A stretch of DNA of 59,027 nucleotides from Butyrivibrio sp. (GTDB lineage Bacteria; Bacillota; Clostridia; Lachnospirales; Lachnospiraceae), in assembly GCA_017535785.1 (NCBI GenBank), contig JAFXTN010000002.1, positions 1 through 59,027 of the forward strand, written 5' to 3'. Positions within the stretch are counted from its first letter, which is position 1, and each line of letters starts with the position of its first letter. Position numbers and translations under genes: made by a program. Under the pieces are notes generated by a model that did no database searches, had not been told where the DNA came from, and saw nothing but the letters and a program-made list of their open reading frames with translations. This document shows, piece by piece, positions 1-59,027 of this stretch.

Positions 1-113
1 GGGGAATCAGAACTATTACCTGATTGACACTAAGGTGCAATTATACCATGGGCTTTACTAAGCCTATTGAACAAAGGTAACTAAAAATTTTTACATAAAA
101 TAAGGTATCTAAA

Positions 114-139
114 AGATACTATACGAAGATACTATACGA
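114..139. repeat. Perfect 13-bp tandem repeat ahead of ktrA
   Basis: The 13-mer AGATACTATACGA occurs twice back to back at 114-126 and 127-139. It ends right before the GAGGGGG ribosome site of ktrA. The first copy also pairs with GTATCT at about 104-109 to make a small hairpin. It could be a regulator site or a slipped duplication; the sequence does not say which. The rest of 1-151 shows no gene I can support. Confidence 0.7.
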
Positions 140-151
140 GGGGGTTTCACA

Positions 152-796
152 ATGAAGAAATCAATTGCAGTCCTTGGACTTGGTAAATACGGATGCTCTC
201 TTGCAAAGAGCCTTTACAATATGGGAGAAGACGTACTGGTTGCGGATAGGGATGAGAGTCTCATAAGAGACATATCCTCCAATGTAACTTCCGCCGTGTG
301 CGCCAACCTGGAGAACGAAGACGAAGTGCTGGCCCTTGGTCTTCAGAACATGGATATCGTCATAACAGCTATGGGCGGCAATATCGCAGCCAGCATCATG
401 TGCGTAGCCATCGCCAAGGAAAAGGGTGTCAAAACAGTAATCTCCAAGGCTTCTTCCCAGCGTATGGGCAAGATCCTGGACAGAGTAGGCGCCGACAAGA
501 TCATCGATCCCGAGCAGGAAGGCGGTGTTCGCTCCGCAAGGATCCTTGCTTCCAAGTCTATCCACGACTACTTCGAGCTTGACGACAACCTCTGCATGGT
601 TGAGCTCCAGCCCAGAACCACTTGGATCGGTAAGAGCCTCATAGAGCTGGATCTTCGTAAGAAATACAACATGAACGTGGCCGCTGTCAAAGAGAAGGGC
701 CAGAGCTGGGGATACATCAGTCCCACCAAGAAGCTCACCGACAAGAACCTTCTCATGGTCATCATAGAGAAAAAAGATCTCGGAAACTGGAAATGA
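152..796 (+). CDS. ktrA: KtrA/TrkA-family potassium uptake regulator (RCK protein)
   Basis: Cytoplasmic gating ring subunit of a Ktr/Trk-type potassium uptake channel. The 214-residue protein is one RCK unit, the usual KtrA/KtrC size. Residues 1-130 are a Rossmann fold with the GLGKYG dinucleotide loop near residue 9 and an acidic end of strand 2 (VADRD) that favours NAD(H). Residues from about 140 to 214 fit the TrkA-C ligand domain. The ATG follows a GAGGGGG ribosome site. The membrane partner (KtrB/TrkH) is not in the window and may lie to the left of base 1. A strong terminator follows at once. Family assignment is firm; whether it should be called KtrA, KtrC or TrkA is not settled by sequence. 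Confidence 0.9.
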   Translation: MKKSIAVLGLGKYGCSLAKSLYNMGEDVLVADRDESLIRDISSNVTSAVCANLENEDEVLALGLQNMDIVITAMGGNIAASIMCVAIAKEKGVKTVISKASSQRMGKILDRVGADKIIDPEQEGGVRSARILASKSIHDYFELDDNLCMVELQPRTTWIGKSLIELDLRKKYNMNVAAVKEKGQSWGYISPTKKLTDKNLLMVIIEKKDLGNWK

Positions 797-798
797 TA

Positions 799-834
799 AA
801 TAATGCCGACCAATTACGGTCGGCATTATTTTTT
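799..834 (+). terminator. Rho-independent terminator after ktrA
   Basis: A perfect 13-bp stem (799-811 with 818-830, core TGCCGACC/GGTCGGCA) with a 6-base loop is followed by TTTT. It lies between ktrA and the convergent addA stop codon at 833-835 and may serve both strands. Confidence 0.9.
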
Positions 835-3800
835 ATAGTCTTATCTCTTTTCCCAGAGCAAAAGAATATATATAGATCTCTTTTACCTTCTTAGCGGTGG
901 AAGCTTCCAGCGCTCTCTTGTACAGATCAAGCTGTATCTTATAACGCTTTATAAGCTCCGACTCATCGCGCACATGATCGGTCTTGTAATCCATGAGTAC
1001 TATATCATCACCTTCAAAGAACCATGCGTCGATGATTCCCTGAATAAGTACCATCTCATCAGCAGGGAACTTATTATCAAGCTCATTTGCGGGAACCCCC
1101 ATCATAAACGGCTTCTCTCGCATGAGCTTTCCTACCTTAAAGGCTTCTCCCATCCTCTTTCCGAGATCGGTTCCAAGAAATGTCTGAAGATCTTTAAGAT
1201 CAAGGCAGTCTACAGCCGCTCTGCCCATCCTGTCCTTCTGCACAAGTCCCTCATAATAGGATTTAAGTGCATCCAAGCTATCACCCACACTATAATCCAG
1301 AAGCTCCATTGCGCGGTGGTAAGCTGTTCCGCGCTCCGCACCGGTAAGGCCAACGGAAGCGGCTCCGGTTCCGGTGACAGCCCCTGCTTCGGCTCCCGCC
1401 GAAAACTCCACATATTCAGCTTCACCCTCCTTGGTATAGTCTGCCTCGGCGGTAAAGTGTTCACCGGTTTCTTCGAGGATATGCTTTTTAAGCTCCGTAA
1501 CCGTAGTCTTGGTAAATAATCCCTTTAAGTATTCATGTCCGTATTTAGCGGATAGCTTTGCTTCGAGCCTTTCTGCAAGCTCTTTATCATAGTAAGCTGT
1601 GATATCATCGCGGCGCAGAAGCCCTTTTACGCTCTCTGATTCGATCTTAGATATGATATCTTCCACGCTTACGCTCTTTATGCTAATCGCAGGGATATCA
1701 TCGCCGTTATCCATATATCTGTCCGAAATAAGCTCTGAAAGCTCGTATTTATCCGCAATATCTTTTATCGCAGGATGCCTTATAAGTGAAGGCAATATAA
1801 GATCGATATATCCGGAAGCCCCAAGTCTCATGGAATAGGGCAAAAGCTCAACTCCATGTGACACACCGTGCGAAAGCTCAGGCTGTTTCGAAAGCTCTTT
1901 TGCCAGAGTATCACCTAGCTTCTTCATTGAAGCTGTCATGATAAGCTTCTCTTTGGCTCTAGTAAGCGCAACATAGAGGACTCTTAGCTCCTCGCCGAGG
2001 CTGTCGGTGTTCATCTTATCCGCTACTATCACTCTCTTGAGGGTTTCGGATTTCACTCTAAGCTTGGAATCTATACACTTTACGCCGATCCCAAGATCCA
2101 TATCCGCTATCAGATCGCCCTTGGTATCCATCCTGTTAAATTGCTTGGAAAGTCCTGCCACGAATACAACAGGGAACTCAAGTCCCTTACTCTTATGGAT
2201 ACTCATGATGCGCACTACATCAGCGTTTTCATCTATTATCCCGGCTTCGCCGTAATCCACCTGCACAACCTTGATGTGCTCTATATATCTTACAAAATGG
2301 AACAGCCCTTTAAAGCTGGTCTTTTCAAAGCTCTCGGCACGCGAAAGAAGCTGCTCGATATTGGCTCTTCGCTGATTACCCGCAGGCATAGCGCTCACTG
2401 TAAGCTCAAAGCCCGTAATATCGATGATATATTGCAAAAGCTCATGAACAGGAGTATAAGCGGACATATCCCTTAATTCTTCAATAAAGTCCACAAATGC
2501 CCTTGCTTTCTTTTCAAGCCGGTCACTCTCATATTTTTCTTCTTTGTCTTTTAAGATCCTCTTGATACCACTGTACAGCGGTTCCTCAAAGAAATCCTCA
2601 TCCGACTCTTTTATCGCGATCTTTAAAAGTGCCAGCTCCTCATCGGAAAAATCTCCGATAGGCGAATGCATCACGGAAACAAGCGGTATATCCTGTGTCG
2701 GGTTATCAATGATCGAAAGGACATCAAGAAGTATCGATACCTCCCACGCATCAAAATATCCGCTCTTAGACTCTATGTATGAAGGGATGCCCTGCTCCTC
2801 CAGCGCTTTTTTGAACACATCGTCCCAGCCCGCAACGGATCTTAAAAGAATGACAATATCCTTAAAACGAAGCTCCGGATCCTCGCGCATAAGCTCATGG
2901 ATCCTATTGCCTATCGCATGCGCCTCATTCTCTTTTTCCCCCTTGGGATCGTCTATAAAAATAAGCTCGGGAGTCATGTCAAAAGAAGGTTCGGGGTAAT
3001 CCGCTCCCGTCACAAGCTCGGCATCCTTGTCGTACTCTACGCTTCCGAGATCCCGGCCCATTATCTTTCTGAATATATAATTGGTTCCCTCAAGAACTTC
3101 TTTTCTGCTTCGGAAATTCTTGTGAAGATCTATCCTTCTGTCGCTTGCGGCGGCGTCTTTACTGTATGTTGCAAGCTTATCCATAAAGATCTCGGGTCTT
3201 GCAAGCCTGAATTTATAGATACTCTGCTTGACGTCACCTACCATAAACCTCTCAGATGCGCCGGCCTCTTCGCCCGATATTGACTTAAGGATGAGCTCCT
3301 GTACGTTATTACTGTCCTGATACTCATCGATTAAAACTTCTTTGAAGAAATCCCTATACTCAAGAGCTACAGGCGTAGGCTCACCCGTCTCGTGGTCAAC
3401 AAGGATATCAAGTGCAAAATGCTCCATATCAGAGAAATCGATCAAAAGCTCATCTCTCTTTTTCTCATCAAACATCTGCTTATATACAAGAGTGAGTCTG
3501 CAAAGCTCCTTAACCGCTCTGTCGCAGAGCTTCATCTGCTCGCAGACCATGTCAGAGGGCAGCATAAGATAATCTTCCGCTACCTTCTTGATATCCTTTT
3601 TGGCACTGTCTCTAAGGTTCTTGGCTGCATCTCTCTTATCCGGAGAAACACTGTCGTCCTTCTTGGAAGGAAGCCTGTCAAAAGATATAGCTCTGACAGC
3701 GTCAAACAGCTGATCATAGGAATCACACGAAGAGAGCTTTGCTACCGCTTCCGCCTCTTTTTCAAGAAGCTCTCCGTACATATACGGACCGTCAGGAAGT

Positions 3801-4516
3801 AAAGTAAGATCATGCGCGGTGCCGAGCTTATCGGAAGCTTCACCTAGGATCCTCTTTACTATCGATACACACTCTTTTATCCAGGATATCTCATCAAAAT
3901 CACTGTCTTCAATATCGTAATCATGCGCCCTCTCATTTAGATAATCCTCGGGCCAAGGCATACTCATGGAGAATCGGTATAGCTTTTCTATATACTCTTC
4001 AACGTTCTTGTCATTGCTCCCGGTACCGAAATAGTCCATGCAAAAAAGGAAATCATCATTAAGTCCTTCTTTTGCTTTTTGATATTCGTTTTCGAGCATG
4101 GCTGACATCACGTCATCACGCAAAAGTTTGAACTCACCTTCATCGCCTACGCGAAACGACGGGTCAAGGCCGATAAAGTTAAAGTTATTCTTAATTACAT
4201 ATTGGCAAAAAGAATCTATGGTAGTTATCTGCGCGTTATGGATAAGAGTCTCCTGTTTCTGCAGATGTTTGTTACCGGGTTCCTCGGTAAGCTTCTCCTG
4301 GATAGCAAGAGTGATCTTCTCCTTCATCTGGGAAGCCGCAGCTTTGGTGAAGGTAACAACAAGCAGATGGTCTATATCCATACCTTCATTTATCATCTGT
4401 ATTATGCGCTCGACAAGAACAGCCGTCTTTCCTGATCCGGCGGCTGCCGATACGAGTACATTACATTTTCTGGCGTCTATTACCGCCTGCTGTTCTTTGG
4501 TAAACTCAACTTTCAT
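833..4516 (-). CDS. addA: AddA subunit of the AddAB helicase-nuclease
   Basis: ATP-dependent helicase-nuclease that, with AddB, resects double-strand breaks to start RecA recombination. The 1227-residue protein has the UvrD/Rep core: Walker A SAAAGSGKT near residue 23, Walker B LIDEYQDSN, motif III VGDVKQSIYKFR, and C-terminal helicase motif SIHKSKGLEFPVVFVAG. A RecB-type nuclease domain ends the protein, with VLMDYKTD as its PD-(D/E)XK core. The reading frame is open 38 codons further upstream, but that stretch lies inside addB in another frame; I chose the ATG at 4514-4516 because GGAG lies 10 bases upstream and MKVEFTKEQQ is the normal family start. It overlaps the end of addB by 11 bases, which suggests translational coupling. 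Confidence 0.95.
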   Translation of the reverse strand: MKVEFTKEQQAVIDARKCNVLVSAAAGSGKTAVLVERIIQMINEGMDIDHLLVVTFTKAAASQMKEKITLAIQEKLTEEPGNKHLQKQETLIHNAQITTIDSFCQYVIKNNFNFIGLDPSFRVGDEGEFKLLRDDVMSAMLENEYQKAKEGLNDDFLFCMDYFGTGSNDKNVEEYIEKLYRFSMSMPWPEDYLNERAHDYDIEDSDFDEISWIKECVSIVKRILGEASDKLGTAHDLTLLPDGPYMYGELLEKEAEAVAKLSSCDSYDQLFDAVRAISFDRLPSKKDDSVSPDKRDAAKNLRDSAKKDIKKVAEDYLMLPSDMVCEQMKLCDRAVKELCRLTLVYKQMFDEKKRDELLIDFSDMEHFALDILVDHETGEPTPVALEYRDFFKEVLIDEYQDSNNVQELILKSISGEEAGASERFMVGDVKQSIYKFRLARPEIFMDKLATYSKDAAASDRRIDLHKNFRSRKEVLEGTNYIFRKIMGRDLGSVEYDKDAELVTGADYPEPSFDMTPELIFIDDPKGEKENEAHAIGNRIHELMREDPELRFKDIVILLRSVAGWDDVFKKALEEQGIPSYIESKSGYFDAWEVSILLDVLSIIDNPTQDIPLVSVMHSPIGDFSDEELALLKIAIKESDEDFFEEPLYSGIKRILKDKEEKYESDRLEKKARAFVDFIEELRDMSAYTPVHELLQYIIDITGFELTVSAMPAGNQRRANIEQLLSRAESFEKTSFKGLFHFVRYIEHIKVVQVDYGEAGIIDENADVVRIMSIHKSKGLEFPVVFVAGLSKQFNRMDTKGDLIADMDLGIGVKCIDSKLRVKSETLKRVIVADKMNTDSLGEELRVLYVALTRAKEKLIMTASMKKLGDTLAKELSKQPELSHGVSHGVELLPYSMRLGASGYIDLILPSLIRHPAIKDIADKYELSELISDRYMDNGDDIPAISIKSVSVEDIISKIESESVKGLLRRDDITAYYDKELAERLEAKLSAKYGHEYLKGLFTKTTVTELKKHILEETGEHFTAEADYTKEGEAEYVEFSAGAEAGAVTGTGAASVGLTGAERGTAYHRAMELLDYSVGDSLDALKSYYEGLVQKDRMGRAAVDCLDLKDLQTFLGTDLGKRMGEAFKVGKLMREKPFMMGVPANELDNKFPADEMVLIQGIIDAWFFEGDDIVLMDYKTDHVRDESELIKRYKIQLDLYKRALEASTAKKVKEIYIYSFALGKEIRL

Positions 4517-7500
4517 TCCTGATACGCTCCAATGCGCCTTTATCGTCAAGATCAAGTTCTCTCTTTGAATATCCGGGTATCTTTTCATCATATCCGCATA
4601 TTCCTTTATAGCTGCAGTACTTGCAAGCATCCCTGCTGCTCATCTCATAGGGGTTGACTTTGATATCACCGTTAAGGATATCCTTACCAAACTCGCGGAT
4701 CTTCTTATCGACATATCTTGAAATGGTAGAATAATCCTCGCTTGTAACGGTACTTGAAGCCGCTGTTATATCTCCGCTCTTGGTAAATCCAACGGGTATA
4801 ACGTCAGATGTACCGTCTATGCTACTGTCGAGCATGTTTATAATTTCCCTGTTTTCGTTGACCAGACCGGTCGTGCGGAGCTCTTTTATTATCTCGTCAT
4901 TGATAACATCAGGTTGTAAATCTGCAGATCCCTTAACCATGGGATCTTCCACGTGGTAATAAAGTATAGCTGCAGGAACAACTTCTTTTCCGCCACTGTT
5001 TTTCTTAGCTGCGGCAGCCGCAACATTCATATACATTACAAGCTGAAGCTGGAGACCGTAGTATAATGAGGCCAGACTAAGTTTCTTTCCTCCGGATTTA
5101 AAATCAATGACCTTTACATAAACATGATCCGAATCTTCACATAGATCGATCCGGTCAATCCTTCCGTGCAATTTCATGCTCTCGATTATGTTATGTTTCT
5201 CATCTTCTGTGAGCGCAATATTGATCTCTTCGATCTTACCCGCTTCTCTGAAATCCATCTCGACATGAGCAGGCTCAAAATTTCCTTTTGAAATCTGGTA
5301 CTTGAGGGTGTCGACGGTCCTTGTGAGTATTCTTTTGATACGTTCCGCCATGAATTCATTACGGGCGTTACTTAATAGGATCGTCTCTCCGTATGCATCT
5401 ACGCATTCTGTTAAAGCTTGATTTAATATTTTGTCCGATTCCTCTTTGGAGAGGTCTTTCCATGAAATACCCCTCCTGATTATCTCACTTGTGTACTTCT
5501 CCAAAACTTCATGGAATACATTACCGAGATCCGATGTATCAAAATCAAAATCATTTCTCTCGGAAAGTCCGAGACCGTATCTTAAGAAATGCGCATAGCA
5601 ACATGAAGCAAATTTCTCAAGACGGCTTACGCTGTTCTCAAGACTTGCTCCGTACAAAGCGAGCGCGATATTCTTGGCAAGAGGTCTGTCCTCATAATGT
5701 TTAAAGGCTGCATCGGTAAGCTTCTGTACAAAGCTTTCGCTTGCGTTCAACTTGCCGGGATCATCCGCACTGTCGCCCTTCCACTTCTTCACAACTTCAT
5801 ATAACGTAGAAAGCTCAGTCTTTTCCCTATCTTCAAGAAGGCCAAGTGAATATTCCCTCATGAGCTCAGCAAGGTTCCCTAAGCTGTCACCTATACAGGT
5901 AGTCTGCTCCTCAAAAGGCTCATCCTCCGGTCTGTCTACTTCCATTCCTTCATAGAGAGACATGATCTTAGAAACAAGATATGCGGGGCGCACACTCTTT
6001 CCGTCGCTTCCAAGCTCAGAATATGACAAAAAGAGCTTATCCGTAGGCTTGGTAAGATTCATGTACAGATACAATCTCTGGATGTACATCTGCTGTCTCG
6101 GCGTAGGTGCAAGCTCTACTCCCGTATCAAGTTCAAGAAGATACTGTCTGTCCATATCTGATAGGATTCCGCCGCCTCCCGTGCTTGCAGGGATGGAATC
6201 GTCGTTGACTCCCATAAAGAACAGTGCCTTGATCTCACGTAGCCTTGTTCTCTCGATATCTCCGACTATTATCCTATCTACATCCTGCGGTATGGTTCCG
6301 ACTTCTATATCTCCGAAGCCGACGCTCAGGATATCCTTGTACTCCTTGATATCGATCTTGTCTTCACCTATCAGCGCAGAGATCTGCTTAAGTATATCCA
6401 CAACCTTTTGGTAGACCTGATCGTATTCTTTTGCCTTGGCTCCGTCTCCCAGCTTTTCAAACTTCTCTTTATGGCTAAGAAGCTTATCGCTGCAGGCATT
6501 TTCCTCTATCATTTTTAAAAGAGCATCTGTTATTTCAATAGCGGTTCCGTTCTTTACATCAAACAAAGGCTTTAACTGAGCACTTATTGAAGCTCTCATT
6601 CCCTCAAGCTTTTCCACGAGCTCAAGTTCTTTGGTCTCTGTATCTTCGTCTCCGCTTCTTGTCTGAAATTTGGTGGGCATTCTGCGCATGAATCTGTCTT
6701 CCCACGCATTTCGTCCCTTTATTCCCAGAGCCCTTACATAGTTCTCCAAAAGATCCGTATCTTCCTTGGAAAAATCCGTCATTCCGCTTCGCATATAGTG
6801 GAACACGTCTTCATATCTGTAGCCTGAGATGACTATATTGATAGCACTCGTTATGTATTCTATAAAGGGATTGAGCATAAGCCCTGTATTCTGGTCTATA
6901 TAGACAGGGATCTCAAATTTGGTCGCAGCTCTTTTTATAAGATTGGCATAGCTTCCAAGATCGCCGCAAACCACCGCTATATCCCTGTACGCATAGCCCT
7001 TGTCTGTCACAAGAGAGCGTATCTTTATCATAGTCTGGCGCACTTCTTCCTCAGTCGTCTGCGCCTCATATATCTGTATGGAATCCTGCTTATCCGCATA
7101 TTTCTCAGAGTTGTATCTGAAAAGATTCTGCTCGAGAAATGCAAGCGGAGGATTTCCCTCAAGTCTCTTTACCTCTTTATCCTTTATAAAGATATCTCCG
7201 CCTTCCTTAGCGCTCATCTCGGCATTTCTGATATTTCTCCACGCCTCAAAGGAAGGTCCTCCCGCAGCTATCACGGAAGTCTCTTTTAAAAGCGAATACT
7301 CTGCCCTTTCAAGGTCGAGCACCGTCTTCTTGGTCAGCATAAAGAGCTCCTGCTCCTCATAGGAAGGCGCATAAGGATCCTCATCAGGTCCAATGGTCAG
7401 TGAAACGCAAACCTCCTTGGAGACTCTCATAAGCTCTTTTATCACCCTGTACTGAATAGGTGTAAAGCCAGTGAAGCCGTCAAATACTATAACAGAATCT

Positions 7501-8081
7501 TTTAGCAAGGAAGACTTCGGTATCGCCTCGCATAAAATATCAAGTGTTTCTTCTGTAGTTATGAATTTCCCTTGGATGTAGCGAAGAAATTCGCTATAAA
7601 GAAGTCTAAGATCCTTGATCTTCGAATTGAGAGCAGCCTTTTTTCCGCTCTCATTTTCTAAAGTCGCAAGCGCCTCATCACTTATTCCGTACTGCATAAA
7701 CTCTGAAATTGTGGACTTAACCTCGTCGATATAGCCCGGTTTATGCATATTCTTTCCGATAACCTTAAGTCTGTCACCGAGAATATCGGCAACTCTCCTA
7801 AGAACAAGGCTCTTTCCCACATCGTCGAGCACAGAAAAAGAGCTTTTAGACGTCTCTTCAAACACTCTGTGTGAAAGACGCCCAAAGCTCAATACATCAA
7901 TGTTCATTATCGCATGCGAAGGATGCATCCTAACTACATCCTTCTGAGTTCGCATCGTAAACTGATCGGGAACTATGAGCAAAAAGTCAGTCCCGACATC
8001 AGTCAAACTTCTGTCTATGATCTCTTTTATAAGTCCGGTACTCTTGCCGGATCCCGAAGCCCCAAAGCAAAACCTAAGCAT
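4506..8081 (-). CDS. addB: AddB subunit of the AddAB helicase-nuclease
   Basis: Partner of AddA. The 1191-residue protein begins with a P-loop (FGASGSGKST, residues 6-15) and ends with a nuclease domain (VKVIDFKSGGKKLS) and an iron-sulfur motif, CKYCSYKGIC, near residues 1158-1167. The fourth cluster cysteine is probably in the ASCCYAHFLRYGL stretch near residue 805, as in other AddB proteins. This is the full usual length. The gene starts only 15 bases after the stop of an interrupted GGDEF-EAL gene, with GGATGG as a plausible ribosome site, so it is probably co-transcribed with it. Confidence 0.95.
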   Translation of the reverse strand: MLRFCFGASGSGKSTGLIKEIIDRSLTDVGTDFLLIVPDQFTMRTQKDVVRMHPSHAIMNIDVLSFGRLSHRVFEETSKSSFSVLDDVGKSLVLRRVADILGDRLKVIGKNMHKPGYIDEVKSTISEFMQYGISDEALATLENESGKKAALNSKIKDLRLLYSEFLRYIQGKFITTEETLDILCEAIPKSSLLKDSVIVFDGFTGFTPIQYRVIKELMRVSKEVCVSLTIGPDEDPYAPSYEEQELFMLTKKTVLDLERAEYSLLKETSVIAAGGPSFEAWRNIRNAEMSAKEGGDIFIKDKEVKRLEGNPPLAFLEQNLFRYNSEKYADKQDSIQIYEAQTTEEEVRQTMIKIRSLVTDKGYAYRDIAVVCGDLGSYANLIKRAATKFEIPVYIDQNTGLMLNPFIEYITSAINIVISGYRYEDVFHYMRSGMTDFSKEDTDLLENYVRALGIKGRNAWEDRFMRRMPTKFQTRSGDEDTETKELELVEKLEGMRASISAQLKPLFDVKNGTAIEITDALLKMIEENACSDKLLSHKEKFEKLGDGAKAKEYDQVYQKVVDILKQISALIGEDKIDIKEYKDILSVGFGDIEVGTIPQDVDRIIVGDIERTRLREIKALFFMGVNDDSIPASTGGGGILSDMDRQYLLELDTGVELAPTPRQQMYIQRLYLYMNLTKPTDKLFLSYSELGSDGKSVRPAYLVSKIMSLYEGMEVDRPEDEPFEEQTTCIGDSLGNLAELMREYSLGLLEDREKTELSTLYEVVKKWKGDSADDPGKLNASESFVQKLTDAAFKHYEDRPLAKNIALALYGASLENSVSRLEKFASCCYAHFLRYGLGLSERNDFDFDTSDLGNVFHEVLEKYTSEIIRRGISWKDLSKEESDKILNQALTECVDAYGETILLSNARNEFMAERIKRILTRTVDTLKYQISKGNFEPAHVEMDFREAGKIEEINIALTEDEKHNIIESMKLHGRIDRIDLCEDSDHVYVKVIDFKSGGKKLSLASLYYGLQLQLVMYMNVAAAAAKKNSGGKEVVPAAILYYHVEDPMVKGSADLQPDVINDEIIKELRTTGLVNENREIINMLDSSIDGTSDVIPVGFTKSGDITAASSTVTSEDYSTISRYVDKKIREFGKDILNGDIKVNPYEMSSRDACKYCSYKGICGYDEKIPGYSKRELDLDDKGALERIRNES

Positions 8082-8096
8082 CCAAAAACGCCATCC

Positions 8097-10238
8097 TTAC
8101 GTGGAATCACCCTCGGATTCCACCATCTCGTCGGCATATCTGCAGCATGAGATATACTTCCATTTATTATTATAATAGAAAGGCATAATCATGTACATCT
8201 GCATTCTGCCTGTATTATCAAGCGACGCAGAATGATAGTGACCGACAAGATAATCGGTTCCGGCCTTCTTGATCCTATCCCTTACGGTCGTCATGTCATA
8301 GAAGCTTATAAACTGCTCTATCTCTGACTTCTTGATATACAGCTCCGCATAGGTCTTCACTGCCTTCGTGGCGCTCTTAATCCTGTCCGCAATCGCTATC
8401 TGCTCGCCCTTAAGGAAGATGTTCTCGACCGTTCCTTCATCATCAAAAATATCCACCCTGAAATACTGATTAAATATATGCGCCATCGCCGCCTGCACGC
8501 TGTCCGCAAGATGTCCGTCGCTGTATAGCGTTACATTCCTTGATACCAGGGCAAAAGAGGCCTTGGTTCCCTGTCTGGATATAAATCTGACCTTGGAATT
8601 CACAACACTTCCGCCGGCTATATAATCCGCTTCCGCTCTGCTTGTAAGCGAACTCTCTGCCTTGATCGTTATATCTTTTAACCCCTTAACATCGGGAAGC
8701 TCAACGTTCTTTAACCTATTGTTGGCTTCTTCCATATCCGCGATGCCGATAGTATTAAGGAAAGTTACGTAAGCATTGTTCATGTAGAGCATCTTCATAT
8801 CGCCGTCATCGACCTCTAGTATCGCTATCGGGAGGTTATTAAAAACCTCCATGGTCTTAGGACGAAGCGGTGTATTTCCAAGAAGATTTATCTCTCCAAT
8901 CTTGTCATAATAGTTTCTTATCTCCATGGATTCGCAGTTTTCACCTGCTTTTGTCACCTTCATTCCACTCTCAGAAAGCGGCTCCGGCTTTCCGAACAAA
9001 AAGCCCTGAAGCTTCTCGCAGCCAATTCTTTTAAGGAATTCGTACTGTTCCTCTGTCTCAACGCCCTCTGCTATCGTGTGTATACCCAGTTCCTTCGCCA
9101 TATCCACGATATTTGCAAGGATCACTCTGGATTTTTTGTTGGTCTGAAACTCCCTAAGAAAGTTCATATCTATCTTTACGACATCAAAATCATAGGATTT
9201 TAGGTTGTTAAAAGAGCTGTAGCCAGCGCCAAAGTCATCCATCCAGACTTCATAGCCCGCATTTCTGAAGGTCTTTATCTAATCTCCCAGAAAATCCGCG
9301 CCTGATGCGACCGCACTCTCCGTTATCTCTATATTCAAAAGATATTTCGGAATATCATACTTCTCCCGGCATTTATCCACTTCACCGAGGATGTCACACA
9401 GCTCAAAATCAAGCCTTGAAAGATTTACGGAAACAGGCTCAACCTCATGCCCCTTATCAATATCTTTTCTAAGGTCCGCACACACCTGCTCAATGATATA
9501 GGTATCAAGCTTATGAACAAGCCTGACATCTTCCAAAACCTCGATGAAAAAGCCCGGAAGGATAACCCCGTGCTCGGGATCCATCCATCTTGCAAGCGCC
9601 TCATAGCCGCATACATTGCGGGTCAGCGTCCTTACTTCCTTTTGGTAATAGACCTGGAAATAACCGTTGTTAAAGGCCGTCTCGAAGTTATCAAGCACAT
9701 ACTGCCGTAGCCTGTTCCTACTCTCAAGCTCATCGGTATAGAAGTTCGTGTCGCGGTCATATACCCTTATGATATCGTCGCAGGCGATCTTTGCCCTGTC
9801 TACCATGACAACGGGATCTTCCTCATCGCCTCTTGCAAGGTAGACTCCCGCCTTAATGTGCATGACAAGGCCTTTTTCATACTTGTGAGCTATATCACGG
9901 AGCTCCTCAAGCCTATCAGTTATTTCATTTTCGGTAAGTGAATTGGAAAGAATTATAAAGTGATCTCCGCTTGATCTTGCGACAAGCTCATTAGGAAACA
10001 CTCCGAGGATCTCCATAGCCATGCCTTTAATGAATTCATTGCCTCCGGAGAATCCGTATCTTTGATTAAAAGATTTAAAGTTCATTACATTTATATAGAT
10101 AATGACAGTATTTAAGGACGCAGCAAACTCACCGTGTCCCTGAAGATGCTCAAGGATACCGGTCAGACTGTGCAGCCCCGTAAGCTCATCAATATGATAT
10201 CTTTCTTCCGCCATCAAAGAATCACGTTTTTTCCTCAT
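8097..10238 (-). pseudogene. GGDEF-EAL c-di-GMP protein interrupted by one in-frame TAG
   Basis: A c-di-GMP turnover protein split into two pieces by a single amber codon at 9279-9281; both pieces are in the same frame, only 12 codons separate the TAG from the next ATG, and the full frame would encode about 713 residues. The N-terminal GGDEF domain is degenerate (SSGDHF in place of GGDEF), so it is probably not a cyclase. The EAL domain keeps EAL, the NIEITES glutamate, MDDFGAGYSS, VVKID and AEGVETEEQ, so without the stop it would look like a working phosphodiesterase. The TAG falls between the NIEITES strand and the DDFG loop. The C-terminal 250 residues resemble a PAS-like domain. I start it at the ATG at 10236-10238 because GGAGGC lies 8 bases upstream. 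It could be a recent pseudogene, a sequencing error or a read-through gene. Confidence 0.85.
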
Positions 10239-10253
10239 AATCCCTGCCTCCGT

Positions 10254-10287
10254 AACCAATGAAATAAAATCCCCCATAACATTGGTT
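10254..10287 (-). promoter_or_regulatory. Leader hairpin ahead of the GGDEF-EAL ribosome site
   Basis: Perfect 8-bp arms (AACCAATG/CATTGGTT) enclose an 18-base loop. The hairpin ends three bases before the GGAGGC ribosome site of the GGDEF-EAL gene. It matches no c-di-GMP riboswitch consensus that I know. A role in translation is only a guess. Confidence 0.45.
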
Positions 10288-10319
10288 ATTTGGAAACAAA
10301 ATAACGTGCATGTATGTTT

Positions 10320-10328
10320 ATTATATCA
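10320..10328 (-). promoter_or_regulatory. Extended -10 promoter for the GGDEF-EAL/addBA transcript
   Basis: On the minus strand TGATATAAT is a perfect extended -10 element (TGN-TATAAT), about 85 bases upstream of the GGDEF-EAL start. No good -35 is seen; a 19-bp palindrome occupies that region. Confidence 0.6.
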
Positions 10329-10332
10329 CAAT

Positions 10333-10351
10333 TTACGAAAAGTTTTCGTAA
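10333..10351. promoter_or_regulatory. 19-bp palindromic operator candidate
   Basis: TTACGAAAAGTTTTCGTAA is a perfect 9+1+9 palindrome placed where the -35 box of the extended -10 promoter would be. Such a position fits a transcription-factor site. It also borders the terminator of the neighbouring isomerase operon. Confidence 0.5.
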
Positions 10352-10381
10352 AAAAAGTGACCCGCGTTTCCGTGAGTCACT
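10350..10381 (-). terminator. Terminator of the oxidoreductase-isomerase operon
   Basis: On the minus strand the hairpin AGTGACTCACG-loop-CGCGGGTCACT (one mismatch, one wobble) is followed by eight T residues. Confidence 0.85.
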
Positions 10382-10397
10382 ACAAAATTTTATTCAC

Positions 10398-11210
10398 TTA
10401 AAACAAGCCTTTTACATAATCAACGCTTCTAAGGTACTCCTCATCTGTAACGAGATGCTCAATGATATAGGTCATATCCTTATCATATTCAAGGCCCTTT
10501 TCGATGACATGCTTGATGTTGATCTCTCCGTTTCCGGGATAAGTCTCCTTGAAAAAGATAGTATAATCATCCTGCATCTTAACATCCTTGATATGGCAGC
10601 TCTTTATGTATTTACCGAGCTTTTCAAAGCACTCATCTATGAATTCCTCGTTGAAGAAATATCTCTTTGGAGTTGTCATCCAGTTAAAAAGATCCAGATG
10701 CACCGCAAATCTGTCCCTGTCTACGCTCTCCATAAGCTTAAGATACTCATCGGGGCCCGTAGGTACCATCCAAGGCATGGGCTCTATCGTAAAATAAGTA
10801 TTCTTTGGATTAACGGCGTCTATTATCTCTCTTATAGTCTTTACGCCAAGCTCCCAAGTCTCTTTTGAAAAATTGTCCTTGTATGCTCCGTCCCAGCGCT
10901 CACCACGAGATCCCAGGATGTTTACGCAGCAGCGTGCGCCGATCCTGTCTGCAAGCTCAAGCTGACCGATACTGTACTTAATAGCCTCTTTTCTTTTATC
11001 TTCATCAAGGTCCAGTGTATTTCTCCAGATACCGACTTCCGCGATGGTAAGGCCGTTTGCGGCTGCTTCCTTTACATACTCATCTATGAGCTTATCATCG
11101 TCCTTGCATGTAGGTAAAAAATTGATAGCTTCAAGTCCGAGTTCCCTGTGTCTTTTGGCCCACTGCGCAGGGCTGTCATGTTTAAGAGGTGACGACGTTC
11201 CAAGTTTCAT
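10398..11210 (-). CDS. Sugar phosphate isomerase/epimerase (xylose isomerase-like TIM barrel)
   Basis: A 270-residue protein of the xylose-isomerase-like TIM-barrel family (AP endonuclease 2 fold). It has the usual metal-ligand pattern: FTIEPMPW (glutamate) near residue 142, VHLDLFN (His, Asp) near 170, KSCHIKDVK near 200 and YIIEHL near 253. It starts with MKLGTSSP after AAGGAG. It is the second gene after a Gfo/Idh/MocA oxidoreductase, 22 bases downstream, and such pairs commonly oxidise and isomerise unusual sugars or inositol-like compounds. The exact substrate cannot be read from the sequence. Confidence 0.8.
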   Translation of the reverse strand: MKLGTSSPLKHDSPAQWAKRHRELGLEAINFLPTCKDDDKLIDEYVKEAAANGLTIAEVGIWRNTLDLDEDKRKEAIKYSIGQLELADRIGARCCVNILGSRGERWDGAYKDNFSKETWELGVKTIREIIDAVNPKNTYFTIEPMPWMVPTGPDEYLKLMESVDRDRFAVHLDLFNWMTTPKRYFFNEEFIDECFEKLGKYIKSCHIKDVKMQDDYTIFFKETYPGNGEINIKHVIEKGLEYDKDMTYIIEHLVTDEEYLRSVDYVKGLF

Positions 11211-11232
11211 ACCTTTCTCCTTTTTGCTTTGA

Positions 11233-12384
11233 TCATATCTCTCCCATGTTCGTTCCGGGCTTTAACGGCTCGGGTCTTTCACATGTGGTTGTCATTTTGT
11301 AGGTTTCGTTGTTATCTGCTGACTTTATTATGCCTTCAAGCGCTTCAGTCACATGTAAGATGAAGTCTCCGCTTGTTCTTGGGTCCCTTCCCTTTTCTAT
11401 CGCATCTGCAAGATCCAGGACACCTATGCCCCTTGAATAATCTTTTACCCTGGGGAACAGCTCGGGAAGCGTCACAAAGCTTTCGCTTCTCTTAATAGCA
11501 TCCTCGCTCTTATTATAAACCGTGTCAGTAAACTGCTCTTTTCTGTAAATACAGGGACTTCCGCCGCCAAAATTGGGATCGGGATATGTTAAAGTTCCCT
11601 CGCTTCCGTAAATCTCGAACATGGGAAGATTTGATCTGTATATATCAAAGCTTACGTTCAGATTTACGACTGCCCCGCTCTTAAGCCTCATGACCGCGGA
11701 ATAATGCGTATCGGTTTCAGGCACCAGCTCTTTTCCCTCATCGGGACCGACGTAGATATGACGTACCTCATGCCCCTTGCAGCTAAGCGCCGTTATACTG
11801 TCTATCGGTCCAAGAAGCGAAACTATCGCTGATATATAATACGGAGCCATATCGTATATAGGTCCCGCTGTCTTCATATAAAAAGCCCTCGGATTACGGT
11901 GCCAGGTCTCAACACCGAAGGTAGTCATATTGGCTGTGACAAAAAAGGGCTTGCCTATAAGATCATCATCAAGATAATGCCTTACACTCTGCAGTCCCGA
12001 GGAAAGAAAGGTATCGGGAGCACATCCGACATAGAGAGATCTCTCTTTTGCCAGATCCAGAATGCTCCTTGCGTCTTCCAATGTAGCCGCAAACGGTTTC
12101 TCGGAAAAAAGATGCTTACCGGCACTCAATATCTTCTTTGATAACTCGAGATGAAATTGTGGAGGTGTGAGATTGATAATAATATCAATTGAGGGGTCTT
12201 CTAGAATTTCATCAACACTGAGTACGCGCGGTATGCCAAACTCGGAGGAGAGTTTTTGTGCTGCTTCAGTATTTATATCCGCGCACGCATCAATTTCCAG
12301 CTTCTTGTAGAATTCCTTGATGTCTCCGGCATATGTTCTGCTGATTACACCTGTTCCCAAAATTCCAACTTTGCAGTTTTTCAT
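11233..12384 (-). CDS. Gfo/Idh/MocA-family NAD(P)-dependent oxidoreductase
   Basis: A 383-residue sugar or cyclitol dehydrogenase. The N-terminal Rossmann fold has GILGTGVISR (residues 6-15) and the family catalytic loop SEKPFAATL. The C-terminal half is the mixed-sheet substrate domain. The frame is open for 38 more codons, but the ATG at 12382-12384 has AAGGA 8 bases upstream and opens directly into the nucleotide-binding strand, so I use it. It leads the two-gene operon with the isomerase and is divergent from the ECF transporter gene across a 304-base spacer. Its substrate is unknown. Confidence 0.85.
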   Translation of the reverse strand: MKNCKVGILGTGVISRTYAGDIKEFYKKLEIDACADINTEAAQKLSSEFGIPRVLSVDEILEDPSIDIIINLTPPQFHLELSKKILSAGKHLFSEKPFAATLEDARSILDLAKERSLYVGCAPDTFLSSGLQSVRHYLDDDLIGKPFFVTANMTTFGVETWHRNPRAFYMKTAGPIYDMAPYYISAIVSLLGPIDSITALSCKGHEVRHIYVGPDEGKELVPETDTHYSAVMRLKSGAVVNLNVSFDIYRSNLPMFEIYGSEGTLTYPDPNFGGGSPCIYRKEQFTDTVYNKSEDAIKRSESFVTLPELFPRVKDYSRGIGVLDLADAIEKGRDPRTSGDFILHVTEALEGIIKSADNNETYKMTTTCERPEPLKPGTNMGEI

Positions 12385-12688
12385 AAGACGTTCCTTTCTT
12401 CGGGCTGTAGAATATGGAAATGCGTTGATTTCGCATCCCACATTGCTTATTTTAATATCATAAAAAGACATCTCACTACTCATATCTTGCAATCGCACTT
12501 ATCATCTGGTAAACTAACGCACTTTCCGCATTATCACTCGCATAAACTGGTATTAAAAAAATAATCGCAATTGGTTATTATATTGATACCAGATATGTAG
12601 TATATTCTATGCTAGCGTACGAGAATATATAGGCCGCATGTCGCTATGAGCCTATAGCTGCGCAATATCATTATTTGGGAGAATTCAG
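12385..12688. other. Divergent intergenic region
   Basis: This 304-base spacer holds no gene. It contains the nested dyad at 12547-12592, described separately. It also contains a 7-bp stem TATAGGC/GCCTATA (12628-12634 with 12650-12656) in the presumed leader of the ECF gene. Promoter boxes on either strand are poor. I recognise no riboswitch in it. Confidence 0.6.
12547..12592. promoter_or_regulatory. Nested dyad between the divergent operons
   Basis: Outer arms CTGGTAT (12547-12553) and ATACCAG (12586-12592) are perfect. Inner arms AATAA (12560-12564) and TTATT (12575-12579) share roughly the same centre. The position, upstream of both genes, suits a shared operator. No binding protein can be named. 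Confidence 0.45.
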
Positions 12689-13240
12689 ATGACACAGAAT
12701 ACTCAAGCTCTTAATAACAAAAAAGCTTCCGATCACGTAAAGTGGATCACGATAACAGCCCTTTTTATGGCGCTCAACATCATTATGTCAAGCTTTGGAA
12801 TACCGGTCCCCGGAGGCCACTTATACCTCTGCGACCTTATAATATGCACAGCAGCGATACTCCTTGATCCTGTAGCTGCTTTTATCGTAGGCGGTATCGG
12901 ATCGTTCCTCGGAGACTTTCTCTTTTATCCCGCTCCAATGTTTGTATCGCTGGTAACACACGGCCTTCAGGCTCTTGTGATCTCTCTTATAGTCCACTCC
13001 AAGATGATCAAAGGGGAAAAAGAGCATTTTGCAGCATCAGTTGTTGCAACCCTCATCGGTGCGGTTATAATGGTAGTTGGTTATACACTTGGAAAGACCT
13101 ATGTATACAGCACTTTTGAATATGCAATGATAAAGCTCCCTTACGAGATCGCACAGGCACTCCTCGGAGTTGTCGGATCTCTCCTTCTTTGCTATAAGGC
13201 AGGGCTTCTTAAGATATTTAAAAGATTCGATTTTGAATAA
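12689..13240 (+). CDS. ECF-transporter substrate-binding S component
   Basis: A 183-residue hydrophobic protein with about six membrane segments and the short polar N-terminus typical of S components (substrate-capture subunits of energy-coupling-factor vitamin importers). The segments near 20-40, 50-70, 75-95, 110-140 and 150-170 fit the ECF S fold, and VPGGHLYLCDL resembles the loop that lines the ligand site. The energising EcfA/A'/T module is not nearby, so it would rely on the shared genomic one (group II ECF). The ATG has GGGAG 7 bases upstream. A YwlG-family gene follows by 22 bases. The vitamin carried cannot be named; pantothenate or another small cofactor precursor is possible. Confidence 0.8.
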   Translation: MTQNTQALNNKKASDHVKWITITALFMALNIIMSSFGIPVPGGHLYLCDLIICTAAILLDPVAAFIVGGIGSFLGDFLFYPAPMFVSLVTHGLQALVISLIVHSKMIKGEKEHFAASVVATLIGAVIMVVGYTLGKTYVYSTFEYAMIKLPYEIAQALLGVVGSLLLCYKAGLLKIFKRFDFE

Positions 13241-13262
13241 AACAATAAGAAAGGCAAAAGAA

Positions 13263-13826
13263 ATGGATTTTAGCGAAATCACTTCTCAAAGTAAACAAGC
13301 AGTGACCGAGATCCTTGAAGGCGCAAGACTTACAAAAGGAAGCCTCTTTGTAGTAGGCTGCTCATCAAGCGAGATCCTTGGCGATCAGATAGGAACCGCA
13401 ACAAACCTTGATTCTGCCAATGCGGTATTTGACGGAATAGTCCCCGTCCTTAAAGAGAACGGCATATTTATGGCAGCTCAGTGCTGCGAACACCTCAACA
13501 GAGCTCTTGTAGTAGAGAGAGAAGTCATGGAAAAATACGGTTTTGAGCAAGTAAATGCAATACCTCAGCCCAATCATGCAGGCGGAGCCTTTGCAACCGT
13601 ATGCTATCAGAGATTTAACGATCCCGTTCTTGTAGAGTCGATCAACCAAAAGGCTGACGCCGGAATAGATATAGGCGGCACTATGATAGGAATGCACATG
13701 CACCACGTAGTTGTTCCCATGCGCATCTCTCTTAGAAAAATCGGCGCCGCACCTATTATCTGCGCCCGCCACCGTCCCAAATACGTAGGCGGACAGAGAG
13801 CCATCTACGACGAAGGATTGATGTAA
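13263..13826 (+). CDS. ywlG: YwlG/TIGR01440-family protein (DUF436)
   Basis: A 187-residue protein of the conserved Firmicutes YwlG family, whose function is not established. Recognisable family blocks are VVGCSSSEILGD near residue 28, AAQCCEHLNRALVVE near 75, PQPNHAGGAFAT near 102, and the C-terminal DIGGTMIGMHMHHVVVPMR with clustered His residues. The frame is open upstream into the ECF gene, but the ATG at 13263 has an AAAGG ribosome site and gives the usual family length. The 22-base gap indicates an operon with the ECF S component. A hairpin CCCCGC/GCGGGG (13842-13865) and a stronger terminator follow. Confidence 0.85.
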   Translation: MDFSEITSQSKQAVTEILEGARLTKGSLFVVGCSSSEILGDQIGTATNLDSANAVFDGIVPVLKENGIFMAAQCCEHLNRALVVEREVMEKYGFEQVNAIPQPNHAGGAFATVCYQRFNDPVLVESINQKADAGIDIGGTMIGMHMHHVVVPMRISLRKIGAAPIICARHRPKYVGGQRAIYDEGLM

Positions 13827-13902
13827 AGATCATAAAAATAACCCCGCGGTATTTTTTAGGCGGGGCGTCATAAGACAGTGATGTCTAAGAATTTAAGAAT
13901 AG

Positions 13903-13928
13903 AAAGGCGTGGCTAGGGCCACGCCTTT
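13903..13928. terminator. Bidirectional terminator between ywlG and the lipoprotein gene
   Basis: A perfect 11-bp stem AAAGGCGTGGC/GCCACGCCTTT with a 4-base loop has a T run on the plus strand, and T-rich sequence follows on the minus strand. It sits between convergent genes. Confidence 0.85.
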
Positions 13929-13960
13929 TCTTACTATCGCGTGCATATCCCATTTCCGGA

Positions 13961-15880
13961 TTACTTCGCTCTGGTCATTTCCGCATGTCCGTTCAATTCT
14001 TCATAAGATACATTAACTGTGTATATTCCGGCGGCATAACTCCCCAATTCATATTGATTAAAACAGTATGTTATATAATCTTCAAAATAATCGATACTTG
14101 TAGAATCAATATCAGCTTCACCATACGCTGTGTTGTAAGCATCTTCTTCTGACTGCAATTCATAACGATCAGGTTCTTTGCGATAATCTTCTTTTATTTT
14201 TTCTGCAATCAATGCTTTAAATTCGGACTCTGTGCCGGAATAAAAGTTTTTCATGCTTAGTTCTTCACCTGTTGAAAGATCAAACACATAATTATCACTA
14301 TGAGAAAGGCCATGAGGTCCTCCGCCATACCACCAGTATTCCATCCTTATCACAAGAAACCGTGAGTTAACTATATCGACATCTCTTAATGATTCTACCG
14401 ACTCACCACCCAAAGAATTCAGATAAATATCAGTACATTCACCATCATGACCAACACAAGCAAGTTCTTCTTCCGGAAAAGTGTTTATTAAGTCATCCTT
14501 TTTTTCTTTAAGCTTTTCATTGATGAGTGATGCGTGTTTGGAATATTCCTCATTCAATTGAAATAGCTCATAGGAATGATTGAGTATCGTCGCTCCGCAA
14601 GATGGACAACTCATATCTGACTCAAACTTTGTTACCGTGCCATATTTATATGCACCGACAGTTTCAATGGGACAATCAATGTCAACAACTGCAAACTCTT
14701 CTCCATTTTTATCCCAACCATCCAATCTAAACCACTTAAGCTCTGCATCCTTAAGATCGCAGACAAACACTTTACCATTTAAAATCTGACATCGATAGCT
14801 ATTAGTCATCGAAAGCCCTATTTTTTCTTTTAAAGGATATAACTGTTCATCTTCTTCCTTTTTTAGATCAAATACACAAAGATCTCCGCCTGTATATTTA
14901 GAACGTAACAACTTATTATCTTCAATTTGTCTACATATGCTCTCACTATCATCCAAAACAAGCTTAAAGCTGCCTGTATTCAGATCGACAGAATAAATCA
15001 TTGCATTATCAGACTCGCCGGTGCAATAAACTACATCTTTATCATAATAAAGTATGTCTCTCAATCCGTCGGATAAACATTCGATTTTTTCAGTAACTCC
15101 ATCCGGCAGTATTTTAATATATTTAAGATGACCCTCGTCGTATTTTTGGGCTATTACATATCCGGCTTCATCAAATGCTCTTGCCAAAGAAAACCCTGCT
15201 TTTGCCTTGAGCCAAGCGCAATCTGATTCGTTGTATGGCGTTTTTATAATTCGGTATTCATCCGTACAGTTTAATGCCTCAACATGCTCAGCCTCTAACG
15301 GAACAAAAGAAAAATCATCCGAAATGGCAAAAACACTCTCTGTATTTTTCTCATCATTTCTTCCATTAATGCCTATGTACAGTTTGTCATTGTAATAATC
15401 AATGTAATCTATATCACCATTATCAGTAACTTTCACAAATCTGCCATTATCAAGATCAATTGCATATAAGCCAGCTCTATCATCATCAAAGTCACCATAA
15501 AATCTAACATATAATATTTCATTTATATATAAATATTGGGCCTGCAATCCATCCCTTCCGGCTAAACCCAAATTGTTTTTCTCAAGTATATCCTGCACAA
15601 TATCTGATAAGTATCTTTTTTTGTTGCCATTTTCATCTATAAGATACATTGATCCTACAGAATTCTGATTCTCATATGTCTCATAATACAATAAAAACTC
15701 TTTCTGCTTGATATCACCGTCTAATCCAGTATTACCATCTAATTTAGCATCACCACTTAATTCGGTTCCTTCATTCTTTGCAGAATTGTCCTGCCCTTCT
15801 TCAGTCGTTTTTCCGCTACAAGACGATAAACACAAAGTAAAAAAAGCAATTAAAAGTATCAGTAATGTTTTTCTTTTCAA
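13961..15880 (-). CDS. Lipoprotein with propeller-like middle and DUF3298/RsiV-type C-terminus
   Basis: A 639-residue exported lipoprotein of unknown function. The signal peptide ends in a lipobox (LSSC, Cys about residue 20), followed by a charged linker. Residues 45-400 contain repeated strands of the type YAIDLDNGRFVKV and YSVDLNTGSFKLV, which look like a beta-propeller. From about 520 the sequence fits the DUF3298 domain of RsiV/PdaC-like proteins (MEYWWYGGGPHGLSHSDNYVFDLSTGEEL). Between them lies a CPSC pair near residue 430 and a CVGHDGEC near 487 that could hold a metal. It starts with TTG at 15878-15880, supported by AAAGG 8 bases upstream. It stands alone. Its base composition is more AT-rich than the neighbours. 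Confidence 0.75.
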   Translation of the reverse strand: MKRKTLLILLIAFFTLCLSSCSGKTTEEGQDNSAKNEGTELSGDAKLDGNTGLDGDIKQKEFLLYYETYENQNSVGSMYLIDENGNKKRYLSDIVQDILEKNNLGLAGRDGLQAQYLYINEILYVRFYGDFDDDRAGLYAIDLDNGRFVKVTDNGDIDYIDYYNDKLYIGINGRNDEKNTESVFAISDDFSFVPLEAEHVEALNCTDEYRIIKTPYNESDCAWLKAKAGFSLARAFDEAGYVIAQKYDEGHLKYIKILPDGVTEKIECLSDGLRDILYYDKDVVYCTGESDNAMIYSVDLNTGSFKLVLDDSESICRQIEDNKLLRSKYTGGDLCVFDLKKEEDEQLYPLKEKIGLSMTNSYRCQILNGKVFVCDLKDAELKWFRLDGWDKNGEEFAVVDIDCPIETVGAYKYGTVTKFESDMSCPSCGATILNHSYELFQLNEEYSKHASLINEKLKEKKDDLINTFPEEELACVGHDGECTDIYLNSLGGESVESLRDVDIVNSRFLVIRMEYWWYGGGPHGLSHSDNYVFDLSTGEELSMKNFYSGTESEFKALIAEKIKEDYRKEPDRYELQSEEDAYNTAYGEADIDSTSIDYFEDYITYCFNQYELGSYAAGIYTVNVSYEELNGHAEMTRAK

Positions 15881-15934
15881 TTTTTCAACCTTTCTTATGA
15901 TTGTTTTATTTTCCTACTTTAAGGTAAAAATTGT

Positions 15935-15969
15935 GAACAGGGGTCTGTCTACTTGACAGGCCCCTGTTC
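15935..15969 (-). terminator. Terminator of the purO-purH operon
   Basis: A 15-bp stem (15935-15949 with 15955-15969; one G-U pair) and a 5-base loop lie downstream of purH. On the minus strand it is followed by CACAATTTTTA, a delayed T run. Confidence 0.7.
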
Positions 15970-16052
15970 AATCCACCGCGACAGCGCTCATTTTGTGTTA
16001 CTGTCTTATGAACACTGCTTTTTCCCACGGGATTTTATTATGTATTTCTTTA

Positions 16053-17231
16053 TCAGTGGTGGAACAAACGAAGTCCTGTGAATGCCATTACCATATCGTG
16101 GCTGTTTGCTGCCTCGATAACGTTGTCATCACGAACAGATCCGCCGGGCTGAGCGATGTACTTTACGCCGCTCTTAAATGCTCTCTCAACATTGTCTCCG
16201 AAGGGGAAGAATGCGTCTGAACCAAGAGCAACATCAGTGTTCTTATCAAGCCAAGCTCTCTTTTCCTCTTCTGTAAATACTTCGGGCTTCTCCTTGAAGA
16301 TATTCTGCCACTTGCCGTCAGCAAGAACATCCATGTAATCAGCGCCGATGTAGAGATCGATAGCATTGTCTCTGTCGGGTCTCTTGATGGTATCAAGGAA
16401 AGGAAGGTTGAGAACCTGAGGTGCCTGACGAAGGAACCAGTTATCAGCCTTAGAACCAGCAAGTCTTGTGCAGTGGATTCTTGACTGCTGTCCTGCTCCG
16501 ATACCGATAGCCTGTCCGCCCTTAACGTAGCAAACAGAATTTGACTGTGTATATTTAAGTGTGATAAGTGCAATGATAAGGTCGATCTTAGCTGACTCAG
16601 GAAGCTCCTTGTTGTCTGTAACGATGTTTGTGAGCATGTCCTCACCGATCTCGATGAAGTTGTGTCCCTGCTCGAAAGTTACGCCAAATACCTGCTTCTT
16701 CTCGATAGCAGCGGGAACATAGTTCTCATCGATCTCGATAACAGCGTAGTTACCGCCCTTCTTAGCCTTAAGAACAGCAAGGGCCTCATCCGTGTAGCCG
16801 GGAGCGATGATTCCGTCTGAAACCTCCCTCTTTACAAGGTTAGCTGTATCAAGGTCGCAGACATCAGAAAGAGAAATGAAATCTCCGAATGAAGACATTC
16901 TGTCAGCACCACGTGCTCTTGCGTAAGCATTTGCAAGAGGTGAGAGCTCTCCGAGATCCTCTACCCAATAGATCTTTTTCTCAATATCGGAAAGGGGTGT
17001 TCCTACAGCAGCACCTGCGGGTGATACGTGCTTGAAAGATGTAGCTGCGGGAAGTCCTGTAGCTTTCTTAAGCTCTGAAACAAGCTGCCATCCGTTGAGG
17101 GCATCGAGAAGGTTGATGTATCCGGGTCTTCCGTTAAGCACCTTGATGGGAAGATCGCTTCCGTCCTCCATGTATACTCTGGAAGGCTTCTGGTTGGGGT
17201 TACAGCCGTATTTAAGTTCTATTTCGTTCAT
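16053..17231 (-). CDS. purH: Stand-alone AICAR formyltransferase (PurH transformylase domain)
   Basis: Transfers a formyl group from 10-formyl-tetrahydrofolate to AICAR, the ninth step of purine synthesis. The 392 residues match only the transformylase half of bifunctional PurH: ATSFKHVSPAGAA (Lys-His active-site motif, residues about 64-76), YARARGADRMSSFGDF, and the C-terminal DAFFPFGDNVERA and YIAQPGGSVRDDNVI. The N-terminal MGS-like IMP cyclohydrolase domain is absent; the start (MNEIELKYGCNPNQKP) aligns with the beginning of the transformylase domain, so this is not a truncation. The missing activity is supplied by the purO gene 29 bases upstream. The ATG follows TAGGAG. Confidence 0.93.
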   Translation of the reverse strand: MNEIELKYGCNPNQKPSRVYMEDGSDLPIKVLNGRPGYINLLDALNGWQLVSELKKATGLPAATSFKHVSPAGAAVGTPLSDIEKKIYWVEDLGELSPLANAYARARGADRMSSFGDFISLSDVCDLDTANLVKREVSDGIIAPGYTDEALAVLKAKKGGNYAVIEIDENYVPAAIEKKQVFGVTFEQGHNFIEIGEDMLTNIVTDNKELPESAKIDLIIALITLKYTQSNSVCYVKGGQAIGIGAGQQSRIHCTRLAGSKADNWFLRQAPQVLNLPFLDTIKRPDRDNAIDLYIGADYMDVLADGKWQNIFKEKPEVFTEEEKRAWLDKNTDVALGSDAFFPFGDNVERAFKSGVKYIAQPGGSVRDDNVIEAANSHDMVMAFTGLRLFHH

Positions 17232-17260
17232 ACCGTTTTCTCCTATTATCCTACTTGATA

Positions 17261-17968
17261 TTACTTATTCTTGTTGATGATCCTTGACTCGTACTTACCT
17301 GTCTCGATGTCAATGAATCTTGTGAACAATGAAACCTTGTTGTCCTCATTGAGTGCATTCCAAACATTGTTTGTGAATGTATCGATGTCTCCGTCAATAT
17401 CAACGAGTGTAGGCTCACCCTCATAGCTGGGAAGCGGGTTGCCGTCCTTCATATATGTATGGATAAAATAGCCTTCACCTGCCTTGGGATTTTCGTAAGC
17501 AAATGTAAATCTATGACAAGAAGAAGGATCTCCGTTGTTGCTCTTAAGGATTGACATTGCAAAATCGTACTTGCCGTTCTCAACGTTCATGATACCTGAA
17601 ATACGAGGTGTGTAGTTGGGAGCGTCGGGCTCGAACTCTCTTGTGCGAAGAGCCTGCTCAAATGTCTTGCCCTCTTTCATAAGATCGTAAACAGTATCTG
17701 TCTGGTCACCGTTTGTAACTATAGTTGAGTTTCCCAAAACTCTTACGGGAGCGTAGATGATAAGGCTGGGATCTTCCATCTTGGAAGGATCGAAAGCCTG
17801 AGTGCGGATGCCTTCACCGTCTTCTACAAATACTCTGTTTCTAGAGTTTTCACTTCTTCCCATGATGAAGTAAGCACAAGCTGCCTTCTTACCGTCTTTG
17901 GTAAGACCGATAACGATGCCTCTTCCGGGGTAAGTGGTGCGTGAGATTTCTTCCTGTAAATTAACCAT
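17261..17968 (-). CDS. purO: PurO-type IMP cyclohydrolase
   Basis: Closes the ring of FAICAR to give IMP, the last step of purine synthesis. The 235-residue protein resembles the archaeal-type PurO family rather than the PurH cyclohydrolase domain: YPGRGIVIGLT near residue 13, YFIMGRSENSRNRVF near 32, and a C-terminal SLFTRFIDIETG. It replaces the cyclohydrolase half missing from the downstream purH, so the pair carries the two last steps. The ATG follows GGAGG by 6 bases. The 5' leader holds a ZTP riboswitch. Confidence 0.88.
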   Translation of the reverse strand: MVNLQEEISRTTYPGRGIVIGLTKDGKKAACAYFIMGRSENSRNRVFVEDGEGIRTQAFDPSKMEDPSLIIYAPVRVLGNSTIVTNGDQTDTVYDLMKEGKTFEQALRTREFEPDAPNYTPRISGIMNVENGKYDFAMSILKSNNGDPSSCHRFTFAYENPKAGEGYFIHTYMKDGNPLPSYEGEPTLVDIDGDIDTFTNNVWNALNEDNKVSLFTRFIDIETGKYESRIINKNK

Positions 17969-18081
17969 ATCTGTCCTCCATTTAAATGAATCACATGCTT
18001 CGCTAAACTCGAAAAAACCTTGTTAAGTGAACATGTGTGGCTCGCACTAAGCTCGACAATACCTCGCTAAGCGCTCTGCAC

Positions 18082-18196
18082 AAAAAAACCGCCTGAGTAA
18101 CCACTGCTAAAAGCGGTTGCCCAGGCGGTCGACATACATTATTATTCTCCATACTCCCTCGTGGTTACCCACTTATCCGCCAGTTGTATGGACACA
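18082..18196 (-). promoter_or_regulatory. ZTP (pfl) riboswitch with terminator
   Basis: On the minus strand the leader of purO shows the pfl-motif features: P1 arms CCATAC/GTATGG (5' arm at 18186-18191), an internal segment AACTGGCGG then a small hairpin GTGGGTAACCAC followed by GAGGGAG, and the conserved 3' element CCGCCTGGGCA (18118-18128). The 3' element also forms the terminator: CCGCCTG pairs with CAGGCGG and a run of seven T follows (18082-18088). ZTP binding should free the message when 10-formyl-THF is short and AICAR accumulates, which suits a formyl-transfer gene. Confidence 0.93.
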
Positions 18197-18199
18197 TAT

Positions 18200-18228
18200 A
18201 ACATACACTTTTGCTTAAAAAAAATCAA
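18200..18228 (-). promoter_or_regulatory. Promoter of the purO-purH operon
   Basis: Minus strand TTGATT (18223-18228), 17-base spacer, TATGTT (18200-18205). Transcription would start at the 5' edge of the ZTP aptamer, as expected. Confidence 0.65.
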
Positions 18229-18257
18229 GGTAAAAAATAACCAAAGATTTTTTCATA

Positions 18258-19019
18258 TCACTTAAACGGATTTTCAGTGACTCCTCTTGCCAAACAAAGG
18301 CACGATGTCGGTCCTGTATATGATAAAGGATTACCATCAACATCCGTAACCTTGCAGCCTGCCTCCGATGCGATCAGCGCAGCTGCGGCGTAGTCCCAGA
18401 GCTGGATCTTAAGCTCAAAATAAAGGCTTGTCCTTCCGAGCGCCGTACAGCACATATCCCATGCAGCCGTACCGGATCTTCTGATATCTACGCATTTAGG
18501 CATAAGCTCTTTTACCATCTCAAATGTCTTGTCCCTAAGCTCGGTGTAGTACGGAGCGGTTCCGAACACCGCAAGGGAGTCGGACAGGGGACTATTGGAG
18601 GACATGATCTTTTCACCATTCATGTAAGCCCCCTGCCCTATAACAGAGGAAAAAAGCATCTCATCATAAGGGTTATAGATTACAGCCATATATGGTTTTC
18701 CGTCCTTCAAAAGAGCTATCGAAACCACTGATGGTCTGTACTCAAAAATAAAATTGCTCGTCCCGTCTATCGGGTCAAGAACAAAACAATATCCACTGCT
18801 CATCTTTTCCGAAAAGACATCCTGCCCGTCCTCTTCGCCGAGGAATGACGCCTCGGGAAGGATCTTCTCAAGTCTTTCGATCAAAAAAGCCTGTATCTTT
18901 TCGTCGGTTTCGGTGCAGAAGTTTGCGTGCCCTTCCTTTTCCATGATCTTGGGACGCTTGGCGTTTACCATTATCTCTCCCGCATCTTTTGCAGCTTCAA
19001 TTATATTCTCAATCAACAT
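18258..19019 (-). CDS. Inositol-monophosphatase-family phosphatase
   Basis: A 253-residue Mg-dependent phosphatase of the inositol monophosphatase/FBPase superfamily. The metal-site motifs are intact: GEED near residue 69, DPIDGTSNF near 90 and WDYAAAALIASEAG near 207. The family acts on inositol phosphates, fructose-1,6-bisphosphate, PAP or histidinol phosphate, and sequence alone does not choose. It starts one base after the araD stop with GGAG 7 bases upstream, so it is the last gene of the polyol operon. Its presence there suggests a role on a sugar phosphate, but that is inference. The frame is open upstream inside araD; that extension is rejected. Confidence 0.82.
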   Translation of the reverse strand: MLIENIIEAAKDAGEIMVNAKRPKIMEKEGHANFCTETDEKIQAFLIERLEKILPEASFLGEEDGQDVFSEKMSSGYCFVLDPIDGTSNFIFEYRPSVVSIALLKDGKPYMAVIYNPYDEMLFSSVIGQGAYMNGEKIMSSNSPLSDSLAVFGTAPYYTELRDKTFEMVKELMPKCVDIRRSGTAAWDMCCTALGRTSLYFELKIQLWDYAAAALIASEAGCKVTDVDGNPLSYTGPTSCLCLARGVTENPFK

Positions 19020-19020
19020 C

Positions 19021-19722
19021 TTATTTCTCCGCTTGTCCGTAATATGCGCCGGGACCGTGCTTTCTAAGATAATGCTTATCCTGAAGCTCCTTGGGAGCCG
19101 GCATAACATTTGGATTTATCATCTCACATAATGCAGCCATCTTGGCACATTCGTCAAGTACCACTGCATTGTGAACAGCATCCAAAGCATTTTTTCCCCA
19201 TGTAAAAGGTCCATGGTTCTTGCAAAGGACAGCGGGCATGGCAACGGGATCTATATTGTTCTCCTTGAAATAGTCCGCGATAAGGACTCCGGTGTTATGC
19301 TCGTAGCCTTCATCGATCTCTTTTTTACTGAGATTTCTTACGCACGGTACTTCTCCGTAGAGATAATCCGCATGTGTGGTGCCGTAGCAGGGAATACCCC
19401 TTCCTGCCTGTGCCCAGCTTGTCGCCCATGTCGAATGAGTATGAACTATACCGTTTACCTTCTCGAACGCATTGTAAAGCACTGCATGCGTTGCTGTGTC
19501 TGATGACGGATTGTAGCGACCTTCAACCTTGTTTCCGTCAAGGTCGACCACAACCATATCATCGGGACTTAATTTATCGTATTCAACGCCACTTGGCTTA
19601 ATGACAAAAAGACCTTTCTCTCTGTCGATCTCACTGGCGTTTCCCCACGTAAAAGTTATAAGACCGTATTTCGGCAAAAGCATGTTTGCCTCATACACCT
19701 TCTCTTTTAATCCTTCTAACAT
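19021..19722 (-). CDS. araD: L-ribulose-5-phosphate 4-epimerase
   Basis: Converts L-ribulose-5-phosphate to D-xylulose-5-phosphate by retro-aldol cleavage on zinc. The 233-residue protein has the class II aldolase/AraD features: GLITFTWGNAS near residue 17, substrate loop KPSGVEYDKLSPDDMVVVD, zinc ligands HTHS near 95-98, and the distal His in KNHGPFTWG near 170. It starts at the ATG at 19720-19722 (AAGGAG upstream); the longer open frame would run through another small gene. It belongs to the operon with the polyol dehydrogenase and ABC importer and completes the L-xylulose route started by lyxK and ulaE across the divergent promoter region. Confidence 0.93.
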   Translation of the reverse strand: MLEGLKEKVYEANMLLPKYGLITFTWGNASEIDREKGLFVIKPSGVEYDKLSPDDMVVVDLDGNKVEGRYNPSSDTATHAVLYNAFEKVNGIVHTHSTWATSWAQAGRGIPCYGTTHADYLYGEVPCVRNLSKKEIDEGYEHNTGVLIADYFKENNIDPVAMPAVLCKNHGPFTWGKNALDAVHNAVVLDECAKMAALCEMINPNVMPAPKELQDKHYLRKHGPGAYYGQAEK

Positions 19723-19735
19723 AACTACTCCTTGA

Positions 19736-19849
19736 TCAGTCTTTGAACAAGCTGAGGACGATGGCGATGATATTCCATACAGAGCCCCAGATCTGCCATG
19801 CAAGGAGCAAAAGTAATACTATAGAAGCTACGCTTAAGATTATATTCAT
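19736..19849 (-). CDS. 37-residue membrane peptide in the polyol operon
   Basis: A short open frame, MNIILSVASIVLLLLLAWQI then WGSVWNIIAIVLSLFKD, lies exactly in the 115-base space between the ABC ATPase and araD. It has a ribosome site (AAGGAG, 8 bases before the ATG), begins 16 bases after the preceding stop and ends 13 bases before the araD start. It is almost wholly hydrophobic with four tryptophans/lysine-bounded helix ends, so it should be one or two membrane helices. I recognise no family. Its position, spacing and ribosome site argue that it is translated; it may be a small subunit or stabiliser of the importer. Confidence 0.7.
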   Translation of the reverse strand: MNIILSVASIVLLLLLAWQIWGSVWNIIAIVLSLFKD

Positions 19850-19864
19850 CACATTTTCTCCTTA

Positions 19865-20986
19865 TCAGTTCTTTTCTCTAATACGGTCGCCGGTCTCAAT
19901 ATCGAAAAGATGCGTCTTTTCTCCGCGAACTTCGAGCTTGATGACATCGCCTCTCTTATAGCGCTTCTCATCCTCGGTGATGAGCATCATGAGAACGTCA
20001 CCTACGCGGATACCGATCCTTCTCTCGTCGCCGAGATTCTCGAATGTTGCGATCTCTTCGGAAGTACCCTGGGAATCCTCTCCTCCGACAAGCACGTCCA
20101 TGGGACGAACGCCCATCTTGCAGCGGAATCCGTCACTTACTACACTGTAGTATCTCTCGGGAACCGCGATCTGAAGATTGGAATCCTTAAAGGTAAAGAA
20201 GAATGTTCCGTCCTTATTTATAATGGTAGTCTCCAAAATGTTCATAGGAGGCTCACCGATAAATGATGCAACGAACTCATTGGCGGGATCGTCGTAAACT
20301 TCCGTAGGTGTTCCGAACTGCTGAAGTACACCGAAGTTGATGATAGCGATCTTATCAGCAAGTGACATAGCCTCGAGCTGATCGTGTGTAACGTAAACCG
20401 TTGTACATTTGATCTTATTGATAAGACGTTTGATCTCGGTACGCATTGCCTGACGTGCCTTACCGTCAAGGTGTGACAAAGGCTCGTCCATAAGAAGGAG
20501 CTCGGGCTCTCTTATGATAGCTCTTGCGATATTAACACGCTGCTTCTGTCCGCCCGAAAGCTTAACGGGCATCTTATCAAGAAGGTCGTCTATCTGCATG
20601 AGAGGAGCGATCTCGCGAACTTTCCTGTCGATCTCTTCCTTGGGCACGCCCTTTGCTCTCATGTTGAACGCAACGTTTCCGTATACGTTTAAAGGGGGAT
20701 ACATCGCGTAATCTTCGAATGCAAGTCCGATATTTCTGTCCTTGGGATGAAGCTTGTTTACAAGTCTGTCTCCGATAAAGATCTCTCCGTCAGTTATCTC
20801 CTCAAGTCCTGCGATCATACGCAGTGTAGTTGTTTTTCCACATCCGGAAGGACCAAGTAATGCGACGAATTCTCCCTGCTCACAGACAAGGTTAAGATCC
20901 TTTACAGCAAAATCATTCTTGATCTTTTTCTTTTTACCTGAATTATCATATCTTTTATAAAGATGATTAAGTGTCAATCCGGCCAT
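19865..20986 (-). CDS. Sugar ABC importer ATPase 1 (MalK/UgpC type)
   Basis: Drives import by the neighbouring permease pair. The 373-residue protein has Walker A GPSGCGKTT (residues about 43-51), signature LSGGQKQR, Walker B LLLMDEPLSHLD, H-loop VTHD and the C-terminal OB-fold regulatory domain of MalK-like ATPases. The Q-loop reads AFEDYAMYP, with Glu where MalK has the Gln that contacts magnesium and the permease. The gene overlaps the second ATPase gene by one base (TAATG). Two distinct ATPases in one operon suggest a heterodimer. Confidence 0.9.
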   Translation of the reverse strand: MAGLTLNHLYKRYDNSGKKKKIKNDFAVKDLNLVCEQGEFVALLGPSGCGKTTTLRMIAGLEEITDGEIFIGDRLVNKLHPKDRNIGLAFEDYAMYPPLNVYGNVAFNMRAKGVPKEEIDRKVREIAPLMQIDDLLDKMPVKLSGGQKQRVNIARAIIREPELLLMDEPLSHLDGKARQAMRTEIKRLINKIKCTTVYVTHDQLEAMSLADKIAIINFGVLQQFGTPTEVYDDPANEFVASFIGEPPMNILETTIINKDGTFFFTFKDSNLQIAVPERYYSVVSDGFRCKMGVRPMDVLVGGEDSQGTSEEIATFENLGDERRIGIRVGDVLMMLITEDEKRYKRGDVIKLEVRGEKTHLFDIETGDRIREKN

Positions 20987-22149
20987 TATTCTTCCTCCTT
21001 TGATGCAGCGAGTGCAATAAAGCTTGCCTCATCGTAACGAACTATATATTCTTTGCTCTCAAAGTCAAAGAGGATTATATGATCCATTTCGAGCTTAATG
21101 TAAACATCGCTGTCGATCTCAACATTCAGACCGTTGGGGGCGATCATACGAAGCTGATAATCTCCGCACTCTGCAACGATAACAGATTTATTTCCGATAC
21201 TCTCATAGCTGTAAACCGTGCTCTTGAAATAACCTTCCTTGGGTTCAAAAGAGTACTTAACATTCTGAGGACGGATACCGATGTCGCAGCGTACCATTCC
21301 CTGCTCTTTGATCTTGGAATAAACATTGTCATCCTTAGGAAGAGCGAGAGTGATCTCTTCTCCGCATACATTGATCTTTGCATCAAATCCGTCATTTGTA
21401 GCTGCTACTGTTGCCTCAAAAATATTGATCTGAGGTTCACCCATAAGCTGAGCCGTAAACTCATTGCAAGGCATATAGTATATCTCGTCGCCTGTACCTA
21501 TCTGCACGATCTTACCTTTATTGATAATGGCGATACGGTCGCCAAGCGCCATTGCTTCCATAAAGTCATGTGTTACATAGATACAAGTAGATCCGAGATT
21601 GGCCTGCATTTCTTTGAGCTCTGTACGCATCGAGTTACGAAGCTTCGCATCAAGATGTGCCAAAGGCTCATCCATAAGGAATACGTTGGGAGTACGAACC
21701 AGAGCTCGTCCCATCGCAACTCTCTGCTTCTGTCCGTTTGAAAGCTGGCTGGGAAGTCTCTCAAGAAGATTTTCCATCTTCATTGTCTTAGCTGCCCACT
21801 GGATCCTCTCAGCGATCTCTTCCTCGCTAGCCTTGTAAAGCTTACTTCTAAGGGCTGATGCCATGTTGTCGTAAACAGTCATCTGAGGATACAGAGCATA
21901 GTTTTCGAAAACCATCGCAACGTTGCGGTGTGCGGGATCTGTAAGGTTCATTACTTCATCGCCGAATTTTACAACGCCTTCTTCGGGCATCGCTATTCCT
22001 GCGATACAATTTAATATAGTAGTCTTTCCTGCACCGGCAGGTCCGAACAATACAAAAAACTCTTTATCTTTAACGTCGATTGTGATTCCATCAAGTGCCT
22101 GAACTTTGCCGAAGGCCTTCTTGACATTCTCAAGTTGTATTCTTGCCAT
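20986..22149 (-). CDS. Sugar ABC importer ATPase 2 (MalK/UgpC type)
   Basis: Second nucleotide-binding subunit of the polyol importer, 387 residues. Walker A is GPAGAGKTT (about 36-44), the signature is LSNGQKQR, Walker B is VFLMDEPLAHLD, and VTHDFMEAM carries the switch His. As in its partner, the Q-loop has Glu in place of Gln (VFENYALYP). The C-terminal 140 residues form the MalK-type regulatory domain. Paired ATPases are known from some glycerol and polyol importers, which fits the dehydrogenase and pentulose enzymes beside it. Confidence 0.9.
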   Translation of the reverse strand: MARIQLENVKKAFGKVQALDGITIDVKDKEFFVLFGPAGAGKTTILNCIAGIAMPEEGVVKFGDEVMNLTDPAHRNVAMVFENYALYPQMTVYDNMASALRSKLYKASEEEIAERIQWAAKTMKMENLLERLPSQLSNGQKQRVAMGRALVRTPNVFLMDEPLAHLDAKLRNSMRTELKEMQANLGSTCIYVTHDFMEAMALGDRIAIINKGKIVQIGTGDEIYYMPCNEFTAQLMGEPQINIFEATVAATNDGFDAKINVCGEEITLALPKDDNVYSKIKEQGMVRCDIGIRPQNVKYSFEPKEGYFKSTVYSYESIGNKSVIVAECGDYQLRMIAPNGLNVEIDSDVYIKLEMDHIILFDFESKEYIVRYDEASFIALAASKEEE

Positions 22150-22158
22150 AAGTCCTCC

Positions 22159-22983
22159 TTAACCTTTAACGGCACCAAAGCTGAGTCCACGAACGAGATG
22201 CTTCTGAATGCAAAGTGCAAAGATCACAGCAGGCAGAGCCGATACTGTTGAAGCAACCGCAAGCTGTCCATAGTGAGCACTGTCGGTACCTAAGTATTTC
22301 ATGATCGCAACGGTTACAGGGTACACCTTGTTGCTTGAAAGAATGAGCGGGAATGTGAAGGAATTCCAAGCAAATATAAAGGCGAGAAGTGCTGATGAAA
22401 CCAAACCGGGTTTGATCAGAGGAACCAGCATCTTGAAAAAGATCTGATACCAACTGTAACCGTCGACCTGAGCCGCATATTCGATCTCTACCGAGATGTC
22501 CTCGAAATATCCGCGGACAACCCATATCAAAAGAGGAAGTGAGATCAGCTGGTAAACCCATATCAGACCTACGTAGCTGTCATAAAGACCGATTTTTTGG
22601 TAGATCATGAAAAGCGGCAATACAACCAATATTTCGGGTGCAAATTTATAAGAAAGAATCTGGAATGCCAGTTCTTCTTTTCTGGGGAAATTGTATCTTG
22701 CAAGTGCGTATGCCGCAGGCACACCGACTATCACAGATACCAAAACCGCACCGCCCGATACTATAACGCTGTCAAGGATGTATCTTGCGTAATTGGAACG
22801 AAGAAGTACTTCCTGATAGTTGGCAAGTGTGGGGTGGAACAAAAATGTTGTCGTAAACACCTCAGTGTCTGACTTAAATGTTATGAGCACCATCCAGATA
22901 AGTGGGAAGAGTGCAAAGATCGCATATACGATCAATAAGAAGTTTTGCAGCACATAGAGTGCTCTCTGTTTTCCTGTCTTCAT
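22159..22983 (-). CDS. Sugar ABC importer permease (MalG type)
   Basis: Inner-membrane permease of 274 residues with six predicted membrane helices and the EAA coupling loop at EYAAQVDGYSWYQIFFKMLVP (about residues 184-204), which docks on the ATPases. The C-terminus (RGLSFGAVKG) is typical of MalG-like subunits. It starts 14 bases after the other permease and ends 9 bases before the ATPase genes. Confidence 0.9.
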   Translation of the reverse strand: MKTGKQRALYVLQNFLLIVYAIFALFPLIWMVLITFKSDTEVFTTTFLFHPTLANYQEVLLRSNYARYILDSVIVSGGAVLVSVIVGVPAAYALARYNFPRKEELAFQILSYKFAPEILVVLPLFMIYQKIGLYDSYVGLIWVYQLISLPLLIWVVRGYFEDISVEIEYAAQVDGYSWYQIFFKMLVPLIKPGLVSSALLAFIFAWNSFTFPLILSSNKVYPVTVAIMKYLGTDSAHYGQLAVASTVSALPAVIFALCIQKHLVRGLSFGAVKG

Positions 22984-22997
22984 CGCTCTCTCCTCCT

Positions 22998-23930
22998 TTA
23001 CTCTTCCAGACCTGCTGCCTGCTTCTGAGCAGTACGCTGTAAGTTTACTATGCGCTTAGCTGCAATATTGATGATGAGCCAGAGTACCAGGATAAACGGT
23101 ATTGCAGCGCCAAACTTCTGGAATTTGAAGCCTTTCTGATATGCGGTAAGTGAAAGAGACATAAGTGCGTTTCCGGGGCCTCCCTTTGTAAGAGCAAAGA
23201 TTATCGCATATTCCTGAAGTGCCGCCATGAAGCGGAACAAAAGAGCTATATAAAGGCTTGGCTTAAGCATAGGAAGTGTAAGGTTTGTAAAGTTGAACCA
23301 TGCGCTTCCGCCATCGATAAGAGCCGATTCGAAAGGTGACTTCGGAAGTGACTGAAGTCCTGCCAAAACCAGCAAAATGATAAATGCTGTATTGATCCAT
23401 ACGTCAATGATTATTACCGTCAGCATAGCCGTTCCCGGTGCTGCAGCCCAAGGGAAGTTGTATACGCCGAATATATTCAAAAGCTTTTCAACAATACCTA
23501 CCGAACTGTTCAACATAAGCTGCCATACTATTGTCGCTGTAACCGGTGCGATCATAAGAGGAAAAACAAGCAGAACGCGAAGTACTTTTGAAAGCCCATT
23601 ATTCAAATTATTAAGTAAAATAGCGACTCCCAGACCTATGAGCATTTCCAATACAGTGGAAATGACACCGTACATCAATGAAATTTTTACTGCTCCCCAG
23701 AATGCGGGGTCTCCCAACATGCTTACCCAGTTGCTTATTCCTATGAATTTGTGAGTGGGAAGTTTAAAAGAATAGTTCGTAAGTGAATACCAAATTGCCA
23801 TTGCAAAAGGAACCATGATTCCGATTGTAATGATGAGAGAAGGTGCAACGATCAAATAGGGTCTGACACGTGTCGAAAACGGCACTTTGTTCAGTTCGGA
23901 TCTACCGTTGCTATTGTTCTTTGCGGTCAT
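22998..23930 (-). CDS. Sugar ABC importer permease (MalF type)
   Basis: Second permease subunit, 310 residues, with an N-terminal cytoplasmic tail of about 25 residues and six membrane helices. The EAA loop is FESALIDGGSAWFNFTNLTLP near residues 198-218. It forms the channel with the MalG-type partner. It lies 89 bases after the binding-protein gene, with a strong hairpin in between. Confidence 0.9.
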   Translation of the reverse strand: MTAKNNSNGRSELNKVPFSTRVRPYLIVAPSLIITIGIMVPFAMAIWYSLTNYSFKLPTHKFIGISNWVSMLGDPAFWGAVKISLMYGVISTVLEMLIGLGVAILLNNLNNGLSKVLRVLLVFPLMIAPVTATIVWQLMLNSSVGIVEKLLNIFGVYNFPWAAAPGTAMLTVIIIDVWINTAFIILLVLAGLQSLPKSPFESALIDGGSAWFNFTNLTLPMLKPSLYIALLFRFMAALQEYAIIFALTKGGPGNALMSLSLTAYQKGFKFQKFGAAIPFILVLWLIINIAAKRIVNLQRTAQKQAAGLEE

Positions 23931-23951
23931 GTCTACACCTCATACATTATT

Positions 23952-23995
23952 CAAAACATCACGGGGGAAAAAATTGCCTCCCCCCGTGCGTTTTG
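23952..23995 (-). terminator. Stem-loop between binding-protein and permease genes
   Basis: An 8-bp GC stem CACGGGGG/CCCCCGTG (23960-23967 with 23981-23988) is extended by CAAAAC/GTTTTG outside an internal loop. It is followed on the minus strand by ATGTTTTG, not a full T run. It may partly stop transcription or protect the 3' end of the binding-protein message, giving more binding protein than permease. Confidence 0.7.
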
Positions 23996-24019
23996 TGTTA
24001 GTTTTTTACTTCTTTTAGA

Positions 24020-25480
24020 TTACTCTACTTCAAGATCGGAAACAAGTTCATCCATCGTAACCTTTAGCTGATCCATAGCTTCCTGAACGGAAGAATACTT
24101 ATCCGTTGTTACAAGATCCTGGAGGGTCTTAGCCCACTCTGTTGTTGTCTCTGTGAAGTACGGCTGAGCTGTGAAGAAGATACTTGCATTCTTAGAAATT
24201 GTCGAGAATGCCTCGTAGTAACCCTCTGCTCCTGCAACTGACTGCTTGTAAGCGTCGCTGTTAAGTACAGATGTACGAGGAGTATCTGTGCAAGCCTTCT
24301 CTACGCCAGACCAAAGCATAAACTCAGGACTTGTGAAGTACTGCATGAAGTACCAAGCAGCTTCCTTCTTTGTAGAATCAGCGTTCATAGCCATTGACCA
24401 TACCCAAAGGTTAGACTTCATATCTGCCTCTGTCTTGCCTGCAGATTCGGGATAAGGAACCATGCCGAATGCCATGTTTCCGGCTTCATTTGATGATCCG
24501 GGTGTGTTCTGAGTATATCCACCTCTGTCTGCATCCCACATCATAGCTGCTTTTCCTGCACCGAGGTCAGCTCCGCACATTTCCCATCCGTATGTTGCCC
24601 ACTGAGGTGCGCTGCCGTTCTTTACAAGGTCTACCCAATACTCAGTCATAGCAACAGCTTCGGGAGAATTAACTTTACTTACAAGTTTGCCGTTCTCGAT
24701 CTCAAAATCCTTAGCGCCCCATGTTGAATACATAGACATGTAAGCGGGATGGATTGTTCCCCAGTCGGGAAGACCACGAACTGCAAGTCCGTAAGAACCG
24801 CTGCCGTCGAACTCTTTAAGAGCCTTAGCTGCTTCAAGAAGCTGCTCAGCTGTCTTGGGAGGCTCAATACCCTTTTCATTGAGGATTCTCTTATTATATG
24901 TAAGGATATTTACTTCCCATCCCATAGGAAGTGCCCACTGGAAGCCGGAGCCAACAGCATGTCCGGGAACGAGATCCCATTTAAGAGCATCAATAACTGC
25001 AGGAATGAAATCATCGTAATCCCAATCAGGGCTTGTGAGTGAAGTGCCAATGTATTTCTCGAGAGGTTCAAGATTACCGGCTGTAGCATATTCCCATGAC
25101 TGGTATGCGCCTGTCATGAAAACGTCGATAGAGCCTGAATGGCTGCTGAGCTCAACGTTAAGCTTTTCAAAGTAATTTCCCTCAGGCATAGAAGAATAAT
25201 TAACCTTGATACCTGTTTTCTCAGTAAACTCGTCCAGTTTCTCTTCTACAGCATCTGCATAAGTATGTTCGCTGAAAAGAACTGTGATCTCTTCGCCATC
25301 AAATTTCTTCCAGTCAAACTCTTCCGCTGCTGCTTCGGGGGAAGCGGATTCCGCTGCAGGTGCCGCTTGCTGTCCGTCAGATTCGGGTGTTCCAACTGTC
25401 TGGGCTGAGTCAACCCCACAGCCGGTGAGCGTTGCTGCTACCATAGTAGCTGCCAATACAAGTGACATTAACTTTCTCAT
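24020..25480 (-). CDS. Sugar ABC importer binding lipoprotein
   Basis: Extracellular solute-binding lipoprotein of 486 residues. The signal peptide ends in LTGC (Cys about 21), then an Ala/Ser/Pro/Glu-rich linker to residue 55, then a family-1 binding-protein fold (VLFSEHTYADAVEEKLDEF, WDYDDFIPAVIDALKWD, GKAAMMWDADRGG). It should capture the substrate of this locus, probably a pentitol or related polyol judged from the enzymes around it. The ATG has AAGGAG 7 bases upstream. It is the second gene of the minus-strand operon, 77 bases after the dehydrogenase. Confidence 0.9.
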   Translation of the reverse strand: MRKLMSLVLAATMVAATLTGCGVDSAQTVGTPESDGQQAAPAAESASPEAAAEEFDWKKFDGEEITVLFSEHTYADAVEEKLDEFTEKTGIKVNYSSMPEGNYFEKLNVELSSHSGSIDVFMTGAYQSWEYATAGNLEPLEKYIGTSLTSPDWDYDDFIPAVIDALKWDLVPGHAVGSGFQWALPMGWEVNILTYNKRILNEKGIEPPKTAEQLLEAAKALKEFDGSGSYGLAVRGLPDWGTIHPAYMSMYSTWGAKDFEIENGKLVSKVNSPEAVAMTEYWVDLVKNGSAPQWATYGWEMCGADLGAGKAAMMWDADRGGYTQNTPGSSNEAGNMAFGMVPYPESAGKTEADMKSNLWVWSMAMNADSTKKEAAWYFMQYFTSPEFMLWSGVEKACTDTPRTSVLNSDAYKQSVAGAEGYYEAFSTISKNASIFFTAQPYFTETTTEWAKTLQDLVTTDKYSSVQEAMDQLKVTMDELVSDLEVE

Positions 25481-25557
25481 ACTGTCTCTCCTTATCTTTC
25501 TTCTTGTTGCATTTTTGTCTTTGGTTCTTTTATTGCGTTTGTTGCATGCTTTTTTAT

Positions 25558-26646
25558 TTAATCAAAGGTAAGTACAACCTTAAGGTCACCTTCGCGTCCC
25601 GAAGCAAGATCAAATCCCTTTTCCCATTCGTCAATGGGAAGGATTGTGGTAATGACTCCTTCTGTCTTTAAGTTGCCGTTCATCATGTTTTCAATAACAA
25701 AAGGATATGCGTAAGGGCTAAGGTGTGCTCCTCTGATATCAAGCTCTTTTCTGTCTCCGATGATAGACCAGTCAACTGTGGTCTCTTTGCCGAATACGGA
25801 GAACTCAACAAATGTTCCGAGTTTTCTTATAATAGTAAGACCCTGGATTACGCTGGCCGGATTTCCTGTTGCTTCAATATAGATGTCACATCCGTATCCG
25901 TCTGTAATAGCCTTGATCTCTTTATCTATATCACACTTACCGGGGTTGAATACCAGGTCAGCACCAAATTTCTTTGCCATCTCCAAGCGGTTATCCTGCA
26001 TATCGAGAACGATAAGCTTCTTGGGATTCTTCATTCTTGCGTATGTGATCATTCCAAGTCCGAGTGTTCCTGCACCTGAAATTACTACTACATCTTCATT
26101 AGTGATCTCTGCTCTGTCTACAGCATGCTTGGAGCAACCGTAAGGTTCAACAAGTGCTGCCTGCTCCAAAGGCATATCCTTAGGAAGCTTAGAAATAACA
26201 GATGTCTTACCGTATCTAACATACTCTGCCATACCGCCGTTGGTATATGACATGAAACCGTACATGTCATGTGGCTGACACATCCAATAATGTCCGTCTT
26301 TGCAGAACTTACATTTTCCGCAAGGAACGATCTGATCAGCTGTGATCTTTTCACCAAGTTCATATCCTTCTACATTCTCACCCATCTGAACAATGGTTCC
26401 GTAGAACTCGTGTCCGGGAATGAAAGGGGGCTTAACCCATGAAGGTTGAATATCATCTCCCCAGAACATCGCTGCCCCATGTTTACATTTTAAATCACCT
26501 GCGCAGATACCGCACGCCTCAGTTTTAATAATTATATCGTCGGGTCCGCATTCAGGAGTAGGATAGGCAAGCTCTAATCTGTAATCATCCTTGCTGTAAG
26601 CAACCAAAGCTTTCATAGTCTTTGGAATACTTCCTCTAACTGCCAT
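25558..26646 (-). CDS. Zinc-dependent polyol dehydrogenase (MDR family)
   Basis: NAD(P)-dependent oxidation of a sugar alcohol. The 362-residue medium-chain dehydrogenase has catalytic zinc ligands Cys45, His79 and Glu80 (GHEFYG), four structural-zinc cysteines 109, 112, 115 and 123 (CGKCKFCKDGHYWMC), and the Rossmann loop GAGTLGLG near 191. The opening resembles erythritol/threitol-type polyol dehydrogenases, while the rest of the locus processes L-xylulose, so xylitol or L-arabinitol oxidation to L-xylulose is the best guess. It is the first gene of the minus-strand operon, with AGGAGG 10 bases before the ATG and a near-consensus promoter. Confidence 0.85.
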   Translation of the reverse strand: MAVRGSIPKTMKALVAYSKDDYRLELAYPTPECGPDDIIIKTEACGICAGDLKCKHGAAMFWGDDIQPSWVKPPFIPGHEFYGTIVQMGENVEGYELGEKITADQIVPCGKCKFCKDGHYWMCQPHDMYGFMSYTNGGMAEYVRYGKTSVISKLPKDMPLEQAALVEPYGCSKHAVDRAEITNEDVVVISGAGTLGLGMITYARMKNPKKLIVLDMQDNRLEMAKKFGADLVFNPGKCDIDKEIKAITDGYGCDIYIEATGNPASVIQGLTIIRKLGTFVEFSVFGKETTVDWSIIGDRKELDIRGAHLSPYAYPFVIENMMNGNLKTEGVITTILPIDEWEKGFDLASGREGDLKVVLTFD

Positions 26647-26715
26647 TTTAAAAATTCCTCCTATTCTGTTGTCTTATGTAGAAATCGCAGTTATGGAACG
26701 TGTGCACATTTTCCA

Positions 26716-26740
26716 GTTTTGTAAAACCGTTTTCTATAAC
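26716..26740. promoter_or_regulatory. 25-bp operator, copy 1 (dehydrogenase side)
   Basis: GTTTTGTAAA-N5-TTTCTATAAC. It matches copy 2 at 8 of 10 and 9 of 10 arm positions with the same 5-base spacer. It lies just downstream of the expected start of the minus-strand transcript, a place where a bound repressor blocks transcription. Confidence 0.7.
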
Positions 26741-26754
26741 GAATTTCTAAACCG

Positions 26755-26783
26755 AATATACAACTCGGTTTTTCGTTTGTCAA
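26755..26783 (-). promoter_or_regulatory. Promoter of the dehydrogenase-ABC-araD operon
   Basis: Minus strand TTGACA (26778-26783), 17-base spacer, TATATT (26755-26760): close to the housekeeping consensus. A small dyad AAACCGA/TCGGTTT (26749-26755 with 26765-26771) overlaps the -10. Confidence 0.8.
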
Positions 26784-26878
26784 CTTTAAACATCAAAAAA
26801 GTTTTAGTATTTTGTGGTTTTGTCAAAAATACACAATTTTTGAGATTTCTTTTCATATCATTTGCCTTTGATCCGGGA

Positions 26879-26907
26879 TTGCATTTTGAAATAAACTTAT
26901 GTTAAAT
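26879..26907 (+). promoter_or_regulatory. Candidate promoter of the ulaE-lyxK-ROK operon
   Basis: TTGCAT (26879-26884), 17-base spacer, TTAAAT (26902-26907). The boxes are weak, but the spacing is right and operator copy 2 begins three bases later. Confidence 0.5.
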
Positions 26908-26909
26908 TA

Positions 26910-26944
26910 AAGTCGTTATATAAATGCGTTTTATATAACAACTT
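26910..26944. promoter_or_regulatory. 25-bp operator, copy 2 (ulaE side), with extended arms
   Basis: GTTATATAAA-N5-TTTATATAAC (26915-26939) is a perfect 10-bp dyad, extended by AAGT/ACTT after one unpaired base on each side. The regulator is probably the ROK protein encoded at the end of this operon. The two operator copies are 199 bp apart, centre to centre. Confidence 0.75.
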
Positions 26945-26989
26945 AAATATCAACATGTTTATGCTAATCAGGTAAGGAGGAAAACTACC

Positions 26990-27877
26990 ATGTTGGGCAA
27001 TCACTTACTCGGTTTGTATGAAAAGGCTCTCCCTCCCGAAATGGATTGGGAAGAGCGTCTGCAGACCGCAAAGAGCCTCGGATATGACTACGTGGAAATA
27101 TCCATTGATGAAAAAGATGAACGAATAAGAAGACTCGATTGGAATGAAGAAGAAAAAGAAAAGCTTCACGCCGCAATGCAGAAGACCGGCGTTCCCATAC
27201 CTTCAATGTGTCTTAGCTGCCATCGCCGTTTCCCGTACGGAAGCGCCGATCCCATCATAAGAGAAAAAGCACATGAACTTATGAATAAAGCAATTCTCTT
27301 TTGCAGAGAGTTTGGTATAAGAGTCATTCAGCTTGCCGGCTACGACGTCTATTATGAAGAGTCGACTCCCGAAAGCTTACAGTTCTTTTTGGAAGGATTA
27401 CAGGCAGCCGCAAGAACAGCTGAGAAATATCAGGTAATGCTCGCGATGGAGATCATGGACACAGAGCTCATGAGCAGCATCACACGTTATAAAAGATATA
27501 AAGACGAGATCCCATCACCCTGGTTCACGGTTTATCCGGACCTTGGAAACCTCACAGCTTGGGGCAACGATGTAAAGCACGAGCTGGAGCTCGGAATACA
27601 TGAAATAGTCGGAGTTCACTTAAAAGATACTTTGGCAGTGACTCCGACCTTCGAAGGAAAATTCAAATGTGTGACCTTCGGAGAAGGCTGCGTTGATTTT
27701 GCAAAAGAACTAAATATCCTTGAAAACTTAGGCTATTCCGGACCGTACATGATGGAAATGTGGTATCAGGAAGGCATGGATTATAAAGAATACATCACAA
27801 ACGCCAAGAAATACATAGAAGAACAATACCGGAAAGGAGTAACCGAAAACAATGAGATATTATCTGGGGTTAGATAA
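26990..27877 (+). CDS. ulaE: L-xylulose-5-phosphate 3-epimerase (UlaE/SgbU family)
   Basis: Converts L-xylulose-5-phosphate to L-ribulose-5-phosphate. The 295-residue TIM-barrel protein keeps the four metal ligands of UlaE: Glu154 (MEIMDTE), Asp184 (YPDLGN), His210 (VHLKDT) and Glu256 (MMEMW), within one to five positions of the Escherichia coli numbering. The phosphate-sugar loop SMCLSCHRRFPYGS is also typical. The ATG has AAGGAGG upstream. It overlaps lyxK by 26 bases, so the two should be made together. The product is the substrate of AraD encoded on the other strand. Confidence 0.93.
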   Translation: MLGNHLLGLYEKALPPEMDWEERLQTAKSLGYDYVEISIDEKDERIRRLDWNEEEKEKLHAAMQKTGVPIPSMCLSCHRRFPYGSADPIIREKAHELMNKAILFCREFGIRVIQLAGYDVYYEESTPESLQFFLEGLQAAARTAEKYQVMLAMEIMDTELMSSITRYKRYKDEIPSPWFTVYPDLGNLTAWGNDVKHELELGIHEIVGVHLKDTLAVTPTFEGKFKCVTFGEGCVDFAKELNILENLGYSGPYMMEMWYQEGMDYKEYITNAKKYIEEQYRKGVTENNEILSGVR

Positions 27878-29381
27878 CGGAGGAACAAATACAAAGGCAG
27901 CTCTTTTTACCAAAGAGGGAAAACAGGTTGCGGTAGAATCGATCGCAACTGCAGCGATCACGCCCGCTCCCGACTTTGTAGAGCGCGACATGGATCAGAT
28001 GTGGGACGATAACTGCACCGTTATCCGCGAACTTATAAGAAAGAACAACATAAATCCCGAGGACATCGCCGGAGTCGGACTTTGCGGCCACGGTAAAGGA
28101 CTTTACCTCTGGGGAAAAGACGGACATCCCGTAAGAAGAGGAATCATCTCTTCAGACAACCGCGCTTGGAAATACTATTCCGATTGGAAAAAAGACGGCA
28201 CGGAAGAAAAAGCTTTTGAGCTCTCATGCCAGCACATCATGGCATGCCAGCCGGTATGTCTTTTGGCTTGGATCCGCGACAACGAGCCCGAAGCTATGGA
28301 CAACATCGAGTGGATCTTTGAATGTAAAGACTACGTTCGTTTCCGCCTCACAGGTGAAGCAAGAGCCGAGATTACAGACTATTCAGGCACAGGACTTATG
28401 AATCTCCACACAGCTTCTTTTGACAAGGAGCTCTTAAAGCTCTTCGGTATAGAAAAGCTCTGGGATGCGCTTCCTCCGATATGCCGCTCGACAGATATCG
28501 CCGGACACATCACCAAGGAAGCCGCAGCGGCAACCGGATTAAAAGAGGGCACTCCCGTAATAGGCGGAATGTTTGATATAAACGCTTGCGCACTTGCAGT
28601 AAACGTAACTGATGACAAGAACATCTGCATGATCGCAGGCACATGGAGCATCAACGAGTATCCTCGTAAGACAGCCGTTCTTGACGGAAGCGTGCAGATG
28701 AATTCAATCTTCTGCCTTCCCGGCTACTATCTCATCGAGGAATCAAGCCCCACTTCAGCAGGAAACAACGAATGGTTCATCCGCCAGCTCCTTCCCGAGT
28801 TAAAAGAGGAAGCTAAGAAAAACGGCGGAAGCATCTACGATATCATGAACGAATGGTGCGAAGAATTTGAGCCAAAGGACTTTGTTCCCGTATTCCTTCC
28901 TTTCCTTACCGCAAGCAATGTTAACCCTCTTGCGCGCGCGGCATTTGTCGGACTCGACGCATCTCACACAAGGCATCACATGCTGCGCGCCGTTTATGAA
29001 GGCATTGTTTACTCTCATAGATGGCACCTCGACAGACTCATGAACACAAGAGATTCCAAGGAAGCTGTTATCCGTCTCGCAGGCGGCGTTGCCAAGTCTG
29101 AGGCTTGGACACAGATGTTTGCAGATGTAATGAATCTTCCCGTAGAAACAGTCGATGTTGATGAGACAGGCGCTCTTGGATGCGCTATCGCCGTAGCAAC
29201 AGCAGTCGGCGACTACAAGGATGTAACCGATGCGGCTGATCATATGTGCCGCATGAACAAGGCAGTCCTTCCGAGAGCTTGGGCACATGATGATTATGAA
29301 AAGAAATATCTCCTCTACAAAAAAGTCATTGAAGCCCTGGACAGCACCTGGAGCGACATGCAGGAGATAATCGGGGGATAA
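27852..29381 (+). CDS. lyxK: L-xylulokinase (FGGY family, LyxK type)
   Basis: Phosphorylates L-xylulose to L-xylulose-5-phosphate. The 509-residue FGGY kinase has GLDNGGTNTKAALF at residues 5-18, CGHGKGLYLWGKDGHP near 77, the ATP-site GTWSINEYP near 262, SPTSAGNNEWF near 300 and the conserved GGVAKSEAWTQMFADV near 413. These blocks resemble LyxK/YiaP more than xylulokinase or ribulokinase. The ATG lies inside the end of ulaE with AAAGGAG 12 bases upstream. Kinase, 3-epimerase and 4-epimerase together make the full L-xylulose route. Confidence 0.88.
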   Translation: MRYYLGLDNGGTNTKAALFTKEGKQVAVESIATAAITPAPDFVERDMDQMWDDNCTVIRELIRKNNINPEDIAGVGLCGHGKGLYLWGKDGHPVRRGIISSDNRAWKYYSDWKKDGTEEKAFELSCQHIMACQPVCLLAWIRDNEPEAMDNIEWIFECKDYVRFRLTGEARAEITDYSGTGLMNLHTASFDKELLKLFGIEKLWDALPPICRSTDIAGHITKEAAAATGLKEGTPVIGGMFDINACALAVNVTDDKNICMIAGTWSINEYPRKTAVLDGSVQMNSIFCLPGYYLIEESSPTSAGNNEWFIRQLLPELKEEAKKNGGSIYDIMNEWCEEFEPKDFVPVFLPFLTASNVNPLARAAFVGLDASHTRHHMLRAVYEGIVYSHRWHLDRLMNTRDSKEAVIRLAGGVAKSEAWTQMFADVMNLPVETVDVDETGALGCAIAVATAVGDYKDVTDAADHMCRMNKAVLPRAWAHDDYEKKYLLYKKVIEALDSTWSDMQEIIGG

Positions 29382-29474
29382 CGTTTTATTTTATGCAAAC
29401 CACTTTATAAAACAAGATGCAAAAAGTAAATAAATAAGGTATCATATAAATGTAATGCTCGGAGAGGGCTTCAC

Positions 29475-30614
29475 ATGCAACCAGAATGGATGACGCGAAA
29501 AATGGAAAGTTTTGATTTCAACTTAAGAAAATTTAACACATCTAACATCTACTCCTATTTTTTGGAGCACCCGGACGCAACCAAGCAGGATCTTGCTTCG
29601 GCGCTTAACCTCACACTTCCCACAGTAAACAAGAACATTGATTATCTGTCGGAACTTGGGCTTATCGCCGTAAGCGGTTCAAGAGGTCAGACCGGCGGCC
29701 GAAGAGCCACAACTTACTCACTTTGTGCAGACGCTAAAGTGGCACTTGGACTTGATATAACCAAGCATCACGTCTCATGCGTTGTAGTCGATCTTAACGG
29801 CAATATCATCTCTTTTAGCCGTAACTATCTTATATTTGAATTTAAGGATTCCTACTTCAAAGAAGTAGCCAATCTGCTAAAGAAATTCATCAAGGAAAGC
29901 AAGATTGACGATGAAAAGATCTTAGGAGTCGGGATCGGTATCCCCGCCCTTGTTCAATCCGATAACAAGACCGTGTTCTACAGCGGCATCATGGACATCA
30001 GGGAAGACACCTATGACATGTTCCGCAAGTATATAGACATGGACATCGTTATGTTTAACGATGCAAAAGCTTCTTGCTTTGCGGAGAAATGGATCAACAA
30101 AGATCTGGTGAACGCCTTTTACATAATGCTCAGTAACAACGTCGGCGGCGCCATGATGATAAACGGACAGGTTTATTCAGGTGATAACTTCAGATCCGCA
30201 GAGGTCGGACACATCACTCTCGTACCGCACGGAAGAAAGTGTTACTGCGGACAGTACGGATGTGTAGATCCCTATCTTGCGGCAACCAATCTTTCTCAGG
30301 ACGATCTTGAAGGATACTTCAAAGAGCTTGAGACTACCAAGGATGAGAAGATATTGGATGAATGGCAGCAATACCTGGATTATACCGCACAGACCGTTGT
30401 CAACGTCCGTGCTATCCTCGACTGTGATATCATCCTCGGAGGATATGTCGGAGCATATCTGGAACCTTATTTAGACGAGATAAAGAAAAGAGCTCTAAAG
30501 ATCAGCACTTTTGATACAAATGCCGATTTCATCAAGCTCTGTTCCTACAAACGCGAGAACATCGCAGCAGGCGCTGCCCTGTACTTTATCTCACAGTTTA
30601 TAAAGACTATTTAA
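29475..30614 (+). CDS. ROK-family transcriptional regulator
   Basis: A 379-residue NagC/XylR-like regulator. Residues 20-75 form a winged helix (TKQDLASALNLTLPTVNKNIDYLSELG), then the ROK actin-like fold. The zinc motif CYCGQYGC is intact near residue 255. The N-terminal phosphate loop reads LGLDITKHHVSC and lacks the DxGxT of ROK kinases, so it is a sugar-sensing repressor rather than a kinase. The ATG follows GGAGAGGG. As the last gene of the ulaE-lyxK operon it is the likely owner of the two 25-bp operators. Confidence 0.88.
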   Translation: MQPEWMTRKMESFDFNLRKFNTSNIYSYFLEHPDATKQDLASALNLTLPTVNKNIDYLSELGLIAVSGSRGQTGGRRATTYSLCADAKVALGLDITKHHVSCVVVDLNGNIISFSRNYLIFEFKDSYFKEVANLLKKFIKESKIDDEKILGVGIGIPALVQSDNKTVFYSGIMDIREDTYDMFRKYIDMDIVMFNDAKASCFAEKWINKDLVNAFYIMLSNNVGGAMMINGQVYSGDNFRSAEVGHITLVPHGRKCYCGQYGCVDPYLAATNLSQDDLEGYFKELETTKDEKILDEWQQYLDYTAQTVVNVRAILDCDIILGGYVGAYLEPYLDEIKKRALKISTFDTNADFIKLCSYKRENIAAGAALYFISQFIKTI

Positions 30615-30635
30615 ACTACCATGATCACAATAAAA

Positions 30636-30670
30636 AGCCCGGGCACTTTGACTAAAGTGCTCGGGTTTTT
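30636..30670. terminator. Bidirectional terminator
   Basis: A 12-bp stem (CCCGGGCACTTT with AAAGTGCTCGGG, one G-U pair) is followed by TTTTT on the plus strand and by TTTTTATT on the minus strand. It separates the ROK gene from the convergent lipoprotein gene. Confidence 0.92.
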
Positions 30671-30678
30671 CCGCTACA

Positions 30679-31659
30679 TTAATGCTTTTTTTGGTATTCA
30701 CCAAAAGGAATCCATTCTATCTTAACTTGTCTGCTTTCCCATTCTTGAGATAATGCATTGAACTCATCTTCGGATATCTGATATTCAGGTAAATAAGCCA
30801 ATTCACCTATATCTGTGATTGGTTCGGTTATATGTACCAAATTACCCCAGCAACCCAAAAACTCATCTTCTACAAAATCAGCTCCCAACTCACCATCATA
30901 TGTGCTCGGTGCAGAAACATTATCTATATGTATTCTCCAAACTCCGCTAAAGGCAGCTCCGCTGCTACCATAATGATAAATGTATCCATCATTTCCAAGC
31001 CAGTAATTACTCCTGCTTCCGCCCTCACAGATTGTTTTCGGCTTACCGTCTACCAAAGCGTAGGCACGTTCAAAGACTAGCTGCGGTTCATTATCCTGAT
31101 ATTTATCATGAAGCACACCGAATATCAGCTCATAATCACCGTCACTGTTCAGGTCCACATATGTATATCCCACGTTTAGAAGATCAAAACCATAGTCCAT
31201 TTCAAAGGTTGATCCGGTTTCTATCATCCGACTCTCATTAGTATCCTGATATAAAAGATTGCTTGTAACCACAGTTTGATCCGAATAAACACTCTGATCA
31301 AGCCAAGCAGCTTCTTCCTCTTGAGTTTTTACAACATCCGCAAATGCATCCGCGTAAAGTTCATCATACTTTTCAATAATGCTCTTATCCGTAAGCTTGT
31401 AGACATATTCTCCGTCCACGTTTTCCAGATATGTACGATCGTATTGAATATCTTTAGCTTCCGCTTTTTCTTCAGTCGACGCATTGGAAGCACTGTCTTC
31501 AACAAAAATACTGCTTGCTGCACCGGATGCATTCTCCGCAGTATTCTCTGCTACAGAATTGTCAACCGCGGCAGTATTGTTTATCTCAGTCTCACCGTTA
31601 CATGCCGTAAGCATAAACGTAAGCCCAAATAAAAGGCCAAAAATATTTCGTTTTTTCAT
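30679..31659 (-). CDS. Lipoprotein of unknown function, fourth gene of an ABC import operon
   Basis: A 326-residue exported lipoprotein: signal peptide with lipobox LTAC (Cys20), an Asn/Ala/Ser/Glu-rich linker to about 75, then a globular domain with the EF-hand-like stretch DLNSDGDYELIF near 172 (a Dx(N/D)xDG calcium-type loop). I do not recognise the family. It starts 3 bases after the ATPase stop, and its ribosome site (GAGGAA) lies within the end of the ATPase gene, so it is coupled to the importer and may help capture or release its ligand. Confidence 0.75.
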   Translation of the reverse strand: MKKRNIFGLLFGLTFMLTACNGETEINNTAAVDNSVAENTAENASGAASSIFVEDSASNASTEEKAEAKDIQYDRTYLENVDGEYVYKLTDKSIIEKYDELYADAFADVVKTQEEEAAWLDQSVYSDQTVVTSNLLYQDTNESRMIETGSTFEMDYGFDLLNVGYTYVDLNSDGDYELIFGVLHDKYQDNEPQLVFERAYALVDGKPKTICEGGSRSNYWLGNDGYIYHYGSSGAAFSGVWRIHIDNVSAPSTYDGELGADFVEDEFLGCWGNLVHITEPITDIGELAYLPEYQISEDEFNALSQEWESRQVKIEWIPFGEYQKKH

Positions 31660-31662
31660 ATT

Positions 31663-32478
31663 CTATTCCTCTTTCCTCCATAGTTTTGCTCTTTCACTCA
31701 TATAATACTCTACGTCGAGTCCATATAAGGTCTTTAGATTTTCTCCCGAAAGGGCCTCTTTTTTATCCCCAAAGCAAAGTATTTCTCCGTCTTTGATCAA
31801 AAGAATTTTCTCCGCTACCATAAGCGCCATATTGATATCATGATATACACCGATCAAGGTGTTGCGAACGCGTCTTCCGTCAGACATTTGAGTCTCTTTT
31901 TCTTTCCAAACGTTTAGAAAATCGAGTAGTTCCGCCTGATATTTAAGATCAAGGTGATTGGTGGGTTCATCGAGAAGAAGTATCGGCGTTTCCTGCGCAA
32001 GCGTTCTCGCAAGGAAAACTCTCTGAAGCTGGCCTCCCGAAAGTTCACCTATCTGCTTGTCCGCTAGCTTCTCAAGCCCTGTGCTTGCAAGACATTCATC
32101 GACAACTTCGATATCTCTTTTATCATAAGTTCCGAAGATATTTTTGCAGTACAGATACCTTCCCTGCATCACAGTCTCTTTTACGGTATATGAAAAATAC
32201 ACGCCCGAAAGCTGCGTCATTGACGAAACGTAAGACGCCAGCTCTTTTCTCTTCATATCGCGGATCTCGCGCCCTTCTATGCAAGCGCTGCCTTCATACG
32301 GAATAATCCCGCCGAGCGCGCGAAGAAGCGTTGTCTTACCGCAGCCGTTGGGGCCGAGAATTGCTATACTTTCGCCCTCGTTTATATCAAAGCCGATCTT
32401 TTTGATTATGGAATTGTCCGAAGGTCTCCTGCCGTATCCGCAGGAAAGCTCACTGCATTCAAGTATCTTCTGTTCCAT
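31663..32478 (-). CDS. Cobalamin/siderophore-type ABC importer ATPase
   Basis: A 271-residue ATPase of the FecE/BtuD/FhuC class: Walker A GPNGCGKTT (about 42-50), signature LSGGQLQR near 145, Walker B ILLLDEPTNHLD near 165, and the switch His in GVYHDINMA. It energises the FecCD-type permease two bases upstream. The class imports cobalamin, haem or iron siderophores. No B12-riboswitch or Fur-type box is visible upstream, so the substrate stays open. Confidence 0.9.
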   Translation of the reverse strand: MEQKILECSELSCGYGRRPSDNSIIKKIGFDINEGESIAILGPNGCGKTTLLRALGGIIPYEGSACIEGREIRDMKRKELASYVSSMTQLSGVYFSYTVKETVMQGRYLYCKNIFGTYDKRDIEVVDECLASTGLEKLADKQIGELSGGQLQRVFLARTLAQETPILLLDEPTNHLDLKYQAELLDFLNVWKEKETQMSDGRRVRNTLIGVYHDINMALMVAEKILLIKDGEILCFGDKKEALSGENLKTLYGLDVEYYMSERAKLWRKEE

Positions 32479-32480
32479 AA

Positions 32481-33494
32481 TTACTGTTTCCTATCGTGAA
32501 AATAAACCCAAACAAAGAAGGGTGCTCCGACAAGTGCCGTAACCGCGCCGACAGGTATTTCCCTGGGCGCCAAGAGAGTTCGTGCGACCATATCCGAAAG
32601 TGCCATAAATGCACCTCCGAGAAGCAGCGACATCGGTATGACAAGTGCATGCTTTGCCCCGAAAATCCTTCTTACTATATGTGGAACCGTGAGGTCCACA
32701 AAACCGATGATTCCTGAAAAACACACAGCCGCTCCGGTCAAAAAAGATGATAAAAGAAGCAATGCGATCTTGGACTTACCGACATCAACGCCCATGCTCA
32801 TCGCCTGTTCCTGCCCAAAGCTCATGATATCGAGTTCTCTGTGATATAAAGCCGTTCCGATCGTTCCAAGCACAAGGCAGATTAAAAGGATCAGCACATG
32901 AATCCATCTGCGTCCCGAGAAGGTTCCGAGCTGCCACAGAACAAGCCTTTGCATATGCTCGCCGTTAAGCGTACTTACAAGAGTAAGGATCGCATTTACA
33001 AAAAGAGAAAATACCATTCCGAACAGGATTATCGTATGGTTGTGCATGTTCCTGTCTATCTTAAGCGAGAACGCAAGTACAAGAAGCACGGTCAAAAGAC
33101 CTGACGCAAAGCCGCACACGGGAAGAAGAAACATTCCGAATATCGTTCCGGTTATTCCCGTTATGATAACAAAAGCCGCGCCAAGAGAAGCTCCCGCAGA
33201 AACGCCCATCGTATAAGACGATGCAAGCGGATTCTGCAAAAGAGCCTGCATGATCGCACCGCTCACAGAGAGAGCCGCGCCGACAAGAAATGCCGTAAGT
33301 GCTCTCGGCATACGAATATCCCAAAAGATTGAGACATTAGTCGGAGTCACGCTATCGGGAAGCGAAACGGAAAATATTTTGCTTATGATAATCTGCAGTC
33401 CCTCGATTGGCGATATAGAAACGCTACCAATGCCGATACAGACAAGCAATATAGCAAATGCCAATACTATGACTGCCATGATTTTCTTTTTCAT
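32481..33494 (-). CDS. FecCD/BtuC-type ABC permease
   Basis: A 337-residue type II importer permease with about ten membrane helices, one polypeptide per half transporter. Family marks include RMPRALTAFLVGAALSVSGAI cut by helix 2, GAALGLAF-like helix VSAGASLGAAF, and FVDLTVPHIVRR near residue 262, which precedes the coupling helix. It begins 9 bases after the binding-protein gene. Confidence 0.9.
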   Translation of the reverse strand: MKKKIMAVIVLAFAILLVCIGIGSVSISPIEGLQIIISKIFSVSLPDSVTPTNVSIFWDIRMPRALTAFLVGAALSVSGAIMQALLQNPLASSYTMGVSAGASLGAAFVIITGITGTIFGMFLLPVCGFASGLLTVLLVLAFSLKIDRNMHNHTIILFGMVFSLFVNAILTLVSTLNGEHMQRLVLWQLGTFSGRRWIHVLILLICLVLGTIGTALYHRELDIMSFGQEQAMSMGVDVGKSKIALLLLSSFLTGAAVCFSGIIGFVDLTVPHIVRRIFGAKHALVIPMSLLLGGAFMALSDMVARTLLAPREIPVGAVTALVGAPFFVWVYFHDRKQ

Positions 33495-33503
33495 ATAATC
33501 ACC

Positions 33504-34643
33504 TTAGGCCGCAGGTTTCTCCTCTGCAACTTCTTCAGATGACGCATCGCTTGCAGCATCCACTGTGCTTGCATCGCTTGCAGCGTCTGCCTTGTCACCC
33601 GCAAAAGGATCTACAACATCTTTATAATAATCGGGATAAATATCTTTTCCCATCTCGATCATAGCGCTGATAACATGCTGATTGGGGCGGTTTACTGTGT
33701 CATTGTCGATCTGATAAACTGCCTTGTCTTTAATTGCAGAAACGTTCTCCCAGCCCTTCATTGTAAGAAGCACGTTGATAACATCATCCGTGTACATGTC
33801 AGCAGTAAGGATAACCCGGGGATCCATAGCGACTGCAGCTTCCTCGGTAAGAGCAGGCCACTGCTCAGCTTCTTTTCCCGCAACATTAACGGCACCGACA
33901 ATCTCAAGCATCTCGTTTATATATGTGTTTGAACCTGCAGTGTAGATAGTAGGTGTATCACCCGAAGGAGTGAAAAGTTCAAAAAGAACCGTCTTTTTCT
34001 CTTCTTCCGGAATTGTAGCCGCAATCTCTTTTATCTCATCGATAGAAGCACTCATCTCTTCATTGATCTTGGCAGCCTCATCGCTCTTTCCGACTGCCGC
34101 GCCGAAAAACTCTATGTCTTTTTGGATATCTTCAAGGCTTGCGCTGCTTGGAGTATCGCAAACACATACACCCGCTTCTTTTACCGAAGCAAAAACATCT
34201 TCACCGTGGCTTGCACTCATTCCGGTTGTGAAAACAACGTCAGCTCCGAGTGCGATGATCTGCTCTTGATCGGGAGTCATCATATCGAACTGAGGAATGT
34301 CTTTTGCAAGAACATCTCCGTAGCTCGCTGCCGAATATGTATCGCAAGCTATGATCTTATCGGCAAGACCGAGATCAATAAGAATCTGAGTTGTCGAAGG
34401 CGCCATTGAAACTATCGCATTAATCTCATCGGGAATAGTTACCGCGTTGCCGCTTCTGTCGGTAACAGGCTTTCCTGATGCATTTGATTCATCTGTACTC
34501 TCGCCGCTTCCGGGCTCAACTTCTGTTATTTGAGGCTCTTTCTCCGGAGTTTTGGGTGTAACGGTATATTTGCTTGTACATCCCGCAAGTACAGACACAG
34601 CCATGGCTGCGGTCATGATCACAGCTAAAACTTTCTTTTTCAT
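33504..34643 (-). CDS. Cobalamin/siderophore-type ABC binding lipoprotein
   Basis: A 379-residue binding lipoprotein of the BtuF/FhuD class (two lobes joined by a long helix). The signal ends at LAGC (Cys22). The fold starts at VTDRSGNAVTIPDEINAIVSM cut near residue 60, with STTQILIDLGLADKIIACDTYS typical of BtuF-like proteins. The last 35 residues are a low-complexity Asp/Ala/Ser tail with repeated DAASDAS units, which is unusual for the class and may be a flexible extension. It heads the operon. Confidence 0.88.
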   Translation of the reverse strand: MKKKVLAVIMTAAMAVSVLAGCTSKYTVTPKTPEKEPQITEVEPGSGESTDESNASGKPVTDRSGNAVTIPDEINAIVSMAPSTTQILIDLGLADKIIACDTYSAASYGDVLAKDIPQFDMMTPDQEQIIALGADVVFTTGMSASHGEDVFASVKEAGVCVCDTPSSASLEDIQKDIEFFGAAVGKSDEAAKINEEMSASIDEIKEIAATIPEEEKKTVLFELFTPSGDTPTIYTAGSNTYINEMLEIVGAVNVAGKEAEQWPALTEEAAVAMDPRVILTADMYTDDVINVLLTMKGWENVSAIKDKAVYQIDNDTVNRPNQHVISAMIEMGKDIYPDYYKDVVDPFAGDKADAASDASTVDAASDASSEEVAEEKPAA

Positions 34644-34853
34644 AATTTTTCTCCTTTTATAATGTAATAATTCATATTGTCCTAAACAAATATACCTTTT
34701 TTAGCGCATTTCTTCAACGCTTACGTCGTTCTTTCCGCTCTGCTTCTACTATTCTTTTTCACTTGAAGTAGCACCCAAAAAACCTTAAACTTATCTAAGG
34801 GGAAAAAGGAAAAACATTTGCCGCATTTTATCCTGCGGCGGAACGGAGCAAAT

Positions 34854-35882
34854 ATGAAAAAACTAAAGGGGTATATGCACGGAGTTAACCTTGGCGGATG
34901 GCTTTCACAGTGCGACCACACCAAGGAAAGGTATGACTTCTTTATCACAGAAAGCGATATAGAAGTTATAAAGAGCTGGGGGATGGATCACATCAGAGTT
35001 CCCGTTGACTACGACCTTGTTGAAGATGCTCAGGGCAACTACAAAGAGGACGGTTTTGCATATATTCAGAAAGCGATCGAGTGGTGTAAAAAGAATAAGC
35101 TCAATATGGTACTCGATCTCCATAAGACCTTCGGTTACAGCTTTGACAGCGGCGAAGGCGAGCTCGGATTCTTTGAGAAAAAAGAGTATCAGGATCGCTT
35201 TTATAAATTGTGGGAGCAGTTTGCGATAAGATTCGGCAAGAACGATAACATGCTCGCATTCGAGCTTCTCAACGAAGTTACCAAAAAAGAATATTGTGAG
35301 ATCTGGAACGATGTTTCGAGAGAATGCATCACAAGGATCAGAAAGATCTCTCCGAATATCAAGATTCTTGTAGGCGGCTATTACAACAACAGTATCGAGG
35401 CGTTAAAAGACCTTGCGGAGCCTTACGATGACAACATCGTATATAACTTCCACTGCTATGAGCCCCTCATCTTTACGCACCAGGGAGCACCTTGGATAAA
35501 GGAGATGGACACCGAGTTCAGAATGCCTTTTGACTCAACCTACGGTCAGTACATCGAATTTAACAACAAGCATCTCGACCACATAACAGGCGATATGTCA
35601 GCGTTTGATAAAGAGGCCATGTTCGGTCCGGAGTTCTTTGACAGATATCTCGCAGAAGCGGTTAAGGTTGCCGAAGAGCGAAACGTAATGCTCTACTGCG
35701 GCGAGTACGGAGTCATCGACAGAGCAACTCCCGAAGATACCCTTAAGTGGTACAAGGTAATATGCAAGACCTTCGATAAGTACGGAATAGGACGCGCGGC
35801 TTGGAGCTACAAGCAGATGGACTTCGGCCTTTCCGACGAGCGCATGAAAGGCGTTATCGGAGAAATAACCAAAATAATGTAA
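34854..35882 (+). CDS. Cytoplasmic GH5 glycoside hydrolase
   Basis: A 342-residue glycoside hydrolase family 5 enzyme (retaining beta-glucanase/glucosidase/mannanase family). The acid-base Glu141 (FELLNEV) and nucleophile Glu284 (YCGEYG) are intact, as are HIRVPVDYD near 46 and NFHCYEP near 199. There is no signal peptide, so it should trim imported oligosaccharides inside the cell. The start used has GGAG 6 bases upstream; 12 upstream in-frame codons are excluded. The neighbours suggest a beta-gluco- or manno-oligosaccharide substrate, but subfamily and specificity are not determined. Confidence 0.85.
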   Translation: MKKLKGYMHGVNLGGWLSQCDHTKERYDFFITESDIEVIKSWGMDHIRVPVDYDLVEDAQGNYKEDGFAYIQKAIEWCKKNKLNMVLDLHKTFGYSFDSGEGELGFFEKKEYQDRFYKLWEQFAIRFGKNDNMLAFELLNEVTKKEYCEIWNDVSRECITRIRKISPNIKILVGGYYNNSIEALKDLAEPYDDNIVYNFHCYEPLIFTHQGAPWIKEMDTEFRMPFDSTYGQYIEFNNKHLDHITGDMSAFDKEAMFGPEFFDRYLAEAVKVAEERNVMLYCGEYGVIDRATPEDTLKWYKVICKTFDKYGIGRAAWSYKQMDFGLSDERMKGVIGEITKIM

Positions 35883-35889
35883 TGATATT

Positions 35890-35917
35890 CCGGCTCTTTT
35901 TTCAAAGGGCCGGTTTT
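35890..35917 (+). terminator. Weak terminator/attenuator between the GH5 and GH13 genes
   Basis: Stem CCGGCTC/GGGCCGG (one G-U pair) is followed by TTTTC. It could end part of the GH5 transcripts. Confidence 0.65.
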
Positions 35918-35934
35918 CATCTTAGGAGGTTACA

Positions 35935-37485
35935 ATGCCAAACTGGTTAAAAGACGCTGTTTTTTACGAAATATATCCACAATCCTTTAATGATACAAAT
36001 GCCGACGGAATCGGAGATCTTCAGGGTATAATCGACAAGCTCGATTATGTAAAGAGCCTTGGTTGCAACGCTATCTGGATCAACCCTTGTTTTGATTCTC
36101 CTTTCAAGGATGCCGGGTACGATGTAAGAGATTACAAAAAGGTAGCTTCAAGATACGGAACGAACGACGATCTTGTAAGACTCTTTGACGAAGCTCACAA
36201 GCGTGATATCAAGATCCTTTTAGACCTTGTCCCCGGCCACACTTCCGAGGAACATGAGTGGTTTAAAAAGAGCTGTGAGATAGACAGAAACGAATACTCA
36301 GACAGATACGTTTGGACCAACGGTGCATTCTGCGGAATCGGCGGACACCCTTATATCGGAGGCGGAGCCGACAGAGACGGCTGCTATATGCTCAACTTCT
36401 TCAAGTGCCAACCCGCTCTTAACTACGGTTTCCTCAATCGCACCGAAAGCTGGCAGAAAGCCCCCGACGATCCTTCTTGTATTGCCACAAGAGAAGCAAT
36501 GAAGGATGTTATGCGCTTTTGGCTTGATAAGGGCTGCGACGGCTTCAGAGTCGACATGGCAGATTCGCTTGTAAAAGAGGATGACGAAAATAAATCCGCA
36601 ACAGGAAAAGTATGGAAAAATATAAGAGAGATGATGGACAAAGATTATCCGGATGCGGCTCTTATTTCCGAGTGGTGCAATCCCGGTCAGTCCCTTAACT
36701 ACGGTTTCCATGCAGACTTCTATCTCGATCATTGGGGCAACGGCTACAACACCCTTATCCGCGATTACGAGACAGAAGGCGGCGACCACAGCTTCCTTAA
36801 AAAGGACAGCGGCAGTGATATAATGCGCTTTTTAAATGATTATCATCCAAAATACGAAAACACAAAAGATAAAGGTTTCATCAGCTTTATCACCTGCAAC
36901 CACGATACACCAAGACCTGCAAGAACTCTTTCAAATGAAGAGCTCAAGCTTGCATATGCAATGTTCCTGACTCTCCCCGGAGTGCCTTTTATCTACTACG
37001 GAGACGAGATCGGAATGCGTTATCTCGATGTTCGTACCAAGGAAGGCGGATACCACAGAACAGGCTCAAGAACTCCCATGCAGTGGGACAATTCTGAAAA
37101 CCGCGGCTTCTCATCGGCTTCCAAGGACAAGTTCTATCTCCCTGTCGATGAATCGAAAGATGCTCCTACGGTAGAAGCTCAGGAAAAAGATCCTTCGTCA
37201 CTGCTAAACGAAGTGCGAAGACTTACCGCTCTTAAGCACGAGTACACTGATCTTAACGCCGATGCATCCTTTGAAGTTATTTACGCAGAAAAAGAAAATT
37301 TCCCCTTCATTTACAGAAGAGGAAATCTTGTAATTGCTATCAATCCTTCAGGCAAGGAATGCAGCGCTAATATATCCGCAAAAGCAAATGTAGCGGGCAA
37401 TCCTGTCTATACGATAGGAACGGCAAGCTGCGATAGCGGCAAGCTTACCATTGCTCCGCAGTCATTTGCGGTATTTAAAGCATAA
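35935..37485 (+). CDS. GH13 alpha-glucosidase-type enzyme
   Basis: A 516-residue GH13 enzyme with the catalytic triad Asp207 (GFRVDMAD), Glu246 (ISEWCN) and Asp324 (TCNHDTPRP) and a C-terminal beta domain. Region I reads DLVPGHTS rather than the common DLVVNHTS, as in some alpha-glucosidase and sucrose-acting subgroups. There is no signal peptide, so it works in the cytoplasm on short alpha-glucosides. AGGAGG lies 7 bases before the ATG. Its stop codon directly abuts the stop of the convergent esterase gene with no terminator between them. Confidence 0.85.
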   Translation: MPNWLKDAVFYEIYPQSFNDTNADGIGDLQGIIDKLDYVKSLGCNAIWINPCFDSPFKDAGYDVRDYKKVASRYGTNDDLVRLFDEAHKRDIKILLDLVPGHTSEEHEWFKKSCEIDRNEYSDRYVWTNGAFCGIGGHPYIGGGADRDGCYMLNFFKCQPALNYGFLNRTESWQKAPDDPSCIATREAMKDVMRFWLDKGCDGFRVDMADSLVKEDDENKSATGKVWKNIREMMDKDYPDAALISEWCNPGQSLNYGFHADFYLDHWGNGYNTLIRDYETEGGDHSFLKKDSGSDIMRFLNDYHPKYENTKDKGFISFITCNHDTPRPARTLSNEELKLAYAMFLTLPGVPFIYYGDEIGMRYLDVRTKEGGYHRTGSRTPMQWDNSENRGFSSASKDKFYLPVDESKDAPTVEAQEKDPSSLLNEVRRLTALKHEYTDLNADASFEVIYAEKENFPFIYRRGNLVIAINPSGKECSANISAKANVAGNPVYTIGTASCDSGKLTIAPQSFAVFKA

Positions 37486-39588
37486 TTATGAATAAAAGAA
37501 CGAATACAACAGGAACGGTGTCTGTGCATCTGCGCAGGCGCCTTCTTTTGCCATTATCTCCAGCGTGATCTCATGCTCGTTCTGTGCCATATCGGAAAGA
37601 ACGTGCTCCAGATATATGCAATCACCCCAATCTTCATCAAAGTTTCCGTCTAAGATGATCGGATGAAGCATATCGCCGTCAATTATCATCTTGGCTATAA
37701 GTGCCGGTCTGTTAACTGTCTTCCTATACTGAACACCCAGTCTGTAGCAGCTTACATTAAACTTAAACACCTCTCCTACAGTCGCGAACTCCTTATTGAA
37801 GACAGCACGCTTCGTATTCTCAAATCTGTTGAAGGTTATCGGTGCGGGAAGCGCATCATGCTGCCTGCTGAGATTTATGTTCTTCGCACCTGCCGCACAA
37901 CCACATTCATTCTTTGCATTGCTTTTGGCAAGACTTTCCTTTACACCATCCAGATACTCTATAACTCTCTTTGCGAGTTCTTCATGTCCCTTATCATTGG
38001 GATGAAGTCCGTCGGGAGTAATCTCATCCCTCGTAAACTTACCGTCCTTAATATCCTTATAGAGAGTATCTCTCATACTGATACCGTCTATATTGTAATG
38101 TTTGCAGATTTCTTTGTGATAATCCTCTGCGGTAACACCCGTATCATAGAAAACATTGTAAAGTGCCAAAACCGCAGGGTTCGTCTTATAAGAAGCCATC
38201 TTTCTTATAAGTCCCTCGTATGTCTCCTTGTAGAATCCGTTTACCTCATCATTAACGGAAAAGTCGACCATTACAAAATCGGGATTCTCAGACAGAAGAT
38301 CGTCATCGCATCTTCCGACTCCGTAATATGAATCCGTTCCGCCGATTCCCGCATTTACATAATTAAACTTGGCATTTGGAAAGTTCTTTTCCCACCAGTC
38401 GAAAACTCTTTTTGCATAACATTTATCGGAAGTGCTCGCAAGCGATCCGTGAGTTATCGAGCCACCGATGAAGCCAATTGTAAGCTCCTCTCCGTTCATC
38501 GCCCTGTTCATAATATCCATAGTGCGAGCGGTTGTAAGTCCAAGCACTCTTCTAAGCTCATCGGAAAGAGCTTTTGCCGCATGCATATGCCCCGAAAGAG
38601 ACGGATGAACTCTCATTCCGATCTCATCACCGAGGCAATTGGGCAGGATAAAAAGAGATACTCTCTTATCGCCGGAAGCACTCTTATACTCATCTACCGC
38701 ATCCCGGATAACACCCTCTATAAGAGGTCCCATCATTCCGTATGCCCAAAGAATATAGGCATTTGGATTATTCTTTCTTATCTTTCCAAGGAAATCAACG
38801 GCTGCTGCCTTAAAGTCCTTAATAAACTCTTCTTTTTCGGAAATTGTCTTGTGGCAGTTAAGTCCGCTCTGATCGTTTGTTCCGAGATTTAATATAACGG
38901 CGTCGACAGCTCTTTTACCAAAGTTCCAGTCATCTTGGGCTCCTGCGGAAGCATTCTCCGCTCCTCCCAAAGTTCCCGCAACCTGCTCATAGTGAGGCGG
39001 TATAACATGCGTATAATCCGAATCCCATGCGGCGTAAAGTCCAAATCCGCTCTGCGACACAACGTTATAATCCGCTCCGAGATCCTTTGCGGTAAGAAAC
39101 GCATAGTTATCGGTACAGCTAAAGACCGCAGGCGACCAATCTTCCTGCCTTGTAAGACCTCCACCCTCTCCCGATGTGATACTGTCACCTATAAACTCAA
39201 GGAAAAGAGGTCTCTCCTTAGCCACTGCAAACTCGCCGTTTGTCTCTATATCCGTATATTTAAGGTAAGATACACTGTCTTCAAAAAAAGCCTGAGAAGT
39301 TCTGAGAATCCTGAACTCTCTGTTTCTCTTAAGTTCTCCGCCGCCCCAGATATGAATCCTGTTGGTTCCTTTTTCTAGAACTCTTCTCTGAGATACTTCT
39401 CCGTCAACAAGGATCTCAATCCAAAGATCGAGCCTGTCAAAAACAGCTTCGATCGTAACCCAGACATCTGTAGCATCTGTTACGAACTCCACACCGCTTC
39501 CCGTCCAGAAAGACGTAATGTCCTCCGAAACGGGGCATCTTCCCAATACTTTCAGTTTTCCTTCATTTGCCAATAATCCCGGTTTCAT
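37486..39588 (-). CDS. Fused CE2-CE17 acetyl-mannan esterase
   Basis: A 700-residue cytoplasmic protein with two different SGNH esterase modules. Residues 1-125 are a CE2-type jelly roll, followed by a CE2 catalytic domain with Ser136 (FIGDSITSGEGG), the LGTNDQ block near 235 and His328 (VHPSLSGH). Residues 368-550 are a second SGNH domain like CE17, with Ser377 (FIGGSITHG), GIGGTDSYYG near 414, VDFSVND near 441, and Asp526/His529 (PDGLHP). A beta-rich C-terminal module follows from about 580. In Roseburia intestinalis the CE2 and CE17 mannan esterases are separate proteins that remove acetyl groups from different hydroxyls; here they are joined. It is the last gene of the manno-oligosaccharide operon, 4 bases after GH130_2, and no signal peptide is present. 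Confidence 0.88.
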   Translation of the reverse strand: MKPGLLANEGKLKVLGRCPVSEDITSFWTGSGVEFVTDATDVWVTIEAVFDRLDLWIEILVDGEVSQRRVLEKGTNRIHIWGGGELKRNREFRILRTSQAFFEDSVSYLKYTDIETNGEFAVAKERPLFLEFIGDSITSGEGGGLTRQEDWSPAVFSCTDNYAFLTAKDLGADYNVVSQSGFGLYAAWDSDYTHVIPPHYEQVAGTLGGAENASAGAQDDWNFGKRAVDAVILNLGTNDQSGLNCHKTISEKEEFIKDFKAAAVDFLGKIRKNNPNAYILWAYGMMGPLIEGVIRDAVDEYKSASGDKRVSLFILPNCLGDEIGMRVHPSLSGHMHAAKALSDELRRVLGLTTARTMDIMNRAMNGEELTIGFIGGSITHGSLASTSDKCYAKRVFDWWEKNFPNAKFNYVNAGIGGTDSYYGVGRCDDDLLSENPDFVMVDFSVNDEVNGFYKETYEGLIRKMASYKTNPAVLALYNVFYDTGVTAEDYHKEICKHYNIDGISMRDTLYKDIKDGKFTRDEITPDGLHPNDKGHEELAKRVIEYLDGVKESLAKSNAKNECGCAAGAKNINLSRQHDALPAPITFNRFENTKRAVFNKEFATVGEVFKFNVSCYRLGVQYRKTVNRPALIAKMIIDGDMLHPIILDGNFDEDWGDCIYLEHVLSDMAQNEHEITLEIMAKEGACADAQTPFLLYSFFYS

Positions 39589-39592
39589 AGCT

Positions 39593-40615
39593 TTATCTTT
39601 TTCCTATTTCCGTGTCTGTCTCTCTTACAACACTGTTATTTTTGATATAGTCAATTATATCATCAAGCGTAGTGAATGCCAGAGCAACATAGGAATCCGC
39701 GGTACCGTAATAGATGACGATCCTGCCTGTTGCGGGATCGTGTATAGTAGCACAAGGGAAGCACACATTCGGAACAAAACCTCTCTCCTCATACCACTCC
39801 TCGGGAGTAATAAGGAATGTGCTGCATCTGTAAAGAACCTTTGAAGGCTCGTCCTTATCAAGGATCGCGCCGCCGATTGAATAAACATATCCGTTGCAGG
39901 TTCCCGTTACGCCGTGATAGAACATGAGCCAGCCTTCGCTTGTCTCAATGGGAGCCGCACCTCCGCCTATCTTAAGGCTTTCCCACCACTCCTCCGACTT
40001 ACTCATAACATGGCGGTGTTTGCCCCAATAAACAAGGTCGGGACTCTCACTTAAGAATATATCTCCGAAAGGTGTATGTCCGCTGTCGGAAGGTCTGGAC
40101 AGCATAACGAAGTTACCGTTTATCTTTCTTGGGAAAAGAACCGCATTCCTGTTAAACGGAAGGAACGGATTCTCGACTCTCACAAACTTCTTAAAATCGG
40201 TTGTCTTGGCCATTCCGATCGCCGCTCCGTAAAAGTCCTGACACCAGATGATATAGTAAGTATCTTCAACCTTTACAAGTCTTGGATCGTAGGCATATCT
40301 CGGCATAAAAGGCTTTCCGTCTTCATCGACAAAAGGAACTCTCTCTTTGTCAAACTCCCAGGAAATACCGTCTTTACTTCTTCCGAGATAGACAAAAGGA
40401 ATTCCGTCAGTCTGCTCGGCTCTGAACACGCCGATAAATCCTCCTTCATAGGGAACTACCGCGCTGTTAAAGATCCTGGCAACACCCGGAATGGGATTTC
40501 TACCTATTATCGGGTTTTCCTTGTATCTCCAGATCGGAATTGCTCCAAGATCCGCAGGCTTCTCCTGCCAAGGCATATTCGGTACATCAGGACATCCGTA
40601 TATCTCATATTTCAT
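39593..40615 (-). CDS. GH130_2-type beta-1,4-mannooligosaccharide phosphorylase
   Basis: Phosphorolytic release of mannose-1-phosphate from beta-1,4-manno-oligosaccharides. The 340-residue five-bladed propeller has the GH130 general acid Asp110 in RYAYDPRLV and the phosphate-binding basic residues around NAVLFPRKINGNFVMLSRPSD near 156. The length and sequence fit subfamily 2 (mannooligosaccharide phosphorylase). It lies 3 bases downstream of the GH130_1 gene and works with it and the 2-epimerase. Subfamily call is from length and context and is less sure than the family call. Confidence 0.85.
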   Translation of the reverse strand: MKYEIYGCPDVPNMPWQEKPADLGAIPIWRYKENPIIGRNPIPGVARIFNSAVVPYEGGFIGVFRAEQTDGIPFVYLGRSKDGISWEFDKERVPFVDEDGKPFMPRYAYDPRLVKVEDTYYIIWCQDFYGAAIGMAKTTDFKKFVRVENPFLPFNRNAVLFPRKINGNFVMLSRPSDSGHTPFGDIFLSESPDLVYWGKHRHVMSKSEEWWESLKIGGGAAPIETSEGWLMFYHGVTGTCNGYVYSIGGAILDKDEPSKVLYRCSTFLITPEEWYEERGFVPNVCFPCATIHDPATGRIVIYYGTADSYVALAFTTLDDIIDYIKNNSVVRETDTEIGKR

Positions 40616-40618
40616 CTG

Positions 40619-41800
40619 TCAGTTCCTCCCACTTGCATTTAGCAGCTCATTGTTCTTTCTTATGAGTTCAATTCTCTTTTGCACGCAAAGCACGCTCCTT
40701 CCGGGATCGGAAGGTGTGTTAAAGCAGTAATCCAAAAGCTTATCTATCGTAGTTGTCGCAACATACATTCTCGTATCGCTTCCCGCATAGTACAGATACA
40801 CGTCCCTGCCTCTTACTATGCATCCGTTGGAAAAGACAACGTTGCTTACATCGCCGACTCTCTCAGAGCCCCTGGGTCCAAGCAAAAGTCCGCCGGGCTG
40901 CGCCGTTACGACCCATGGCTTTTCAAGATCGCTCATATATGCATAAAGGACATATCGAAGTCCTGCTGCCGTATTTCTTACTCCATGCGCTATGTGAAGC
41001 CAGCCCTTTTCAGTCTCTATCGGAACTGCACCCTCACCGTTCTTGGCTTCCGTAATGGTATGATATTTTCGAAGGCTCGTCATCTTCTCTTCATCTATAA
41101 CAGCCTTGGTAATGTCTTCGCACAGTCCAAAGCCTATTCCGCTGCCCGATCCCGTCTCAATGAAATCATCCATCGGTCTTGTATAAAAAGCGTACTTTCC
41201 TTCGACAAATTTGGGATGAAGCACCACATTCCTTTGCTGAGGAGATCTGAGTGTAACAAGATTGGGAAGTCTCTCCCAATTCACCATGTCTTTGGTTCTT
41301 ATAATTCCCGCAGAGGCAACAGCCGCAGACAGATCATTACTCGAAGTGTCTTTTTTCTCAGAGCAAAAAACTCCGTATATAAAGCCATCCTCATGCTCCG
41401 TAAGCCTTACGTCATAGACGTTGGTCTCCTCACCGTCTATATCATCAAGAAGGATTGGTTCTCCCACGAATCTGAAATTGTCTGTTCCGTTATCACTCTT
41501 TGCAAGTCCGAAGAAAGACTTTCTGTCCGCGCCTTCTATCCTAGCCATTAAATAAAATGCTCCGTCAAAAAAGATCGCGCCCGAATTCATTACCGCATTG
41601 ATCCCCTGACGCTCCATGAAATAAGGATTGCTCTCCTTATCAAGATCGTATCTCCACTCGATCGGGATATGCTCTCTTGTAAGAACAGGGTTCTCATATC
41701 TGTCAAAAAGGCCATTGTAAAATGCCTCATCTATCTTATTTTTCTTTTGTAAAAAGAGCTCCTGCTTTTCTTTTTCCTTGTAGTAATTTTCGTGAATCAT
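40619..41800 (-). CDS. GH130_1-type 4-O-beta-mannosyl-glucose phosphorylase
   Basis: Cleaves mannosyl-beta-1,4-glucose with phosphate to mannose-1-phosphate and glucose. The 393-residue protein has the GH130 general acid Asp130 in NVYDVRL and the long N-terminal helix (about 35 residues before [10 protein letters not shown]) typical of subfamily 1. Phosphate-site residues lie in [20 protein letters not shown] near 190. I use the ATG at 41798-41800 (GGAG 7 bases upstream); a GTG directly before it is possible. Its substrate is the product of the 2-epimerase encoded 26 bases upstream. Confidence 0.88.
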
Positions 41801-41826
41801 CACAAAACTCCGTTCTGTTTATAGTA

Positions 41827-43068
41827 TTATCTTTTTCCGAATTTAATCCTTGATATCATCTCAATGCACATGCGCCCGTTGTGATAAGGGCATTTCCATG
41901 GTTCTACGATGGGCTCGTCATACGACGGTGTTCCGTCCTCATTCACATACCAGTACCACTCGCTCGGATGAAGCTTATTATTTACAAGATTCTTTTTTAT
42001 GAATTCCCATATGCCAAAAACAGCATCCAAGTATTCCGTCTTCGAAGAATCTTTTTGATATCCGTTGTAAAAGCCGGTCATTGCTTCAGCCTGCACCCAC
42101 CAGACTCTTTTTCCATCGACTTTTCCGTTTTCACACTCTGTCGGAATGGAATTATTTCTGTAAGCCTCTTTATAAACCTGCTCGGTAAGCATATTTATAA
42201 TAGGCTCTGTCCTCGCCGCCACATCCTTGTCTCCAAGAACATCGACAGCTCTGTTTATAAGCCATGCGCTCTCTATGTCATGCCCGTAAGAATAAAGATC
42301 TATAAGCGACTTATAATCACCGTCAAAAAAGACTTCCTGCCTTTTAAGTTTCGGATTATAAATTTTCTCCTCTATGATTCCCAATATCTCTTCAAGACTT
42401 GAAAAGACTTTTCCGTGAAGTGCCTGTATATCACTTGAAAAATCCGCTTCCGAATATAACGATTCGTCCGTCACACGATACAATTCCGTATACGCTTCCA
42501 TTATGTGAAGCAATGTGTTCATGGTTCGTTTGGCTTCAACGCCGTTTCCGGACAGTTTTTCATTTGATACGGGAGAAAAATCTCTTCCAAAAGCTTCGAG
42601 ATATCCCTTGTCATCCCGCATCTTTTCTTCTATCAGCTCATATAAAGAAATCGCTCTTTCGAGAGCTCTTTTATCTTGGGTAGCGTCGTAGTATGCGCAC
42701 AGACCGTATATCGCAAAAGCCTGATTATATGTATGTTTGGTGGTATCTGTGGGAGTTCCTTTATGATCAAGCTCCCAATAGATTCCTCCGAATTCATCAT
42801 CCCAAAAATTATTTATAAGTAGCTTGAAAGCACTGTCCATGTAGGGTCTTAGGCTATCATCAAAGAGCTCTTTTTTTGCTTTTGAAAAAAACCATAATAT
42901 CCTGCTGTTAAGTATTCCGCCCTTGGGAGCTTTTTTGTCTATATTTCCGTCGTTGTCCATAAGGCCGTAAAAGCCGCCGAACTCTGTATCTATGAGCTTT
43001 TCCCAAAAGGGAATAAGCTCTTTGTTAAGGCAAGTCTCAAGCTCTTTTGCCAATAATTTCTCGTCCAT
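41827..43068 (-). CDS. Cellobiose 2-epimerase (AGE family)
   Basis: Epimerises the reducing-end residue of beta-1,4-disaccharides (mannobiose to mannosyl-glucose, cellobiose to glucosyl-mannose). The 413-residue (alpha/alpha)6 barrel keeps the three catalytic histidines: His188 (NTLLHIMEAY), His263 (YGHDIESAW) and His396 (CPYHNGR). The aromatic floor (WVQAEAM near 325) is also present. It links the importer to the mannosyl-glucose phosphorylase, the same order of steps as in Ruminococcus albus and Roseburia mannan use. Confidence 0.92.
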   Translation of the reverse strand: MDEKLLAKELETCLNKELIPFWEKLIDTEFGGFYGLMDNDGNIDKKAPKGGILNSRILWFFSKAKKELFDDSLRPYMDSAFKLLINNFWDDEFGGIYWELDHKGTPTDTTKHTYNQAFAIYGLCAYYDATQDKRALERAISLYELIEEKMRDDKGYLEAFGRDFSPVSNEKLSGNGVEAKRTMNTLLHIMEAYTELYRVTDESLYSEADFSSDIQALHGKVFSSLEEILGIIEEKIYNPKLKRQEVFFDGDYKSLIDLYSYGHDIESAWLINRAVDVLGDKDVAARTEPIINMLTEQVYKEAYRNNSIPTECENGKVDGKRVWWVQAEAMTGFYNGYQKDSSKTEYLDAVFGIWEFIKKNLVNNKLHPSEWYWYVNEDGTPSYDEPIVEPWKCPYHNGRMCIEMISRIKFGKR

Positions 43069-43075
43069 ATTTTAT

Positions 43076-43936
43076 TTATCCTTTGACCGCTCCTGCTGCA
43101 ATTCCGCTGTATATCTGCTTCTGACACAAGATAAAGACTATAAGTGCCGGAGTAAATGAAATGATAACGCCCGCGCAGATAAGGTTGTACTGGCTTCCCA
43201 TCGGGCCCACGAAGGTATAAAGAGACGTAGACATCGTGTGAAGCTCTTTACTCTGAAGATAAAGATTTGCGCAGTAATACTCGTTATATACGCTTACGCC
43301 TTTGAGAATACATGCAGTAACTATTGCCGGTTTTAAAAGCGGGAACAGTATCTGCCAATAGATCTTAAAATAGCTCGCGCCGTCTATAACGGCCGATTCA
43401 TCCAGTGATGTCGATATGTTTTCCATGAACTGGATAAAAATATAAATCGAAATAACATCGGTTCCGCACATCATGATGATGTATCCGTAAAGGTGATTTA
43501 CAAGATGAAGTCCGGACATAATGTTGTAGACCGTTACCTGCATGGCAACGGAAGGAAGGAGTGATGCAAAAAGATACATGCTCCTTATTATCTGATTTCC
43601 GAAGAAGGAAAATCTTGTAAGCACATAAGCAAGCTGAGTACCGATGATGACCGAGATCACAAGCACGACCACCATGACGATCACGGAGTTAAGAAACGCT
43701 CTGCCCATGTTCGCAAGCTTAAATGCTTTTATAAAATTATCAAAGTTAAGAAAGCTTCCGGGAAGCGTCATAACATTGGTGCTCTTGTATTCCGTCTCTG
43801 TTTTGAATGCTGTGATAAGGCATGAAACAAGAGGAAGCAAACACATAGTTCCCATCAAAAGAAGCGATGCGTATTTAAGGAACGTTATAACGATCTTCTG
43901 TATGTAATTAAGTACTGTCATATTCTTTTCTGCCAT
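43076..43936 (-). CDS. Manno-oligosaccharide ABC permease (MalG type)
   Basis: A 286-residue permease with six membrane helices; the EAA loop is DESAVIDGASYFKIYWQILFP near residues 179-199, and the C-terminus SGIAAGAVKG is MalG-like. It overlaps the upstream permease gene by one base (ATGA) and is followed 7 bases later by the epimerase gene. No ATPase is encoded here, so a shared MsmX-type ATPase from elsewhere must energise it. Confidence 0.9.
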   Translation of the reverse strand: MAEKNMTVLNYIQKIVITFLKYASLLLMGTMCLLPLVSCLITAFKTETEYKSTNVMTLPGSFLNFDNFIKAFKLANMGRAFLNSVIVMVVVLVISVIIGTQLAYVLTRFSFFGNQIIRSMYLFASLLPSVAMQVTVYNIMSGLHLVNHLYGYIIMMCGTDVISIYIFIQFMENISTSLDESAVIDGASYFKIYWQILFPLLKPAIVTACILKGVSVYNEYYCANLYLQSKELHTMSTSLYTFVGPMGSQYNLICAGVIISFTPALIVFILCQKQIYSGIAAGAVKG

Positions 43937-44868
43937 CAGTCTTTCGCCTCCCTGAATACATATTTAAAGAACAGCTTCTGCAAGATCGTGCACACGAAGA
44001 TAATAAGCAAAAGCACAACCGCCATTGCGGAAGCAAGTCCGACCTTCTGTGATACATGTGCGATCTCGTTCATGATTACAAAATATGTTCCCGTTCCGTT
44101 GGCGCCGTTTGTGATAACGTAAGGCTGCTCAAAGGATGAAAGCGATCCCGTGATAGACAGGATGACATTTAGCGTCACTATAGTTTTGATACTTGGAAGA
44201 ATAATGTGTTTGAATATCTGCGGCTTATTTGCCCCGTCGAGCGCCGCAGCTTCATAGAGGGTATCATCAACCGACATTATCGCTCCTATGAAAAGAACCA
44301 TATTCTGACCAAAGTACCTCCACACGGAAGTAGCAACCAGCGACCAGTTGTTGATATTCTGGTCTTTAAGCCAATACGGTAGGTTTTCATATGAAGCACC
44401 CAGAACGTGCAAGACCGTATCAAGCACGAATCCTCTGGTGTAAAAGAATTTGAAGATAAAGCCGATGGCGATACCGTTTATAAGATAAGGGAAGAACATA
44501 AGTCCCTTAAAGAGATTTCCGCCTTTGGCCTTAAAGCTGAGTATCGTTGCAAAATACAACGCAAGCACAAGCTGGATAAGCGCTCCCACCATGTAGTACA
44601 AGGAAAGTCTCAACGCGCCGAAGCAGTCATCTCTTTTAAATACATCTATGTAATTCTGGAATCCGACAAAAACTCTTTTATCTACCGGAGTGGAGTATTT
44701 CATCTTATAAAAGCTGAATTTTACCATCTCTGCGAAAGGATAATATGTAAAAACCACAAGAAGGGTGAGAGGTATAACAAGGAACATTCCCATTGTCAAA
44801 AGTTGTTGTCCCTTCCTTGTTTTCCAAAAGCTCTTTTTCACAGCTTTTTCCTTATAAGATTTCTCCAT
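43936..44868 (-). CDS. Manno-oligosaccharide ABC permease (MalF type)
   Basis: A 310-residue permease with a basic cytoplasmic N-terminus and six membrane helices; the EAA loop is YEAAALDGANKPQIFKHIILP near residues 207-227. I start it at the ATG at 44866-44868, which has GGAGG 6 bases upstream; eight in-frame codons before it lack a ribosome site. It pairs with the downstream MalG-type subunit. Confidence 0.9.
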   Translation of the reverse strand: MEKSYKEKAVKKSFWKTRKGQQLLTMGMFLVIPLTLLVVFTYYPFAEMVKFSFYKMKYSTPVDKRVFVGFQNYIDVFKRDDCFGALRLSLYYMVGALIQLVLALYFATILSFKAKGGNLFKGLMFFPYLINGIAIGFIFKFFYTRGFVLDTVLHVLGASYENLPYWLKDQNINNWSLVATSVWRYFGQNMVLFIGAIMSVDDTLYEAAALDGANKPQIFKHIILPSIKTIVTLNVILSITGSLSSFEQPYVITNGANGTGTYFVIMNEIAHVSQKVGLASAMAVVLLLIIFVCTILQKLFFKYVFREAKD

Positions 44869-44910
44869 ACTCCACCTCCGGTAATTCATCAAGTAATACT
44901 TACCTGTCTT

Positions 44911-46329
44911 TTATTCTGTAACTTCGATCGAATTAAGCTCCTGAGCATCTGTCCAAGCATCATTCCACTCTTTCATGATGTCGTCAAAAGATTTGTCTTT
45001 GTTAGCGGCATGCTCGACAAGCTGCTGAATCTTGGTATTTCCGCCGCTGTTGATATTAAGCTCCGAATCGGAATTAAGAAGATTGATGAAGTCCTCTTCG
45101 CCTTCCACTGCGGGCTCATCCTCAAGGAATTCAACACCGTCAAATGCAAGCTTGGTCTCTGTGTTTCCGACAACAATCGGAAGACCGTCTTCGTTATAGT
45201 AGAAGCCTGACTTCTCTGTCATCCACTTAATGAATACCATTGCGGCTTCCTTCTCTTCCTCGGTAGCGTTTGCATTGATACCGAAGTTGTAATCGGGAGC
45301 GCTGATGCTGTACTGCTTGCCGTTTACAGTGATAGGGAAAGGCATGTATCCGATGTCTGCCGCGTTGGGTCCTGCTGCCTCCATCTGAGGATAAGACCAT
45401 GATCCAAGAACCATGCATCCGATCTCTCCGTTATTGAGCATTCCCTTTGAACCTTCCCAGTCGGTTGTAGTATAGTCATCCTCGATGAGACCTTCCGAAA
45501 CGGCATCATAGAGAATCTTATATACCGCATAAGCATGTGTGTCATCGCCGTAATCCTTGAAAGGATCCTTGGTGTGAGCAAGCTTTCTGTTGATGTATTC
45601 GCTGTCACCTGTTGCGTTTACTCCGATATATACGTCCCATGCACCCATTGTCCAACCTGCTGCATAGTTTGTATAAAGAGGAATCGCATCGGTATTCTCT
45701 TTTATCTTTTTAAGTGCATCTATAAATTCTGAAGGAGTCTTGGGAAGTTCTGTAACGCCTGCATCCGCAAATACCTTCTTGTTGTATACGATACCCTGTG
45801 CGGTAGCTGTAGAGGGAACGCCGTAGCACATTCCGTCATATGACCACTGAGATGCATAATTTACAAGCTTAGACATCTCATCAAGTGTTCCGTAAGGCAT
45901 GAAATAATTGGAAAGATCTGCCTTATCGATATGAGGGATCATCATGATAGTCTCATAGTCGCCAGACTGCAGATGTGTAAGCGCATCGTCTGCATAGTTG
46001 GTGTCTGTTGTGATCTCAACATTGATACCGGGGTACATTTTGTTAAACTCGGCAAGATATTCCTTCCAAGTAACTCCGCCGTAATCATCCGAATCCATAT
46101 CGGTTCTGTGATTGAACACCGTGATCGTTGTGTTTAAGTCCGTGTAACTCTCCCCAAGCACCACGCTTGCGTAAGTAAGCTCTCCGTTACCCACTGCCTC
46201 AGGAGAAGCCTCTTTTGCATCTTCCTGCTTGGTTTCAGCAGGAGCATCTCCTGTCGAAGCTGTTTCCCCACACGCGGTAACAGAAAAGATCATACAAGCT
46301 GCCAGTAACATTGCAATCTTCTTTTTCAT
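44911..46329 (-). CDS. Manno-oligosaccharide ABC binding lipoprotein
   Basis: A 472-residue family-1 solute-binding lipoprotein. The signal ends at VTAC (Cys20). The mature protein has VFNHRTDMDSDDYGG near 70, YGVPSTATAQGIVYNKKVF near 170 and GEIGCMVLGSWSYPQ near 305, typical of oligosaccharide binders. As first gene of the operon, behind a good promoter and operator, it should capture manno-oligosaccharides (mannobiose and longer, perhaps acetylated) made by mannanases encoded outside this window. Confidence 0.88.
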   Translation of the reverse strand: MKKKIAMLLAACMIFSVTACGETASTGDAPAETKQEDAKEASPEAVGNGELTYASVVLGESYTDLNTTITVFNHRTDMDSDDYGGVTWKEYLAEFNKMYPGINVEITTDTNYADDALTHLQSGDYETIMMIPHIDKADLSNYFMPYGTLDEMSKLVNYASQWSYDGMCYGVPSTATAQGIVYNKKVFADAGVTELPKTPSEFIDALKKIKENTDAIPLYTNYAAGWTMGAWDVYIGVNATGDSEYINRKLAHTKDPFKDYGDDTHAYAVYKILYDAVSEGLIEDDYTTTDWEGSKGMLNNGEIGCMVLGSWSYPQMEAAGPNAADIGYMPFPITVNGKQYSISAPDYNFGINANATEEEKEAAMVFIKWMTEKSGFYYNEDGLPIVVGNTETKLAFDGVEFLEDEPAVEGEEDFINLLNSDSELNINSGGNTKIQQLVEHAANKDKSFDDIMKEWNDAWTDAQELNSIEVTE

Positions 46330-46359
46330 AACTAAACCAGCCTCCTTTTAACTGTTTTT

Positions 46360-46378
46360 AAGTATTTTTAGTATACTT
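46360..46378. promoter_or_regulatory. Operator candidate over the manno-oligosaccharide promoter
   Basis: AAGTAT-N7-ATACTT overlaps the -10 box and start point of the operon promoter. The adjoining 11-mer TTTTTAAGTAT (46355-46365) recurs at 47617-47627 upstream of the LacI gene, which suggests one regulator acts at both. Confidence 0.6.
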
Positions 46379-46397
46379 CTTAGCCATGATAAGTCAA
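46370..46397 (-). promoter_or_regulatory. Promoter of the manno-oligosaccharide operon
   Basis: Minus strand TTGACT (46392-46397), 16-base spacer, TATACT (46370-46375), 40 bases upstream of the binding-protein start; an AGGAGG ribosome site follows. Confidence 0.75.
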
Positions 46398-46476
46398 TGG
46401 ATTTCGGGCAAAATAAATAAAGTCTGTTTGTTTTTCACATTTATTTTTATGCGTTTTTGTCAGTTTTACACATGAA

Positions 46477-46527
46477 AAAACAGGCTAAAAAGCTAACAAA
46501 TTAAATTTTAGCTTTTTAGCCTGTTTT
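46477..46527. terminator. Terminator after the LacI gene
   Basis: A perfect 19-bp stem (46477-46495 with 46509-46527, core CAGGCTAAAAAGCTA) with a 13-base loop ends in T runs on both strands. It insulates the regulator gene from the operon promoter. Confidence 0.93.
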
Positions 46528-46547
46528 CATTTTCAAATTTAATCACA

Positions 46548-47573
46548 TCAAACAGTCAGATCTTTTACACTGTCTCTTTCTATCACGGAACCTCCGACAA
46601 TGATAAGACCCTTCTGATAGTGCTCATTCCTAAGGTTGTGCAAGAGATTATGCACGACTCTCTTGGACATCTCTTTGGTATCAACATCATAGGTTGTGAT
46701 ACCTATATCACAAAGGCCGGGATAAATGAAATTATCATAACCGACTATCGAAACATCCTCAGGTACTCTGTAGCCCGCATCGCGAAGCTTACCTATAAGC
46801 ATGCTTGCGGTCAGATCACAGTTACAAACAAATGCCGTCGGCATCTCCTTGGGAAGCTTCATGAAACTATCGTCCATAACTCCGGTGTATCTGTCTCTGT
46901 CGTCCAGAACCCAGTTCTTATTGGGTTTGATCTCATGTTCCATCATAGCCTTCTCATAGCCCAGGAATCTGTCCGTTATGGAACCTGTTGCAAGGAGCGT
47001 GCCCACATAGCCGATCTTCTTGTGACCTTTTTCAAAAAGATAATTGGTCATTGTATATGCGCCGTAGAAATTATTGGAAATAACCGCATCCGCACACGCT
47101 GTAGTTTCGCTGAAATCAAGGTAAATAACAGGGAGCTTAAATTTGGACATCTTATCGAGATACTGCTCCGATAAGCTTCCTATCACGATAACACCCGCAA
47201 CCTTGGATTCTCTTAAAATATTGGGCATCCTAAGCTCATTTATCATCTCATCCGATATGGTCTCAAGAAAGCTGCCGCAGCCCTTAGCCGCTATCTCCGT
47301 GGCAACAAGCTGCTGTAGATTGCCGTAGAAAGAAACATATTTGGCCATATGCCTTTCTGCGACAATTATTCCGATCGGAAAAGTAGTATCAACAACCGTC
47401 TTAAAGCCTCTTCTTCTCTCGATGGGAGTATATCCCATCTTGGCAGCAAGCTCCTCGATCTCTTTCCTTAGCTGCTCGCTCATTCCCTTTTTGCCTGCAA
47501 GCGCCTTGGATACGGTAACCGTGCTGACTCCGAGCTTATCCGCAATATCTTGCATTCTGACTGTCTTTTTCAT
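46548..47573 (-). CDS. LacI-family regulator of the manno-oligosaccharide operon
   Basis: A 341-residue repressor. Residues 5-52 are the LacI helix-turn-helix (MQDIADKLGVSTVTVSKALAG) and hinge; the rest is a periplasmic-binding-protein-like sensor domain (GIIVAE, YVGTLLATGSITDRFLGYE, VSIVGYDN). The ATG has AAAAGG upstream. It lies directly upstream of the transport operon, in the same direction, separated by a strong terminator. Regulation of that operon is inferred from position and from the shared 11-mer in both promoter regions. Confidence 0.9.
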   Translation of the reverse strand: MKKTVRMQDIADKLGVSTVTVSKALAGKKGMSEQLRKEIEELAAKMGYTPIERRRGFKTVVDTTFPIGIIVAERHMAKYVSFYGNLQQLVATEIAAKGCGSFLETISDEMINELRMPNILRESKVAGVIVIGSLSEQYLDKMSKFKLPVIYLDFSETTACADAVISNNFYGAYTMTNYLFEKGHKKIGYVGTLLATGSITDRFLGYEKAMMEHEIKPNKNWVLDDRDRYTGVMDDSFMKLPKEMPTAFVCNCDLTASMLIGKLRDAGYRVPEDVSIVGYDNFIYPGLCDIGITTYDVDTKEMSKRVVHNLLHNLRNEHYQKGLIIVGGSVIERDSVKDLTV

Positions 47574-47591
47574 GTGTTTTCCTTTTTAGCT

Positions 47592-47626
47592 TACTTAAAA
47601 ATGAGTTAATTAGTCTTTTTTAAGTA
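47592..47626. promoter_or_regulatory. Inverted repeat upstream of the LacI gene
   Basis: Arms TACTTAAAAA (47592-47601) and TTTTTAAGTA (47617-47626) are perfect 10-mers 15 bases apart. The same arm is found in the operon promoter at 46355-46364. Autoregulation is likely. Confidence 0.6.
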
Positions 47627-47657
47627 TATGCTATTAAAAGAAAAAATGGAAGTCTTA

Positions 47658-50393
47658 TCAAGCTTCTTTTATTCCATCGGTTCTTATGATGAATTTAACG
47701 CTGCTGTCTATATCATCCGAAGCACCGCCGAATGTGTTGTAATTTGAACCTGCTTTCTGTATAGCTGTGAGCTTATCGGTGAACTCGGTAAGATCTCCGT
47801 CGAATACCTCGTAGAGCTTATCTATTCCTTCTTCATCGAATTTGATGACTCCGTCAACAAGCTCCTGAACGCCGTCGTCGAGCTCGACAACTCCGTCATA
47901 CAGTTCTTTTACTCCGTCGTTAAGCTGATTTGTTCCGTCATTAAGCTTATAAGCACCGTCTACGAGAGCTTCGTTGTTGGATACAAGTGTGCCTGTTCCG
48001 TCAGAAAGCTGTTTAGCTCCGTCGCTGAGCTTTCCAAGGCCTTCATCAAGCTGACTTGTTCCGTCGTAAAGCTCGGAAAGGCCGCCGGCAAGAGCCTTGT
48101 TTCCCGCAGCAACCTGCTGAGCTCCTGTAACCAGCTGCTGTAATGACTTTAAGGAATCCGCGTTCATTCCGCTGCCTGAACCGGTTGCTTTGTTCATTGC
48201 ACTTAATACAGATCCGAGAGTATCGGCCGCGCTCTTTGATGCTCCCACCATGCCGTAATACTTCTGAGCCTTGGAAACATACGCTGCGATCTCACCATTA
48301 TCATAGCTGATACTTCCGTCATTGTTATTTGCGCTGAAAAGCATCGCGCTGTTTATATTATTAGTTCCTCTTCCGCCGACAATGATCTGATTCGCACCAA
48401 GGATTGCTGCGGTCTGATCTGCAGTTCCGTCAACGTCGCTTCCCGCGCCTGTACCTGCATCTGTGCCCGTGCTTGATCCTGCACCATTCCGGTCGCTGCC
48501 TGCGCCTAAGCCGTCGCCTGATCCTGTGCCTGCGCCGTCCGCTGAGCCTGCGCCATCGCCGCCTTCAGCGCCTGTGTTTCCATCGCCACCGGCGCCATTA
48601 CCTGATCCTGCACCGCTGTTGTCTCCGCTTTGGCCGCCGTTGTTGCTGCCGCCGTTGTCTCCCGATCCCGCGCCGTTGTTGCCGCTGCTGTTGTCGCCCG
48701 ATCCGGCACCTGTATTTCCACCATCTGCAGAACCGCTTCCTGCGCCGTCGCCGTTTTGACCGCTGCCGTTGTCGCCTCCGGCGCTGCCGCTGCTGCCCTG
48801 GCCGTCGTTGCTGCTGCCGGCGTCGCCATCATCGCGGTTGAGAGAGCCGTGGATAGCATCTACTTCCGGCGCTTCTTCACCATTGCTTTCCGGCACCGCC
48901 GTAACTGTATATCCGCCAAGCTTATTCAATTCCGTTATGGCATTAAGAGAATCGTTTCTCCAATAAGCTGCTGCCTGAGCGCTTGTTATCTCGCCGCCTG
49001 AAAGCTTATAAAGACATGCCACAACTTCGGGAGTACATTCTCCGCTACCCTGAAGCCAAGCAGTCGTCGCATCAAAAGCTGCCTTCTGTCCGGCAAGCTC
49101 CTGCATGGATGATGACAATCCGGATAAGCTCTCGGCCATCTTAGCTACTGTCGCAACGCCGTCACTGACCTGCTTGGAGCCATCCGCAAGAGCATTGGCA
49201 TTCTTTACAAGCTCAGCTTCATCCATCGCCTTCTTCATCTTGTGAGTTCCCTCATGAGCCTGACTTGCTCCGTCAGCTAAAGCAGAAGCACCCTCGCTTA
49301 TCTTGCTTGTAGCATTGGTATATTCAACGATACCGTTGTAGAAATCAAGTGTTCCGTCCTTGAGCTCTGAAGTTCCGTCATAAAGTTCCGATACGCCGTC
49401 TTTAAGCTCGCCTGTTCCGTCCTTTAATTCCTTGTTGGCATCAACAAGCTTATCGGATGCATCGTTTAATTCTCCCATATCATCTTTAAGATCGTTTATC
49501 TTATCAGACTCTGTTATATCCGTAATACCAAAATCGCCGAGTACATCTGAGCTTGCCATTGTTATCGTCATTCCAAGCTCGAAATCCGTAGTATTTGCTG
49601 TCACCTCAAAATGATCAGCTAGCTTACTGTCAAGATCACCGTCTTCATTGAGCTCATCCCACTTGTCCTTATCTATATCAAGGCTGTCCTTAAGTCCCGG
49701 GAGCGCGATGCCAAGAACAATGATATTGCCACCCTCAGATATGACTTTACCGTTTGAAACCTCAACCTCGCTGAACTTATCGGGATCAAGTGTCATTCCC
49801 GATATCATCGCAAAGGGTGTATATACTTCAACCTGCTTTCCGTCAACATCAACTGTCTGCTTGTCAGTATTCTCGTAGTCGAAGCGGATGGTTACTTTTC
49901 CGCTCTTTCCCGCAAGCTCCTCGGGAGAAATATCTTTTCCGTCAAGCTTATATGAAACCTTCATCTTTACCGGGAGCTCTTTTTCCGTGGTTCCCTGATA
50001 ATAGATGTCAGAACCCTTGGCGTTCCACGTAAGCGTTCCGTCACCATTGTCAGTAAAGCTCTCATCGCCCTTTACGTTCACAATATTCCTAAGGCTCGTT
50101 GTATCTGAAATAGTATCCGCCGCATCAGCGTTCTTAAGCCATTCACTTACGATAACGTCGTCAACTGCTCCGTTTGCATCCGCTGTAACGTACACCGTCT
50201 CTACCTTTCCGGCTTCGTCCGATGCGCCTTTCGTACTCTTTATAATGCTATCTTCAAGCTCTTTTTCTTGAGCGGTTTCTTCTACTGCGACAGGCTCCCC
50301 GGTCTGCGTCGAAGCTCCACACGCCACCGTCATGACAGCGAGCATTGCCGCCATAATAACGGATAATGATTTTATAAGATTTTTTCTGATCAT
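47658..50393 (-). CDS. Large DG-repeat (YhgE/Pip-like) lipoprotein
   Basis: A 911-residue surface lipoprotein of unknown role. The signal ends at VACG (Cys25). Two blocks of seven-residue LxDGxxx repeats lie at about 325-375 (KELKDGTGELKDGVSELYDG) and 755-850 (QLSDGTGTL, KLNDGTNQLNDGVKELYDG), as in YhgE/Pip proteins, where such repeats form long helices. Between them residues 548-690 are a Gly/Ser/Asn/Asp low-complexity linker, GC-rich in DNA. Unlike YhgE it has no C-terminal membrane helices. It begins 21 bases after the RND gene, with AGGTGAT before the ATG, so lipoprotein and RND transporter are probably one system, the repeats spanning the cell wall space. Confidence 0.8.
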   Translation of the reverse strand: MIRKNLIKSLSVIMAAMLAVMTVACGASTQTGEPVAVEETAQEKELEDSIIKSTKGASDEAGKVETVYVTADANGAVDDVIVSEWLKNADAADTISDTTSLRNIVNVKGDESFTDNGDGTLTWNAKGSDIYYQGTTEKELPVKMKVSYKLDGKDISPEELAGKSGKVTIRFDYENTDKQTVDVDGKQVEVYTPFAMISGMTLDPDKFSEVEVSNGKVISEGGNIIVLGIALPGLKDSLDIDKDKWDELNEDGDLDSKLADHFEVTANTTDFELGMTITMASSDVLGDFGITDITESDKINDLKDDMGELNDASDKLVDANKELKDGTGELKDGVSELYDGTSELKDGTLDFYNGIVEYTNATSKISEGASALADGASQAHEGTHKMKKAMDEAELVKNANALADGSKQVSDGVATVAKMAESLSGLSSSMQELAGQKAAFDATTAWLQGSGECTPEVVACLYKLSGGEITSAQAAAYWRNDSLNAITELNKLGGYTVTAVPESNGEEAPEVDAIHGSLNRDDGDAGSSNDGQGSSGSAGGDNGSGQNGDGAGSGSADGGNTGAGSGDNSSGNNGAGSGDNGGSNNGGQSGDNSGAGSGNGAGGDGNTGAEGGDGAGSADGAGTGSGDGLGAGSDRNGAGSSTGTDAGTGAGSDVDGTADQTAAILGANQIIVGGRGTNNINSAMLFSANNNDGSISYDNGEIAAYVSKAQKYYGMVGASKSAADTLGSVLSAMNKATGSGSGMNADSLKSLQQLVTGAQQVAAGNKALAGGLSELYDGTSQLDEGLGKLSDGAKQLSDGTGTLVSNNEALVDGAYKLNDGTNQLNDGVKELYDGVVELDDGVQELVDGVIKFDEEGIDKLYEVFDGDLTEFTDKLTAIQKAGSNYNTFGGASDDIDSSVKFIIRTDGIKEA

Positions 50394-50414
50394 AATATCA
50401 CCTCTCTAACACGC

Positions 50415-52541
50415 TTAAGCTATTCTGTGCATGTGATCATGTATAAATTCGTGCAAGTGTCCTTTAGGGACGTCCACGCCCTTCATTCCGAACGTGGTCT
50501 TTATGATAAGCCTGTCAAATATCATGTACATGGCAGGAAGAACAAGTAATACGGTAAACATACTTACGATCGCGCCCCTCGCCATAAGGTTACAAAGAGA
50601 GCCGATCATATCGATGCTCGAGATAAGGCCGACTCCGAAGGTCGCTGCAAAAAAGCTGAGCGCACTTACGATAACCGACTTCATTCCGGTTGAAAGAGAT
50701 ATAAGCGTCGCCTCTTTCTTGTCGTGCCCGTTCTTTCTCTCCGAAAGATATCTCGTTGTCATCAGTATCGCGTAGTCAACGGTCGCGCCGAGCTGAATCG
50801 TTCCTATAACGACCGATGAGATAAAAGGTATCGTCGTTCCCGTGTAATACGGAAGTCCCATGTTTACGAATATCGCAAACTCAATGACCGCAACGAGTAT
50901 AAACGGAAGCGAAACCGATTTGAGCACGAATGCAATGATAAGGAAAACAAGTCCTATCGAAACTGCATTTACCACCTTAAAATCGTGCGCTGTTATATTG
51001 ATAAGATCCTTGGTGCATGGCGCCTCGCCGACTACCATTGCCTTCGGATCGTAGCTCTTTACGATCCTGTCGACTTTCGCTATCTGATCGTTGATCTCGT
51101 CGGAAGCGATCTTATAATCGGTTGTCAAAAGAACCAGCTTCCAATCGTCACTCTCAAGATCAGCCAAAAGATCTTTTGGAATAAACTCTCTTGGGATCGA
51201 TGGTCCGATCACCGTATCGGCGCCGAGTACAGTAAGAATGCCGTCGGTATTCTTAAGCTCTTTTATCATCTGCTGAGTCGAAGCCTCATCCAGGTTCTTA
51301 TCTATTAAAAGCATGTAGGCCGAGTTCATATCGAACTTTGCATCAACCTCATTCGCGCCCTGCACGCTCTCGAGCTTATCGGGAAGCGTCTGCGTAAGAT
51401 CGTAATAAACGTTAGTGTGCTCATTTCCGTAGATTGCAGGTACCAATAATGCAAGAAAAACAGCAAAAAACACAGGATAAAACTTAGCTATTGCCTTGGG
51501 AAGCCTTGTAAATTCAGGCATCAGAGGCTTATGTCTTGTCTTTTCGATAACCTTGTCAAAAACAAGTATCATGCTCGGAAGGATCGTAACGCATCCGATA
51601 ACTCCGAATACTACGCCCTTGGCCATTACCACGCCGAGGTCAAGTCCAAGCGTAAAGCTCATAAAGCAAAGCGCCACAAAGCCGGCAACCGTTGTTATCG
51701 AGCTTCCTATAACGGACTGGAAAGTCGCCGTTATCGCATTGGCCATGGCTTCTTTTTTATCTTTATTACCGGTCTTCTCAAGCTCTTCCTCGTAGCTGTG
51801 CCATAGGAAGATCGAATAATCAAGCGTTACCCCGAGCTGCAATACCGCGCTCAGTGACTGCGTGATAAAAGATATCTCGCCTTTAAATACATTGGTTCCC
51901 ATGTTGTAAACTATCGCCATTCCTATGCTGAGTAAGAAGAACAGCGGAATAAGATAGGAATCCATAGTAAGCGAAAGGACTATAACCGCCAAAAGAACCG
52001 CGATACCTACATATATCGGAGTCTCAGCCATCGCAAGATTCTTGGTGTCGGTAACTATCGCACTCATACCGCTCATGAAGCACTGCTTGTTTGAAACCTT
52101 GCGGATATCTTCAATGGCGTCCATCGTCGCATCCGCAGAAGTTCCCTCATCGAAAATCACAAACATCATCGTTGCATCGCCCGAATTAAACGCATCATAT
52201 ACGTCTTTCGGAAGCATTGTCATCGGTACGGACAGGTCCATGACCGAGTCGTACCAAAGAACCTTGGCAACGTGATCCACGTTTTCTATATTGGATTTTA
52301 ATTTCGCGACATCTTTTTCTTCCATGCCTTCGGCGACATATAACACAAAAGAGCCTGTGCCGAACTGATCAAGAAGAATGTCCTGTCCTTTCATTGTCTC
52401 GATATCCTTGGGAAGATATGTGAGGATATCGTAGTTGACTCTCGTGTTAAAATAGCCGATCGCGGAAGGAACAAGAAGCGCAAAAGCCAGTATCAGTATG
52501 ATATATCGAAGTTTTACGATTACCTTTGACAGCTTTTTCAT
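50415..52541 (-). CDS. MmpL/YdfJ-type RND exporter
   Basis: A 708-residue RND-superfamily transporter with two homologous halves, each an N-terminal helix, a soluble extracellular domain of about 150 residues and five clustered helices (about 170-330 and 530-690). Half motifs GVTLDYSIFLWHSYEEE and GATVDYAILMTTRYLSE carry the conserved proton-relay Asp. Family members move lipids, glycolipids or hydrophobic peptides outward across the membrane. AGGAGG precedes the ATG. Its promoter is flanked by two TGACC-N3-RGTCA operators. Substrate unknown. Confidence 0.9.
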   Translation of the reverse strand: MKKLSKVIVKLRYIILILAFALLVPSAIGYFNTRVNYDILTYLPKDIETMKGQDILLDQFGTGSFVLYVAEGMEEKDVAKLKSNIENVDHVAKVLWYDSVMDLSVPMTMLPKDVYDAFNSGDATMMFVIFDEGTSADATMDAIEDIRKVSNKQCFMSGMSAIVTDTKNLAMAETPIYVGIAVLLAVIVLSLTMDSYLIPLFFLLSIGMAIVYNMGTNVFKGEISFITQSLSAVLQLGVTLDYSIFLWHSYEEELEKTGNKDKKEAMANAITATFQSVIGSSITTVAGFVALCFMSFTLGLDLGVVMAKGVVFGVIGCVTILPSMILVFDKVIEKTRHKPLMPEFTRLPKAIAKFYPVFFAVFLALLVPAIYGNEHTNVYYDLTQTLPDKLESVQGANEVDAKFDMNSAYMLLIDKNLDEASTQQMIKELKNTDGILTVLGADTVIGPSIPREFIPKDLLADLESDDWKLVLLTTDYKIASDEINDQIAKVDRIVKSYDPKAMVVGEAPCTKDLINITAHDFKVVNAVSIGLVFLIIAFVLKSVSLPFILVAVIEFAIFVNMGLPYYTGTTIPFISSVVIGTIQLGATVDYAILMTTRYLSERKNGHDKKEATLISLSTGMKSVIVSALSFFAATFGVGLISSIDMIGSLCNLMARGAIVSMFTVLLVLPAMYMIFDRLIIKTTFGMKGVDVPKGHLHEFIHDHMHRIA

Positions 52542-52561
52542 TTTCGTTCCTCCTAAATTTA

Positions 52562-52574
52562 TGACCGATAGTCA
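52562..52574. promoter_or_regulatory. TetR-like operator, downstream of the RND promoter
   Basis: TGACCGATAGTCA, a 13-bp dyad of the form TGACC-N3-RGTCA, lies between the -10 box and the ribosome site of the RND gene. Confidence 0.65.
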
Positions 52575-52586
52575 TTTTCTAAATAT

Positions 52587-52615
52587 GGTATACCACTTTT
52601 CTGACCATTGGTCAA
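52587..52615 (-). promoter_or_regulatory. Promoter of the RND-lipoprotein operon
   Basis: Minus strand TTGACC (52610-52615), 17-base spacer, TATACC (52587-52592). The -35 box is inside the upstream operator. Confidence 0.7.
52602..52614. promoter_or_regulatory. TetR-like operator over the RND -35 box
   Basis: TGACCATTGGTCA is a perfect 5-N3-5 dyad, 40 bp (about four helical turns) from the other copy. The pair brackets the promoter. Confidence 0.7.
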
Positions 52616-52657
52616 TAATTTAACTGAGGATTTTTATCAATATGTAAAATTTGCAGT

Positions 52658-54985
52658 TTATTCAACGTTCTTGAGCGCTTCACTCATAGGTATCTTGCCG
52701 ATCTTTCTGTATTCAATGATCGCCACGACAACATATGTTATAAAGCCCATAAGGAACATCTTTACGTAAACACTAGGGTCAAGCCAGATGACCATCCATC
52801 CGCTCATCATCTGCTTTAGCATCACTCTGAATATCTCAACCATCACGTATGACAGGATCGGATAAGACAAAAGAAGCGATCCCACAACAACTATCGCCGT
52901 CGGTAAAATATATAAAAGCGCGATCTCTTTTTTCCTGTAACCAAGTATCTTGACCATTGAGATTGACTGAACGTTTCTCTCTATAATGAGCTTGGACAAA
53001 AGATAAATAAGCACAACAAAAAGGATGACCGAGAACGCATCAACCATGTACATAAGGTCGCCCATCGAGATCATCAGCTGCCTTGTAACTCTGGTAAGAG
53101 ACTCCTCATCGATCGTCGTTCCGATGTACTTGGTGTCTATGTCCGTTATCTCGCTGTCAGAAAAGTAACCCGAGAACATCTCTTCATCAAAGCCCATAAG
53201 CTCATTAAGATGCTTCTGACTCATGAATACTACAATTCCACCGTCGTAGTCATAAACCCCCGTCACCTTAAAGCCGTAGTACTTATCCTCATACGGCTCT
53301 TTAAGCGTTATGACATCGTCTTTTTTAAGTCCGTATTTATCGGCGTATGCTGAGGAAATAAGGACCGTCTTGTCGTCAAACTTCACATTTATATATCTGC
53401 TGTCTTCTTTTATTCCATAGAGCGTGACATCCTCGACTCTGGCGCCGTCATCTCCTATCGTCTTAAGTCCGTAAGCCGAGAACTTTTCGGCATCGGGATT
53501 GTTTGATGTGATCTTGCTTTGTAAAAAGACATAGGAAAAAGCCGCTGAAAGCTCATCATCCGTATCGACAACACCGGCCGGAATCTCTATTAAATATGTG
53601 TGCTTTGCAAGCATCGACTGCGTGACGATACCCTGATAGTGAATAATAAGCGGAGGCAGCATCATTCCGAAGAAAAGAAGCATGTTCGCAAACAAAAGTC
53701 CCATGAACAAAATGATGTAGCTGCTCTTGTTTTGTATGAGTATTCGAAGTCTGAAACGATCAAAAAATCTGATCTTATTATTTAATCTGATCGCATCCTT
53801 TTGCCTTCCGCCCGAAAGATCTCTTCGAATAAGCTTAAGAGGACTTATCCGCAGTTTCCTTCTTAATATTAGATAGGTAACGATCACCATGATTGCAAAA
53901 GGTACAAGCGTAGTCTTAAGGAATGCTTCCGCGCTCCAGACAGTCACGTATGTGGGCAGCGAATAGCTGTTATAGTACATGGATACGCAAACGTCTTTAA
54001 AGAACGTATATCCCATGATGTTTCCAAGTGCAGCAGCGATCACGGTCACTATAAGAGGCATTGCCATATAGTGTCTTATAAGCTCGCTCTTGGTATATCC
54101 CGAAGCACGGAGCGTTCCGATAACGCAAGCTTCTTTGTGGATCGTATTGTTGATCGTGATGCCAAAGACAAAAGCAATAATAATGATCATTATGTATAAA
54201 AGAACTTCGACCATCGCCTTGTCGCTTCCAAGATCCTCACCCGTAAATGTGATCGACTGATTAAGGAATCCCGGAACGAAATTTTCAAGCTCGGCCTTCT
54301 TTGCAATTAGTTCCATGAGGTCGTCCGACATCTCTTTTTCCTCGATATCGTCCAAAGGCTTCTTGTCATAGATCCACGCATAGTTATAGCGAAGGTCGCG
54401 CTCGGCATATTCCGAAAACTGCTCTTTTGTTACCACTGCGACACCGAATGCGGATGCATCAAACATCATGTCATTGTTGTTGTAAAAAAGCGCGCTGTAA
54501 TCAGACAAGGCAACAAGTGCGGTTATCTTATATTCCGTGCCTTCAGAAGTAAGCGTATCTCCGACATTTAAACCATTGTTGTCGGCATACATTCTGTCTA
54601 TCGCGATCTCTTTTGAATTTGACGGAAGCTCTCCTTCCATGACACAAGCTCTGTCTACTTCTTCTCTGTTTGCAAATATCCTAAGCGTAGTGTTGTTATC
54701 AAATTCTTTTTCTACATAGAAATTTTCATATATCTTTACGGGAACTTTGCCGTTTTCTATTCGCTCTTTCTGCGTATCTTTGAGTCTGTCCTCCGTCCTG
54801 AAATTACCGTCTTCTATAGAGTATTTTTCAAAGCTTTCGTTATAAGCCTTGATCATACTTTCGCCGGCAACCAAAAAGCCCGAGACAAATCCGATAGACA
54901 ACAAAAGAAGCAAAAAGATAACTATGTATTTTCCGATATCTCCCAGTAGCTCTCGCGGGAGCCTTTTGTTTAAAGGATTTCTCAT
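52658..54985 (-). CDS. FtsX/MacB-type ABC permease
   Basis: A 775-residue permease with two FtsX domains: one helix at 17-40, a large extracellular domain, three helices near 260-375, a linking cytoplasmic segment, another helix near 425-450, a second extracellular domain and three C-terminal helices near 650-760. Such proteins act as mechanotransmission devices or export/flip lipids and peptides rather than as importers. It follows the ATPase gene by 14 bases. A basic cytoplasmic loop near 385-410 (RRKLRISPLKLIRRDLSGGR) should contact the ATPase. Confidence 0.88.
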   Translation of the reverse strand: MRNPLNKRLPRELLGDIGKYIVIFLLLLLSIGFVSGFLVAGESMIKAYNESFEKYSIEDGNFRTEDRLKDTQKERIENGKVPVKIYENFYVEKEFDNNTTLRIFANREEVDRACVMEGELPSNSKEIAIDRMYADNNGLNVGDTLTSEGTEYKITALVALSDYSALFYNNNDMMFDASAFGVAVVTKEQFSEYAERDLRYNYAWIYDKKPLDDIEEKEMSDDLMELIAKKAELENFVPGFLNQSITFTGEDLGSDKAMVEVLLYIMIIIIAFVFGITINNTIHKEACVIGTLRASGYTKSELIRHYMAMPLIVTVIAAALGNIMGYTFFKDVCVSMYYNSYSLPTYVTVWSAEAFLKTTLVPFAIMVIVTYLILRRKLRISPLKLIRRDLSGGRQKDAIRLNNKIRFFDRFRLRILIQNKSSYIILFMGLLFANMLLFFGMMLPPLIIHYQGIVTQSMLAKHTYLIEIPAGVVDTDDELSAAFSYVFLQSKITSNNPDAEKFSAYGLKTIGDDGARVEDVTLYGIKEDSRYINVKFDDKTVLISSAYADKYGLKKDDVITLKEPYEDKYYGFKVTGVYDYDGGIVVFMSQKHLNELMGFDEEMFSGYFSDSEITDIDTKYIGTTIDEESLTRVTRQLMISMGDLMYMVDAFSVILFVVLIYLLSKLIIERNVQSISMVKILGYRKKEIALLYILPTAIVVVGSLLLSYPILSYVMVEIFRVMLKQMMSGWMVIWLDPSVYVKMFLMGFITYVVVAIIEYRKIGKIPMSEALKNVE

Positions 54986-54999
54986 GATCTTTATCTCCT

Positions 55000-55698
55000 T
55001 TACCAGTCAAGCTCTGCCGCTTTTTGTTTTTCTTCGTTTCTATAGCTCTTTCTTATTACACCGTCTCTTAGCTTTACAACGAAATCCGCCATGTTTTTGA
55101 TAGCGTCGTTGTGAGTGACCATGATGACGGTATTTCCGTACTTTTGATTGACTTCTTCTATAAGGGCCAGGATCTCTTTTGACGTGTTGTAATCGAGCGC
55201 ACCGGTAGGTTCGTCGCACAAAAGAATATCCGGATTTTTCACAATGGCTCTGCCGATAGCACAGCGCTGTTGTTGTCCTCCGGATAATTTGCTTGGTATC
55301 TTATTTTGATGTTCTTTCAGACCGAGTACCTCTATGAGCTCGTCTATGTCAAGCGGATTCTTGGAAAGGTATGCTCCGACCTCGATATTTTCTCTTACCG
55401 TGAGATTCGGAATGAGATTGTACATCTGGAAGATGTAGCCGAGGTGCTCCCTTCTGTAGCTTGTAAGAGCCTTCTCATTCATGTCGGACATGCTCTTGCC
55501 TCTTATGATGATCTTGCCGGAATCTGCGTTGTCTATTCCTCCTATGATATTAAGGAGTGTGGACTTTCCGGATCCCGAGGGTCCGAGTAAAACTACAAAC
55601 TCTCCCTTCTTGGCTTCGAGGCTTATGTCCTTAAGTACTTCTATACGGCTTCCGCCCTCGCCGTATGACTTTTTGATATTTTGTAATTCAAGTTGCAT
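55000..55698 (-). CDS. MacB/LolD-type ABC ATPase
   Basis: A 232-residue ATPase for the FtsX-type permease: Walker A GPSGSGKST near residue 38, Q-loop YIFQMYNL, signature LSGGQQQR, Walker B ILLCDEPTGALD and switch VTHND. It starts at the ATG at 55696-55698 with GAGG 7 bases upstream; 16 codons further upstream are excluded because they lack a ribosome site and the family starts here. It is the first gene of the minus-strand ABC operon, divergent from the TetR gene. Confidence 0.9.
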   Translation of the reverse strand: MQLELQNIKKSYGEGGSRIEVLKDISLEAKKGEFVVLLGPSGSGKSTLLNIIGGIDNADSGKIIIRGKSMSDMNEKALTSYRREHLGYIFQMYNLIPNLTVRENIEVGAYLSKNPLDIDELIEVLGLKEHQNKIPSKLSGGQQQRCAIGRAIVKNPDILLCDEPTGALDYNTSKEILALIEEVNQKYGNTVIMVTHNDAIKNMADFVVKLRDGVIRKSYRNEEKQKAAELDW

Positions 55699-55756
55699 AG
55701 TAAACCTCTTTCTACTAACACCCGATAAAGTGATAATTAATATCATATAGTTTAGG

Positions 55757-55780
55757 ATTATATGTTAGCACTTGCTAACA
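55757..55780 (-). promoter_or_regulatory. -10 box and TetR-like operator at the ABC/TetR divergent promoter
   Basis: TGTTAGCACTTGCTAACA (55763-55780; arms 7 bp, centre ACTT) abuts a perfect TATAAT on the minus strand (55757-55762). A protein bound there would cover the spacer of the ABC operon promoter. The sequence differs from the TGACC-type sites in front of the RND gene. Confidence 0.75.
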
Positions 55781-55866
55781 AGAATGGCAAGAATTATTTT
55801 TTACTTCTCCTTTATCCTTGCAATGTAGTAAAATAAGGGTACAGATGCATTTTGAAAGGCATAACT

Positions 55867-56469
55867 ATGGGAAAAGCTGATCAGAATAAAAAACTGAAAA
55901 TGGAGAACCTTCTCAACAACGCCTTCGAGCTCTTTACGTCAAAAGGCATCACCAAGACCTCGATCTCCGATATCGTAGAAAAAGCGGGTGTTGCGAAGGG
56001 AACGTTTTATCTGTATTTCAAGGATAAATATGATATCAAGAACAGACTGATATCACATAAATCAAGCCTCCTTTTTATGGAGGCTTACGAAGCGTTGCAA
56101 AAAGCAAAGCTGACTGCATTTGAAGACAGACTTATTTTCATCATGGATTACGTTCTTGATGAACTTGCCAAGAACAAAGGACTTCTTGCATTTATCTACA
56201 AAGACCTTAGCTGGGCTGTATTTAAAAAAGCCCTGACATCGCCTTCTACAAGCTCGGAAGTAGACTTTGAAGCCGTCTACAGAAAAATGCTTGATGAATC
56301 CGGCTATAAATTTAACGATCCGGAAGTTATGTTGTTTCTTATAATCGAGCTTGTCGGCTCAACAGGCTACAGCTCCATAATGTACAGCGATCCCGTGTCG
56401 CTCGATGAGCTTAAGCCGCATCTTGAAGAAACCGTTCGTGCCATTATCAAGCAACATATTAAGAATTAA
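55867..56469 (+). CDS. TetR-family transcriptional regulator
   Basis: A 200-residue TetR repressor. The helix-turn-helix is at about 14-58 (TKTSISDIVEKAGVAKGTFYLYFKDKYD), followed by a helical ligand-binding domain. The ATG at 55867 has AAAGG 8 bases upstream; a TTG five codons earlier is less likely. It is divergent from the ABC ATPase gene across a region with the TGTTAGC-type dyad, its probable operator. The ligand may be the export substrate. Confidence 0.9.
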   Translation: MGKADQNKKLKMENLLNNAFELFTSKGITKTSISDIVEKAGVAKGTFYLYFKDKYDIKNRLISHKSSLLFMEAYEALQKAKLTAFEDRLIFIMDYVLDELAKNKGLLAFIYKDLSWAVFKKALTSPSTSSEVDFEAVYRKMLDESGYKFNDPEVMLFLIIELVGSTGYSSIMYSDPVSLDELKPHLEETVRAIIKQHIKN

Positions 56470-56472
56470 AAT

Positions 56473-56509
56473 ACGCCTGCTCTATCACCAATATAGAGCA
56501 GGCGTTTAT
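56473..56509. terminator. Bidirectional terminator between tetR and nagA
   Basis: Perfect 13-bp stem ACGCCTGCTCTAT/ATAGAGCAGGCGT with a 7-base loop, followed by TTATT on the plus strand and by TTTTAATT on the minus strand. Confidence 0.88.
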
Positions 56510-56511
56510 TA

Positions 56512-57642
56512 TCAGATTATTTTATTTCCTCTTGCAAATACGGCTTTTACTTCAAATGTCTTTTTATCGATAAGTACCAGATCTGCGAATTTACCGGGCG
56601 TAATTGATCCCGTAAACTCATAGCATCTGACCGCCTTTGCAGGTGTAACGGTCGCAGAATATACCGCGTCTTCAATCGGAATTCCCACATTAAGTACGGC
56701 ATGTCTTAAGCATCCCATAAGATTGGTAACAGAGCCTGCTATAGTGCCGTCGTGAAGCTTGGCTTCGTTTCCTCTTACGGTAACGGGCTGCTTACCAAGC
56801 TCGTACTCTCCGTCTGCAAGTCCCGTAGCCATCATTGAATCACTTATAAGAGCCACTCTCTCTTTTCCGAAGAGCTTAAATGTTGCTCTCACCATAGGTG
56901 CCGCTACATGGATTCCGTCGCAGATAAGCTCCGCAACAACGTCTCCGTCCTCGGCTGCTGCCGCGATAGGTCCGGGATTCCTGTGATGAAGCGGTGCCAT
57001 CGCATTATAAAGATGTGTCATATGTCTTGCGCCCGCATCTATAGCTCTTTTTGCTATTTCATAATCGGCATCCGTATGCGCTATGGAAATCCTGCACTTC
57101 TTGGAAATCTCATTGATAAAATCCATCGAAGGCGTATCTTCTTCAGGAGCGATATCGCAGAGCATTATGCATCCTTCCGATACCTCAAAGAGTCTGTTAA
57201 ACATGTCTATATCAGGCTTTCTGATATATTTCGTATTCTGCGCGCCGCACTTTTTTTCAGAGATAAAAGGTCCTTCCATGTTGATTCCTTGGAAGTATGC
57301 TCTTTTACCGTCTTCCTGAGTCTTCTTATAGGATGCGGCGTTCTTCATGACCTTAGTGAGATCTTCCTCAGAAAGAGTCATTGTCGTCGGCGTAAGTGTC
57401 GTAACACCCTGTCTGACCTCATAGTCGAGGATCTTCTCAAGTGTACTGAGTTCTCCGTCACTGAAATCAACGCCGTTACAGCCGTGAGTATGAATATCGA
57501 CAAGTCCGGGAATAGCATAACATCCGGAAGCATCGACAGTATCGCCGCCTGCGTTTTCCGCAAACTTAGTACCGTCTATAAAAATATCTTTTGATTCAAA
57601 AGAGCCTTCTTCGGTAAAAACAGCTGCATTCTTAATTATCAT
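56512..57642 (-). CDS. nagA: N-acetylglucosamine-6-phosphate deacetylase
   Basis: Removes acetate from GlcNAc-6-phosphate in amino-sugar breakdown and cell-wall recycling. The 376-residue amidohydrolase has the metal motifs HTHG (about 51-54), MEGPFIS near 121, the AHTDADY His near 189 and MTHLYNAM near 209, and the catalytic Asp in ISDSMMATG near 265. Its start lies 3 bases after the nagB stop, so the two form one operon. Confidence 0.95.
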   Translation of the reverse strand: MIIKNAAVFTEEGSFESKDIFIDGTKFAENAGGDTVDASGCYAIPGLVDIHTHGCNGVDFSDGELSTLEKILDYEVRQGVTTLTPTTMTLSEEDLTKVMKNAASYKKTQEDGKRAYFQGINMEGPFISEKKCGAQNTKYIRKPDIDMFNRLFEVSEGCIMLCDIAPEEDTPSMDFINEISKKCRISIAHTDADYEIAKRAIDAGARHMTHLYNAMAPLHHRNPGPIAAAAEDGDVVAELICDGIHVAAPMVRATFKLFGKERVALISDSMMATGLADGEYELGKQPVTVRGNEAKLHDGTIAGSVTNLMGCLRHAVLNVGIPIEDAVYSATVTPAKAVRCYEFTGSITPGKFADLVLIDKKTFEVKAVFARGNKII

Positions 57643-57645
57643 GTT

Positions 57646-58368
57646 TTATCTCCCCATAGCTGCTTCGTCTGCAACGATATAAAGGTCATTGTGAAGCTGT
57701 AAGATTGAGCCCGGAACCTCCGGAGTGATCACTCCGTTAAGGCACTTATTAAGGGCATCCGCTTTGTCCGCGCCGCTTACGATCAGCACGATCTTCTTGG
57801 CGGACATGATGCTCTTAATTCCCATTGTGATAGCCTGTCTCGGAACCATAGACTCATCGTCAAAAAGTCTTGAATTGGCTTCTATCGTACTCTGAGTCAG
57901 ATTTACGAGATGTGTTCCCGTTGAGAAATGATCATCAGGCTCGTTAAATCCGATGTGACCGTTTCTTCCAAGACCCAGCACCTGAAGATCCGCTCCTCCG
58001 AATAAAGCGATAAGGTCGTCGTAGTCCTTACACTCCATCTCGATGTCTTTGGCCATTCCGTTTGGAAGATGCACGTTTTCAGGTTTGATATCAACTTTGG
58101 AAAAGAGATTGTCATTCATGAAATAGTGATAGCTGTGCTCATCCTCTTTGGGAAGTCCGACATACTCATCAAGGTTAACCGTGCGCACCTTGGAAAAATC
58201 AAGATCGTTCTTGTTATACCACTCGACAAGCTGCTTATAAGTACCGATAGGTGATGAACCCGTTGCGAGTCCGAGAACGCTGTCAGGCTTTAAGATAACC
58301 TGCGCGGAAATAAGATTTGCTGCCCTTCTGCTGACAGCATCGTAGTTTTTCTCAACGTAAATCTGCAT
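57646..58368 (-). CDS. nagB: Glucosamine-6-phosphate deaminase
   Basis: Converts glucosamine-6-phosphate to fructose-6-phosphate and ammonia. The 240-residue protein has the phosphate loop LATGSSPIGTYK (about 34-45), NLDEYVGL with the catalytic Asp near 66-73, and GLGRNGHIGFNEP near 132-144 with the active-site His and Glu. It lacks the longer C-terminal allosteric region of the Escherichia coli enzyme, like other Gram-positive NagB proteins. Confidence 0.95.
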   Translation of the reverse strand: MQIYVEKNYDAVSRRAANLISAQVILKPDSVLGLATGSSPIGTYKQLVEWYNKNDLDFSKVRTVNLDEYVGLPKEDEHSYHYFMNDNLFSKVDIKPENVHLPNGMAKDIEMECKDYDDLIALFGGADLQVLGLGRNGHIGFNEPDDHFSTGTHLVNLTQSTIEANSRLFDDESMVPRQAITMGIKSIMSAKKIVLIVSGADKADALNKCLNGVITPEVPGSILQLHNDLYIVADEAAMGR

Positions 58369-58679
58369 AACTATAACCCCTTTTTATTACTTTTTACCCA
58401 ATAAAACTAACCTACTATGTGTATATAATATCACCGAGGTCAACCAAAAGCCATATAACAACTTGTTCTTTCTTGTACGCCTTTGTTATTTTCATACATT
58501 TCAATCCACGTTTCCGGGGTCACACCCCCATCCCCCGGCGCACGCCCCTTTGCAGCAGTCCTCCCGCAGTATTAGAAACATAAATGCTCATCGTTCGTTC
58601 GCTGAAATTCATGGCCTTAGGCTGCATCCCCTTAACTTCTACGGCGCTAAACTCGCATCGGCTCCATGGGGCAACGCCG
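58369..58679. other. Gene-free region upstream of nagB
   Basis: No supportable gene. A candidate nagB promoter on the minus strand is TTGGTT (58442-58447), 16-base spacer, TATACA (58420-58425). From about 58500 to 58680 the base composition becomes GC-richer and C-rich, with no coding signal and no recognised RNA. The decamer GCTAAACTCG found here also occurs near 18002, in the purO leader; this may be chance. Confidence 0.5.
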
Positions 58680-59027
58680 GTCAGCTCTTTGCATTTTTGA
58701 GCCTTAGCGGAAAATCACATTTTCTAATGTTCCAATAGCAGCTTTTCCTGCTCATGCGTGAACGTTGTCTGACGAAGATCAGCGCTGCTTTTCCCACAGA
58801 TAGTCATAGCACGCTGCGCGTGCGTGGAAATAAAACAGAAGGTCATTCTCCAAGCTCTTTGAGTTTGGTAGATGACCTTCTGTTTTTATTTCAGGTGCTT
58901 TGCACCATATGACTATCTGTTTAAGCGCTGATCGAGGAGTTTAGTTCTAAGCATGAGTAATAAAAGAAAAGCTGCTGGAACATCTGAGAAAATGTAGGTT
59001 TTCTGATGGTGAAAAAATGCAAATGAC
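58680..59027. repeat. Very large imperfect inverted repeat reaching the window edge
   Basis: The last 348 bases fold back on themselves around a centre at about 58860. Matching arm segments, outside to inside: TTTGCATTTTT (58688) with AAAAATGCAAA (59013); ACATTTTCT (58717) with AGAAAATGT (58987); ATGTTCC (58727) with GGAACAT (58977); AGCAGCTTTT (58737) with AAAAGCTGCT (58967); CTCATGC (58751) with GCATGAG (58951); GATCAGCGCT (58777) with AGCGCTGATC (58924); ACAGATAGTCATA (58796) with TATGACTATCTGT (58908); ACAGAAGGTCAT (58834) with ATGACCTTCTGT (58872); and at the tip CAAGCTC with GAGTTTG. The tip plus TTTTTATTT could act as a terminator. It contains no gene. It could be a MITE-like element or a structured RNA. 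The right end may continue past the window. Confidence 0.85.

Follow-up and report, generated by a model that had tools for sequence, protein, structure and literature searches.

Removal of acetyl groups from mannan by two complementary carbohydrate esterases is already known from enzymes that are made separately. RiCE2 and RiCE17 (RiCEX) of Roseburia intestinalis and FpCE2 and FpCE17 of Faecalibacterium prausnitzii divide the substrate between 3-O, 4-O and 6-O acetyls on the one side and 2-O acetyls on the other, as demonstrated biochemically in passages of PMC6385246 and PMC8262883. The accounts of how the two activities influence each other differ: FpCE2 and FpCE17 together gave full deacetylation with no rate synergy and with possible competition (passages of PMC8262883), the Roseburia pair was called cooperative by La Rosa 2019 (passages of PMC6385246), and a review describes RiCE17 and RiCE2 as synergistic, doubly acetylated mannans needing RiCE17 first (passages of PMC9487903). 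The Butyrivibrio protein described here, P0001, belongs to the same esterase families and the same pathway; in contrast to the separate genes and proteins of Roseburia (as the preliminary description of this DNA had rightly stated) and of Faecalibacterium, it is one protein, with both activities predicted.

P0001 is encoded in a stretch of 59,027 nucleotides (Butyrivibrio sp., GenBank assembly GCA_017535785.1, contig JAFXTN010000002.1), which as a whole is referred to below as the window. The features concerned are the following.

37486..39588, minus strand: CE2-CE17 fusion protein P0001, 700 aa (ORF list, family and structure matches)
38533..39588, minus strand: CE2 half, residues 1-352, of Est2A type, an N-terminal jelly roll and then an SGNH domain; Ser136 (39183-39181), Asn238 (38877-38875), His328 (38607-38605)
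37489..38532, minus strand: CE17 half, residues 353-700, an SGNH domain, then a linker, then a CBM35-like module; Ser377 (38460-38458), Asn446, Asp526, His529, Trp654
39593..40615, minus strand: GH130_2-like beta-1,4-mannooligosaccharide phosphorylase (5ayd, E 1.6e-119)
40619..41803, minus strand: GH130_1 (5ay9, E 4.4e-176)
41827..43068, minus strand: cellobiose/mannobiose 2-epimerase (4z4j, E 4.5e-105)
43076..44892, minus strand: two putative ABC sugar permeases, named by inspection, with relatives at the corresponding position of other mannan loci
44911..46329, minus strand: putative ABC sugar-binding lipoprotein, named by inspection, with relatives in other mannan loci
46548..47573, minus strand: LacI-type regulator (PF00356/PF13377)

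The fusion gene is the last of an operon, with the genes of GH130_2, GH130_1, the 2-epimerase, the permeases, the binding protein and the LacI-type regulator upstream in the same direction, and the steps of mannan phosphorolysis are supplied by these neighbours. The earlier assignment of the operon to this pathway is supported by the matches of the two GH130 enzymes and the epimerase to solved structures. In the window's genome, which is 90.77% complete, GH26 gave no match at E 0.001; probably, then, the organism takes up oligosaccharides that others have produced. Positions 47658-50393, where the cassette ends, hold a large ORF containing an extended low-complexity stretch rich in Gly, Asn, Asp and Ser, and the DNA identity to near relatives drops there.

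Each half of P0001 matched solved enzymes of its respective family over their full length, both in sequence and in fold. The proposal of a 700-residue protein uniting CE2 and CE17 with two intact active sites has stood. The CE2 half shows the jelly roll N-terminal to the SGNH domain that CE2 requires, and the CE17 half the SGNH domain with the C-terminal CBM35-like module that CE17 requires (linker at about 551-590, module at about 591-700). The predicted structure, which the preliminary description had suggested as a check, gave the CE2 and CE17 folds for the two halves, with their relative placement uncertain (pTM 0.70). The catalytic Ser136 and His328 are present in the CE2 half; together with Asn238 they are invariant in all 31 rows of the CE2 alignment (A2), and His328 aligns with the Est2A histidine that is altered in entry 4dev. 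A joint alignment of CE2 and CE17 (A1) merged the two SGNH domains and was discarded. In the CE17 half, Ser377 aligns with position 41 of RiCE17, presumably its catalytic serine, and Asp526/His529 is the counterpart of the DxxH pair that we take to be active-site residues of CE17. Asn110 and Trp326 of RiCE17, both named in passages of PMC13276840 and PMC7666174, correspond to Asn446 and Trp654. The Pfam family CE2_N (PF17996), a marker borne by some CE2 enzymes and not a defining feature, did not match P0001 at 0.001. Both active sites are intact, and the intact residues together with the constraint described below suggest that both domains would be catalytically active, the deacetylation at 3-O/4-O/6-O by CE2 and at axial 2-O by CE17 being predicted from homologues in activity as well as in positional specificity. 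Among solved CE2 enzymes the nearest is Est2A, which carries the name of an acetyl xylan esterase, so the CE2 half may prefer a substrate other than mannan. No signal peptide was seen by inspection, and a cytoplasmic location is predicted.

A sequencing or assembly error hiding a stop codon might also produce such a frame: the window comes from a draft genome of 39 contigs, with the completeness given above and 3.34% contamination, and the second fusion of the window type comes from a MAG. We nevertheless regard an error as improbable in the extreme, since that MAG of the same genus (Butyrivibrio sp. Tb.RUG.513; L037/L056) carries, at 73% identity, an uninterrupted fused frame with a conserved junction, situated as in the window between GH13 and GH130_2. 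The dN/dS values between the window and L056 were 0.072 for CE2, 0.064 for CE17 residues 355-700, 0.13 for the junction and 0.30 for the linker, with dS near saturation (and saturated for residues 591-700, the CBM35-like part, taken alone), and both halves appear to be under purifying selection. For the in-frame starts around the junction (348, 357, 360, 364) the Shine-Dalgarno match never exceeds 3 bases, whereas it ranges from 4 to 7 in the operon genes and is 4 at the start of P0001 itself. The shared frame, the constraint and the weak internal Shine-Dalgarno matches make one polypeptide the likely product. In L056 (6211-6487) the ABC transporter genes are absent between LacI and the epimerase.

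To count such proteins, fused frames were worked out on the DNA itself, using CE17, Est2A-type CE2 and classical CE2 profiles; the summed open-frame length is no test of fusion, as it reached 805 for G241, yet L140 has two separate frames. The full fusion was present in 2 of the 79 genomes of the genus search, the window's included, and the window's own was the only uninterrupted P0001-type fusion in the family (299), order (392) and class (391 genomes) searches, which are samples of the best first-look candidates per genome with G333 unlisted and therefore give lower bounds. No relative was found in the viral contigs scanned. Three other CE2-CE17 fusions (L064, L074 and L077; 3/59 loci), all from Lachnospiraceae, have a CE2 half of the classical kind that matches CE2_N (E 4.8e-21, 1.7e-18 and 7.3e-17, respectively); a restriction of the fusion to this genus is ruled out by them. 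The homologue search proposed at the outset has returned both a 73%-identical relative and a second clade. The window's CE2 and those of the second clade fall into different subfamilies of the CE2 tree (SH-aLRT of the split 100), and in the CE17 tree the fused rows form two separate clades and need two changes, forced by well-supported branches; these are quick trees with SH-aLRT support only, the CE2 tree bearing a long-branch warning and giving no clear order, within the genus, for fused as against stand-alone CE2. In L008 (G236), the sister of the window clade, CE2 and CE17 are separate, adjacent and in the same order. On these sequence comparisons the CE2-CE17 fusion is rare and has arisen at least twice.

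Among 53 distinct neighbouring CE2/CE17 pairs (duplicates were removed, and pairs with truncated or low-scoring domains, e.g. L046, dropped out) 5 were fused, 45 were unfused in the order CE2-then-CE17 and 3 had the reverse order. The two genes shared one frame in 15 of the 45 unfused pairs, and in 13 of these 15 exactly one stop intervened, so the loss of a single stop would be an easy route to fusion.

In three close relatives (L150, L151 and L152) the 10-kb mannan cassette (window 37478-47657) is replaced by a stand-alone CE2 of about 72% DNA identity, and CE17 and the phosphorylases are absent at the site. The flanks are much closer: on the GH13 side the identity to the window is 92.5% in L150 (28308-37477), 91.9% in L151 (28274-37477) and 94.4% (30680-37476) and 87.2% (28168-30614) in L152, while on the far side it is 79.6-82.0% over about 47658-48344 and 90.0-94.8% from about 49000. 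Near relatives have therefore gained, lost or exchanged the cassette at this site, and a CE2 half is able to survive without a CE17 partner. The stand-alone CE2 falls into an unresolved group of the CE2 tree together with the two fused CE2 halves of the window type. The bin G333 (5% contamination) contains two versions of the locus, L152 and L056, one with flanks nearly identical to the window and one about 75-80% alike; it may be a mix of two species.

Other neighbouring enzymes are also fused in loci of this kind, epimerase and GH130_1 (mannosylglucose phosphorylase) being consecutive steps of the pathway.

L064:6019-8448, plus strand: epimerase-GH130_1 fusion in one frame, 810 aa
L155:3020-5524, minus strand: epimerase-GH130_1 fusion in one frame, 835 aa
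L198:3046-5277, minus strand: GH130_1-CE2 fusion in a mannan-type locus
L195:2187-4628, plus strand: GH1-CE2 fusion in a mannan-type locus
L196:1603-3705, minus strand: CE17-phosphomannose isomerase fusion in a mannan-type locus

GH1 and the isomerase were fused in 9/15 adjacencies; unlike several of its neighbours, GH130_2 was joined to a neighbouring enzyme in none of 63. Single proteins with two CE17-like domains occur in L137, L138 and L141, and in L139, L142, L143, L145 and L147 a CE17 or CE2 is joined to PGA_cap, to SLH and another esterase, to lectin and CBM modules, to CBM65 or to GH5. When neighbouring cytoplasmic enzyme pairs were counted, leaving out GH1-isomerase, transporter, regulator and CE17-CE17 pairs, CE2-CE17 was fused in 5/50 cases as proteins and the others in 5/168 (Fisher p 0.052), and as events in 2/50 and 5/168 (p 0.66), each of the other five fusions being treated as independent by assumption. 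The count is biased, as CE2/CE17 queries served to collect the loci and three of them, L195, L196 and L198, were chosen for their long-looking frames; without these three the comparison becomes 5/50 with 2/165 as proteins (p 0.008) and 2/50 with 2/165 as events (p 0.23). A special tendency of CE2 and CE17 to fuse is possible, but as events their fusions are not clearly enriched over those of other neighbours.

We consider it quite probable that P0001 is a cytoplasmic bifunctional mannan acetylesterase, formed when adjacent operon genes, CE2 and then CE17, became one reading frame, and with its two sites acting as in their homologues. Acetylated manno-oligosaccharides would be imported and then deacetylated by P0001, the C-terminal CE17 site removing axial 2-O acetyls and the N-terminal CE2 site the 3-O/4-O/6-O acetyls, and the deacetylated chain would pass to GH130_2, the epimerase and GH130_1. 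It seems quite unlikely that one half, most likely CE2, now serves as a binding module or acts on substrates such as xylo- or cello-oligosaccharides. The title of Est2A as an acetyl xylan esterase, and that of the CE2 entry 2w9x, which cites non-catalytic binding functions of the active site, point in that direction, whereas the invariance of Ser136, Asn238 and His328 throughout A2, the dN/dS of 0.072 and the mannan operon around the gene argue for a retained esterase.

Why the two halves are linked is a different matter. The preliminary description had taken the fusion as direct evidence of cooperation between the two enzymes, which is too strong because CE2 and CE17 are usually adjacent anyway, other neighbours fuse as well, the enrichment in events is unclear and the reports of synergy differ. 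That the link was selected because both sites work successively on a single bound oligosaccharide, we hold to be rather unlikely; CE17 would then first free the 2-O position and CE2 would reach the neighbouring acetyl of doubly acetylated residues, or catch migrated acetyls. The synergy and the order of action described for RiCE17 and RiCE2, the cooperative Roseburia pair, the intramolecular synergy of fused CE6-CE1 xylan esterases (PMC7110780), the two CE2-CE17 origins with the same domain order and the protein counts (p 0.052 or 0.008) are all consistent with selection. Against it are the FpCE2 and FpCE17 pair with its possible competition and no rate synergy, the excess of events that is not significant, the fusions between neighbours that share no intermediate, and the domain order, which simply mirrors the common gene order. 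We find it somewhat easier to believe than not that the fusion is neutral or close to neutral, a stop codon having been lost between adjacent genes and both domains tolerating it with a fixed 1:1 ratio as the sole effect, an account of the link that is compatible with a bifunctional esterase. The 13 pairs that are one stop away from fusion, the other fused neighbours in the same kind of locus and the stand-alone CE2 of L150-L152, which does without the link, agree with it; the single frame kept by the window and L056 down to 73% identity, which makes the fusion a lasting one, and the two independent origins speak against it. Still broader is the notion that the fusions form a chain, epimerase-GH130_1-CE2-CE17-phosphomannose isomerase-GH1, and are snapshots of a physically associated intracellular mannan-degrading complex, in which the CE2-CE17 protein would be the esterase core and its sites would attack one bound oligosaccharide in succession; to this we give little credence.

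P0001 would be a natural tethered form of an enzyme pair whose separate activities are known, so the benefit of tethering can be asked about directly by comparing the whole with the split protein. It may also serve as a reagent that strips acetylated mannan of all its acetyl groups with a single enzyme, and the series of fusions is natural material for asking how frequently pathway genes fuse and which neighbours are involved. The preliminary description had allowed for many fusions of this kind having been described already; none was found in the open-licence literature, and the phrase 'CE2-CE17 esterase pair' in PMC13390407 follows, in the passage concerned, text listing two carbohydrate esterases. 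Est2A of Butyrivibrio proteoclasticus (3u37, 4dev) differs from P0001 in having no CE17 half. RiGH1 of the Roseburia mannan locus, already published as a fused GH1-phosphomannose isomerase (passages of PMC6385246), resembles P0001 in uniting two enzymes of the same locus; the enzymes are other ones, and its first domain was inactive in the tests its authors report in those passages. Closer in kind are the CE6-CE1 acetyl-feruloyl esterases of Bacteroides ovatus and Flavobacterium johnsoniae (PMC7110780) and the two-CE1 enzyme of Dysgonomonas mossii (passages of PMC8040265), which like P0001 carry two esterase domains per protein, though of other families and directed at xylan rather than mannan. 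Fused carbohydrate esterases are thus known as a kind, and the CE2-CE17 combination is new within the literature searched.
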